Shown: piece after piece, positions 1-43,719 of the stretch
Layout of the letters: each line of letters begins with the position of its first letter
Numbering within the stretch: position 1 is the stretch's first letter
NCBI RefSeq assembly: GCF_016464705.1
Contig: NZ_JAEHOB010000012.1
Location: forward strand, 175,191 to 218,909
DNA from: Qaidamihabitans albus
Lineage (GTDB): Bacteria > Actinomycetota > Actinomycetes > Mycobacteriales > Pseudonocardiaceae
Direction of reading: 5' to 3'
Length of the DNA: 43,719 nucleotides
Notes under the pieces: generated by a model
Told to the model about the DNA's origin: nothing
The model's database searches: none
What the model saw: the letters and a program-made list of their open reading frames with translations, nothing else
Program-made: the position numbers and the translations under genes

Positions 1-288
1 ATCGGGCTGCTCGCCATCGGCCTCGCCGTGCTAGCGGGTGTCGGCCTGCGCATCGCGGCCGTCACCGGCACCGCGATGATGCTGCTGATGTGGGCCGCGG
101 AATGGCCGCTGGACCGCTTCGCCGAGAACGGCGAGCCGTCGATGGCGACCAACCCGATCATCGACTACCACATCATCTATGCGCTCGTGCTGATCGCCCT
201 CGCCGCCTGCTACGCCGGCAACACCTGGGGTTTCGGCAGGCAATGGGCGCAGATCCCGGTTGTCGGGCACAACCGCTGGCTGCTCTGA
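1..288 (+). CDS. DoxX-family membrane protein, C-terminal part (cut by window edge)
   Basis: The frame is open from base 1, so the gene starts upstream of the window; 95 residues are visible. It shows two hydrophobic segments separated by a polar loop with NPIIDYHIIYA, and the stretch MWAAEWP, both typical of the DoxX/quinone-reducing membrane protein family of actinomycetes. These are small four-helix membrane proteins tied to redox or sulfur metabolism, but the exact substrate cannot be read here. It ends 45 bases before the PEP synthase on the same strand and could be co-transcribed with it. Confidence 0.75.
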   Translation: MGLLAIGLAVLAGVGLRIAAVTGTAMMLLMWAAEWPLDRFAENGEPSMATNPIIDYHIIYALVLIALAACYAGNTWGFGRQWAQIPVVGHNRWLL

Positions 289-289
289 C

Positions 290-320
290 TACACCCGACG
301 ACTCTGAGTACACCCGACGA
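290..320. repeat. 12-bp direct repeat before the PEP synthase gene
   Basis: TACACCCGACGA occurs at 290-301 and again at 309-320, a 19-base period, in the short gap before the PEP synthase. It may be a duplication scar or a binding site. No function is assigned. Confidence 0.5.
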
Positions 321-333
321 TCGGAGGCTCTCC

Positions 334-2556
334 ATGCCGAGACATATCGTCCCCCTGCCCGAGCTGACCGCCCGCGACACCGCGCTGGCCGGCGGGAAAG
401 GCGCCAATCTCGGCGAGCTGACCGCTGCGGGCCTTCCGGTACCACCGGGTTTCGTCGTCACCGCGCCCGCCTACCTCGCCTCGATGGAGGCGGCCGGGGT
501 GCGAGGCGAGCTACGGCACGCCGCCACGGAGCCGGCTGGCCCCGCGGTCTCCGAACGGTTGCGCGCACTCGTCCACAAGGCCGGCGTCGCGCCGGCGATC
601 GCGGACGAGGTGCTGGGGGCCTACGCGCGGCTCGGCGAGGATGTCCCGGTCGCGGTGCGATCGTCGGCGACGGCCGAGGACTCCCCGCACGCCTCGTTCG
701 CCGGGATGAACCGCAGCTTCACCAACGTCATAGGCGATGACGCGGTCGTCTCGAGTGTCCTGGCGTGCTGGGAGTCGCTGTTCGCCGAGCGGTCCCTGGC
801 CTACCGCGGCGAGCGGGACGTCACCGGCGAGCCCGCGATCGCTGTCGTGGTCCAGCGCATGGTCGACGCCGAGCGCTCCGGCGTGATCTTCACCGCCGAC
901 CCGCCGACCGGTGATCGCGACAAGATCGTCATCGAGGCGGTGCTCGGCCAGGGCGAGGTGCTCGTCAGCGGGTCCGTCGAACCGGACACCTACGTGCTGG
1001 ACAAGCAGGGGAACCTGCTGGACGCCAGGCAGGGCCGGCAGGCCTACGAGCTGGTGCGGGCCGATCGTGGCGGCGATCGGCGCGTCGAGCTGACCGGCGG
1101 CGAACAACCGCCGGTGCTGCGGCCGGAGGAGACCACCGCGCTCGCCCACCTCGCCGTCCGCGTCGAACGCCACTTCGGCGTGCCACAGGACATCGAATGG
1201 GCGATGTCGGACAAGGACACCTGGCTGGTGCAGACCCGCCCGATCACGACCCTCACCGAGGAGCGAGCCGACGAGATCGTGCTCAGGGGACTGCCCGCCG
1301 CTCCCGGGGTGGCTTCGGGTGCCGTGCGGATCCTTCACTCACCTGGCGACAGCGATCAGCTCCGCCCCGGCGACGTCCTGGTCGCCGAGATGACCGCACC
1401 CGACTGGGTACCAGCGATCCGGCGAGCCGCGGCGCTCGTCACCGACCAGGGCGGCATGACCTGCCACGCCGCGATCGTCGCCAGGGAACTCGGCCTTCCG
1501 TGTGTCGTCGGTACCCGATCAGCCACCCGCGACCTGCACGAGGGCCGGCTCGTCACCGTCGACGGCGCCGCAGGGACGGTCACCACGGGCGCCACACGCC
1601 CCGCCACCACCACACAGCCACAGGCCCCCGCACCGGCTCCGGTGGCCGAGCCGCTCGGCACCCGCCTCTATGTCAACCTCGGGCTACCCGAACAGGCCGA
1701 GCGCACGGCCGCGCTCCCCGTCGACGGTGTCGGGCTGCTGCGCGCCGAGTTCATGCTCACCGAGGCGCTCGGCGGGCGGCACCCGCAAGCGTTCCTCGCC
1801 GAACCGGGCCCGAAGCCGTTCGTGGAAGCGATGTCCGCGGCGCTGGTTCGCATCGGGACCGCGTTCGCGCCGCGGCCCGTCGTCTACCGCACGATCGACT
1901 TCCGCACGAACGAGTTCCGGCGGCTGGCCGGCGGCAAGAACTTCGAGGCCGCCGAGGACAACCCGATGATCGGCTACCGGGGTTGCTACCGCTACGTCGA
2001 CGACCCCGAACTGTTCCAGCTGGAACTGCGGGCGCTGGCCATCGCGAGGGAGCGCACCCCGAACCTGCACGTCATGCTGCCGTTCGTGCGCACGAAATGG
2101 GAGCTCGACGCCTGTCTCGAGCTGATCGACGCGAGTCCACTCGGCCGCCAGCGCGGGCTACACCGGTGGATCATGGCCGAGGTGCCGTCGGTGGTCTACT
2201 GGATCGGCGAGTACGCCCACCTGGGCATCGACGGCGTGTCCATCGGCAGCAACGACCTGACCCAGCTCATGCTCGGCGTCGACCGCGACTCCCAGGTTTG
2301 CGCACCATTGTTCGACGAGTCCGACCCCGCCGTCCTCGACGCGATCGCCCGCATCGTCAACAGCTGCCACGACACAGGCCTCACCTCATCGCTGTGCGGG
2401 CAGGCGCCATCAACGAAGCCGGAGTTCGCCGAACACCTCGTACGGCTCGGCATCACATCGATCTCCGTGAACGCCGACGCCGTCACCGCGGCGCATGCCG
2501 CCATCGCCTCGGCGGAACGGCGCGTCATGCTCGACGCGGCCCGGAGCGCTGGGTGA
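334..2556 (+). CDS. ppsA: Phosphoenolpyruvate synthase
   Basis: A 740-residue enzyme expected to convert pyruvate, ATP and water to PEP, AMP and phosphate in the cytosol (gluconeogenic direction). Residues 1 to about 315 form the PPDK/PEPS nucleotide-binding domain ([10 protein letters not shown] near the start). Residues about 335-400 are the swivelling phosphohistidine domain with GGMTCHAAI, placing the catalytic histidine at 378. An Ala/Pro/Thr-rich linker at about 400-430 leads to the PEP-binding barrel ([26 protein letters not shown]). It is slightly shorter than the roughly 790-residue E. coli enzyme. The ATG at 334 follows GGAGG at good spacing. PEP synthase/PPDK genes are frequent members of actinomycete hypoxia clusters, which fits the neighbours. 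It looks intact. Confidence 0.93.
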
Positions 2557-2928
2557 TTAGTTCTTGAGGTAGCGCAAATACAGGTCACGCATCGGGACGG
2601 AGCGGACGTGAACCCTCGCGACGAGTACCACGCACCCGTCGCCGGTGACGACGAGCGCCTTGAGGTCGAGCTCGGCGACGCCGGGCACGAGGTCGGCGAG
2701 CACTCCCACCCGCACCAGAACGTCCTGCACCGAGTCCGCCGGCAGCGTCGCGACTGGGTCGGCCGACGCGCGCAGGCCCTGGATCAACCAGTCCGCGGCG
2801 GCCTCGGCGGTGAGCGCCAGCGCCGTCCCTACCGGCACCCGGCGAACGTCGCGCGCAGCTCGTCCGGCACGCCCAGTGCCACCCCGCCGCACACGGGCTC
2901 TTGTGCACCAGCCCGTCGGCGGTCGACC
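2557..2928 (-). pseudogene. Remnant of acyl-CoA synthetase (NDP-forming)/Pat-type ATP-grasp protein
   Basis: Pieces of the ATP-grasp half of an ADP-forming acyl-CoA synthetase or Pat acetyltransferase are visible in different frames. LVHKS is followed after a frame change by GGVALGVPDELRATFAG; then, after missing sequence, GLRAS and the family's C-terminal motif VPGVAELDLKALVV, ending in RDLYLRYLKN. The N-terminal domains and most of the ATP-grasp fold are gone, so no function is expected. Its stop abuts the stop of the PEP synthase in convergent orientation. Pat-like proteins are common in DosR-type clusters. Confidence 0.65.
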
Positions 2929-2942
2929 GGACCGTACCGGTT

Positions 2943-3020
2943 CACCAGCCACAACCAGCGAGACAGCGCTGGGTCGAGAGTCGCCTCGACCCGGACCGGA
3001 TATCGGTTCGCGGTCGTCAC
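2943..3020 (-). pseudogene. 5' fragment of a DUF4389 membrane protein
   Basis: A GTG at 3020 with a strong AGGAGG ribosome site opens a frame containing ANRYPVRVEATLDPALSRW then LWLV, matching the start of DUF4389 membrane proteins of actinomycetes. About 26 residues in, the match stops and the frame runs into the decayed ATP-grasp remnant, so everything after the first membrane approach is lost. The ribosome site and upstream DosR-like box are preserved, suggesting recent deletion. Confidence 0.6.
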
Positions 3021-3084
3021 GGAAGCCACCTCCTCACAGGGTTGTCCGTATGAGTCGACGATGCGCCACCGTGACTGCCCGCAG

Positions 3085-3104
3085 GCAGAAACGAAGGTCC
3101 CGAA
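3085..3104 (-). promoter_or_regulatory. DosR/DevR-like box
   Basis: On the minus strand this reads TTCGGGACCTTCGTTTC then TGC. The left half matches the DosR consensus (TTSGGGACTWWAGTCCCSAA) closely; the right half is poor. It lies about 65 bases upstream of the GTG of the DUF4389 remnant, the usual distance for a DosR-activated promoter. The call is by eye and also leans on the dormancy-type gene neighbours. Confidence 0.45.
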
Positions 3105-3188
3105 GGCCGTGGCTTCAGGCCCTGCTCGCGTCCCGGCGTGCGGTGCGACTCTGATGGAGCGCACGGACACTCTCCCGACCGCGCCACC

Positions 3189-3341
3189 ATGGACGCGGCA
3201 CTGTCGCTGGCCGTGCGCGCCCCGTCGATGCGCAACCCGGCGCCCTGGCGATGGACGGTCGACGGCCCGGTCGTGCATCTCCATACCGCCCCGGGCCAGG
3301 ACGGATCCGATACCGGATGCCGGGACGTGCTGCCGGCGTGA
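3189..3341 (+). pseudogene. N-terminal fragment of an Acg-type nitroreductase-like protein
   Basis: The frame from ATG 3189 encodes MDAALSLAVRAPSMRNPAPW, like the start of Acg-family (Rv2032-type) flavin-binding nitroreductase homologues, which usually read RAPSVHNSQPWRW here. The family His-Asn pair has become Arg-Asn. The frame stops after about 50 residues where about 330 are expected. Acg proteins are classic members of the DosR regulon. It is non-functional as it stands. Confidence 0.6.
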
Positions 3342-3344
3342 GCC

Positions 3345-4350
3345 CGAGCAGCACGGCTGTGCTTTCGCCGGTGTTAGTTGGCAGCGTGCAGGCGAGGAAT
3401 TTACGGAGGTTGTCGAAGCCGCCGCGCCCTTCCTCGACGGCCGACTCGATCGAGGCGAACCGGTCGTCGACGAGCACCATGCCGGCGGCATGCCGGGCGG
3501 CGCGGTGCCGCCGCGGCCCACGGCCACCCCGATGTCGGCCTGGCGCAACGCCGGGGGCGTCACGCCGGGGCGTCGTTCACGACGTCTCCGGTCATGGCCA
3601 CCACGTGCCATTGGGCGCAGCAGCTACCGCACCAGTCGCAAGCTTCTGCTCCGGTGACACCCTGGCGAACAGTGCGGTCTCCCGGACGGCCGCGTCCAGC
3701 TGGTCGCCGTCCGGTCGCTCAAGGTCGGCGCCGGTCAGCACGGCGGCCGCCTGATCGCGACGGTCAGCAGGCGGGCGAAGCGGGCGAGCTTGCGGGTCAG
3801 CGGCGTGGGCTCCAGTTCGGCGGCGACGAGCCGCTGGATCTCCCCAGCTGGGTGCGCTCCGATGGCGGTCACCGCCAGGCTGCCCGAACCCTTGGTCACG
3901 AGCGTGCCCAAGTAGAGCGTATTCGTCCGGTCCGTCAGCGGCGTCGCGAAAGCGATGGCGGCGGACTTGCTCCGGCCACCGACTCGCCGGTCAGCGCGGA
4001 CTCGTCGACCTCGAGTGTGCATGCGTCGGTGAGCCGGGCGTCGGCGGGCACGCGGTCTCCCGCGGCGACCCTGACCACGTCGCCGGGCACGAGCTGGTCC
4101 ACGGGAACGCGGCGAGCGATGCCTTCCCGCACGAGCGTCGTCTCCGTGGGGACCATGCGGCCCAGCGCGTCGAGTGCCCGCTGAGCCCGGGACTCCTGGA
4201 CGTAGCCGACGAGCATGTTGACCAGCACGACACCGGCGATCACACCGGCATCGACGCCCTCACCGAGCAGTGCGGAGATGCCCGCCGCGGCGAGCAGCAC
4301 GTAGACCAGCGGGTTGTGCAGGTGGCTGAGGAGCCTGCGCAGCGCGTGGA
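3345..4350 (-). pseudogene. Broken P-type cation ATPase
   Basis: Recognisable pieces run in order along the minus strand. The membrane start is LHNPLVYVLLAAAGI. The actuator domain follows, with the TGES loop (DESALTGES). After a frame change comes LVTKGSGSLAVTAIGAH and the fourth helix. Then there is a large deletion, and AVRETALFARVSPEQKL. Next is MTGDVVNDAPA, where MTGDGVNDAPA is expected, then a stop, and in another frame ALRQADIGVAVGRGGT and DDRFASIESAVEEGRG. The phosphorylated DKTGT motif, the nucleotide domain and the C-terminal helices are absent. It resembles the P2-type ATPases found in DosR-type clusters. It cannot be active. Confidence 0.85.
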
Positions 4351-4415
4351 AGTCCAGGCTCCCGCAGCCTGCGGTGCGCGGTGGCGGACCGCAGTGCCGG
4401 GCCACCGGCCTTTGT

Positions 4416-5018
4416 TCACTGCGCGGCCCGGACGCACCGGGCGCGCAGCACTCCGGGCACGCTTTCGGCCAGTACCGTCGCGACGTGGCGGTCGGTCTCG
4501 CTGCCGAACCGGTCGGTGATCGTCACCTCGCCACCGGCGACGTCGACGGACCACCGGCCAGGCCCGCCGAAGATCGCGAGCCGATGCCGGATGTCGCGGG
4601 CGAGCGCCTCGTCGCTACGGGCCAGTGTGCGGACCAGGTCACGGCGGCTCACGATGCCGACCACCCGATCACCGTCCACAACGGGCAGGCTGCGGAGGTG
4701 CTGGTCCAGCATCAGCCGCACCACGTCCACGACGTCGAGCCGCACGCCTACCGCTTCGGCCGGTGCCGTCATCACGTCCCCGACCAGGGCGCCGGCCGCG
4801 GGTCGTGCGTCGCCGCCGGCAGGCGACGACCGGGCGTCGCGGGGAAAGCGGTCGCGTACCAGGTCGGCCTCCGTGACGACCCCGAGCAGCCATCCGTCCT
4901 CGTCCACCACGGGCAGTGCGGTGAAGCCGCGCGCGGCCAGCGTCTCCGCGGCGGCCTTGACGGGCGTCTGCGGTGTGATGGTCACGACGGGTGTGCTCAT
5001 GACGTCGCGTGCTCGCAT
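4416..5018 (-). CDS. CBS-pair and BON domain protein
   Basis: A soluble 200-residue protein. Residues about 1-58 and 80-133 are two CBS repeats (MSTPVVTITPQTPVKAAAE; LPVVDGDRVVGIVSRRDLV) that together form a Bateman module, usually an adenosyl-nucleotide sensor. Residues about 138-196 form a BON domain (VTITDRFGSETDRHVA). This architecture is common in actinomycete hypoxia/dormancy clusters; the partner it regulates is unknown. The ATG at 5018 has GAGGAG 9 bases upstream. It follows the Rv1733c-like gene by 21 bases, so one transcript is likely, and its end runs straight into the truncated P-type ATPase. Confidence 0.88.
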   Translation of the reverse strand: MRARDVMSTPVVTITPQTPVKAAAETLAARGFTALPVVDEDGWLLGVVTEADLVRDRFPRDARSSPAGGDARPAAGALVGDVMTAPAEAVGVRLDVVDVVRLMLDQHLRSLPVVDGDRVVGIVSRRDLVRTLARSDEALARDIRHRLAIFGGPGRWSVDVAGGEVTITDRFGSETDRHVATVLAESVPGVLRARCVRAAQ

Positions 5019-5039
5019 TGTCGTGTTCTCCTCAGTCCC

Positions 5040-5657
5040 CTAGAAACCGCTGCGCTGGCGGTCGATGTCTTCCCATTCGCGTTCCCATTGGCCGAACCTG
5101 CGCCGGTCCAGGGCCCTGCAGGCGAGCCAAAAGCCCATGGCACACATGGCGACCGCGCCCAGCCACAGGGTTGCCGCCACGGCGACGCCCTCCCATGCCG
5201 CGGTGGTGGCCGTCCGGGGCGCCAGTACGACGTCACCGTCCTCGTCGAGCCAGATCGGCACTTCGGTGCCGGCGGGCAGTCCGGCTTCGGCTCGGATCGT
5301 CCCGGTCCGCCGGGTGCCGTCCGGCAGTCGCCACTCGGCGAGCACCGAGGTCTCGTCTCTGCTCGCGCCACCGTGTGCCGACAGCGGAGTCGCCGGTGCG
5401 TCGGCGACGAGCACGGCCAGCGCCTCGTGCCGTTCGCTCGCCTCGGTCGCGGCGACCCTCGACTCGCGGGCATAGGTCTCCGAGCCGAGGGCGGCCGCGA
5501 ACGGCAACACCATCAGCGGCACCAGGATTACCAGCAGCAACAGGTGGCCCTCCAGGCGGTCCCAGCCCCGCACCAGTGGGTTGCGGCCAGGCCGGATGCG
5601 CCAGCCCAGCCGGGCTGCCCACGACGGGCGGCCCGACGTCTCCGCTGCCATTGCCAT
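5040..5657 (-). CDS. Rv1733c-like two-helix membrane protein
   Basis: A 205-residue membrane protein of the Rv1733c family. A charged N-terminus with NPLVRGWDRLEG precedes helix 1 (about 38-58). An extracytoplasmic region contains the family's VPIWLDEDGDVV stretch at about 122-134, helix 2 lies at about 155-180, and the tail reads RRRFGQWEREW. Rv1733c is a DosR-regulated dormancy antigen of unknown biochemical role in Mycobacterium tuberculosis. ATG 5657 is preferred over an upstream in-frame start because GGAGG lies 5 bases before it; an ATG at 5651 is also possible. Two DosR-like boxes lie 57-92 bases upstream. Probable first gene of the pair with the CBS-BON gene. Confidence 0.82.
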   Translation of the reverse strand: MAMAAETSGRPSWAARLGWRIRPGRNPLVRGWDRLEGHLLLLVILVPLMVLPFAAALGSETYARESRVAATEASERHEALAVLVADAPATPLSAHGGASRDETSVLAEWRLPDGTRRTGTIRAEAGLPAGTEVPIWLDEDGDVVLAPRTATTAAWEGVAVAATLWLGAVAMCAMGFWLACRALDRRRFGQWEREWEDIDRQRSGF

Positions 5658-5713
5658 CGCCTCCTCCGAGCTTGTCCGCAACCCAGCATCGGCGATCTGC
5701 CAGGCACGGCAGA

Positions 5714-5749
5714 GAGCCGTTGGTCCCTCACCGCCGGGGCCAAGGCCCT
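5714..5749 (-). promoter_or_regulatory. Tandem DosR/DevR-like boxes
   Basis: Two imperfect palindromes lie 22 bases apart upstream of the Rv1733c-like gene. On the minus strand they read AGGGCCTTGGCCCC (5736-5749) and GGGACCAACGGCTC (5714-5727). Both fit the GGGAC-N4-GTCCC core of DosR sites with mismatches, and tandem boxes are usual for strongly induced DosR promoters. Judged by eye only. Confidence 0.45.
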
Positions 5750-5793
5750 CGATACTCGACGGGTTTGTGCGCCCGGGCAGCGGGTAGGAACCG

Positions 5794-6356
5794 GCCGAGG
5801 CCATCGACCGGCACATCGCGACCCACTTCGGGCCGGTCGCGTTCGTCCTGCACCAGATCGCCTCGCACCTCGTCGGTGTGCACGTCCACGTGTCAAACCC
5901 ACCCGGAGCCGCTCTACCACGCGCATCATCTCGGGAATGCGACGGCCCGTGACAGTGCTCCAGGGGACGGGCTCAGCCCGTACGCGGAACCGATGCTGTG
6001 CCTGCCGGCCGACTGGCCACCCAGGCGCCCACTGCACGCACCAGGAACACCGCTCGCAGGCGTGGTCATCCCCGATACTCAACGTCCCGCCCGAAACCGA
6101 ATCATCGACGTCGGCGACGGCACCCGGACCAACCTGCTCGCGCTGATACCACTACATCCTGCCGACTCGAACTCGAGCCATCCAGGGCACCGACGCACTC
6201 ATCGACACACTCGACCACGGCAGAACCAACGAACTCCTGGACCCGCCCCTTACCCGCACGACCGCGCACTCACACCAATTCAGCCGCATGTATGGCCGCA
6301 CGACTTGGCGGCTGTCTTTGCCCGAGGGCAATCAGCCGACGGTCAAACGAACTTGA
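5794..6356 (+). pseudogene. Frameshifted SUFU (suppressor of fused-like) domain protein
   Basis: Fragments of a bacterial SUFU protein occur in order on the plus strand but in different frames: HIATHFGPVAFVLHQIASHL; LYHAHHLGN; PYAEPMLCLPADWP; RIIDVGDGTRTNLLALIPLH; GTDALIDTLDHGRTNELLDP, ending near a TGA at 6354. At least three frame changes and no clear start make it dead. Bacterial SUFU proteins are known as immunity partners in polymorphic toxin systems, which fits the RHS-type wall protein remnant nearby. Its tail overlaps the end of the convergent 151-residue gene by 25 bases. Confidence 0.75.
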
Positions 6357-6787
6357 AGATCGTCGAAGTCGGCGTCACCTTGGCCGTCACTGCAGGACAC
6401 AAGCAAGACATCTCCGGTATCGCCTCTGCGGACCCGCATCGCTGAGTTGCCTAGCCAAGCCTGTGTCACCCCAAGGCCACCGCGCCAGACATTCCAAAAT
6501 TTCAAAGACGTCCGCGCGCCCGATTTCGTGATACGAACGGCTACCTGGTCGGGCCTGGTATCGCGCCACAACACGAGATCGCGAGATTCGACGTCGTTAA
6601 CCTTCAACAAGCCGTTATGGATCTTCATTTTAAGACCCTGAACTGGATACTTCTTCGCGGCCAACAAATCGACAGTAATCATGTCTGGAATCCGGTCGAA
6701 CTCGTAGAGAGCGAGTATCTGTTCTCCATTCCATTCAACAACGGGGCTTTGCGCGGTGGCGAATAGGTCTGACAACGATTCGGTCAT
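6332..6787 (-). CDS. Hypothetical 151-residue protein, AT-richer than its surroundings
   Basis: An intact frame of 151 residues with no signal peptide, membrane segment or motif I can name. It is rich in W, D, R and V (RDLVLWRDTRPDQVAVRI; VWRGGLGVTQAWLGNSAM) and ends in a small acidic GDADFDDLQVRLTV segment. The DNA is clearly less GC-rich than the flanks, suggesting recent transfer. It starts 9 bases downstream of the broken RHS-type gene, on the same strand. In intact RHS loci this position is often held by an immunity or effector-specific gene, so it could be an orphan immunity gene. The start at 6787 has only a weak AGGG ribosome site. Confidence 0.6.
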   Translation of the reverse strand: MTESLSDLFATAQSPVVEWNGEQILALYEFDRIPDMITVDLLAAKKYPVQGLKMKIHNGLLKVNDVESRDLVLWRDTRPDQVAVRITKSGARTSLKFWNVWRGGLGVTQAWLGNSAMRVRRGDTGDVLLVSCSDGQGDADFDDLQVRLTVG

Positions 6788-6796
6788 TTCAATACC

Positions 6797-8404
6797 CTAG
6801 ATGTCTGTATGGATCGCGCTCTGCATGGTCTTGAGGCCATCTCGGCACGAAACCCGTTCCGCCATGTCGACGCGGGACCGGTTCATGACTAAACTCCATC
6901 GACTCCGTACCTCCGTGTTCGACGCCCGTACTGTGATCCCGTAGTTGGCCGCGCCATGCGTCCAGCCGTGCACCATGTCCCGACCGACGTTGCCGAGATG
7001 CATGCTCACCCAGCGGGAACTACACCCACTGTCGTGTCCGTAAGCGAAGCCCACCCGTCTGATCAAGGCGCCGTAGTTCGGCCCCGGGTACGTCTTCGCG
7101 CCACTCACCGACCACGGCTGCGTGACCTTGTGGATGAAGACGTCACGCGGGCTGCAGGAGTACGACCAGGTCTCGTACATCTTCAGATGAGCATCGAGGA
7201 TGTGGTTGCCGGCCAGCTGCGAGGAGATCGAGTCGAACTTCAGGTACGCGGCTGCCTTGTTCCCGCCTCCGTTGTACGTACCCACGCTCAGGTTCGGATC
7301 GCCGGAATTGTCGGCGTTGAACGGCGACTGCACGAACGTAGAACCGTTGGTGTTCTTGGTGACCGTGGGATCAACCTTCACCGGGAACACGCGCTCCGGA
7401 TCCGCGAGCCAAGCTCGTCCGCGTGCACCCGCAGCACGGGATTCGCCCTGTCGCCAGCGAGCTCGTACGTCACGCCGTACGAACGCACGCTCTCACCAGA
7501 GAGCGGATCGACGTTTGAGTCCTCCATGAATCCCGGCGGGATCGTCGCTTGCCCTGTGCCCTCGACTTCCGTGAGCACCACCGAGCCCTCGTCCATCGAC
7601 GCCGTCAGGCCGCGCAACCGCAGTGGGAACTCCCATTCGGTCGGCGCAGCCACCGACTTCAGGATGATCGTCTCCATGGCTCCGGCAGGTGTCGCCTGGA
7701 CATGCAGATCCGCCTCGGTACGCACCTCCGGGTAAGTCACCGCATCATCGGACACCTCTCCCACGACCGGGTTCGCCGACGCCAGCCCAAAGCCGAACGA
7801 CCTCCCACCACCCAGCTCCACCGATACCAACTGCTCCGCATCCGCGACAGCGGCGAAACGCTTAGGCTCGGGCTCCGCTTTCGTCCGCCACGCCCGCCCG
7901 TCGGCCACCAGCGAAGAATCAACCCGCTTCCAATCGCCATCCCCGTCACGGAAAAACTGCCGCCCCTGGAACGCCCGCAACGTCCGCGTTCCGTCCGCGT
8001 TCGCGAACACCTGCCGGTCAACCGCTCCCTCAGCTGGCAGTTCCCGACTCGTAGCCGAATCGAATCCCTTCACCGCACGCGGCGCTCGGGCTTTGCCGAC
8101 CGCGACAGACGGCCGCTCAACCGGCGGAACCACCAGCCCCGGAGCCGGACCGCGCTCATCCGGGCCCAACCCGCCCTTGGCCGGAGCAGCATCATGGCGG
8201 CCCGCGTCGGTCTTCGCGTTCGTCGTCGCAGCGGACACCGCATGGCCCCGCCCGGCAGCCGAACCCCACCCCTGCTCGGGAATCCTCCCCTGCTGGGCCT
8301 GCTCCCCCAAGCCACGGTGTCGCCGCCACCAAACCCGCGGTCACCGCCAGCACCAGCAGCAACGTCAACATCCGAGACGAACCCGATGCGGAACGGCGCA
8401 CCAT
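6797..8404 (-). pseudogene. Frameshifted, truncated RHS-type secreted wall protein (DNRLRE domain)
   Basis: The leader (ATG 8404) encodes a signal peptide, SSRMLTLLLVLAVTAGLVAA, then changes frame near 8300 to a 5'-proximal domain (FANADGTRTLRAFQGRQFF; DGDGDWKRVDSSLV). Near 7414 the frame breaks again; adding one base restores AWLADPERVFPVKVDPTV. From there a DNRLRE-type domain continues (AAAYLKFDSI; LKMYETWSYSC; WVSMHLGNVGRDMVHGW) to a stop at 6797. Full-length relatives go on with YD repeats and a variable C-terminal toxin; those are missing. It is the front of a secreted RHS/polymorphic-toxin-like protein. The two breaks may be real or assembly errors, but the truncation is real. Confidence 0.72.
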
Positions 8405-9204
8405 GCCCCAACCCACCCAGCACAGAAGCACGAACGCATTGGCACGCTCGCCCGAAAACAAAAGGATGTACTCGCAGCCGGAATGAGGACGGAATTCTAG
8501 ATCAATCCCGAATGCGCCCGACGCAACGTATCCGTCAACCAAGCGCCACGGTTAGTCCGGTGTTCAAACCGTGACAATACGGACACCACACATAAGTCTT
8601 GACTGCCCCTCCCCCAACACACCCAAAGTAGAAGGACAACTCAAGCAAGCCAAGATCGCCAAGGTGCGATAGGCCGAAACGGCAAGACGAGTATCACTCT
8701 AACCGCACAACGTAAGAAGCCGACCCTGCTCCTGCCCTCCATACCACCAAATGAGCCGTCAGCCCGGCAGGCACAGAAATCTCACCAGACAAGCAGTCGA
8801 TAAGACCCGCCAGGATACGAGGTTGGAAACTTGCAGACCGCCCGTTACGGGCGTGTCGTCGCGTCAGATCAACCACAACACCGCCATACAGAGCAACATT
8901 TGCCGCAACACTGTCGACTCCTATCGAGCGTTGACCACCCGGTATGCACTGGAGTCGACAGCTCGTTTACTTTCGGCGAAAGTCGGGGTCGGACCCGCAC
9001 CGTCGGACTCATTGCCGTACCGCAGCCCACGTCGTGCGGGTTCGCCTCCCCTCTGGGGTTGGTGTGCCAGTATCGCGCACCACGGCTCCTCGACTGATTG
9101 GTGCCAACGCGGGAATTGACCATCGCAGCCCTCGCCGCAACCACGGTGGCACGGTCCCGCACACGAGGAAGACCCGCGTGGTAAACGTCGACGAGATCTC
9201 GACA
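8405..9204. other. About 800 bases without a recognisable gene
   Basis: Both strands were read. Only short open frames without family features or good ribosome sites are present, and the base composition is lower in GC around 8550-8950. The promoter of the RHS-type gene may lie in 8405-8600. I see no RNA gene or long repeat. Confidence 0.5.
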
Positions 9205-9863
9205 TTGTCGGCTTGCGGGGGGCGTTCGGCCGGCCCGATGGTGATCTCCGTGATGCCGGACTCGAGACCCGGCGTGTGCCTGAACACCACGCCCCTGGTA
9301 ATCACCGTGCACCTTCTCGAGGTACGCGCGCTGCAGCCCGCCGTAGGTGACATCATCGATCATCATCTGCCCCTGGGACAGCCCGGACTGCAGCAGCACC
9401 GGCATGAACGGCGAGCTCGCGATCTCGTTCTGCGGCAGCCACAGCATCGGGCTTGGTAACGGGGCTTGTCAGTCCTGCTTGACGTGCACGAGCTTCGACG
9501 CGGGCAACCCGCCGCCCTGGTTGTCGGTCACGAAGAGGTTGTTGCCGGGGCCCCAGCCGATGCCGTGCGGCGTGCGCGGGCCGCCCGCGGTGTACTCGAC
9601 CTCGCCCGTCCGCCCGTCGACCTTGATGGTGGTGCCGCGGTTGGGCGCGGGCTGCGGGTTGGTCGTCGTGCCGCCATAGTCGATGGCGACCGACAGGTTC
9701 AGGTAGAAGTGCCCGCCCCCGGTACAGCAGGCCGAACGCGAACTCGTGGAAGTTCCCGCCGAACGGCCAGGTCGCGACGATCCGTTGCTCGTCGGCGACC
9801 TCGTCGCCGTCGGTGTCGCGCAGCTCGGTGAGCTCGTGCTTCTGCGACACGTAGCGAAGCTCG
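9205..9863 (-). pseudogene. Fragment of a sugar/sorbosone dehydrogenase-like propeller protein
   Basis: Minus-strand segments match the glucose/sorbosone dehydrogenase-type (PQQ/heme) propeller family in order: YVSQKHELTELRDTDGDEVA; VATWPFGGNFHEFAFGLLY; after a frame change DYGGTTTNPQPAPNRGTTIK and TPHGIGWGPGNNLFVTDNQG; after a short deletion PMLWLPQNEIASSPFMPVLL and MMIDDVTYGGLQRAYLEKVH; then GLESGITEITIGP. Several frameshifts and missing ends show it is dead. The product would normally be a secreted oxidoreductase. Confidence 0.75.
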
Positions 9864-9877
9864 AGTCACTGGAAGGG

Positions 9878-9926
9878 CCAGTGGCGGAGACCAGGTTGCC
9901 GCGGTCGTCGTAGCCGAACGTGTGTG
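9878..9926 (-). pseudogene. Single YD-repeat (RHS) scrap
   Basis: The minus strand encodes HTFGYDDRGNLVSATGPSS, an excellent match to one RHS/YD repeat (YD-x-RGN-L). It is fused directly upstream of the sugar dehydrogenase fragment in a different frame. It is probably leftover from the deleted core of an RHS protein such as the one whose front lies at 6797-8404. Confidence 0.5.
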
Positions 9927-9936
9927 CGTGCGGTGA

Positions 9937-10845
9937 TCATCCTGGTCCCCAGGCTAGCGAGTCTCGCTGCCAGGATTGGCCAGTGACGCCTGACAGGGAG
10001 CCGAGTGCCGGGTCAGCGAACCGTATGACGAGGGCGAGAACGTCGGTGAACTGTTCGGGCAGCAGGCGCTCGAGCGCTTGCTTGCGACGCCACGCGGCCC
10101 ACCGTGACTGCCCAATCCGGCCGTAGCCGTCCAGCACGTCGCTGAGCGGCCGAAGGGACACCCGGCGATGGTCGGCTACCTTGCGCACGGCCTTGTACAA
10201 CACCTCTGCTGAGACAGCGTGGCCGCTGGCCAACAGGTATATGTCGGCGAAGTCGCGCCAGCGCGTGTTGACGGTGGCCCGTTCCAGGGCGGTGACCAGC
10301 TTCTCGGCAAGCACCATCTCTAGCGGGTAGCCGCGCAGCACAATCTCACCGCCCAGCAGCCGAGGAAGGCGGACCTCGGCCGGTTGTGGGTAGATGGGAT
10401 CACCGATGTTCACATCGACGTGGAACCTCACCACCGCGCTGGCCAGCCGGGCCGTCAAGCTCACGCGGATGCCCGCATACTCGTCCTCGTCACGGATCTG
10501 TTCCGCGCTCACGCTCGCCGTGTCGAATTCGATCCCGTCATCGAGCTTGTGCGCGGCGACCGCCGCCACCAAGTCTCGCACGTCCTCGAGCTCACCCGGC
10601 AGTCGCCGCGCAGCGATATCCACGTCGGCGGTGGGCCGCCGAATCGCATACGCAGCCAGCAGCACACCACCCTTGAGCACCAGATTCTCTCGCTGCCGAC
10701 TCACCGCCAAGCGCGCCAGAAACCCTTCCAACACATACAAACGCAGATACTCATCAGTCGCGCGCCCGTCCCCACGTGCTTTCCGGCGCAGCTCCAGATA
10801 AGCCTGTCCGGCACGGTCGGCCCGGGTCGGGCGCCGAGTCGTCAC
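9937..10845 (-). CDS. abiEii: AbiEii toxin (nucleotidyltransferase), type IV toxin-antitoxin
   Basis: A 302-residue protein of the AbiEii/AbiGii family, a DNA-polymerase-beta-type nucleotidyltransferase toxin. The first catalytic motif is complete: GG at 59-60, then RRPTADVDI with D74 and D76. The second conserved block AEKLVTALERATVNTRWRDF, followed by DIYLL, is also present. Known relatives halt growth by modifying tRNA or using GTP, and many give phage abortive infection. The start is the GTG at 10845, overlapping the antitoxin stop by 4 bases (GTGA), so the two are translationally coupled. It looks intact and is the only intact gene pair among decayed neighbours, next to an apparent integration scar. 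Confidence 0.88.
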   Translation of the reverse strand: MTTRRPTRADRAGQAYLELRRKARGDGRATDEYLRLYVLEGFLARLAVSRQRENLVLKGGVLLAAYAIRRPTADVDIAARRLPGELEDVRDLVAAVAAHKLDDGIEFDTASVSAEQIRDEDEYAGIRVSLTARLASAVVRFHVDVNIGDPIYPQPAEVRLPRLLGGEIVLRGYPLEMVLAEKLVTALERATVNTRWRDFADIYLLASGHAVSAEVLYKAVRKVADHRRVSLRPLSDVLDGYGRIGQSRWAAWRRKQALERLLPEQFTDVLALVIRFADPALGSLSGVTGQSWQRDSLAWGPG

Positions 10846-11444
10846 AGCAGCACCTCCAGCGCAGAGCGCAGCCGGGGAAGCGCCCGCGGAAACCACGCGC
10901 CGATCTCCAGCAACTCGGCCGGCTTTCCACCAGCACGCAACCACCGCCGCAGCGCCTCATTCCCCAGCTCCGGCCCCTGATCTGCTACCAGCCGAAACGC
11001 GTCAACGATGCTGCGCTCTCCGCTGTAGAGTCCAATCTGGGTGTGCTCGTCCACCGACATCAACTCCCGACCCACCTCGAACGTCGCCGGAGCGAACCGA
11101 TGCCAGGCCACCGGAGCCACCACCACCGGCGTACGGCGCCCCCGAGGCACCGCCACATCATGCACCGCCGGAATGGCATCGCTGAGGCCATGGCGCACCA
11201 GCGCCGACGTCAAACACAACGTCGCCTGCGGCGCCCGCCGCGCGATCTCGACCAGATCCAGATCAGCAGCAGCCGCGTCCGCCCGCCGAAACAACCCGCG
11301 CCCCACCACCTCCAGCACACCCTCATCCCGCCACCGGTACAACCGCCGCTTCGACACCCCCAACGCGCGCGCCTCCCGATAGCTAAACGACACCGGCAGA
11401 CGATCCAGATCTTCCACACCCACGGGAACAAACGTACACACAAC
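10842..11444 (-). CDS. abiEi: AbiEi antitoxin (winged-helix regulator), type IV toxin-antitoxin
   Basis: About 200 residues. The N-terminus is a winged helix (SFSYREARALGVSKRRLYRW; VVGRGLFRR) and the rest is the AbiEi C-terminal domain (LCLTSALVRHGLSDAIP; RSIVDAFRLVADQG). Family members neutralise AbiEii without stable binding and repress their own operon. The start is uncertain: GTG 11444 is chosen, but GTG 11426 or TTG 11462 are possible and none has a clear ribosome site, so a leaderless transcript is plausible. Its stop overlaps the toxin start by 4 bases. Confidence 0.85.
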   Translation of the reverse strand, partial: VVCTFVPVGVEDLDRLPVSFSYREARALGVSKRRLYRWRDEGVLEVVGRGLFRRADAAAADLDLVEIARRAPQATLCLTSALVRHGLSDAIPAVHDVAVPRGRRTPVVVAPVAWHRFAPATFEVGRELMSVDEHTQIGLYSGERSIVDAFRLVADQGPELGNEALRRWLRAGGKPAELLEIGAWFPRALPRLRSALEVLL

Positions 11445-11471
11445 ACGTGCTACTGGCAACAAAAGTTCCCG
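11423..11471. promoter_or_regulatory. Possible AbiEi autoregulatory inverted repeat
   Basis: CGGGAAC (11423-11429) and GTTCCCG (11465-11471) form a 7-base inverted repeat around the likely promoter/start of abiEi. AbiEi proteins are known to bind inverted repeats in their own promoter. The arms are short, so this is a weak call. Confidence 0.3.
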
Positions 11472-11533
11472 CCAGGGATCGACCCGCGCCTACCCCAAGC
11501 CCGGGTGCGCCCCGCCGAGCCAGACACAAACCC

Positions 11534-11564
11534 AGATCGACACCAGATCGACACCAGCTCGACA
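11534..11564. repeat. 11-bp tandem repeat, about 2.8 copies
   Basis: AGATCGACACC at 11534-11544 and 11545-11555, followed by the partial copy AGCTCGACA. It is too short to call an origin iteron. It sits between the AbiE pair and the tRNA fragment. Confidence 0.6.
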
Positions 11565-11715
11565 AAGTGTCGAATCCCTTGCTATCCGGACGCTATACGC
11601 CGAGCAGCTGACAAGAGCCACCAGGTCAACGCCCACGCGAAGAGATATCCTTCGACCAAGGGATTCCTATCCCGCAAAAGGAACTCAGCATGAATCCGCA
11701 GTTCGAACACGGATC

Positions 11716-11761
11716 GGTGGGCCGGGCGGAGCTCGAACCCGCGGCCAAGGGATTATGAGTC
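11716..11761 (-). other. 3' fragment of a tRNA with anticodon CAT (probable att scar)
   Basis: The minus strand carries a tRNA from the anticodon loop to the 3' end: GACTCATAATC (loop with CAT), then the T arm GCGGGTTCGAGCTCCGC with one G:U pair, the acceptor strand CCGGCCC, and ACC. The sequence upstream does not pair to give the D arm, the 5' acceptor strand or a proper anticodon stem, so it is not a working tRNA. Integrases of actinomycete elements use exactly this part of tRNA genes and leave a duplicated 3' half at one end. An element end is therefore likely here, close to the AbiE pair. Confidence 0.7.
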
Positions 11762-11959
11762 GCGCAACCAGCGGCCAACATGGCTTCTACCTGGTTACTT
11801 GTCGCTCACCGTTGGGTGCGAAACCACTCCAGAGGCAACGATCGACCGCAGTTCGCACCCAAACTCGCACCCACGAACACTGGGCAGGTGTCCGGGTCAG
11901 AGACCAAGCTCACTCCAGCATCGCGGGCGAAAGACAGTCTCTGCTAGTGGGATGGTGCC

Positions 11960-13267
11960 TCACCGACCAGGACGATCAGCCGAGTGCTCGCGGTCGACTC
12001 GGGAGAGTGCCATGTCCAGCTTCTCTATCAACTCGGCCAGCTCGGCCGGCGAGATGATCAAGGGCGGGGCGACGAGGACGCCGTCGCCTGCGCCGTTCCG
12101 GGCTCCCTGTACCGCGGGGTAGAGCAGTAGTCCCACGTCGCGGGCAGCGGCGAGCAGCCGTTGCGTGAGCTGGAGTTTGCTTGGCCATGGCTGGCCTGCC
12201 TGTACGTCTCCCAGCTCCAATGCCCGCAACAACCCCAACCCACGGCACTGCCAGACGATGCGGTGTCGCTCGGCCAATGACCGCAAACCTGCCTCCAGTT
12301 TCCGGCCCATCTCATCCGCGTGCGCGACGAGGCCGCGGCGCTCCATCTCGCGGATCACCGCGACGCCGACGGCCGCAGTGAGCGGGGTGTTGGTGTAGGT
12401 ATGCCCGAAACTCACGTATCCCCGCTCGGCGAGCACGGCCTCGGTCACCGGCTCGGTGGCCACCACACCCGCCAGCGGCCCGTACCCGCCGCTGATCCCC
12501 TTGCCGAACACGAGCAGGTCCGGCACGGCGTTCCAGTACTCGGTCGCGAACCAGCGGCCGGTCCGGCCGAAGCCGCACATCACCTCGTCCGCGATCCACA
12601 GCACATCGTGCTCGTCACACCACGACCGCAGCACCTCGTAGTACCGAGGTGGGGGGACGAGCGCGCCGCTGGACGCTCCGCCGACGGGCTCGGTGACGAC
12701 AGCGGCGACCCGCTGCGGGTCGAGCCCAGCCAGCTCGGCCCGCAACTCCTCGATCGACGGATCGAACGGATCACCTGCGTGCAACCGGGGAAAGCCGTGC
12801 AGCAGCGGTTCGACGCCAGCCCGGCGCCGCGCCTGGCCCGTCAGCGACAGCGCGCCGAGCGTCGATCCGTGGTAGCTCAGCGTGCGGGACACGAAATCGA
12901 CTCGGCCGGCATGCCCGCGCGCGGCCGAGTAGGCCAGCGCGAGGCGGAGCGCGAGCTCGTTCGCCTCCGACCCGCTGCTGCTGAAGATCGACCGGCAAAG
13001 CCCGCCGGGCGCGTGCTCCCCGACAAGCTCCGCCAGCTCCACGGCCGGGCGGGAGCGGAAGTGCGTGCGGTGCGCGAAAGCGACTGTTCGGGCCTGCTCG
13101 GCCAGCACCTCGGCGATGCGCAAGTCTCCGTGCCCCAGGTTCGCCGCGACGGCGCCGGAGCTGCCGTCCAGGTATCGCGTGCCGTCGGTGGCGTGCAGGT
13201 ACACGCCGTCACCGCCGGCGACCAGCGGCAGCTCGGTCGCCGAGACTGGGAACAGTCTGCCGGTCAC
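11960..13267 (-). CDS. Class III (omega-type) aminotransferase
   Basis: A 435-residue PLP enzyme of the ornithine/omega-amino-acid aminotransferase class. SSSGSEAN (residues 96-103) and SYHG (131-134) bind the cofactor phosphate and ring. D227 in IADEVMCGFGRTG holds the PLP nitrogen, and K256 in FGKGISGGY should form the Schiff base. Such enzymes move an amino group from an omega- or beta-amino acid to pyruvate or 2-oxoglutarate. The start is the GTG at 13267, whose GTGA overlaps the hyuB stop. It is the last gene of the operon. Context suggests it transaminates the amino acid released by the HyuAB-like hydrolase. The exact substrate is not known. Confidence 0.9.
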   Translation of the reverse strand: MTGRLFPVSATELPLVAGGDGVYLHATDGTRYLDGSSGAVAANLGHGDLRIAEVLAEQARTVAFAHRTHFRSRPAVELAELVGEHAPGGLCRSIFSSSGSEANELALRLALAYSAARGHAGRVDFVSRTLSYHGSTLGALSLTGQARRRAGVEPLLHGFPRLHAGDPFDPSIEELRAELAGLDPQRVAAVVTEPVGGASSGALVPPPRYYEVLRSWCDEHDVLWIADEVMCGFGRTGRWFATEYWNAVPDLLVFGKGISGGYGPLAGVVATEPVTEAVLAERGYVSFGHTYTNTPLTAAVGVAVIREMERRGLVAHADEMGRKLEAGLRSLAERHRIVWQCRGLGLLRALELGDVQAGQPWPSKLQLTQRLLAAARDVGLLLYPAVQGARNGAGDGVLVAPPLIISPAELAELIEKLDMALSRVDREHSADRPGR

Positions 13268-14937
13268 GAAGGCCGCCCCTGGTAATCGCGTGCGACCTCG
13301 GCTTCGGTGAGGTATCCACCGCACACGTCCGCGGCTATGTCGGCATCCGGCCGATCGACGGGTGGCCCCCAGCCCCCGCCGCCTGGCGTGCGCAGGCGGA
13401 CCCGGTCGCCGTGCCGCAGTTCCACGTTCTCCCCTTTGGACCGCATGGGCAGTACGACCTTTTCACCGCCGAGCACGAAGTACGGCTCGGCCACGCTGCC
13501 GGGCAACCCACCAGCGACCCCGCGCGGGGCGTTACAAGCCTGGTCTCCCAGCAGCGAGGCGCGGGCGATGCCGCCGGTGAAGGTGAACTCGTAATCCACG
13601 CCGAATCCGCCCCGGTACCGACCGGCGCCCGCCGAGCCCTCACGCAGGGCATAACGGTTGAATCGCACCGGGTACCGCTGCTCGGTCACCTCGATCGACT
13701 GTGTGCGGGCGCTGGACATCAGGCTGCATCCATTGGAGAGGCCGTCGCCTGCGCGGTTCCCGCCGTACCCTCCGCCGAGGAACACGTACATGACGTACGG
13801 ATCGCCCACTTCGTCCTGCCCGCCCATGGATAGGTTGTTGATCGTGGCGCAGCTGCCCGCCGGAACTCGCTCGGGCGCGGCCTGTGCCAACGCGCCCATC
13901 ACCGCCGTGATGATGCGCTGCGAGGTTTCTGCCGCACAGCCGGCCACGGGCCGGGGCACGGCGGCGTTGAGGAACGTGTCCTCGGGGATGACCAGGTTCA
14001 GCGGTTCGAACATGCCGCTGTTGAGCGCGATGTCCGGAAAAATGTGCTTGATCGCAACCACCGCCGACGACACGGTGGCGGCTTCGACGCTGTTCATCGG
14101 CCCGAGGCACGGTGGCGAGCTGCCGCTGAAGTCGACAGTCATCTCGTCGCCCCGCACGCTCGCCCGCACACGGATCTCCAGCGGCTCGTCGACTAGGCCG
14201 TCGTTGTCCATTTCCTCGACGAACTCGTAGTCGCCGTCGGGCAGTTCGGAAAGGTACGAGCGCATCTCGCGCGCCGCCCGCTCTTCCAGCTCGGCCCAGC
14301 ACTGCTCGATGACCCCAACGCCGTACTCGTCGAGGAGCTCGGCCAACCGCCGCTCCCCCACGCGCAGCGCGGACACTTGTGCGTCGATGTCGCCCTCGAT
14401 GTCCTCCGGGATGCGGCTGTTGAACTTCAGAATGTCCACGATGTCCTGCCGCAGCACACCACCGGAGACGATGGGAACGGGAGGCAGGCGCAGCCCTTCC
14501 TGGTACACATCGGAGGCTTGCGCGGCGAACCCGCCGGGTACTCGCCCACCGAGGTCCGGCCAGTGCCCGGTGTTGGCGAGGAAGCACAGCAGCTTTCCCT
14601 CGTGGAAGAACGGCCGCACCATCTTGACATCCATGATGTGTGTTCCGCCGAGGTACGGGTCGTTGAGCAGGTACACATCGCCCTCGGCAGGGCTCTCCAC
14701 GTGCTCTGCCACAGCGCGTACGGCGAACTGCATGACCCCCACGAAGATCGGCAGCCCGCGCTCTCCCTGGACGATCATGCTGCCGGTTCCCGGCCGGTAC
14801 ACGCCGTTCGCGCGGTCCAACGCGTCGGAGATGACCGGGGAGAACGCCATTCGTTCGAAGACGGTGTCCATCTCGTCCACGAGTTGCTCTAGCCGTCCGC
14901 GGACGACCGCGAGGGTGGTTGGGTCGACGGTGGTCAC
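13264..14937 (-). CDS. hyuB: Hydantoinase B/oxoprolinase-family subunit
   Basis: A 557-residue protein of the HyuB family, the partner of HyuA in ATP-dependent cleavage of cyclic amides (hydantoins, 5-oxoproline, lactams). The start of the family is intact (MTTVDPTTLAVVRGRLEQLV), as are GDVYLLNDPYLGGTHIMDVK, which lies in the metal-binding core, and the Gly-rich C-terminal segment with GGFGVDYEFTF and the terminal VRLRTPGGGGWG. The start is the GTG at 14937, overlapping the hyuA stop by 4 bases. The length is typical. Substrate class cannot be decided from sequence alone. Confidence 0.9.
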   Translation of the reverse strand: MTTVDPTTLAVVRGRLEQLVDEMDTVFERMAFSPVISDALDRANGVYRPGTGSMIVQGERGLPIFVGVMQFAVRAVAEHVESPAEGDVYLLNDPYLGGTHIMDVKMVRPFFHEGKLLCFLANTGHWPDLGGRVPGGFAAQASDVYQEGLRLPPVPIVSGGVLRQDIVDILKFNSRIPEDIEGDIDAQVSALRVGERRLAELLDEYGVGVIEQCWAELEERAAREMRSYLSELPDGDYEFVEEMDNDGLVDEPLEIRVRASVRGDEMTVDFSGSSPPCLGPMNSVEAATVSSAVVAIKHIFPDIALNSGMFEPLNLVIPEDTFLNAAVPRPVAGCAAETSQRIITAVMGALAQAAPERVPAGSCATINNLSMGGQDEVGDPYVMYVFLGGGYGGNRAGDGLSNGCSLMSSARTQSIEVTEQRYPVRFNRYALREGSAGAGRYRGGFGVDYEFTFTGGIARASLLGDQACNAPRGVAGGLPGSVAEPYFVLGGEKVVLPMRSKGENVELRHGDRVRLRTPGGGGWGPPVDRPDADIAADVCGGYLTEAEVARDYQGRPS

Positions 14938-16958
14938 GTGTGCACCTCCACCACGAGCGAGCCGGAGGGGTGTGCGCGCACGCTTGCGCCCGGCGGGATC
15001 AGGATCGTCGTGTCCGACTGGTCGACCACGAGCGGACCCTCCCTGGCGCTCTGCTCGGCGATGGCGCCCCGGCCCAGCACCGGTGTGTCGAACGCGCCAC
15101 CGGTGAACACGACGCGCCGCCGTCCCTCGCGACGGTCGGTGTCGTCCGGCACGGTCAGCGGCGGGGTGTCCCGCCGTGCGGTCACGGTCGTGCGCAGGTT
15201 CGCCAGCCGCACCGGCGCCGAACGCGGCATCCCGCCGTAGTGGGCGCGGTAGGCGTCCACGAACGCGGCAGTCAGTCGCTCCTCCGTCCAGCCGTCTGCG
15301 CGGTCGCCCAGCTCGACGGGCACCGTGTGCAGTTGCTTCTGGTAGCTCATCTCTGCCCAGTGCGCCACGGTGAGCTCCTCGCCGGCGAGACCTTCCGCGC
15401 GCAGCTGCCCCGTGCCGCGCCGCGCGTGCCTGGAGAGCACCTGTTCGACCGTGGCCGCGTCGAGGCGTTCCGCGAGGTCCTCCACGGGGTGCGTGAGGTC
15501 GACGCGGGCGTCGGCGACCAGGCAGCCCAGTGCGCTGGCAAGCCCGGGCCTGGGCGGCAGCACGACGTGTGCGCAGCCGATCTCCCTTGCGAGCTCGACG
15601 GCGTGCAGCGGCCCGGCTCCACCGAAGCCGACGAGTGCGAACTTGCGGGGGTCGGCGCCTGCGTCGACGGACACGTTGCGGATCGTGCCTGCCATCTTGG
15701 CGTTGGCCACCGCAATGATGGACAGCGCGGCCTCCTCTGGCGTCTGGCCCAGCGGCTCACCAACACGCTCACGGATGGCGTGCTCCGCGGCCTTCAAATC
15801 CAGGCGCAGCCCCTCCTCAGTGCCCAACGACGCCTCGCTCGGCAGTCGCCCGAGCACCACATTCGCGTCGGTGACCGTGGGTTCTTCGCCGCCGAGGCCG
15901 TAGCACGCCGGGCCGGGGTTCGCGCCTGCGCTGCGCGGTCCCACCTGCAGCACCCCGCCCCGGTCCACCGCCGCGATCGAGCCGCCGCCCGCGCCGATGG
16001 TGTGGATGTCGATCATGGGCAACTTGAGCGGGATCCCGAAGTCGAGCTGGGTCAGGGTGCTTACCGCGGGCGTGCCGCCGGGAATCAGCGCGACATCGAA
16101 CGACGTGCCCCCCATATCCGCGGAAATGACGTCCGGGTGACCTGCTGCGGCCGCGATGGCGGCGGCGGCCACGGTTCCGGCCGCGGGCCCCGACAGCGCG
16201 GTCCTGGCGGGTTCGCGGATCGCCCTCGACACCGGCATCAACCCACCCGAGGACTGCATCACCTGGACCTCGTGCGAGAAGCCGCCCTCCCGCATCTGCT
16301 CGCGCAAGCTACCGAGGTAGTCCCGCATCTTGGGCTGCACGTAGGCGTTCACCGTGACGGTCGACGCACGCTCGAACTCGCCGGCCTCCGCGGCAAGCTC
16401 GTGCGACAGCGAGATCGGGACGTGCGGCAGCCGCTCCCGGAGCGCCGCGCCAAGCCGCCGCTCGGGCTCGGCGTTGGCATATGAGTTCAGTAGGCATACG
16501 GCAACGGCCTCGAAGCCACGCGCCTCGATCCGCTCGGCGAGCCCATCGATCGCCTCTGGTTCCAGCGGAACCAGCACGGTGCCATCCGCTGCGACCCGCT
16601 CGTGGACCTCGAGGCAGTTCGCCCTGGGGGCCAGCGGGCGGTAGTCACTGGTCAGGCCGTAGGTGTGCGGCCGGTCCCTGCGGCGTAGTTCGAGCACGTC
16701 ACGGAACCCGGCCGTGGTGACCAGCGCGACTGTGGCCCCGCGCCGTTCGAGGATGGCGTTGGTCGCAACCGTCGTCCCGTGCACGAGCGTGTCGAGCTCC
16801 GCCAGTGAGGCACCCGCCTCGCGCAACCCGTGCACCAGCCCGTCAGCCTGGTTGACAGTGCTGAGTACCTTCGCGACCGTGATCCGCCCGGTCGTCGTAT
16901 CGGCGATCGTGACGTCGGTGAAGGTGCCCCCCACATCGACGCCGGCGCTTGCCGTCAT
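14934..16958 (-). CDS. hyuA: Hydantoinase A/oxoprolinase-family ATP-binding subunit
   Basis: A 674-residue HyuA-family protein. The N-terminal actin-like ATPase signature DVGGTFTD is at residues 8-15, followed by HGTTVATNAILERRGA; SADMGGTSFDVALI and GAGGGSIA mark the second nucleotide-binding half. Together with HyuB it should use ATP to activate and open a cyclic amide or imide. The ATG at 16958 is chosen because it overlaps the transporter stop by 4 bases (ATGA) and starts the conserved domain; a much longer upstream frame exists but is antisense-type noise. Related CapAB proteins are ATP-dependent caprolactamases, and other relatives act on N-methylhydantoin or 5-oxoproline. Confidence 0.9.
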   Translation of the reverse strand: MTASAGVDVGGTFTDVTIADTTTGRITVAKVLSTVNQADGLVHGLREAGASLAELDTLVHGTTVATNAILERRGATVALVTTAGFRDVLELRRRDRPHTYGLTSDYRPLAPRANCLEVHERVAADGTVLVPLEPEAIDGLAERIEARGFEAVAVCLLNSYANAEPERRLGAALRERLPHVPISLSHELAAEAGEFERASTVTVNAYVQPKMRDYLGSLREQMREGGFSHEVQVMQSSGGLMPVSRAIREPARTALSGPAAGTVAAAAIAAAAGHPDVISADMGGTSFDVALIPGGTPAVSTLTQLDFGIPLKLPMIDIHTIGAGGGSIAAVDRGGVLQVGPRSAGANPGPACYGLGGEEPTVTDANVVLGRLPSEASLGTEEGLRLDLKAAEHAIRERVGEPLGQTPEEAALSIIAVANAKMAGTIRNVSVDAGADPRKFALVGFGGAGPLHAVELAREIGCAHVVLPPRPGLASALGCLVADARVDLTHPVEDLAERLDAATVEQVLSRHARRGTGQLRAEGLAGEELTVAHWAEMSYQKQLHTVPVELGDRADGWTEERLTAAFVDAYRAHYGGMPRSAPVRLANLRTTVTARRDTPPLTVPDDTDRREGRRRVVFTGGAFDTPVLGRGAIAEQSAREGPLVVDQSDTTILIPPGASVRAHPSGSLVVEVHT

Positions 16959-18433
16959 GCGGTTTCCTCCGAAGGGGTTGGCGTGGTCGCCGGTTGCGGC
17001 GTGCGCAACCGGTCGAATGCGGACGTCGCCGCCGCGTCGGTGGGGGTCGCGAGCGACACCCCGACCAGGAGCAGCGCAGTGCCCAGCAAGGTGGGCAGGA
17101 TCGGGTCGAACCATTCCGGCGTGAGCCCCGCGCTTTGCGCGACGCGACCGACCACCGCGGACACCGCGCCAAAGATCAACCCGGTCCATGCGGCCTGTCG
17201 AGTGGTCCGCCGCCAGTACAGGCTGAACAGGATGAGCACGCCGCCGGAAGCGCCGGCGATCGTGTACGCAATGGTCATCATTTCGGTGATGTAGGTCGGA
17301 CGCCACAGTCCGAACGGGAGAGCGGCGAGCCCGAGCAGCACGACGACGTACTTGGTGCGGCTCAGCAACTGCCGATCGCTCCAATCCGTACGGCTGACCT
17401 TGCGTAGCAGGTCGTGGGTACCCGAGGACGCGGCGGTGAGCAACCACGTGTCCGCCGAAGACAAGATGGCCCCCAGGATGGCGGCGAACAAGATGCCTGC
17501 GATGATCGAGGGCGTCTGCTCGACGACGAACCGGACCCACACCGTCTCGGTGTCCGCGACGTTCGGGTAGAGCTTGCGCATCGCCGCCCCGGCGAAACCG
17601 ATCAACGCCCAGAACGGGAGATATACGGCCGAAACCGCGATCCCGGTCTTGATCACATCGCGCTCGCTACGTGCGGCGTAGAACCGAGTGAGGAAGCCGG
17701 GATGGCCGAGGTAACCGAGGAACCACACGAAGAACAGGGCCATCACGTTGAGGACGCTCACCGCCCCGCCCGTCACCCCGAAGAAGCCAGGCTGATCTGC
17801 AGAGACCGTGCTGGTGATCTCGCCCCATCCACCTGCGGCACCGATCGTGGTCGGCACGACCACGACCACCGCGATCAGGAACGCGGCCGCCTGCGCAAAG
17901 TCCGTGTACAGCACGGCTTTCTGCCCACCGAAGAAGGTGTAGAGGATCACCACGGCAGTGATCACGACCACCGACGTGCCGTAGTTCCAGTTCCACAGCG
18001 AACCGAACAGCAGGCCGCCCTGCACCAGCACTGTCGCCAGCAAGAACACCATCCACAGCACCGTGACCCCCGCGAACACCACGCGCAGCCCGGGCGAGTT
18101 GAACCGGCCGGCGAAGTACTCGGGGATGGTGAATCGGCCGTACCTGCGCAACCTGGGCCCGACCGCGAAGCAGATCACCAGCCACGAGAACGCCACACCG
18201 AGCGGGATCCAGTGCACGGAGAAGCCCATGCGGTAATAGGAACTGATCAGTCCGAAGAACGTCGCACCGGACACCGTGGAGGCGATCAACGAGCCGGTGA
18301 TCAACCACCACGGCGCCTGCCGCCCCGCGACGAAGAAGTCTGCTGACCCGCTGGTTCTGCGGTAGCCGTGCCAAGCGGACCAGACGACGACGGCGGCGAA
18401 CACGGCGACGCAGCCCGTGACGACTGTACTCAT
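16955..18433 (-). CDS. Sodium:solute symporter family permease
   Basis: A 492-residue membrane protein with about 13 hydrophobic helices and SSS-family features: FFVAGRQAPWWLITGSLIAS near the start, GGQKAVLYTDFAQ in the middle, and AILGAILSSADTWLLTAAS around residues 310-330, the region that forms a sodium site in this family. It probably imports the lactam, hydantoin or similar compound processed by HyuAB. Its start overlaps the stop of the 39-residue gene, and its stop overlaps hyuA. A Pro/Thr-rich cytoplasmic tail follows the last helix. Confidence 0.9.
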   Translation of the reverse strand: MSTVVTGCVAVFAAVVVWSAWHGYRRTSGSADFFVAGRQAPWWLITGSLIASTVSGATFFGLISSYYRMGFSVHWIPLGVAFSWLVICFAVGPRLRRYGRFTIPEYFAGRFNSPGLRVVFAGVTVLWMVFLLATVLVQGGLLFGSLWNWNYGTSVVVITAVVILYTFFGGQKAVLYTDFAQAAAFLIAVVVVVPTTIGAAGGWGEITSTVSADQPGFFGVTGGAVSVLNVMALFFVWFLGYLGHPGFLTRFYAARSERDVIKTGIAVSAVYLPFWALIGFAGAAMRKLYPNVADTETVWVRFVVEQTPSIIAGILFAAILGAILSSADTWLLTAASSGTHDLLRKVSRTDWSDRQLLSRTKYVVVLLGLAALPFGLWRPTYITEMMTIAYTIAGASGGVLILFSLYWRRTTRQAAWTGLIFGAVSAVVGRVAQSAGLTPEWFDPILPTLLGTALLLVGVSLATPTDAAATSAFDRLRTPQPATTPTPSEETA

Positions 18434-18549
18434 TGGCGACCACCCCGCTCACGCTTCGTGCGCAGCAGGTAGGCGCCGATGACGAAGGCCAGGGCCATCT
18501 GCAGGATCCCGATCAGCAGCAACGGAATCACGTCGGTGAACCAATCCAT
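18430..18549 (-). CDS. 39-residue single-helix membrane peptide, likely symporter partner
   Basis: ATG 18549 is preceded by AAGGAG at 7 bases and opens a 39-residue frame: MDWFTDVIPLLLIGILQM, a hydrophobic helix of about 25 residues, then a positive tail TKRERGGRQ. Its TGA overlaps the ATG of the symporter in ATGA. The inside-positive tail suggests a cytoplasmic C-terminus. Small hydrophobic subunits encoded just before SSS-type permeases are known (YhdT/DUF3311-like arrangements), so an accessory subunit role is likely, though not shown for this sequence. It is below the size that many gene finders report. Confidence 0.75.
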   Translation of the reverse strand: MDWFTDVIPLLLIGILQMALAFVIGAYLLRTKRERGGRQ

Positions 18550-18599
18550 ACGGACACTCCTTGACCGGCCAATGTGGCCTCGCGGGCGGAAAAGCCCGT

Positions 18600-19367
18600 T
18601 CATTTACTTGCGACGCTGGTCGCGAGAATCTTCGACATACGGTCAGCGGTCTCGGTGAGCTCACCCAGCCATTGCGACGGCCGGAATCGGGGGTTCGGCC
18701 CGGCGATACTCAATGCGGCAGCTACGCGACCGTGCCGATCCCTGACCCCGGTGGCGATCCCCCGCACCTCGTCGGTGTACTCCTCGTCATTGGTGGCATA
18801 CCCCTGCCTTCGGACCTCGGCCAGCTGTCGCAACAGCACGGGCTTCCGGCGGGTCGTGTACCTGGTCACCGCAGGCAGGGTCTCGGTGGGGAACAACGCG
18901 TCGAGTTCGTCGCGGTCCAGCTCGGCCAGGAAGACCTTGCCGGAACCGCAACTGTGCACGGGCATCCTGGTACCGATCCGGATCTCTGCGCGCAGGATGC
19001 TCGCACTCTCGAAACGCTGCACGATGATCGCGTCCCGGCCCCGGTGGATGGCAAGCGAGACCGCCTCACCGGAAAGATCCGCGAGCCGCCGCATCGGTGG
19101 CGCCAGCGCGCCCCCGAAGCGAGTGCTCTCCGGCACCGCGGAGCCGATCTCGAAGGCCGCGATGCCCAACCGGTAACTACCCGTGTCCAGCCGTTCCACG
19201 AATCCGTGGTCGGCCAGTGTCGCCAGCAGCAAATGCACCGTGCTCTTGCCGAGCTCCAGCCGGGTCGCCAACGCAGACACTCCGAGACCGTCCGGGCTAT
19301 CGGCAAGCTGAGCGAGCAGGCGGAGCGCGTTGCTTACGCTATTGACTCGACGCGGTGCGTTCGACAT
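18600..19367 (-). CDS. IclR-family transcription regulator
   Basis: A 255-residue regulator. Residues about 10-68 are the winged helix (VSALATRLELGKSTVHLLLA) and about 80-250 the IclR effector domain (MPVHSCGSGKVFLAELD; GYATNDEEYTDEVRGIATGV; AALSIAGPN). IclR proteins bind a small organic acid or similar inducer. It is first in the operon and 50 bases before the small membrane gene. A palindrome overlaps its own start codon and a related one lies about 100 bases upstream, suggesting autoregulation and control of the whole operon. Confidence 0.92.
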   Translation of the reverse strand: MSNAPRRVNSVSNALRLLAQLADSPDGLGVSALATRLELGKSTVHLLLATLADHGFVERLDTGSYRLGIAAFEIGSAVPESTRFGGALAPPMRRLADLSGEAVSLAIHRGRDAIIVQRFESASILRAEIRIGTRMPVHSCGSGKVFLAELDRDELDALFPTETLPAVTRYTTRRKPVLLRQLAEVRRQGYATNDEEYTDEVRGIATGVRDRHGRVAAALSIAGPNPRFRPSQWLGELTETADRMSKILATSVASK

Positions 19368-19395
19368 AAACGAATGCCTTTCGTTATTGTCGGAA
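19360..19395. promoter_or_regulatory. IclR operator candidate overlapping the iclR start
   Basis: TTCGACA (19360-19366) and TGTCGGAA (19388-19395) form outer arms; inside lie ACGAA and TTCGT, so the palindrome is nearly continuous over 36 bases. It covers the start codon of the regulator, a position suited to autorepression. Confidence 0.6.
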
Positions 19396-19468
19396 GGTAC
19401 GCTAGGAGCTGCCCAGGAGCGCCGTCAATGGCAAGGGCGGCACAGAACAGCCACTCGACGAAATGCCG

Positions 19469-19494
19469 TTCGACATAGCCGACTGCTGTCGGAA
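19469..19494. promoter_or_regulatory. Second IclR operator candidate
   Basis: The same arms, TTCGACA (19469-19475) and TGTCGGAA (19487-19494), recur here with an 11-base spacer, against 21 bases in the site at the start codon. The difference is one helical turn. The position about 100 bases upstream of the start suits a promoter-region site. Confidence 0.55.
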
Positions 19495-19567
19495 CCTGCC
19501 TGAGATGATCTGGTCGCGGTTCACCGATTCGCGACACAGGTGAGACGGCTGGGACAGAACTGGGCGT

Positions 19568-20060
19568 TCACTCACGTGCGCATGTACCGGCTGCTGTACC
19601 TGGCTCTCGCCCGAGGCTCCATAGGGCCAGCGCGAGGCCGCCGCAGCATACGAGCGCCAGGACAATCAGGCCTCCGTGGGCGCCGACCACGGAGGTGAGG
19701 CCGCCGAGCACAGCAGAGCACGCGCTGCCGCACGTGAGGAAGCCGAGGGTCGCGAACCCCGTGACCACACCGCGGATCTTGATCACGGCCAGATCGCTCA
19801 CGACCGAGAACAGGGAGGGCTGGCCGAGGCTGAAGGCGGCGCTGACCATGGCGACTCCGGCGACCATCGGCACGACCCATCCCACGAACACGCCCAACGC
19901 GGACAGTACAGCGCCGCACAGGCCATCCCGGCGGTGATAGCCAGGCTCGCCCCGTTCCCGAACCTGCGGGTCACCCGCTGAGTGATTCGAGGCACGATCA
20001 CCGTGACCACCGCGCTGAGCACCATCGTGAGCCCGACGAGAGCCGGGCCAGCACTGCCAG
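19568..20060 (-). pseudogene. C-terminal part of a frameshifted MFS transporter
   Basis: Two frames carry consecutive helices of a major facilitator: PALVGLTMVLSAVVTVIVPR then LTRRF-like basic loop VTRRFGNGASLA, followed after a frame change near 19900 by VGWVVPMVAGVAMVSAAFSL and GVVTGFATLGFLTCGSACSA. Only about the last five helices remain, without a start. It resembles drug- or metabolite-exporting MFS proteins. It is dead and separates the IclR operon from the acyl-CoA operon. Confidence 0.65.
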
Positions 20061-20341
20061 CACGATTCCTACCGGCGAAAGCAAATGCAGGAGTTTCTCG
20101 GGATTGATGTCCAGAGGCACCGATGTCGCCATTTCGCGTCCCGCATTGTTGTCCTGCGGGACTGCCCAAGTAGCCGTGGAGCACGGTTTACGCGACACGC
20201 CGCGCCGAGTGCGATGATCTCGCCGTCGTGGATGCGTCGCCCACCGGGTCACCGTCGCGCAGGGTCGTACAGACCGCCGGCCTCGGGCCTCAAATTCGCA
20301 CTTGCCATGGCAGGTACTGGCAACTTTCGAACCACGGCGTG

Positions 20342-21598
20342 CTACTTGCGCTGAGCTGCTGCTCGGCGAGTGGGCACGTGCTCGGTCGGCACCCGGTCCG
20401 CTGGCGCGGAGTACTCGCGCAGGACCCGGCGCGCGACGACCTGGCGGTGCACCTCGTCCGGTCCGTCGTAGATGCGCGCCGCCCGCGCGCGCCGGTACAT
20501 GTCCTCCAACGGCAGGTCGGCCGAGAAGCCGAGCGAGCCGTGCGCCTGCAATGCCCGGTCGATCACGTCATGCAGCACCTTGGCGCCCCAGAACTTGATC
20601 GCGCTGATCTGGGTGCGCGCGGCGGCGACACCCTCGTGGTCGATGATCCATGCGGCCTGGAGGGTCAGCAGCCGCAGGGCACCCAGCTCGGTCCACGAGT
20701 CGGCGATCCAGTTCTGGACCGTCTGCTTGTCGGCCAGGAGTGAACCATGGCTGTAGCGGTAGAGCGCGCGCTCACACAGCATGTCCAGTGCACGCTGGGC
20801 CTGCCCGACCCACCGCATGCAGTGGTGGATGCGGCCGGGACCAAGCCTGCTCTGCGCGATCGCGAAGCCGGCGCCACGCTCGCCGAGCATCGCCGTGCCC
20901 GGCACGCGGACACCGGCCAGCGACACCTCCGCGTGATTGTCGAGCCGCCGGGGCCGCGGGCAGGGGTCCTCCATCGACCCGAGATCGCGCTCGACGATAA
21001 GCCCGGGTGTCCCCGCGGGTACCAGGAACTGGGTGGCCCGCCGGCGGGATTCCGCATCGGGGTCCGTCACGGCCATGACGATGAAGAAGTCGGCGATGGA
21101 GGCATTGGTGATGAACCACTTGCTCCCGTCCAGCACCCAGTCCTCGCCGTCTCGGACCGCGGTCGTACGCAGCAGGGTGGGATCGGCACCCGCCTCCGGT
21201 TCGGTCATCGCATAGGCGGAGCGGATCTTCCCCTCGAGAAGAGGGTAGAGAAATTGCTCTCGCTGCGCCGCCGTACCGAACCTGGCGATGATCTCGCTGT
21301 TACCCGAGTCCGGAGCCTGGTTGCCGAACACGGGCGGCCCGAACCGTGACCGCCCGATGATCTCGTGCATGAGCCCGAGCTTGACCTGACCGAAGCCGCG
21401 TCCGCCTAGTTCAGGGTCGAGATGCGCGGCCCACAGGCCGCGGCGCTTCACCTCCTCCTGCAGCGGCGCCAGTGCACGCAGAAGCCCTTCGTCGTCGAGG
21501 TCGAGGGTCTCCAGCGGGTAGACCCACTCCTCGACGAACCGGCGCATCCAGGACAGCTCGCGCGCGAACTCGGCATCCGTGGCGAAGTCCCAACTCAT
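20342..21598 (-). CDS. Acyl-CoA dehydrogenase, ACAD10/11 (LvaC-like) type
   Basis: A 418-residue flavoprotein with the ACAD fold: MTEPEAGADPTLL, DGSKWFITN, and the C-terminal block LGPGRIHHCMRWVGQAQRAL, ADKQTVQNWIADS, and RAARIYDGPDEVHRQVVARR. The block GPGRIHHCMR is typical of the ACAD10/11 branch rather than classical beta-oxidation enzymes. In the levulinate pathway the LvaC member removes phosphate from a 4-phospho-acyl-CoA to give an enoyl-CoA. The ATG at 21598 overlaps the ligase stop (ATGA). Last gene of the nine-gene operon. Oxidation of an ordinary acyl-CoA remains possible. Confidence 0.9.
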   Translation of the reverse strand: MSWDFATDAEFARELSWMRRFVEEWVYPLETLDLDDEGLLRALAPLQEEVKRRGLWAAHLDPELGGRGFGQVKLGLMHEIIGRSRFGPPVFGNQAPDSGNSEIIARFGTAAQREQFLYPLLEGKIRSAYAMTEPEAGADPTLLRTTAVRDGEDWVLDGSKWFITNASIADFFIVMAVTDPDAESRRRATQFLVPAGTPGLIVERDLGSMEDPCPRPRRLDNHAEVSLAGVRVPGTAMLGERGAGFAIAQSRLGPGRIHHCMRWVGQAQRALDMLCERALYRYSHGSLLADKQTVQNWIADSWTELGALRLLTLQAAWIIDHEGVAAARTQISAIKFWGAKVLHDVIDRALQAHGSLGFSADLPLEDMYRRARAARIYDGPDEVHRQVVARRVLREYSAPADRVPTEHVPTRRAAAQRK

Positions 21599-23145
21599 GC
21601 GCTCATCCTCTCCCGTACCTTGAACTTCTGGACCTTCCCCGACGTCGTCCGCGGCAGCGGATCCCGAGTGAAGCTGTATTTCCGGGGGATCTTGTAGTTG
21701 GCCAGGTTCTCCCTGAGATAACCCACCAGCTCCTCCTCGTCCAGCGCGGCTTCGGGGGCGAGCACCACGAGCGCGTCTCCCACCTCGCCCCAGCGCGGGT
21801 CCTCGACCCCGACGACCGCTGCCTCCAGCACAGCCGGGTGCTGAGCGATAACCCGCTCGACCTCGGCGGGATACACGTTGAGCCCACCCGTGATGATCAT
21901 GTCCTTGGACCTGCCCGAGATGTAGACGAAGCCCTCGTCGTCCACCTGAGCAAGATCTCCGGTGTGTAGCCAGCCGTCGACGAGCGTGCTCGCCGTCGCC
22001 TCCGGCCTCCCGTAGTAGCCGAGCATGGTGGCCGGCGAGCGGCAGATGATCTCGCCGACGGCACCCACCGGGGTGTCCTGTCCCTTCTCGTCGACGATGC
22101 GAATCTCGGCCGCGCTGCACGCCCTCCCGGCCGAGCCGATCTTACGCTCGGCGTTCGGACCGTCGAGGTAGAGCATCATGGTGGGGAACTCGCTCATGCC
22201 GTAGCACTGCAGCAATGCGCACGTAGGAAGCTTGCGGCGGGCGTCCTGGATGGCGGTGATCGGTACTGGTTCCCCGCCACTGCAGATGATGCGCAGCGAC
22301 GAGAGATCGAATCGGTCGAACGCCGGATCCGCCAGCACCCGTTTGAGCACCGTAGGCACCAGCAGTGCCGAGGTGATCCGCTCCCGTTCCACAGTGGAGA
22401 AGAAGCGCTCCGGCTCGAAGCCGGTGCTCGGACTGAGTACCACCCGGCCGCCCATCCACAGCGTGGCCAGTGCGATGTCGTGGAATCCTGCCGCCCAGCA
22501 CAGCGCCGGCACCACCAGGAACACCTCGTCGGAAGTGATGCCGTAGTCGACGACCTGGTGAAATGAGTTCCACAGCACGGTCGCGTGGGAATGCATGGCA
22601 CCTTTGGGAACGCCGGTGGTGCCCGAGGTGTACTGCAACAGGAAGAGGTCGTCCGCACGGATGGCCGAAGTGGGTGCGGCCGCCGTACGCCCGGACTCCA
22701 TCAACTCCGCGTAGTCGAGTACCCCGCCCTCGGACTTCCCGGTGGCGACACCGACGTAGCGGCGATCGCTCGCGCCGTCACCGGCGAAGGGCACGATCGA
22801 GCGTAACCCTTCCTCGAACACCAGCCAGGAGGCACCGCAGTCGTCCAGGATGAACTCGACCTCCTGGCGCTTGAGCAGGTAGTTCACCGGCACGACCACA
22901 CCACCGAGCTTCGCGACCGCGAAGAAGATTTCCGGCCATTCGACCCGGTTGTACATGAGCACACCGACGCGTTCGCCCTTGACGAATCCCTCGGCCGCGA
23001 GGGCGGCCGCCAACCGGTCCGAGCGTTCATCGAGTTCGTCGTAGGTCAGCCGGGTGTCCCCGCAGACGACTGCGACCCGGTTCTCGTTGACGCGATGGGC
23101 AGTGCGCGGTTTGCGGAGCAGCTCGGCCACCGTATAGCTGTCCAT
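21595..23145 (-). CDS. AMP-forming acyl-CoA ligase
   Basis: A 516-residue ANL-superfamily ligase that should join a carboxylic acid to CoA with ATP. The P-loop is YTSGTTGVPKGAMHSH, the adenine motif is YGMSEF, the hinge is GWLHTGDLAQVDDEGFVYI and GRSKDMIITGGLNVYPAEVE, and the catalytic lysine lies in PRTTSGKVQK. The start ATG 23145 has GAAGGGA upstream; longer in-frame starts lack homology. Position between the small partner gene and the acyl-CoA dehydrogenase suggests it activates the hydroxy acid delivered by the importer, like LvaE. Confidence 0.92.
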   Translation of the reverse strand: MDSYTVAELLRKPRTAHRVNENRVAVVCGDTRLTYDELDERSDRLAAALAAEGFVKGERVGVLMYNRVEWPEIFFAVAKLGGVVVPVNYLLKRQEVEFILDDCGASWLVFEEGLRSIVPFAGDGASDRRYVGVATGKSEGGVLDYAELMESGRTAAAPTSAIRADDLFLLQYTSGTTGVPKGAMHSHATVLWNSFHQVVDYGITSDEVFLVVPALCWAAGFHDIALATLWMGGRVVLSPSTGFEPERFFSTVERERITSALLVPTVLKRVLADPAFDRFDLSSLRIICSGGEPVPITAIQDARRKLPTCALLQCYGMSEFPTMMLYLDGPNAERKIGSAGRACSAAEIRIVDEKGQDTPVGAVGEIICRSPATMLGYYGRPEATASTLVDGWLHTGDLAQVDDEGFVYISGRSKDMIITGGLNVYPAEVERVIAQHPAVLEAAVVGVEDPRWGEVGDALVVLAPEAALDEEELVGYLRENLANYKIPRKYSFTRDPLPRTTSGKVQKFKVRERMSA

Positions 23146-23173
23146 GATGTTCCCTTCGGGCGGAGGTGGGTTC

Positions 23174-23590
23174 TCAGCGTATGCGTTTGAGCTGTTCGTC
23201 GAGGTCGGCACGGAGCACGGTCCTGATGTCGCGCAACAGTTCCATGCTGGGCTCGGGCTCTTGCCACAACCGGGCGACCAGCCGCTCCACCGCCTCCAGC
23301 GCCGCGACGCGCCGCCCGGACGGCGTCGCCGGCGCCGTGCCACTCGGCGAATCGAGCGCGGTGCACACGATTTCCGGACCTGCTTCGCGCCAGCGGTGCA
23401 CGGCGGTCTCCAGCTGCTCTGCCGAGCGCGCCGCCCACTCGTCGTCCTCCCGCGTCTGCAGTACGAGCTCACCCAAGATCCCGGCGGCGGCGACCACGGA
23501 CGAACGGGCGCGCTGGTCCGTGACGGCGGGCAACACGCGGGCCAGGAGCTCCTGCCGGATGGCGAGTAGCGCCCGCTCCGGCGTGATCAC
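23174..23590 (-). CDS. Small helical protein, probable kinase partner (LvaB/DUF6285-like)
   Basis: A 138-residue, mostly helical soluble protein: ALLAIRQELLARVLPAVTDQ, then ARSSVVAAAGILGELVLQ, ending in acidic/basic helices. The GTG at 23590 overlaps the stop of the APH-type kinase by 4 bases, so the two are coupled. Small proteins of this size and position next to APH-type acyl-CoA kinases include LvaB, which is needed for LvaA activity in Pseudomonas putida. It resembles DUF6285 proteins by eye. The link rests on position and weak similarity. Confidence 0.6.
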   Translation of the reverse strand: MITPERALLAIRQELLARVLPAVTDQRARSSVVAAAGILGELVLQTREDDEWAARSAEQLETAVHRWREAGPEIVCTALDSPSGTAPATPSGRRVAALEAVERLVARLWQEPEPSMELLRDIRTVLRADLDEQLKRIR

Positions 23591-24606
23591 GCGGCCTCGA
23601 GCAGGTCGGCGACCATCCGGCGCATGATCGGCATGGTGTAGTGCATGCGGGCGAGCCGGAGATCGTCGGTCGCTCCACTCTCGAATGAGTGCCCGGCCTC
23701 AAGCCACATCACGGCATGCCGCACCTGGTGAAAGAGAACCCAGAACCGGAGTGCAGTGCGGTTCACCGTCGTGCCGGTGCAACGCTCGTAGCGCGTGAGC
23801 AGCGTCTCCTCGGGCAGCAGCATGCAGACTAGCTCAGTGCCGATCCGGTTGGAGGGACAGCACACCCAGCCGAGGTCGTAGAGGGGGTCACCGAGGGCGG
23901 CGAACTCCCAGTCGAGCACTGCGGTGACGCGGTCGTCTTCGAAGAGCAGGTTGCCGGTGCGATAGTCGCCGTGCACCAATGCCGTTCGCGCGGAGGGTGG
24001 GATCTGGTTGCGCAAAAGACCCAGTGCATCGACCAGGAGCGGCTCGGGTTCCACACGAACCCGCCGCAGGTAACGCTCCAACTCGGCGACCCTGGCCTCG
24101 GCGAATCCCCGCCCAGGGCCGGGGACGCCGAGGAAGCCCAGATCGAGGGCGCGCCAGTCGACGGCGTGGATGTCCGCGAGCAGCCGCACGAACAGGTCCC
24201 CGATCGGCCCGCGCCCGGCCTCGGCGAGGTAGGCCCGTCCTTCCGGCGACCACGGCACGACCGCGGATCCGGGTTGCCACGACACGACCGAGTACGGACC
24301 TCCGAACAGCTCGGGGTCGGGATCGAACCACAACGGGCGCGGCACCGGCAGCCCCGCGACGGACAACGTGGTGAGCAACCGGTGCAAGCGCTCCGGCCTG
24401 ACCTCGTGCCGGGCGACCGTGCCGGGACGGAACAACCGCACGACGAGTCGTAGCGGTTCGCCGGAGGGACGATCGAAATCCAGGATCGCGGTCTCGTCCG
24501 AGAGCCCCTCTCCGGCGATGCTCCGGTGCGCGAGGTGGACGGGTTCGTCCAGCCGCTCGGTGAAGCGCCGCTCGATCCGTTCGCGCGGGCAGTCGCTGAT
24601 TCCCAT
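23587..24606 (-). CDS. APH-type phosphotransferase, ACAD10/11- or LvaA-like acyl-CoA kinase
   Basis: A 339-residue kinase-like protein. Catalytic loop VHGDYRTGNLLF gives D214 and N219; the metal-binding aspartate is D232 in LDWEFAALGDPLYDLGW; the N-lobe carries VVRLFRPG around 55-62. This branch is related to the APH domain fused to ACAD10/11 in animals and to LvaA, which phosphorylate the 4-hydroxyl of 4-hydroxyacyl-CoAs. Antibiotic phosphorylation is unlikely given an acyl-CoA ligase and ACAD10/11-type dehydrogenase in the same operon. It starts 8 bases after the ABC ATPase stop. Confidence 0.88.
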   Translation of the reverse strand: MGISDCPRERIERRFTERLDEPVHLAHRSIAGEGLSDETAILDFDRPSGEPLRLVVRLFRPGTVARHEVRPERLHRLLTTLSVAGLPVPRPLWFDPDPELFGGPYSVVSWQPGSAVVPWSPEGRAYLAEAGRGPIGDLFVRLLADIHAVDWRALDLGFLGVPGPGRGFAEARVAELERYLRRVRVEPEPLLVDALGLLRNQIPPSARTALVHGDYRTGNLLFEDDRVTAVLDWEFAALGDPLYDLGWVCCPSNRIGTELVCMLLPEETLLTRYERCTGTTVNRTALRFWVLFHQVRHAVMWLEAGHSFESGATDDLRLARMHYTMPIMRRMVADLLEAA

Positions 24607-24614
24607 GTCGCCGC

Positions 24615-26162
24615 CTAGAAGATCGCCGCGTACATGATCTTCTCCTGCGTCGCCTCCTCGCGGCTGAACTCCGCGACCGTTCGCCCGAAGCGAGTGACCA
24701 GGATGCGATCCGAGATCGTGAGAACCTCGGGCAGGTAAGACGAGATGACGATGACCGCCTTGCCGTCATCGGCCAGCTGCCGGATCAGCTGGTGGATCTC
24801 CTCGATGGCCCCGACGTCCACCCCCCGGGTGGGCTCGTCGAAGATCACCACCTCGGGTTCCTGCACCAGGGACTTGCCGACGGTGAGCTTCTGCTGGTTG
24901 CCGCCGGAAAGCTCCACCACCTTCGCGTCCGCGTCGATGGCCTTGATGCGCAACCGGTGCGACCACTCCCGCGCGATCTGTTCCCGCTTACGCCGGGAGA
25001 GCAGCCAACTACGCCTGCCGTTGCGGGAAGCGAGGTGGCCGAGGTAGAGGTTCTCGGCCACCGTCATCGTCTCGAAGAAGCCGTCGAGCTTGCGGTCCTC
25101 CGTGATGTAGACGATGCCGTCGTCGATGGCCTGCTTGGGCACCCGGTAGCGGACCGGGCGACCGTTGAGCAGCACTCGACCGCCGTGGATACGGTTCCGT
25201 TTCAGCATCCCGGTAATGATCTTCGCGGTCTCCGTGCGCCCACTCCCGATCAGGCCCGCGATTCCGAGCACCTCCCCCGCATAGGCGGAGAAGGACATGT
25301 TGCGCACCACGTTGCCGAGGATCAGGTTCTCCACCTCGAGCACCTTTCGCTTACGCGCCGGGGCGCCGGTGCCCGGGACGGTCCGCTCGGGACCGCTGCC
25401 CAGCGACCGGCCCACCATGTAGCGGATGATCTCCTCCCGGTTCGTCCGTGCGGTGTCCACCGTGGCGACCCGCTCGCCGTCCCGCAGCACCGTGACCCGG
25501 TCCGCGATCTGCAGGGACTCTTCCAGCGCGTGCGACACGTAGATCACCCCGAGGCCCGCCGCACGAAGTTCGGCGATGACGTCGAACAAGTGCAACGTCT
25601 CCTCGGGCGTGAGGCTCGCGGTCGGCTCGTCGAAGATGACTATCCGCGCCTGCGACCGGAGTGCCCTGGCGATCTCGACCATCTGCTTCTTGGCGGCACC
25701 GAGCGTGGAGACGTAGGCGGTGGGGTCCACGTGGAAGTTCATCGACTGCAGCAACTGCTGGGCACCGATGTTCAGCGAGCGGAACCGGGTGAGCAGCTTC
25801 TCGTGACCCAGTTCGATGTTCTGCGCCGCGGTCATCGTGGGCACCAGGCTGGTCTCCTGGTAAACCATGGCGATGCCGTGCTCGAGCGCGTCGTGCGGCC
25901 TGCGGAAGTTCACCTGACTCCCACAGATCCGCAGCTGCCCTTCGGAGGGTTGGACCGCGCCGGCGAGGATCTTGCAGAGCGTGGACTTGCCAGCACCGTT
26001 CTCACCGACGAGGGCGTGCACCTCACCGGCGACGAGGTCGAAATCGATCTCGTGGATGGCGTGCACCCCGCGATAGGTCTTGGTCACGCTACTCATCTCG
26101 ACGAGGGCGGAACCGGTGCTTTCCAGGGCACCTCCCACGGCATCGGCGATGGCGTTGCTCAT
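24615..26162 (-). CDS. Ribose-type (CUT2) ABC transporter ATPase
   Basis: A 515-residue protein with two nucleotide-binding domains, as in RbsA. The first has Walker A GENGAGKS (53-60), a degenerate signature (LGAAKKQMVEIARAL) and Walker B IVIFDEPTASLT. The second has a degenerate Walker A (GLIGSGRTE), a good signature LSGGNQQKLTVGKSL and Walker B VVIFDEPTRGVDVGA. Such asymmetry is usual for CUT2. It powers import by the two permeases encoded upstream. Its ATG overlaps the stop of the free propeller gene. Confidence 0.93.
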   Translation of the reverse strand: MSNAIADAVGGALESTGSALVEMSSVTKTYRGVHAIHEIDFDLVAGEVHALVGENGAGKSTLCKILAGAVQPSEGQLRICGSQVNFRRPHDALEHGIAMVYQETSLVPTMTAAQNIELGHEKLLTRFRSLNIGAQQLLQSMNFHVDPTAYVSTLGAAKKQMVEIARALRSQARIVIFDEPTASLTPEETLHLFDVIAELRAAGLGVIYVSHALEESLQIADRVTVLRDGERVATVDTARTNREEIIRYMVGRSLGSGPERTVPGTGAPARKRKVLEVENLILGNVVRNMSFSAYAGEVLGIAGLIGSGRTETAKIITGMLKRNRIHGGRVLLNGRPVRYRVPKQAIDDGIVYITEDRKLDGFFETMTVAENLYLGHLASRNGRRSWLLSRRKREQIAREWSHRLRIKAIDADAKVVELSGGNQQKLTVGKSLVQEPEVVIFDEPTRGVDVGAIEEIHQLIRQLADDGKAVIVISSYLPEVLTISDRILVTRFGRTVAEFSREEATQEKIMYAAIF

Positions 26163-27283
26163 CGCATCCCTCCCACGGTCGATTCCAGCACCAGGTCCCC
26201 GCCGCGCGCCGCGATCAGCAGCCGGTCGCCGAACTGCCGGGCGGAGGTCACCCCGTGACGGTTGGCGCCGCCCCTACTGTGCAGGCTCGACTGGGCGTGC
26301 CCGTCCTCCTCGATCCGGGCCACCAGCCCGTAGGATCTGGGCGGCGCCCACGGTTTGATGACACCCAGCTTGCGGATCTGTCCGCCCTGCAACGGCTCCA
26401 GACCCGAGTTGAGCGTGCGCAAGGCCGGTCGGATCCAGTAGTCGGGCTCGATGATGCGCATCATCTGCTCCACGTAGTCGCGCTGAGTCAGCACGAACTC
26501 GACCAGCTGCGTGCGTAAGGCGAAGACAGCGAGCCAGTAGCCACCGTCCGCCGCGGGCGCGATCCGGCCCGGATAGCCGGGAAGGTTGGCCCGTATCTGC
26601 TCGGGCGAACGGATGTCCGCCAGCGGGTAGCGGACGAGCCGGTGAGCCCAGGCCTCCGAGACGACGAGCGCGTCCTCCTCGGGGGAAAGGCACAAGCCAC
26701 TCGGATAGCGCAGGCCATCGGCCAGCACCTGCGCACGCCCGCCCGAGCGTGGGCAGCGCAGCAGCCTGCCGAGGGCGTTCAGCTCCATCAGGTCGCGGAC
26801 CCAGTCTCCACCGTGGTGCCGCTTCGACCCGTCCGTGAGATACACCGTTCCGTCCCCGGCGACGGCGACCCCCGTGGGGCACTGGACCGGCTGACCGTCG
26901 TCGGCGACGTCCGTGACCACGGTGGTCGTCGCATCCGGCCCGACTCGCAGCAGCCCGGCGCCTGCCACGCAGACGAACACCCCGCCGTCGCCGTCCCGTG
27001 CGATCGCGCCGGCCTCGCCGTCGAAGCTCGCGACCACGCTCCTGTCCCGGAATCGTGGTCCGGACAGTCGCAACAGGGAACGCCCGCTGGTGACCAGGAG
27101 GCTCCCGTCGGCGTCCAGGACCACGTCGTCGGGTTCCTGGACAGGCGCCTCGTGGGCGGGCTCGAGCTCATCCAGCCGGTCATTGGGGGTGAGCCCACCG
27201 TCGAGCGGCGGGATCGACGAACCCCGATGCCGTCCGGGGAACAGGAACTCCCTGACCAGATTGAGTGCCTCACGTCCGGGCAT
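26159..27283 (-). CDS. Strictosidine-synthase/SMP-30-like beta-propeller, probably degenerate
   Basis: A 374-residue soluble propeller. Repeats include PDDVVLDADGSLLVTS, GDGTVYLTDGSKRH, LRYPSGLCLSPEEDALVVSE, and LPGYPGRIAPAADGGYWLAV. It aligns blade by blade with the propeller part of the fusion protein encoded just upstream. Yet positions that hold metal-binding residues in this superfamily differ: Glu to Asp at 52, Asn to Ser at 195, and the Asp-Asn pair to Gly-Arg at 239-240. It may be a non-catalytic partner or binding protein. ATG 27283 has AGGAGG 8 bases upstream. No signal peptide is seen. Confidence 0.82.
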   Translation of the reverse strand: MPGREALNLVREFLFPGRHRGSSIPPLDGGLTPNDRLDELEPAHEAPVQEPDDVVLDADGSLLVTSGRSLLRLSGPRFRDRSVVASFDGEAGAIARDGDGGVFVCVAGAGLLRVGPDATTTVVTDVADDGQPVQCPTGVAVAGDGTVYLTDGSKRHHGGDWVRDLMELNALGRLLRCPRSGGRAQVLADGLRYPSGLCLSPEEDALVVSEAWAHRLVRYPLADIRSPEQIRANLPGYPGRIAPAADGGYWLAVFALRTQLVEFVLTQRDYVEQMMRIIEPDYWIRPALRTLNSGLEPLQGGQIRKLGVIKPWAPPRSYGLVARIEEDGHAQSSLHSRGGANRHGVTSARQFGDRLLIAARGGDLVLESTVGGMR

Positions 27284-27296
27284 GTGGTCGTCCTCC

Positions 27297-29504
27297 TCAG
27301 CTCACGGTCGCCGGGGTCGTCGATGCTGTTCGTGCACTGCCGTCCGCGCCGGTCCGGGGACCGCCACGGTCGAGCTTGATCCGCCCGACCCGGTTGTTCT
27401 CCAGCCCGCCGATGTAGAGATAGCCGTCGTGCTCCCGCATCGACGTGATGGTGGCGTGCGCCTCCCCGCCGGGATCCCAGAACGTCTCCAGCACCTCGCC
27501 CTCATCGGACACCTTCACCACACAACCGTGGTTCATGCTCGGGTAGAGCCACTCGTCCCGGGGAATTCGCTTCATCATCCGTCGCCGGAAGGTGGGCATG
27601 CGCATGGCGAGGTCGTAGGCGGGCGAACGCATCCCGTTGAGCGCGACCCAGTACGCGCCGTCGGAGGATCGGTTGATGTTGTCCAGATATCCGGGGAAGT
27701 TGTCCATGAAGACCTCGATGCGGCCCTGGCGGGGCCCGCTGTGCCAGTAGCGCAGGATCCGGCAGAGCCAAGTCTGCGCGATCAGCAATGACTCGCCGTC
27801 GTGGGCACTGCAGATGCCGTTCGGGAACACCAGGTCCCGAACTACCGTGCGGGTCTGGCCGGTCGCCGGGTCGTAGCGCACGAGGCGGCCGTTGGGCCTG
27901 CCCTCCACACCGTCGAGGACCCAGTCCGCCATGTCGAATCGCGTGGTCGCCTCACTGAAGTAGATCTGCCCGCCGGGTGTGATGTCGAGGTCGTCCGCCA
28001 TCCGCAGCCTCGAGTCGTCCCGCAGCCTCGTCCAGGTCCGGCCGGTCTCGTCGGAGAGCTTGCGGTGCGTGCCGTCCGGCGCCACCGCGTAGAGGCCCAT
28101 CCCGCCGACGCACACGATGAGGTTCTCGTCGGAGTCGAAGCCGAGCCCCAGCGGATGCCCACCGATGCGCGCGAAGATCTCCTTGTGTCGGAAGCCTTCT
28201 CCGGAGAAGCGGACGATCCAGCCCTGGCGGGTGCCGCAGTAGAGACGGCCCTGCCGGTCCAGCACGACGTCCTCAGGTCCCTCCACCTCACCGGCGCCGA
28301 TGGATTCGGCGTCGCGTAGCCGGTCGTTGATCTCGAACGGGCTGCCCGAGCCTTGGCGCACATCCGGTAGTGGCCCGTACTCGACCACGGTCGGGTTCAC
28401 GTACACCTTCTGAATCGCCTTGCCGCGGTTCTTGCCCCACTTGATGTCCAGGCCGACCGCCACGATCAGCACGATCGCGAGCGCCGTCTGCAGAGTCTCC
28501 CCTCCGACGTTCATCAGCAGGAGTCCCTTGCCGAGCAGGCTGATCGTGGCGGCGCCGATGAACGCCCGCCACACCGTGCCTTTGCCTCCGGAGAGGCTGA
28601 TGCCGCCGAGGATGACCGCGGTCAGCACGTTGAGCTCCAGCCCCTCGCCGACTCGTGCGCTGGCGCTGCTCAGCCGCGCCGCGTAGAAAATGCCCGCCAG
28701 CGCGCACAGCAGCCCGGCGAAGACGTAGCTGACCAGCAGCACGCGTTCCACCCGGATCCCCGCGTGCCTGGCCGCCCTCCTGCTGGCGCCGACCGCCGTG
28801 ATGTGCCATCCCAACCGGGACCGGCTGAGCACAACGTGCCCGAGGAGCAACACCACGAGCAGAGTGATGAAGCTGAAGGGGATCCCGGCGACCTTGCCCG
28901 TACCGAACCACTCCCACACCGGGTCGGTCACGAAGACGGTGGCGGTCTGCGCGGCGAAGTTGAGGTCGAGCAGATTCAGCACACCACGGAAGATGATGAG
29001 CGTGACCAGCGTCGTCAGGAACGGTCGCGCCTTCAGGTAGGCCACGATGCCGCCGTTGACGCTACCGAGAATCGCGCCGGCGAGCAGGGTGACACCGATC
29101 GCGGGCAGGACCGGCACTCCGCCGATGGTGATCAGCAGCAGCATGATCATGTTGCACAGGCCGAACATCGACCCAACGGAGAGATCGATACCGCCGGAGA
29201 TCATCACGATCGCCATGCCGACACAGACGAAGGCGATCTCCGCGAGCTCCGCCGAGGAGGAGAGCAGGTTCTCCGGTGTCGCGAAGGCGGGCGTGGTCAC
29301 GGAAAAGAAAACGATCACCGCGATCAGCAGCGCGAGCGGGATCGCCGGTTCCATCCAGCGCTTCTCGAAGAGTTCGGCGAACACCTGCTGCGGTGCCGCC
29401 CGGTGGCGCAGTTCACGGATCCGCTTGCCGATGGGCTGCGGTCCGATCACGTTACGTTCGGGTGGGCGGCGTGCGGACCGCCGCGAGGTCACACTGGCCG
29501 TCAT
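27297..29504 (-). CDS. Fusion: ABC sugar-type permease plus strictosidine-synthase/SMP-30-like propeller
   Basis: A 735-residue single frame with two complete parts. Residues about 50-355 are an RbsC-type permease with 8-10 helices, the SGGIDLSVGSMFGL family motif and GGISLSGGKGTVWRAFIGA. A linker at about 356-400 leads to a six-bladed propeller at about 401-712 with GPEDVVLDRQGRLYCGT, MADDLDITPGGQIYFSEAT, FPNGICSAHDGESLLIAQTW and FPGYLDNINRSSDGAYWVAL, then MNHGCVVKV typical of strictosidine-synthase-like proteins. E411, D504/D505, N562 and D608/N609 keep metal-site-type residues. The last permease helix places the propeller on a cytoplasmic or outer face; the charged linker suggests cytoplasmic. 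It may hydrolyse a lactone as it enters. No frameshift at the seam. Confidence 0.88.
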   Translation of the reverse strand: MTASVTSRRSARRPPERNVIGPQPIGKRIRELRHRAAPQQVFAELFEKRWMEPAIPLALLIAVIVFFSVTTPAFATPENLLSSSAELAEIAFVCVGMAIVMISGGIDLSVGSMFGLCNMIMLLLITIGGVPVLPAIGVTLLAGAILGSVNGGIVAYLKARPFLTTLVTLIIFRGVLNLLDLNFAAQTATVFVTDPVWEWFGTGKVAGIPFSFITLLVVLLLGHVVLSRSRLGWHITAVGASRRAARHAGIRVERVLLVSYVFAGLLCALAGIFYAARLSSASARVGEGLELNVLTAVILGGISLSGGKGTVWRAFIGAATISLLGKGLLLMNVGGETLQTALAIVLIVAVGLDIKWGKNRGKAIQKVYVNPTVVEYGPLPDVRQGSGSPFEINDRLRDAESIGAGEVEGPEDVVLDRQGRLYCGTRQGWIVRFSGEGFRHKEIFARIGGHPLGLGFDSDENLIVCVGGMGLYAVAPDGTHRKLSDETGRTWTRLRDDSRLRMADDLDITPGGQIYFSEATTRFDMADWVLDGVEGRPNGRLVRYDPATGQTRTVVRDLVFPNGICSAHDGESLLIAQTWLCRILRYWHSGPRQGRIEVFMDNFPGYLDNINRSSDGAYWVALNGMRSPAYDLAMRMPTFRRRMMKRIPRDEWLYPSMNHGCVVKVSDEGEVLETFWDPGGEAHATITSMREHDGYLYIGGLENNRVGRIKLDRGGPRTGADGSARTASTTPATVS

Positions 29505-29592
29505 GGGACTCTCTCTCAGAAGGGTTCCGAATTACGCCACCGGGTCCGGGACACCGGGCCGGAACCAGCGATGTCCCGGACCGGAGGCGTCG

Positions 29593-30669
29593 TCAGGAGA
29601 CGGACAGACCATCGTTCTTGCCGTCGTAGCACATGTTGGGCTGGTCCCAGTTTTGCCGAGTGATCTTGACCAGCGGTGTGTAGTCGGCGATGCGGGCAGT
29701 GCCCGGAGCCTGTCCGGATTGCAGCAGATACTTCGCGATGGCCACGATGTCGGTGCCCTGCGTCGGCACCGAGTACCCGTAGGACTGGAAGAACATCCCG
29801 TCGCGCAGTGCCTCGCACGTGATCTTGCTGTGGTCGGAGGTGAACACCTTGACCTGGTCGATCTTGCCCGCTTCCTTGATGGCCGTGGCGGCGCCGTACT
29901 GCATCTGGTCCCAGAAACCCCAGCTGGCGCAGAGGTCCGGGTGTTGCTGGATGACGGTGGCGGTGATGTCGTGCGCCTTGGTGCGGTCCCAGTTCGCCGC
30001 CTGCGTCGACACGACCTTGATTTCGGGGTGCTTGTCAAAGACCTGCTTGGCGCCTGCCATAACGTCCAGGGTGAATCCCGACGTGGCGTCCCCTTGGACG
30101 ATCTGGACCTTGTGCGAGGTGGACGTACCCTTACCGCACTCCGCGACGATGTCGGTCGCGATACGGCGTCCCAGATCGATGGTATCCGCACCCACGAAGG
30201 CACCAGACTTGTAGTTGGACACCATGTTGATCTGAATCACGTGAATTCCGGCCTGCTCGGCCTGCTGGATCAGCTTCGCCAGGACCTGCACGTCGAAGTT
30301 GTGCACGACGAGCACGGCAGGCTTCTCGTTGATGAGCGACTGCACGGCCTCCGCCTGCTTCGCGGTGTCCCAGTTGGGGTCCCGGACGACGAACTCCATT
30401 CCGGCGGCCTCGAAGCCTCGCTTCATCTGCCGGGCCCATTCCTCGGTGAGCGGCGTGCCGAGGCCGACCGGCACGAAGGCAGCCTTCTCACCCTGCAGGC
30501 TGTCCAGGGCGTGATTGCGCAGATCGTTCGACGATACCGTGGCCGGAAGCTGGTCTCCCCCTTCGGACTCCGCACCGGAATCACTTCCGGTCGAGCAGCT
30601 CGTCAGCGCGAGCCCGGCCACCAGAGCGAGCGCCGCCCCCCGCAGACCGGCCAGTTGAGCCTTACGCAT
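29593..30669 (-). CDS. CUT2 ABC transporter substrate-binding lipoprotein
   Basis: A 358-residue periplasmic-type binding protein. The leader ends in a lipobox LALTSC with the lipidated cysteine at residue 25. The mature part is a Peripla_BP_4 fold: FVPVGLGTPLTEEWARQMKR, AVLVVHNFDVQVLAKLIQQA, AGIHVIQINMVSN, GFTLDVMAGAKQVF, and WGFWDQMQYGAATAIKEAG. Relatives bind sugars, autoinducer-2 or other small polar compounds; the ligand here is not a standard sugar if the catabolic context is right. ATG 30669 has AAGGAGG 7 bases upstream. Confidence 0.92.
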   Translation of the reverse strand: MRKAQLAGLRGAALALVAGLALTSCSTGSDSGAESEGGDQLPATVSSNDLRNHALDSLQGEKAAFVPVGLGTPLTEEWARQMKRGFEAAGMEFVVRDPNWDTAKQAEAVQSLINEKPAVLVVHNFDVQVLAKLIQQAEQAGIHVIQINMVSNYKSGAFVGADTIDLGRRIATDIVAECGKGTSTSHKVQIVQGDATSGFTLDVMAGAKQVFDKHPEIKVVSTQAANWDRTKAHDITATVIQQHPDLCASWGFWDQMQYGAATAIKEAGKIDQVKVFTSDHSKITCEALRDGMFFQSYGYSVPTQGTDIVAIAKYLLQSGQAPGTARIADYTPLVKITRQNWDQPNMCYDGKNDGLSVS

Positions 30670-30702
30670 TCAGGACCTCCTTGTCCTCTCGATGTCCGGC
30701 GG

Positions 30703-31701
30703 TCAGTCGCCTTGCCGGACCGTCTCCTCGTCACGGGGGTGCAGCCGGTTGTCGAGAATGAGCGCGCCCAGCAGGATCAGACCTTTCACGATGTCCTGCT
30801 CGTGCGTGTTCATGTTGAGAATCGTCATTCCGTTGAGCATCACACCGATCAGTGCCGTGCCGGCCACCACGCTCAGCACGCTGCCTCGTCCACCCACCAG
30901 GCTGATTCCGCCGACGACCACCACGAGCAGCACGTCGTAGATGAGCGTGCCGTCGATCACCTGTGTGTTCAGGCCACCCACCGATCCGGCCACGACCAAC
31001 CCGCCGACAAAGCCGATCGTGGCACTGAGCATGTACTCGAGCGTCGTGAAGGGACGCACCGGGATCCCAGTGAGTGCTGCGGCGCCGGCATTGTCGCCGT
31101 GCGCGTAGATGAACCGGCCCGGGCGTGTCCTGCTCAGCATCCATTGCGCGAACAAGGCCACCGCGACGAAAACGAGGATCGGCACGGGGACGCCAAGCAC
31201 GGCGCCCTGGCCGAGCCACGACACGAAGTCCCGGTCGCCCGGTAGTTGCGCGATCAGGCCGTTCAGCACGGTGGTGCGCGCCAGCCCGTAGACCAGCAAC
31301 CCGGAGGCCAACGTCGCGAAGAGGGCGGGGATCTCGACGAAGGCGATGAGAAAGCCGTTGAACAGCCCCATGATCATTACGACACCGAGACCGACGAGCA
31401 GCGCCACCGGGGTACTCGCCGTGGTCTGCATCAGCTGGATGGCCACCGCGGTGGCGACCCCCATCGACGCGACCAGCGAGAGATCCATGCCGCGTGCGAT
31501 CACCACGACCGCCATCGCCACGCCGAGGATTCCGAGCGACGACACGCTGCGCACGAGGTTCAGCAGGTTGTTCGTGGTCAGGAAACCGTCCAGTAGGACG
31601 CCGAACACGACGAAGAGCGCGAGCACGACCATGAGCACGATCTGTTCCTGCGACATCCGCAGGAGCCCGCTCGGGCGAAACCTCGCCGACACTGTACTCA
31701 T
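30703..31701 (-). CDS. CUT2 ABC transporter permease
   Basis: A 332-residue RbsC-type permease with about nine hydrophobic helices and the family motif RGMDLSLVASMGVATAV; EQIVLMVVLALFVVFGVLL is helix 1. It pairs with the permease half of the fusion protein as a heterodimer. ATG 31701 is preferred over ATG 31716 because GGAGCG lies 6 bases before it. First gene of the nine-gene operon, transcribed away from the racemase gene, with two operator-like sites in its promoter region. Confidence 0.92.
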   Translation of the reverse strand: MSTVSARFRPSGLLRMSQEQIVLMVVLALFVVFGVLLDGFLTTNNLLNLVRSVSSLGILGVAMAVVVIARGMDLSLVASMGVATAVAIQLMQTTASTPVALLVGLGVVMIMGLFNGFLIAFVEIPALFATLASGLLVYGLARTTVLNGLIAQLPGDRDFVSWLGQGAVLGVPVPILVFVAVALFAQWMLSRTRPGRFIYAHGDNAGAAALTGIPVRPFTTLEYMLSATIGFVGGLVVAGSVGGLNTQVIDGTLIYDVLLVVVVGGISLVGGRGSVLSVVAGTALIGVMLNGMTILNMNTHEQDIVKGLILLGALILDNRLHPRDEETVRQGD

Positions 31702-31724
31702 GTTCGCTCCATGCACTCGACGCC

Positions 31725-31764
31725 TGTACCAATCGGTCGGTGTGTGTACCGACCGAACGGTACA
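31725..31764. promoter_or_regulatory. Two TetR-type operators between importer operon and racemase
   Basis: TGTACCAATCGGTCG begins at 31725. A second site at 31745-31764 has perfect arms TGTACCG and CGGTACA around six bases. Both match the sites at 34282, 34367 and 36158 (consensus TGTACCGATCGGTCA). They lie 24-63 bases upstream of the permease start and over 120 bases before the racemase. Confidence 0.7.
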
Positions 31765-31888
31765 CTACTCACGTTGGCCGTCAAGATGGAGAAGGCCCGA
31801 CGCCCACGACCCGGCAGCGGCCGTCACCTGATGAGGTGACGCCGCCGTTGTCATCCGTGCCCGGAGCCGACCAGTCTGGAGTGAGATA

Positions 31889-33073
31889 GTGCGGAGTACC
31901 GAGAGCACCGCCGGGGCGGGACCGTTGTCCGGCGTCCGCGTGGTGGAGCTGGCAGGCATCGGGCCGGCCCCGTTCTGCGCCATGATGCTGGCCGACATGG
32001 GCGCCGACGTCGTGCGCGTCGACCGTCCTGGCGGCCCCGCAGCAGGCAATCCGGTCGAACCCCAGCTCGACCTGCTCAATCGGGGCAGACGATCCGTGGT
32101 CGTGGATCTGAAACACCCCGAAGGCGTCGCGACCCTGCTCCGCCTTGTGGACGGCGCGGACGTGCTGATCGAGGGCTTTCGCCCTGGGGTCGCCGAGCGA
32201 CTGGGGTTCGGCCCCGACGAATGCGGCCGGCGCAACCCTCGACTCGTCTACGGGAGGATGACCGGGTGGGGCCAGGACGGTCCGCTGGCCGCCCGCGCGG
32301 GACACGACATCAACTACATCGCGCTCGCCGGCGCCCTGGCCCCCATGGGGCCACCCGACGGGCCGCCGACGATCCCCCTCAACCTACTGGGAGACTTCGG
32401 CGGCGGCGGCATGTTGCTCGCGTTCGGCGTCACCTGCGCGCTACTGGAAGCGCGGTCGTCAGGGCGCGGGCAGGTCGTCGACGCGGCAATCGTCGACGGC
32501 ACCGCCCTGCTCACCACGATCGTGCACGCCATGCGGGCGCAGGGAATCTGGTCGGACGAGCGGGGCAGGAACCTGCTTGACGGCGGTGCCCACTTCTACG
32601 GCGTCTACGAGTGCGCCGACGGCCAGTACCTCAGCGTCGGCGCGATCGAGCCGCAGTTCTATCGGAGGCTGCTGGAACTGCTCGGACTGGCCGACGACGA
32701 CCAGTTCTCCGCGGGCCAGGCCGATCCGGCCCAGTGGCCACAGCTGCGGACCAGGCTCGCGGAAGTTTTCCGCAGGCACGACAGAAGCCACTGGTGTGAG
32801 TTGCTCGGCGGGGAGGATGCCTGCGTGGCTCCTGTGCTCTCGGTCGGCGCCGCCGCGGAGCATCCACACAACCGCAAGCGCGGCACGTTCAGCGAGGTCG
32901 GCGGCATTTCCCAGCCCGCGCCCGCTCCTCGCTTCAGCCGCAGTGGGGAAGCACCGCTACGCCCACCGCCTGAACCGGGCCTGCACACCCGGCAGGTGCT
33001 ACAGGATGCCGGGTTCGGCATCGAGGAGATCAGCGCGCTACTGCGCTCGGGCGCGGTCGCCGAGCCCGACTGA
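31889..33073 (+). CDS. mcr: Alpha-methylacyl-CoA racemase (CaiB/BaiF family III)
   Basis: A 394-residue family III CoA-transferase fold protein. H139 (RAGHDINYIALAGA), D169 (LLGDFGGGGMLLA) and E254 (VGAIEPQFY) have the same spacing as H126, D156 and E241 of the M. tuberculosis racemase MCR, a constant shift of 13. That pattern marks racemases, which invert the carbon next to the CoA thioester of 2-methyl-branched acids, rather than CoA-transferases, which use an Asp at another place. Start is a GTG with GGAG upstream. Divergent from the importer operon and sharing its operators. It implies a 2-methyl-branched intermediate. Confidence 0.85.
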   Translation: MRSTESTAGAGPLSGVRVVELAGIGPAPFCAMMLADMGADVVRVDRPGGPAAGNPVEPQLDLLNRGRRSVVVDLKHPEGVATLLRLVDGADVLIEGFRPGVAERLGFGPDECGRRNPRLVYGRMTGWGQDGPLAARAGHDINYIALAGALAPMGPPDGPPTIPLNLLGDFGGGGMLLAFGVTCALLEARSSGRGQVVDAAIVDGTALLTTIVHAMRAQGIWSDERGRNLLDGGAHFYGVYECADGQYLSVGAIEPQFYRRLLELLGLADDDQFSAGQADPAQWPQLRTRLAEVFRRHDRSHWCELLGGEDACVAPVLSVGAAAEHPHNRKRGTFSEVGGISQPAPAPRFSRSGEAPLRPPPEPGLHTRQVLQDAGFGIEEISALLRSGAVAEPD

Positions 33074-33077
33074 TGTC

Positions 33078-33109
33078 ACCGGTGGCGGCGGGCTCCCGCC
33101 GCCACCGGT
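33078..33109. terminator. Bidirectional hairpin terminator
   Basis: A 14-base stem, ACCGGTGGCGGCGG paired with CCGCCGCCACCGGT around a GCTC loop, lies between the convergent racemase and acyl-CoA dehydrogenase stops. There is no U-tract, which is usual in high-GC actinomycetes. Confidence 0.8.
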
Positions 33110-33112
33110 CGA

Positions 33113-34267
33113 TCAAGGCCGGACGCCCGAGAAGTCGTCGGACCACCAGTGACCATCGAGGAACTCGCGTGCGGCGACGAGGTGCTGGATCGTCGGCGTG
33201 CCTTCCTCCAGCCAGTTCAGGCGCGCGTCGCGATACAGTCGCTCGATCGGGTGCTTCCGGGTGTAGCCGATGCCCCCGTGCACCAGTAGAGCCCGGTCAG
33301 TCACCCTGCCGACCGCCTCAAGCCCGAACAGCTTGCACAGGGAAGCCTCCGCGGGGATTCGCTGCCCGGCATCCCACTTGACCGCGCAGTCCTCCAGCAT
33401 GAGCCGCAGTGCCTGCAGGTCCATCGCCATCTCGGCGAGGTAGCGCTGGATCGCCTGACGCTGCGCGATCGGCTTGCCGAACGTCACCCGTTGCCGGGCA
33501 TGCCGCAGGGACAGCTCGAAGGCGCGCTGGCCCGTTCCCAGCGAGCTCGCCGCGATGAACACCCGGCTGATCTCGAGAGCACGCTCCAGGTTCGCCTGGC
33601 CTTGGCCCTCCTCCCCCACCCTGTTGCGGACGGGCACTCGAACTCCATGGAAGGTCAGCTCGCCGTGCTGCCCGCCCTTGCACCCCATCGTCTCCGGGAG
33701 AGATTCGATGGTGAGCCCCGGCCGGTCCCGCTCGACGAGGATCGAGGACACCTCGGCCTCGGACGTCTTCGCCAACACGAGAAAGTGCGAGGCGATGTCC
33801 GAGTTGGTGATCAGCCACTTCCGCCCGTCGAGCACGTACTCGTCGCCGTGCCGCCGGGCGGTGGTACCCAGGTCGGCGCCGGTGCCACGTTCGGGTTCGG
33901 TGAGAGCGAAGGCGATCGAGTTCTCCCCCCTCGCCAAGCCGGGAAGCAGCGTCCGGCGCTGGTCTTCGTCGGCGAGCTCGGAGAGGGCGTGTGCGAACGA
34001 GTTGTGCACGTGCACCAGCACGCGTATCGCGCCCTGGATCTTCGCGAACTCGGCGATGATCGGGAGGTACTGGCGGATACTCAGGCCATGACCGCCGTAC
34101 TCCCGCGGGACCAGGAAGCCGAAGGCCCCCACCCGCTCGAGCACGGGCCACATCTTTTCATACGGCAGCGACTCGTCATCCTCGATCGCCGCCTCCAATG
34201 GAGCCAACTCGTCCCAGATCGCCGCAAACACTCGCTCTTTGAGCCTGTGGTGGTCTTGATCGTCCAC
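33113..34267 (-). CDS. Acyl-CoA dehydrogenase
   Basis: A 384-residue flavoprotein with the classical ACAD order: N-terminal helices, GAFGFLVPREYGGHGLS, FALTEPERGTGADLGTT, DGRKWLITNSDIASHFLVLA, QRVTFGKPIAQRQAIQRYLA, and the C-terminal VHGGIGYTRKHPIERLYRDA. It should oxidise an acyl-CoA to the 2-enoyl-CoA. The start is set at GTG 34267 because GGGAGG lies 5 bases upstream; an ATG at 34297 would place the operator inside the gene. Divergent from the TetR gene. Distinct from the ACAD10/11-type enzyme at 20342. Confidence 0.9.
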   Translation of the reverse strand: MDDQDHHRLKERVFAAIWDELAPLEAAIEDDESLPYEKMWPVLERVGAFGFLVPREYGGHGLSIRQYLPIIAEFAKIQGAIRVLVHVHNSFAHALSELADEDQRRTLLPGLARGENSIAFALTEPERGTGADLGTTARRHGDEYVLDGRKWLITNSDIASHFLVLAKTSEAEVSSILVERDRPGLTIESLPETMGCKGGQHGELTFHGVRVPVRNRVGEEGQGQANLERALEISRVFIAASSLGTGQRAFELSLRHARQRVTFGKPIAQRQAIQRYLAEMAMDLQALRLMLEDCAVKWDAGQRIPAEASLCKLFGLEAVGRVTDRALLVHGGIGYTRKHPIERLYRDARLNWLEEGTPTIQHLVAAREFLDGHWWSDDFSGVRP

Positions 34268-34281
34268 TTCGTCCTCCCGAT

Positions 34282-34296
34282 TGACCGATCGGTACA
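34282..34296. promoter_or_regulatory. TetR-type operator in front of the acyl-CoA dehydrogenase
   Basis: TGACCGATCGGTACA, the near-perfect palindromic form of the operator, 15 bases upstream of the GTG at 34267, a position that would block transcription or initiation. Confidence 0.65.
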
Positions 34297-34366
34297 TTGT
34301 TAACGCACCGCTTCGCTCGAGACAAGTGAGGATCGGCACGTTCGGGCGGTTGGCGAGACCGCAAGC

Positions 34367-34381
34367 TGACTGGTCGGTACT
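34367..34381. promoter_or_regulatory. TetR-type operator in front of the tetR gene
   Basis: TGACTGGTCGGTACT matches the 34282 site at 12 of 15 positions and lies about 46 bases upstream of the tetR start, suiting autoregulation. It is the weakest copy. Confidence 0.5.
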
Positions 34382-34427
34382 GTGGGACGGCAAGGCCAGA
34401 CCGGCCGACGTAGGGAAGGGCGGGACC

Positions 34428-35063
34428 ATGCCGAATCAACAGGACGAGCACGAGTCGACGCAGGAGCGGATACTCCGCGTGGCAGCCGAGGTATTCGCCC
34501 GGAAAGGCTACCACGGCACCGGGGTCGCGGAGCTCGGCGAGGCGACCGGACTCAAGCGCGGCGCGCTCTATTACCACATCGGCTCGAAGGAAGACCTCCT
34601 GTACAACCTGTCGAAGCGCCACGTCGAGGAGGCGCTCGATCGGGGCAAACGGGTCGTCGCCACGGATCTGCACCCTGTCGACAAGCTACGCGCGCTCGCC
34701 CGTGAGCACGTGCAGACGATCGCCGCGCGGCGGGATGAGGTGACTGTGGTGATGCGGGAGATGAACGCCCTCACCGGCAAGCGTGCTCGCCAGCTGGCGA
34801 AGCTGCGGGACGAGTACCAGGACCTGTTCACCGCGGTCCTACAGGAGGGCGTCGACGAGGGGGTCTTCCGCTCCGCCGATCACGTCACCGTGCTGGGGGT
34901 CCTGGGGATGTTCAACTGGACCTACGTCTGGCTGGATGCGGAGAGAGGCCCGCTCTCCCCCGAGCACGTCGCCGACCGCCTCACGGATATCGTCGTCTAC
35001 GGCGAGCTACTGACCTCCCGTGGCGCGAAGCGCGGAGGACGCAAGCTGACGGGTCGCGCCTGA
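34428..35063 (+). CDS. TetR-family regulator (KstR2/FadR-like)
   Basis: A 211-residue repressor. Residues about 10-57 form the TetR DNA-binding domain (ERILRVAAEVFARKGYHGTG; ATGLKRGALYYHIGSKEDLL). The ligand domain (VDKLRALAREHVQTIAARRD; GVFRSADHVTVLGVLGMFNW) resembles acyl-CoA-responsive regulators such as KstR2. ATG 34428 follows a GGGAAGGGCGGG purine tract; an upstream in-frame ATG lies inside the operator. Probably represses the importer operon and the surrounding acyl-CoA genes, with an acyl-CoA intermediate as inducer. Confidence 0.9.
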   Translation: MPNQQDEHESTQERILRVAAEVFARKGYHGTGVAELGEATGLKRGALYYHIGSKEDLLYNLSKRHVEEALDRGKRVVATDLHPVDKLRALAREHVQTIAARRDEVTVVMREMNALTGKRARQLAKLRDEYQDLFTAVLQEGVDEGVFRSADHVTVLGVLGMFNWTYVWLDAERGPLSPEHVADRLTDIVVYGELLTSRGAKRGGRKLTGRA

Positions 35064-35084
35064 GCGAGCCGCACGAACGCGGAC

Positions 35085-36119
35085 TCAACAGTAGGTCACC
35101 ACCACCCGCACCGAGTCCGCACGCTTCTCCCGCGTCTCCGACAGGGCGTCGACGAACTTCTCGGGACGGTACGCCCTTGAGACGCTCGTGCCAAGCTCGA
35201 GTCGCCCGCGCGCGACCAGGGCGACCAGCTCCGTCAGTTCGGACGCGGTGCATCCGAAACTCCCAAGAAGCCGGAGCTCCCGCCCCACGAGGGTCTCCTG
35301 CCGCAGGCCGAGGGCGAGCCGTTCGGGCCCGATCCCCACGACGACGCACGTACCTTCCGGGCGCAGGCTGCGTAGCGCGGTACCCACGACGTCCGGTCCG
35401 CCGACGAACTCGAACGCCACGTCGGCGCCATCACCGGTCTGCTCGCGGATCCTCCGCAGCAGGTCCGGCGCGGCGGGGTCCAGTACCGTCGCGGCACCGA
35501 ACAGGGTGGCCTGGGCGCGCGCGGCCGGTCGCGGATCGACACCGATCACCGTGCAACCGATGACCTGCGTCAGCAGGGCCACCGCATGCAGCCCTAGCCC
35601 GCCGAGTCCGAGAACGACCGCCGTCTCCCCCGCGACGGCCCCCGAGCGCCGCACCGCGTGATACGGCGTGGCCACCGCATCGGTGAGGATCGCACCGACC
35701 GCGGAGGGCACTTCGTCCGGTAGTGGTACGAGACACTCCGCGGGCACGGTGAGGAAGTCCGCGTGGGCACCGGGCCGGTCCACACCGAGGACCTGCCTGC
35801 GCGGGCAGGCCTGGGGGCGGCCTGCCCGGCACCGCCCGCATCCGCCGCATCCCACGTAGGGCAGCACCGCCACCCTCGTGCCCGGCTCGGGACCGGCCGC
35901 GTCCGGCCCGAGTCTGTACACCGTTCCCGCGGCCTCGTGCCCGAGCACGATCGGCAGCTTCGCCGCCGTCGTACCGTCCACGAGATGGACGTCGGATCCA
36001 CAGACACCGCAAGCCTCGACGGCCACCAGTGCCTCTCCACGCTGCGGTACGGGTACGTCGAAACGGGCCAGCTCCACCTCACCCGGCGCACGTAACCGAA
36101 TGGCACGCATCGTCGTCAT
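35085..36119 (-). CDS. Zinc-dependent medium-chain alcohol dehydrogenase
   Basis: A 344-residue MDR enzyme. Catalytic zinc ligands C40 (CGVCGSDVH) and H61-E62 (GHEAAG) are present, as are the structural zinc cysteines C91, C94, C97 and C105. The Rossmann motif GLGGLG lies around 170-175. It should interconvert an alcohol and a ketone or aldehyde with NAD(P). Start ATG 36119 has GGAGG 4 bases upstream; ATG 36110 is an alternative. It may oxidise a hydroxyl of the imported compound. Divergent from the thiolase, convergent with tetR. Confidence 0.88.
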   Translation of the reverse strand: MTTMRAIRLRAPGEVELARFDVPVPQRGEALVAVEACGVCGSDVHLVDGTTAAKLPIVLGHEAAGTVYRLGPDAAGPEPGTRVAVLPYVGCGGCGRCRAGRPQACPRRQVLGVDRPGAHADFLTVPAECLVPLPDEVPSAVGAILTDAVATPYHAVRRSGAVAGETAVVLGLGGLGLHAVALLTQVIGCTVIGVDPRPAARAQATLFGAATVLDPAAPDLLRRIREQTGDGADVAFEFVGGPDVVGTALRSLRPEGTCVVVGIGPERLALGLRQETLVGRELRLLGSFGCTASELTELVALVARGRLELGTSVSRAYRPEKFVDALSETREKRADSVRVVVTYC

Positions 36120-36157
36120 TCCGCCTCCAATTGACACCGACCTGTGATGGAGAATAG

Positions 36158-36172
36158 TGTACCGATCAGTCA
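36158..36172. promoter_or_regulatory. TetR-type operator between dehydrogenase and thiolase
   Basis: TGTACCGATCAGTCA, one or two changes from the other copies, lies between the divergent dehydrogenase (start 36119) and thiolase (start 36204) and could control both. Confidence 0.65.
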
Positions 36173-36203
36173 GTACTCAACGACGCTATTGAGAGGCTGC
36201 TGC

Positions 36204-37382
36204 ATGGGACTCGATGCCGTCGTCGTGGATGCGGTACGTACGCCGTCCGGAAAGGGCAAGCCCGGCGGTGCGCTGTCCGCGGTTCACCCCGTCGATCTCC
36301 TCGCCGGGGTACTGGCCGAGCTCATCGAACGCACCGGAATCGACCCCGCAGCGGTCGACGACGTCATCGGTGGATGCGTTTCACAGGGCGGGGAACAGTC
36401 GGCGAACATCACCCGCAACGCCGTTCTCGCCGCCGGCTTCCCCGAACATGTCCCGGCGACCACTGTGGACAGGCAATGCGGGTCCAGCCAGCAAGCCGTT
36501 CACTTCGCCGCGCAAGGTGTGCTGGCGGGAGCGTACGACCTCGCCATCGCCTGCGGGGTCGAGTCGATGAGCAGGGTGCCGATGTTCAGCCAGTACGGCG
36601 ACGCCGACCCCTACGGCCCGTCTCTGCGTCGGCGCTACCCGCCTGGCCTGGTCGAGCAAGGAGTCGCCGCTGAGCTACTGGCGCGACGCTACGAGCTCAC
36701 CCGGGCGGAGCTGGACGAGTACTCGGCCGCTTCGCACGCGCGGGCGGCCGACGCGTGGGCTCGCGGCTTCTTCGCCGACGAGGTCGTCCCCGTCGGAACG
36801 GCGGTCACCGACGAGACCGTCCGCGGGCGGACCACGGTGGACGGCCTTGCCGGTCTGAGTCCGGTGTTCTCCGATCCGGCCACGGAAACACGTTTCGGTC
36901 GGATCCCGTGGATGATCACCGCGGGGAACTCCTCCCCGCTCACCGACGGCGCTTCGGCCGTACTGATAGCGTCGGCGCGTGCATCGGCTGCTCTCGGGCT
37001 GCGACGTCGCGCCCGATTCCGCTCGTTCGCTGTCACCGGCGACGACCCGATCCTGATGTTGCGCGCCGTCGTCCCCGCGACCGAGGCCGCATTGAAGCGC
37101 GCAGGACTGAGCATCGGGGACATCGACTCGTTCGAGGTGAACGAGGCCTTCGCCCCGGTCCCGCTGGTGTGGCAGCGGGAGACGGGCGCCGACGGAGCAC
37201 GGCTCAATGCCCACGGCGGCGCCATCGCACTCGGGCATCCGCTCGGCGCCTCCGGCTCACGACTGCTGACCACATTGCTGACCACGCTTGAGGCCGGCGA
37301 TGGAACGTTCGGGCTGCAGACCATGTGCGAGGGCGGCGGCATGGCCAACGCGACGATCATCGAGCGGGTCGACAGTGTCTGA
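36204..37382 (+). CDS. Thiolase (acetyl-CoA acetyltransferase family)
   Basis: A 392-residue thiolase. The nucleophile is C92 in VDRQCGSSQQAV. The loop VNEAFAPVP, the catalytic histidine in GGAIALGHPLGASGSR and the second cysteine in MCEGGGMAN are all present. It should cleave a 3-ketoacyl-CoA into acetyl- or propionyl-CoA plus a shorter acyl-CoA. ATG 36204 with GAGAGG at 7 bases is preferred over an upstream start that overlaps the operator. The stop overlaps the next gene by 8 bases. Confidence 0.93.
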   Translation: MGLDAVVVDAVRTPSGKGKPGGALSAVHPVDLLAGVLAELIERTGIDPAAVDDVIGGCVSQGGEQSANITRNAVLAAGFPEHVPATTVDRQCGSSQQAVHFAAQGVLAGAYDLAIACGVESMSRVPMFSQYGDADPYGPSLRRRYPPGLVEQGVAAELLARRYELTRAELDEYSAASHARAADAWARGFFADEVVPVGTAVTDETVRGRTTVDGLAGLSPVFSDPATETRFGRIPWMITAGNSSPLTDGASAVLIASARASAALGLRRRARFRSFAVTGDDPILMLRAVVPATEAALKRAGLSIGDIDSFEVNEAFAPVPLVWQRETGADGARLNAHGGAIALGHPLGASGSRLLTTLLTTLEAGDGTFGLQTMCEGGGMANATIIERVDSV

Positions 37383-38106
37383 GCCGTACCGCACCGCGCT
37401 CGTCACTGGAGGATCGCGTGGGATCGGAGCTGCCATCACCCGGCAACTCGCCGAACGCGGGGTACGGGTCGCCTGCACCTACCGCACCGGACGTCCCGAG
37501 GCAGCGGCACTGGCGGCCGAGTACGGCGACAGCGTGCTCCCAGTGCAGTACGACCTAGCGCAGCCAAACTCGGCGCGGGACGTAATCTCGACCGTGCTCG
37601 AGCGGTGGGGACGGCTCGACTCCCTGGTGCTCAATGCGGGCGTGTGGCGGGGCGGGCGGCTCGGCACCATCGACCACGGTGACTGGTGGAGCGTTCTCGA
37701 GTCCAACGTCGGCGGCACCGCGCGACTGTCCCGCGAAGCCCTGCCCGCGTTGCAAGCGAGCGACGGCGGAAGCGTGGTGCTGATCTCGTCGGCTGTTGGC
37801 CTCGTCGGGTTCGCGGGGGACACCGCCTACGCCGCGGCGAAGTCCGCCATGATCGGCTTCGCGAGGTCGCTGGCGAAGGAAACCGGCCGCGACGGCATCC
37901 GTGTCAACGTCCTCGCACCGGGGTTCGTCGAGACCGACATGACCGCGGCCGTCGGCGACCGGGCTAGGCGACGCATCACCGACGATCTCATCCTGCGTCG
38001 CTTCGGTGAACCCGGCGAGATCGCGAAAGCGGCAGTGTTCCTCAGCGAAGACGCCACCTATTGCACGGGGATCGTGCTCACGGCCGACGGTGGCTGGTCC
38101 CTCTAA
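37375..38106 (+). CDS. FabG-like short-chain dehydrogenase
   Basis: A 243-residue SDR with the cofactor motif TGGSRGIG (11-18), NAG (87-89), and the catalytic S139, Y152 and K156 (TAYAAAKSAM). It resembles 3-oxoacyl reductases and could act as a 3-hydroxyacyl-CoA dehydrogenase feeding the thiolase. The Arg/Thr-rich stretch after the second strand suggests NADP, but this is not certain. The GTG at 37375 overlaps the thiolase end by 8 bases, so they are co-translated. Confidence 0.9.
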   Translation: MSEPYRTALVTGGSRGIGAAITRQLAERGVRVACTYRTGRPEAAALAAEYGDSVLPVQYDLAQPNSARDVISTVLERWGRLDSLVLNAGVWRGGRLGTIDHGDWWSVLESNVGGTARLSREALPALQASDGGSVVLISSAVGLVGFAGDTAYAAAKSAMIGFARSLAKETGRDGIRVNVLAPGFVETDMTAAVGDRARRRITDDLILRRFGEPGEIAKAAVFLSEDATYCTGIVLTADGGWSL

Positions 38107-38117
38107 CCTCGTCGTCG

Positions 38118-38149
38118 GGTCGGGAATCGCGACCGTGTGGTTCCCGACC
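38118..38149 (+). terminator. Hairpin after the thiolase-SDR pair
   Basis: A 9-base stem, GGTCGGGAA with TTCCCGACC, and a 14-base loop, 11 bases after the SDR stop. No U-tract. Confidence 0.55.
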
Positions 38150-38317
38150 GCTACTCAAATCTGTCTAGTCTTGGCTGGCGCCCAGATCTCACGTGGTCGA
38201 CTATGCCGGACGTGGGTCGCTAGCGGCGACTGGTCGGGTGGTCCGGCTGGCGACGGTGGCGCGGAAGTAGAGCGCCTTCCGACCTGCGCGATGCGAGTGG
38301 ACTGTGCGTCCGGGGAG

Positions 38318-39478
38318 CTACCTGATCCGCGACTCGGGCCGCAAGTGACTAGTGAGATGGCGGAGAGGGACTTCAGGTTCGCCGTTGAGAACAAGGCCGA
38401 GCAGGTCGGTACCGCACGAGGAACTGAGGGACTCGGAAACGTGGAAGCAGTCGAGGAACTTGGTTCGTAGTTGTTCCAAGGTGAGGGGCCAGTCGGGGTG
38501 GCCGCGGCTGACTTCCGCGACTCGCTCGTAGGTGCGACCGTCGGCGAGATCGAGCCTGACCGCGCCTGGTTCGAGCGTTCCCGCGCGATCCTGTTCCGGA
38601 TCGTGGGTCCACGTCACTCGCTCGGCCATCGCGGTGACTCGCGGATCACGCAGGCCGGCAGCGGTGTACGCATCGAGCGGGATGTAGCCGTGGAGGGCTC
38701 CGACTGCGACGTTGAAGGGTACGTTGCACAAGGCATCGGTGACGTGCCGTGGGTTGCGTCGGAGGTGCCCGGGTTCGCAGAGCTCGAGGTTGGTGTTGCC
38801 CACACGGATACGGATCGCCTCTATCTCCTCTCCGCTCACGTGGTGTGTTTGCAGTATGTCGGAGAGCGCTGTCAGCGTGCCGTGTACCTCGCGACAGCAT
38901 GGCCACGGCTTGATGCTGACTGCTTCCGCGGTGAACCAGTCGCCAAGTCCTCGCAGGACATCAGCGGGCCGATAGCCACCGACGAAGTACGCCTGGAACA
39001 GGCCGTACTGCCCCTCGAACGGCTCGCGTTCACCTTTGACTCCCCTTCGGGCGAGCTCGAGCGCCAGTGCTGCCGAATCGGCACTGAATGCGTCTCGCAT
39101 GGTGCGTACCCAGGAGCCGGGTTGGACGAGACAGGCAAGCGTCCCGCCGACGCGGGGTAGCACCAGCCCCCACGCGTTCGCGACCTCCTGTGCGGTGAGC
39201 CGAAGCATTCGCGCGCCTGCGGCGACCGCGCCGAACATCCCGAGCACGGGCGGACGCACCCACGGGTGGTCGAAAAGAAGTCCGGTCAAGGCGTCGCCGA
39301 GTCGGCAGGCGACCTCGTTGCCGACGGCGACGGCCTCGATCAGTGTTTGGAGGTCCGCACCTTGCCGCTCGCCGATGGCTAGCGCGATGGGCAAACTGTT
39401 CGCCGTGGGATGAACGACTGCCTTGTCGTGGGTGTCGTCGAAGTCGAGTTGGTGCGTCATCGAGCGTTTCGCGAGCAC
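38318..39478 (-). pseudogene. MmgE/PrpD-family protein, N-terminally truncated
   Basis: A 386-residue open frame of the MmgE/PrpD (2-methylcitrate dehydratase-like) family: DFDDTHDKAVVHPTANSLPI, SWVRTMRDAFSADSAALALE, GGYRPADVLRGLGDWF, and HPDWPLTLEQLRTKFLDCF. Family members begin about 60-70 residues earlier with a helical lid; here the match starts directly at the THQLDFDDTHD segment, and the sequence before it belongs to another rearranged gene. Probably a non-functional remnant, although the rest of the frame is intact. Stand-alone use of the short form cannot be excluded. Confidence 0.7.
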
Positions 39479-39487
39479 GGCGGCCCG

Positions 39488-39801
39488 GAAAGGAAGACCT
39501 ACAACTTCTTCAGCTTCTGGGCCGGAGCGGTCGTGAGCCTGATCGCTCCCTCAGCCGGCGGCCAATGGCTGCTACAGGGCCCACTTCAGATTCCGCCCGC
39601 GCTCGAATTCGGTCTCGATCCCGGGAAAACGGCCATGTCGGTGGCTATGGGCGATGCTTGGGGAACCTTATTCAGCCGTTCTGGGCGCTGTCCATCCTCG
39701 GACTGGTAGGCCTTAAGGTGCGCGACATCATGGGCTACTGCATTCTCGTGAGCGTGTGGGTCGGCTTGGTCGCCAGCGGCATCATCCTCCTGTTCTGGTA
39801 G
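39488..39801 (+). pseudogene. C-terminal fragment of an AtoE-like short-chain fatty acid transporter
   Basis: In one frame YNFFSFWAGAVVSLIAPSAG, then LQIPPALEFGLDPGKTAMSV and AMGDAWG; one base is missing near 39661, after which another frame continues NLIQPFWALSILGLVGLKVR, DIMGYCILVSVWVGLVASGI and a stop. This is the last third of a TIGR00366/AtoE-type transporter. The N-terminal two thirds are missing, cut at the same point as the divergent MmgE/PrpD gene. Confidence 0.75.
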
Positions 39802-39870
39802 GCCGCCTATCCGCTGCCACGCCGGCCCCGAGCGCAAGTGGACCGTTCCGCCGGCTGTGTAGGAGCGCGC

Positions 39871-40047
39871 TCAGTCGGCTAGCCCGCGGGCCACTAGCGC
39901 GTTTGCGAGGGTGTCGGCGTGGCGTAGCGCGCGAACGATCAGCGGGACGGCGAATGCGCGTGGGCTCGTGGTGAGGCCTCGCGCTCGTTGTGCGTCGCGG
40001 ATCTCCTCCGCGAATCCCACCACCACCGGGACCGCGCGGATACCAGC
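39871..40047 (-). pseudogene. C-terminal fragment of an ECF transporter T component (EcfT/CbiQ)
   Basis: The frame encodes RAVPVVVGFAEEIRDAQRAR, GLTTSP and PLIVRALRHADTLANALVAR then GLAD, matching the coupling helices and end of EcfT/CbiQ, including the A-R-G type motif that contacts the ATPases. The N-terminal helices are replaced by a helicase fragment, so it is a fusion scar. Confidence 0.65.
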
Positions 40048-40358
40048 ACGATGAGTCCAATGTGCTCGCATTTCGACAGACGATCGACGATCTCCTTCAT
40101 GTCGCCTACGTGGAGAGTGTGAGCGGCATAGCTCACCCATGCCTGAGCTGTGCGATCGCTCGGGACCAGAACGACGACATTGATCGGTTCGGCGTCGACC
40201 TCGCGCTCATTCCTCCGGTCGAACCACCGCTTCAAGACCTGGTCCTGCTCGACCCGCAGCCGAGGCCACGGCTTGTTGGGCAAACTCGCGAAAATGTCGC
40301 GCGGCTCGATCAGCGCAGTACTAACGCCTGTGTTGATCTTGCTGAAGTCGATTGGCAT
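40041..40358 (-). pseudogene. Decayed DEAD/DEAH helicase fragment
   Basis: It begins MPIDFSKINTGVSTALIEPR, then DIFASLPNKPWPRLRVEQDQ and VLKRWFDRRNEREV, the N-terminus of an actinomycete helicase family. The segment holding the ATP-binding Walker A is deleted. It resumes at NVVVLVPSDRTAQAWVS, HVGDMKEIVDRLSKCEHIGL and IVLV, then breaks into the EcfT fragment. Non-functional. The start coordinate is accurate to within a base. Confidence 0.6.
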
Positions 40359-40578
40359 GTGATCTCCGGAGTCGCGTCTGGTCGTCGGGTCAGCCACGGC
40401 TGCCCCGGGCGGGGATTCTGCAACGTGCAGACCTAATAGCGACATCGAGTTCGTAAGCCGACCGTTAACTTGCGAGCGCGTAGCGTTGCTAAGTCGTCAC
40501 CTGACGCGACATACCTAGCTGCGACACCTGGGCGCCGTATACGAACGGAGTGAACGCAACCCGCATCCACCTAGCATG

Positions 40579-40701
40579 CACGTCCCACCGAACCGCCGCG
40601 TTCAGCACACCGCTCAGGACCGAGTGGATCTGCCGCACCGTTGACGACGCCATCCCCTGACACTCGTGGACCGCGCATTTGCTGGTCTCGCAGTCGTGGT
40701 C
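40579..40701 (-). pseudogene. Tyrosine integrase fragment
   Basis: DHDCETSKCAVHECQ followed by MASSTVRQIHSVLSGVLNAA and VRWD is the core-binding domain of actinomycete tyrosine recombinases (usual form STVRQIHSVLSGALNAAVRWGW). The catalytic domain is missing. A trace of an integrated element. Confidence 0.65.
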
Positions 40702-41109
40702 GCCCGTGGTCGGGTCCATGGCGTTATCCCCTTCATCGCGGATGATGCTGGCCGAATCCAGCTGTGGCTGGACCGAAACGCTATGACTCCGCTCGCGGGG
40801 GCGATCAGCCGTGAATCGCGCCGGGCCGTCCACTTCTCGCGGCACTGGGCTCAGCGGCTATGCCGGCGTGAGCACGGCGCCGACGTCCCTGCCATCACGA
40901 CTGACCTTACTGTTCCCGTTGCGGGCTGTTGGTCGGCCTCGACGGCCTGCACGTGACCGCGATGGAATACGAAGCCATTTTTCGTGTTCTCCTCGTGCTC
41001 TGGCAGATCACTATTACCCTGAGCGGATTGTTGACGCGACTTACTGACGCGGGTCTAAAACTGCGGGAGATGGTTGACACCCGGGCTTGTTGGTCATAGG
41101 GAGTTCCGG
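40702..41109. other. No intact gene; unidentified coding-like scraps
   Basis: Nothing intact is seen. A plus-strand stretch near 40940-41050 reads like protein with frame changes (MEYEAIFRVLLVLWQITITL) but I cannot assign a family. AT content is higher around 40960-41060. Confidence 0.4.
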
Positions 41110-41240
41110 GTGAGTGGACCTGTGTTGGACCGCGAGGTGCGTCGGCGCCTCGCGGTCCTTCGTCATGTGGAGGAAGTGTCCGGCAATGTCGCGATGACGT
41201 GCCGCTACTACGGCATCAGCCGGCCTGTGCCCGCGCGTCA
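41110..41240 (+). mobile_element. IS481-type transposase remnant, N-terminal helix-turn-helix
   Basis: From GTG 41110 the frame encodes SGPVLDREVRRRLAVLRHVE, then EVSGNVAMTCRYYGISR, the helix-turn-helix start of IS481-like transposases. It stops matching at about 40 residues; no DDE domain or terminal repeat follows. Confidence 0.6.
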
Positions 41241-41391
41241 ACGACGCACCCGGACTGGGACGCCCGCTGGACGACCATGATCACGTACGCGACTGGGATG
41301 GGGTGGGTCAGTTCCGACGGCTGCACCTTACGCGCACACATCGAGACCGTCCATTGAGCCGTACCACCTCACCACGACCGACGTCGGCAAC

Positions 41392-41646
41392 CTAGGTTCT
41401 CCGTCTGCGGATAGTTGTGGCGCGTGCTTCGTCGTCGAGCATCGCATTGACGATCGGGAGGACAAGCAACGCCTCGGGATCGGCTTTGACGTCGACCTGG
41501 AAAACCGTGGTCAGCTGGACCGATCGGTGCGGCGACCCCTCGTGCGGGTGGCGATCGTCCGACGCAACCGGCTCATCTTCACGGTCGTTCAGCGCTGCAT
41601 CGAGTGCATACGCGCAAAGTTCGCTCTGGACGCGGACCCTCCGGCG
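41392..41646 (-). pseudogene. Start-less open frame, unidentified protein end
   Basis: An 84-codon open frame lacking an ATG/GTG/TTG near its 5' end. It has strong actinomycete codon bias and protein-like content: PHRSVQLTTVFQVDVKADPE, ALLVLPIVNAMLDDEARATT, then a basic end IRRRRT. Probably the C-terminal remnant of a gene I do not recognise. Confidence 0.3.
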
Positions 41647-41768
41647 CTACCTCGCGACCCGCGCACCAGCACTCCGCCGCATACCCTGGCCTGTCATCGC
41701 AATCGTCGTCGGGTTTCCCCGAGCAACGGGAGAATGCCGGAGCGACATGGGGAAACCTCTCGCTGAGT

Positions 41769-42374
41769 TCACCACTGGCTTCCGCCGCGGGACGGCCGAT
41801 GCGGGTCGGCGTGTATGTGTGTACGCATCCCTTGCGGGTCGAACAGGATGAGTAGCTCGACCACGCCGCCATCGGCGCTGCCCAGCCAGTGCGGCGAGGA
41901 GGTGTCGAATTCGGCTGCCTCACCGGGTGGCAGTCTCAGGTCGCGCTCCCCGAGGACCAGCCGCAGGTTTCCGTTGAGCACGTACAGCCATTCGAAGCCG
42001 TCGTGTGTCTGCAGGGCCGGTTCGAGCGGTTTCGGCTGAGCGGGAATGATCATCTTGAACGCCTGTACCCCGCCCGGCCGCCGGGATAGGGGTACGAAGG
42101 TCATCCCGAACCTCCGGATCGGCGTGAGGTGGATGCGGGGGTCGCCGGTGCGTGGCGCGCCGACAAGGTCGTCCAGCGGAACGTTGTAGGTACGAGCCAG
42201 GGGCAGCAGCAACTCCAGGCTCGCCCGGCGCTGCCCGCTCTCCAGCCGGGACAGGGTGCTCTCCGACACACCGGTCGTCGTCGCGAGGTCAGCCAGGCTG
42301 ATGCCGCGGTGACGACGCAGCGCGCGAAGCCGCGACCCTATCGCGTCGAGCACCTCGTCCATTTCGTGGTCCAC
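41769..42374 (-). CDS. XRE-family regulator with cupin domain
   Basis: About 201 residues from GTG 42374. Residues about 13-67 are an XRE helix-turn-helix (RGISLADLATTTGVSESTLS; RLESGQRRASLELLLPLA). Residues about 105-185 are a cupin with HDGFEWLYVLNGNLRLVLGE and LRLPPGEAAEFDTSSPHWLG. Such proteins sense a small ligand and often control an adjacent, divergent gene, here the methyltransferase. The start is uncertain: ATG 42362 or TTG 42398 are possible and no clear ribosome site exists. Confidence 0.88.
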   Translation of the reverse strand: MDHEMDEVLDAIGSRLRALRRHRGISLADLATTTGVSESTLSRLESGQRRASLELLLPLARTYNVPLDDLVGAPRTGDPRIHLTPIRRFGMTFVPLSRRPGGVQAFKMIIPAQPKPLEPALQTHDGFEWLYVLNGNLRLVLGERDLRLPPGEAAEFDTSSPHWLGSADGGVVELLILFDPQGMRTHIHADPHRPSRGGSQW

Positions 42375-42383
42375 AGGGCCATC

Positions 42384-42430
42384 TTGCCAGAACCGCAAGA
42401 TTCCGTGCCAGACCGCGGAGCGACTGGCAA
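42384..42430. promoter_or_regulatory. Possible XRE-cupin operator between divergent genes
   Basis: TTGCCAG (42384-42390) and CTGGCAA (42424-42430) are inverted, and TGCCAG recurs at 42406-42411, 21 bases from the first copy, about two helical turns. Location between the divergent regulator and methyltransferase suits an operator. Confidence 0.35.
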
Positions 42431-42461
42431 AACTGGGTCCACACAGGCGGAAGGAGCACTA

Positions 42462-43088
42462 ATGAACGCCACCGATGCGGTCACGTTCTGGGAAGGCATC
42501 CACGCATCTCGACCGCCGGCCATCGGCCCACCGCCGAATGCCCGGCTCACCGAGACGGTGACCGACCTGCCGCCTGGCGACGCGTTGGACCTCGGGTGCG
42601 GCGACGGCGGCGACGCGCTGTGGCTGGCCGGGCAGGGGTGGCGCGTCACCGCCGTCGATATCTCGGCCGTGGCGGTCGAGCGGCTCGGCACCCTCGCCCG
42701 CTCGCAGGGTCTCGGCAACCGGGTCACCGCCCTGCGGCATGACCTGTACATGTCCTTCCCGCACGGTGAATTCGACTTGATCTGCGCCCACTACCTGCAC
42801 ACCCCGTTCGGCCTGGACCGGGCAGCCGTCCTGCGGTCCGCCGCGCACGCACTGCGCCCGGGCGGACGGCTGCAGGTCGTCGACCACGGCTCGACCGCGC
42901 CGTGGTCGTGGAACCAGGATCCCGACGTGCAGTACCCGCGCCCGCAGGAGGTCGCCGCGGAAGTCGCCCTGGACACGGCTGCCTGGACGGTCGAACGGGC
43001 CGACACACTCCGCAGGACCGCGATCGGCCCAGCCGGGGAGACCGCTGAGGTCACTGACCACGTCCTGCTCATCCACCGCACCACCTGA
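42462..43088 (+). CDS. SAM-dependent methyltransferase (class I)
   Basis: A 208-residue class I methyltransferase. The SAM-binding motif is ALDLGCGDGGDALWLAGQGW (about residues 41-60), followed by VTAVDISAVAVERL, and FDLICAHYLHTPF and LRPGGRLQVVDHG for the later strands. The acceptor is unknown; its relatives are often annotated as tellurite/thiopurine-resistance-like or small-molecule methyltransferases. ATG 42462 has AAGGAG 7 bases upstream. Divergent from the XRE-cupin regulator, likely its target, and followed by the DUF664 gene after 40 bases. Confidence 0.9.
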   Translation: MNATDAVTFWEGIHASRPPAIGPPPNARLTETVTDLPPGDALDLGCGDGGDALWLAGQGWRVTAVDISAVAVERLGTLARSQGLGNRVTALRHDLYMSFPHGEFDLICAHYLHTPFGLDRAAVLRSAAHALRPGGRLQVVDHGSTAPWSWNQDPDVQYPRPQEVAAEVALDTAAWTVERADTLRRTAIGPAGETAEVTDHVLLIHRTT

Positions 43089-43128
43089 CTCCGCGGCCAG
43101 AGCCGCAGGACACTGAAAGGAGTCCGCC

Positions 43129-43626
43129 GTGCCCACCACGCGTCGCAACCACCGTCGTGACACCCCGCCGCCCCGGACTGGAACCAGCGAGGCCGAAGTC
43201 TTGCGCGGATTCCTCGACTACCTCCGCGCCTCGATCGCCGGGAAGGTCGACGGCACGCCCGAACCGCAGGCCCGGACAGCCACGGTGCCGTCCGGTACGA
43301 ACCTGCTCGGTCTGCTCAACCACCTGACCCTCGTCGAGCGCTCGATCTTCCTCGGTGACAACGTCACCGACTGGCAAGCGACGTTCCAGGCCCCACCGAC
43401 GGACGACGTCGCCGCCGTGGTCGCCCGCTACCGGGAGACAGTCGGACGCGCGAACGACGTGCTCGACGGCTGCACCGATCTGGCCGCACAAGTCCCTCGA
43501 CCGCGACCAGGACGTCACGCGCCCAGCGTCCGCTGGGCACTCACCCACATGATCGAGGAAACCGGCCGCCACGCAGGCCACGCCGACATCCTCCGTGAAC
43601 TGATCGACGGCGCGACCGGACGATGA
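43129..43626 (+). CDS. DUF664/DinB-fold protein
   Basis: A 165-residue protein of the DUF664 (DinB-like four-helix) family: SEAEVLRGFLDYLRASIAGK, SGTNLLGLLNHLTLVERSIF, VRWALTHMIEETGRHAGHAD then ILREL. Histidines in NHL, THM and HAGHAD are the usual metal-binding positions of the fold. Members include mycothiol/bacillithiol-dependent transferases, but most have no known reaction. GTG 43129 follows AAGGAG at 7 bases. Probably co-transcribed with the methyltransferase. Confidence 0.88.
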   Translation: MPTTRRNHRRDTPPPRTGTSEAEVLRGFLDYLRASIAGKVDGTPEPQARTATVPSGTNLLGLLNHLTLVERSIFLGDNVTDWQATFQAPPTDDVAAVVARYRETVGRANDVLDGCTDLAAQVPRPRPGRHAPSVRWALTHMIEETGRHAGHADILRELIDGATGR

Positions 43627-43719
43627 CGCCACCACTCTCGCGAGAACGGCCAGGGCACCTGCGCCGTGAGTTCGCCGAGGGACTGTCCGGGTAACGGTGG
43701 ATCTGGTCTTGGTCTGATC
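43627..43719. other. Window end, no gene assigned
   Basis: About 90 bases follow the DUF664 stop. A short plus-strand frame (RPGHLRREFAEGLSG) ends at a stop near 43694. Too little sequence to identify. Confidence 0.4.

Follow-up and report, generated by a model that had tools for sequence, protein, structure and literature searches.

We describe a nine-gene operon of the actinomycete Qaidamihabitans albus that probably imports a small hydroxy acid, or the corresponding lactone, and dehydroxylates it by way of phosphorylation. This reading builds on gene order, protein families, fingerprint residues, a recurring gene pairing and a common operator motif, all of them established at the level of sequence. 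The window, a 43,719-nt stretch of contig NZ_JAEHOB010000012.1 whose positions are used as coordinates throughout, carries the operon on its minus strand from 31716 to 20342, with intergenic gaps, calculated from the coordinates, of at most 88 bp. From the 5' end, the genes encode a permease, a binding protein, a permease-propeller fusion, a propeller, an ATPase, a kinase, a small protein, a ligase and a dehydrogenase. An earlier reading, made from the sequence alone (hereafter the sequence-only reading), had placed an APH-type kinase, a 138-aa protein, an AMP-forming acyl-CoA ligase and an acyl-CoA dehydrogenase at 20342–24606 (minus strand), and the re-called coordinates (24606–20342, minus strand) agree with it. 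The five importer genes are upstream of the kinase in the same operon, beyond the coordinates of that reading, which nevertheless mentions both importer and propellers. A search for sigma-70-type promoters in 19900–32100 gave none; the same region has six terminator-like sites against 3.7 expected.

The proposed 4-hydroxyacyl-CoA kinase (23587–24606, minus strand; 339 aa) belongs to the APH family (Pfam, 2.9e-35) and has the catalytic Asp, the Asn and the metal-binding Asp of the LvaA and ACAD10/ACAD11 kinases. Specifically, D214, N219 and D232 are intact, as the sequence-only reading had it, and together with H212 and G213 they are invariant across five aligned kinases, this one included. Similarity to the kinase of ACAD10/ACAD11 is distant (1.7e-12); in a pairwise alignment of sequences rather than structures, the alphaC Glu of ACAD11, which in these kinases adjoins a CoA-binding Arg, corresponds to Leu74, the site reading R73-L74.

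The dehydrogenase (20342–21598, minus strand; 418 aa), which we propose eliminates phosphate from 4-phosphoacyl-CoA, overlaps the ligase gene by 4 bp, and the 592-aa open reading frame listed for it is over-long. All acyl-CoA dehydrogenase domains are present (Pfam), and the best PDB sequence matches are 4hr3 and the ACAD11 entries 8v3u, 8v3v and 2wbi. The protein carries the full ACAD10/11 fingerprint, namely the block RLGPGRIHHCMR from residue 251 and the catalytic Asp378; by motif comparison it has the Arg/His/Arg pocket (R626, H634, R637) and the catalytic Asp in place of Glu that mark the LvaC and ACAD10/11 subgroup, the roles of the pocket residues being taken from the available part of PMC12440821. 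The GPGRIHHCMR block noticed earlier is thus real and sets this enzyme apart from conventional dehydrogenases: the conventional ones among the 8 (of 37) own-genome matches examined lack the fingerprint. The assignment of kinase and dehydrogenase as new members of the known LvaA/LvaC and ACAD10/11 kind is supported by these sequence features.

The third enzyme (21595–23145, minus strand; 516 aa) is, as had been claimed, an AMP-forming acyl-CoA ligase by Pfam (AMP-binding, 8.2e-88, and AMP-binding_C); the listed open reading frame begins further upstream than the called start at 23145. Among the NCBIfam matches listed, none is a ligase model at cut-off. LvaE is likewise an AMP-forming acyl-CoA ligase, and a role as an LvaE-like activator is plausible on family membership. 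In Amycolatopsis deserti, a ligase homologue (72% identity) directly follows the importer ATPase.

The description of the four genes as an LvaABCE-like module stands for the kinase and dehydrogenase and plausibly for the ligase; the small protein is a candidate LvaB by position. This predicted helical protein (23174–23590, minus strand) starts with GTG and, as reported earlier, has 138 residues and is coupled to the kinase through GTGA, a 4-bp overlap. LvaB, a small protein that is encoded together with its kinase and that the kinase needs, is, we assume, a member of DUF6285 (PF19802). The profile of this family matched neither the small protein nor anything else in the whole genome of the organism, and hhalign comparison of the small proteins with DUF6285, using corrected starts, gave a probability of at most 1%. 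A profile-profile comparison of seven small proteins with 19 stand-alone DUF6285 proteins gave a weak similarity confined to helix 1 (probability 4%, E 0.01), with a score of 21.2, whereas none of 39 column shuffles scored above 14.7. The likeness to LvaB, judged through the family profile, is accordingly one of place beside the kinase, and the role as kinase partner is a putative one. Folding from sequence alone yielded five helices with a pLDDT of 63, too weak for a fold search, and a PDB search returned nothing useful (ClpC matches at E 0.12 or worse). Among the genomes of 60 relatives, two have a match, the window's own and a weak one (6.9e-4).

It is improbable, in our judgement, that the small gene is unrelated and that the kinase acts alone, as in ACAD11. 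Such an explanation would accommodate the missing family match (Pfam gave none up to E 10, nor did NCBIfam at 0.001), the four of four plasmid loci examined in which no small gene separates the kinase from the ACAD10/11-type gene, and Pseudomonas citronellolis, for which the accessible part of PMC6692424 reports no lvaB in the region analysed. It is at odds with the recurrence of a homologous small gene after the kinase in the window and in loci L029, L033, L174 and L175, the last of which has neither ligase nor dehydrogenase adjoining, and with the more distant small gene (18% identity to that of the window) after the kinase in L022 and L173. Additionally, of the 38 DUF6285 matches in the actinomycete sample, the 30 whose loci were available all follow a kinase gene or are fused to one.

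The importer is of the RbsABC type. Its second RbsC-type permease (30703–31716) is the first operon gene and is followed by a Peripla_BP_4 substrate-binding protein (29593–30669), an RbsC-type permease with a C-terminal strictosidine-synthase-like/PON-type propeller (27297–29504), a free-standing SSL/SMP-30-type propeller that has lost the metal-ligand positions (26159–27283; Pfam and alignment) and an RbsA-type ATPase with two ABC domains (24615–26162), all on the minus strand. Binding protein, BPD_transp_2 permeases and double ATPase were identified with Pfam and NCBIfam, and in NCBIfam they are nearest to sugar importers. The fused propeller, which spans residues 387 to 715 or so of the protein, has the six-bladed fold and the E, N/D, N and D positions of PON, DFPase and SMP-30, placed by sequence context rather than by coordinate superposition; we take these positions to be the calcium ligands of propeller hydrolases, guided by the names of the DFPase mutants E21, N120, N175 and D229. 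For the fused permease, a hydropathy scan alone gives nine segments and the model's helices an even number, so that the propeller is predicted to face the cytoplasm. The second propeller gene adjoins the fusion gene in every locus whose contig reaches that far.

The same chemistry could also follow direct import of a hydroxylated acid, alcohol or polyol, with both propellers acting as non-catalytic docking or sensing domains. We regard this as rather unlikely, even though the second propeller has lost its ligand positions, the second-best structural matches of the fused propeller are strictosidine synthases (to our knowledge not lactonases), the binding protein and ATPase resemble those of sugar importers, and alcohol and aldehyde dehydrogenases occur among the importer's neighbours elsewhere. 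A mere scaffold would have no need of E411, D/N504, N562 and D608, which are kept across phyla (position 562 is N in 20 of 21 rows and G in one).

Of the 80 loci from one genome search, 38 bear the fusion and were analysed; the other 42 match little beyond the permease part and were left out. The five importer genes are complete in 56 of 61 other loci, in Actinomycetota and Alpha-, Beta- and Gammaproteobacteria, the remaining five being cut by contig ends. A kinase and an ACAD10/11-type dehydrogenase stand beside the importer in four of these 61 loci, and their kinases are deeply separated in a tree built from rows other than LvaA and ACAD10/11; the pairing was found in none of the 38 fusion-bearing genome loci (L043–L080). 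The association of module, importer and propellers proposed earlier is thus borne out by its recurrence and by the common operator motif. The other 57 loci lack the pair within the available flanks (no longer than 14 kb and in many cases far shorter), so the importer could have a substrate other than a 4-hydroxy acid.

Two TetR-type palindromes (ACCRAYCGRTYGGT; 31728–31761) lie between the operon and a divergent family III CoA-transferase (31889–33073, plus strand), whose orthologues (70%) lie next to the operon in both L029 and L033. Beyond it are a second acyl-CoA dehydrogenase of a conventional family (33113–34297, minus strand; 73% homologue near the importer in L028), a TetR-family protein (TetR_C_24; 34326–35063, plus strand) that may regulate the cluster, a Zn alcohol dehydrogenase (35085–36137, minus strand; 61–63% homologues in L029 and L033), a thiolase (36144–37382, plus strand; 63% homologue in L028) and a 3-oxoacyl reductase-like SDR (37288–38106, plus strand; 62–64% homologues in L028, L029 and L033). 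The operon and the nearby beta-oxidation genes have the TetR-type operator motif in common. Across the whole window the pattern is not enriched (five matches where 2.74 are expected, a count reached in 13 of 100 shuffles); it is enriched in L028, L029, L033 and L043.

Instead of acting on a simple 4-hydroxy acid, the kinase and dehydrogenase might remove a 5- or 6-hydroxyl, or one carried by a cyclic or terpenoid acyl-CoA that arises downstream of the importer, a proposal to which we give little credence. It draws on the alcohol dehydrogenase, SDR and CoA-transferase of the cluster and on dehydrogenase homologues (50–65%) in varied catabolic clusters on plasmids of Rhodococcus, Massilia and Caulobacter; the complete ACAD10/11 fingerprint argues for the 4-position, as the members studied, in the published work available to us, use 4-hydroxyacyl-CoAs.

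Under the favored reading, uptake followed by phosphorylative dehydroxylation, the substrate would be a gamma-hydroxy acid or lactone. The compound would enter through the ABC importer, and a lactone or ester might be hydrolysed on arrival by the putative lactonase propeller at the predicted cytoplasmic end of the permease. The ligase would then form the hydroxyacyl-CoA, the kinase and its small helical partner would phosphorylate the 4-hydroxyl, and the ACAD10/11-type dehydrogenase would expel the phosphate by means of its Arg/His/Arg pocket and flavin to give 2-enoyl-CoA. Beta-oxidation would be completed by the nearby SDR, thiolase and second dehydrogenase, which have the operator motif in common with the operon. 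More tentatively, the importer could be a transporter-coupled lactone trap, in which the permease's own propeller opens the incoming lactone, uptake thereby becomes irreversible, and ligase and kinase/dehydrogenase pair receive the hydroxy acid. The importer module also serves catabolic clusters of other kinds, in Actinomycetota and in three proteobacterial classes, so that under this reading it would represent a class of ABC importers, so far undescribed, that carry their own hydrolase.

The operon would extend the recently worked-out animal 4-hydroxy-acid chemistry to dedicated bacterial uptake and degradation, and it draws attention to a widely conserved importer with a hydrolase-like domain on its permease. 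Both are relevant to the metabolism of lactones, levulinate and hydroxy acids and to the engineering of such pathways. In keeping with the earlier suggestion that the combination with importer and propellers is undescribed, no description of it was noticed in the open-access literature searched (most subscription journals being outside this scope); PMC6710368 mentions an ABC permease as well as an SMP-30 protein, though not necessarily as parts of one system. Like the Lva operon, with which we compared it through accounts of LvaA–E in citing papers, the nine-gene operon brings together a kinase, a small protein, an acyl-CoA ligase and an ACAD10/11-type dehydrogenase; it differs in belonging to an actinomycete, in its order kinase-small protein-ligase-dehydrogenase, in a small protein without a DUF6285 match and in a dedicated RbsABC-type importer with propellers. 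Mammalian ACAD10 and ACAD11 have the same dehydrogenase pocket residues (R626, R631, H634, R637, D753) and kinase catalytic Asp and Asn, whereas here the activities reside on separate polypeptides, with a distantly similar kinase and a small partner. RbsABC-type sugar importers (BPD_transp_2, Peripla_BP_4) likewise have two permeases, a binding protein and a double ATPase, but here a propeller is attached to the C-terminus of one permease, whose gene adjoins that of a second propeller. Finally, strictosidine-synthase-like, paraoxonase, DFPase and SMP-30 propellers have the six-bladed fold and ligand positions E, D/N, N and D in common with that domain, which in the window is fused to a membrane permease, on its predicted cytoplasmic side.

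The four genes that the sequence-only reading had grouped as an LvaABCE-like module are present as it described them, closely packed on the minus strand by their open reading frame (ORF) coordinates. The kinase gene (24606–23587; Pfam APH) is overlapped by 4 bp by the gene of the small protein (23590–23174; no family match), which is followed after a 28-bp gap by the ligase gene (23145–21595; Pfam AMP-binding and its C-terminal domain), and the dehydrogenase gene (21598–20342; all Pfam acyl-CoA dehydrogenase domains) overlaps the ligase gene by 4 bp. The small protein matched no Pfam family, even at an E-value of 10, and no NCBIfam family.

The closest PDB sequence matches of the dehydrogenase are 4hr3 (1.4e-79) and the ACAD11 entries 8v3u (8.4e-72), 8v3v (4.1e-71), and 2wbi (2.2e-70), and the next matches are far behind (4.1e-46 and weaker). 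Passages of the ACAD11 study name R626, H634, and R637 as phosphate contacts that are absent from conventional dehydrogenases, R631 as a residue common to conventional dehydrogenases as well, and D753 as the catalytic base (PMC12440821). The ACAD10/11 block reported earlier for the window protein is indeed found (RLGPGRIHHCMR), together with an Asp within RIYDGPDEVH. Among the best 8 (L001–L008) of the 37 dehydrogenase matches in the organism's own genome, the window gene, L002, and L003 carry this residue set and the Asp; the other five lack the set and have Glu instead of Asp. Elsewhere the block varies (RLGGGRIHHAMR in loci L171 and L172, RLGGGRMHHAMR in L034, RLGPGRIQHCMR in L174, and RLGPGRIFHCMR in L175), with the first Arg, second His, last Arg, and the Asp kept in every variant. 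The plasmid dehydrogenases nearest to that of the window (65 per cent; L169 and L170) lie on Rhodococcus plasmids, beside a kinase, a flavin-dependent oxidoreductase, and a riboflavin-synthesis gene.

The kinase residues D214, N219, and D232, earlier read as intact, are invariant across an alignment of five kinases, and the solved structures whose sequences come nearest to the kinase are 9o56, 3dxp, and the ACAD11 kinase domain. In a tree of 48 kinases, from which 5 rows fall outside all groups and which includes no LvaA or ACAD10/11 row, 7 small-partner kinases and 30 DUF6285-linked kinases lie on one side of a split (98/97), opposite 6 kinases that adjoin an ACAD10/11-type gene and have no partner. 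The position of the L034 kinase is unsure because its branch is long. Judged from these sequences, a single origin of the small-partner kinases would be compatible with the tree.

Homologous small genes follow the kinase gene in the window, L029, L033, L174, and L175. In Sulfitobacter (L022), the kinase gene is followed by a less closely related small gene (157 aa, 18 per cent identical), which has a relative in L173. The latter locus, on a plasmid of Rhodobacteraceae bacterium QY30 (1656–19782), holds a kinase and a small gene, and its neighboring ORFs, judged by eye, resemble 2-hydroxyacyl-CoA dehydratase/benzoyl-CoA reductase subunits and an ATPase activator. LvaB is presumably a member of the DUF6285 family (Pfam PF19802). 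A search of 150 genomes from the order gave 38 matches to DUF6285, in 34 genomes, and all 30 of the matched loci that were examined have it either behind a kinase or fused to one; in 12 of these 30 actinomycete loci (L130–L134, L137, L144, L146–L149, and L152), it forms a single protein with the kinase, in frame at the C-terminus. The small protein resembles LvaB in its place beside the kinase, and kinship of the window family with DUF6285 is suggested rather than shown, because the weak similarity between them is limited to the first helix. Parts of the published work on these genes describe an interaction of LvaB with LvaA and, for P. citronellolis, that lvaB was not found in the region analyzed (PMC6692424).

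The upstream part of the operon encodes an ATPase, a propeller, a permease–propeller fusion, a binding protein, and a second permease. All five importer genes were matched in 16 of 16 loci (L022–L037), 33 of 38 genome loci (L043–L080), and 7 of 7 further plasmid loci (L180–L186), that is, in 56 of 61, some of them truncated by the end of the contig. All of these loci were picked for holding the fusion, and some may be near kin; in L053, L059, L065, L074, and L078, the contig ends before all five are reached. The hosts include Amycolatopsis, Bradyrhizobium, Mesorhizobium, Sulfitobacter, Paraburkholderia, Pantoea, and Yersinia, and 10 of 397 genomes of the order, the window's own counted, gave a match at an E-value of 1e-60.

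Like the window, 4 of the other 61 loci (L029, L033, L034, and L022) have a kinase and an ACAD10/11-type dehydrogenase next to the importer. The 6.5 Mb genome holds at least three ACAD10/11-type dehydrogenases, and therefore about 1 per cent of random 20-kb stretches would contain one. The paired loci hold three kinds of kinase, on deeply separated branches of the 48-kinase tree, and both the small gene and the ligase are absent from L034. The L043 locus of Amycolatopsis deserti has a ligase with 72 per cent identity to that of the window after the ATPase, and the flanks examined gave no kinase and no ACAD10/11-type match. L174, from a different actinomycete family, has the kinase, small gene, and dehydrogenase, a ligase match split in two, and an ATPase remnant adjoining the kinase. 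There, at 5718–8945, the kinase and the small gene beside the two-piece ligase and the shortened ATPase are apparently whole; because the genome is a draft of 81 per cent completeness, this arrangement may reflect an assembly fault. In L022, a hypothetical 335-aa protein (10850–11857) is encoded between the dehydrogenase and the importer, and a similar-looking protein, judged by eye, lies near the kinase in L173.

The stretch that separates the operon from the divergent CoA-transferase gene holds two TetR-type palindromes, from which we derived an operator pattern. A site precedes the first importer gene in all five loci compared (the window, L028, L029, L033, and L043). The regions upstream of cluster genes make up 4,196 of 126,686 bases and hold nine of the 27 sites (binomial P = 1.3e-7), a count that includes the pattern's own two source sites and comes from five related loci. 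The window as a whole shows no enrichment of the pattern, with 5 matches versus 2.74 expected and a count of 5 reached in 13 of 100 shuffles; in L028, L029, L033, and L043, the observed count is reached by 0 to 3 of 100–200 shuffles. Window matches at 34280, near the TetR/dehydrogenase junction, and at 36161, near the alcohol dehydrogenase/thiolase junction, are outside the count of nine. We infer that the TetR protein binds these operator sites.

A separate catabolic set adjoins the operon at 11960–19367 (a class III aminotransferase, a hydantoinase/oxoprolinase B and A pair, a sodium:solute symporter, and an IclR regulator), and an AbiEii-type nucleotidyltransferase gene (Pfam PF08843) lies at 9937–10944.

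Searching open-access papers, we found no description of the combination of module and importer, in agreement with the earlier view of it as undescribed. The dehydrogenase and the kinase are further members of an already known kind of enzyme; the operon departs from the known kind in the addition of an importer with a fused propeller.
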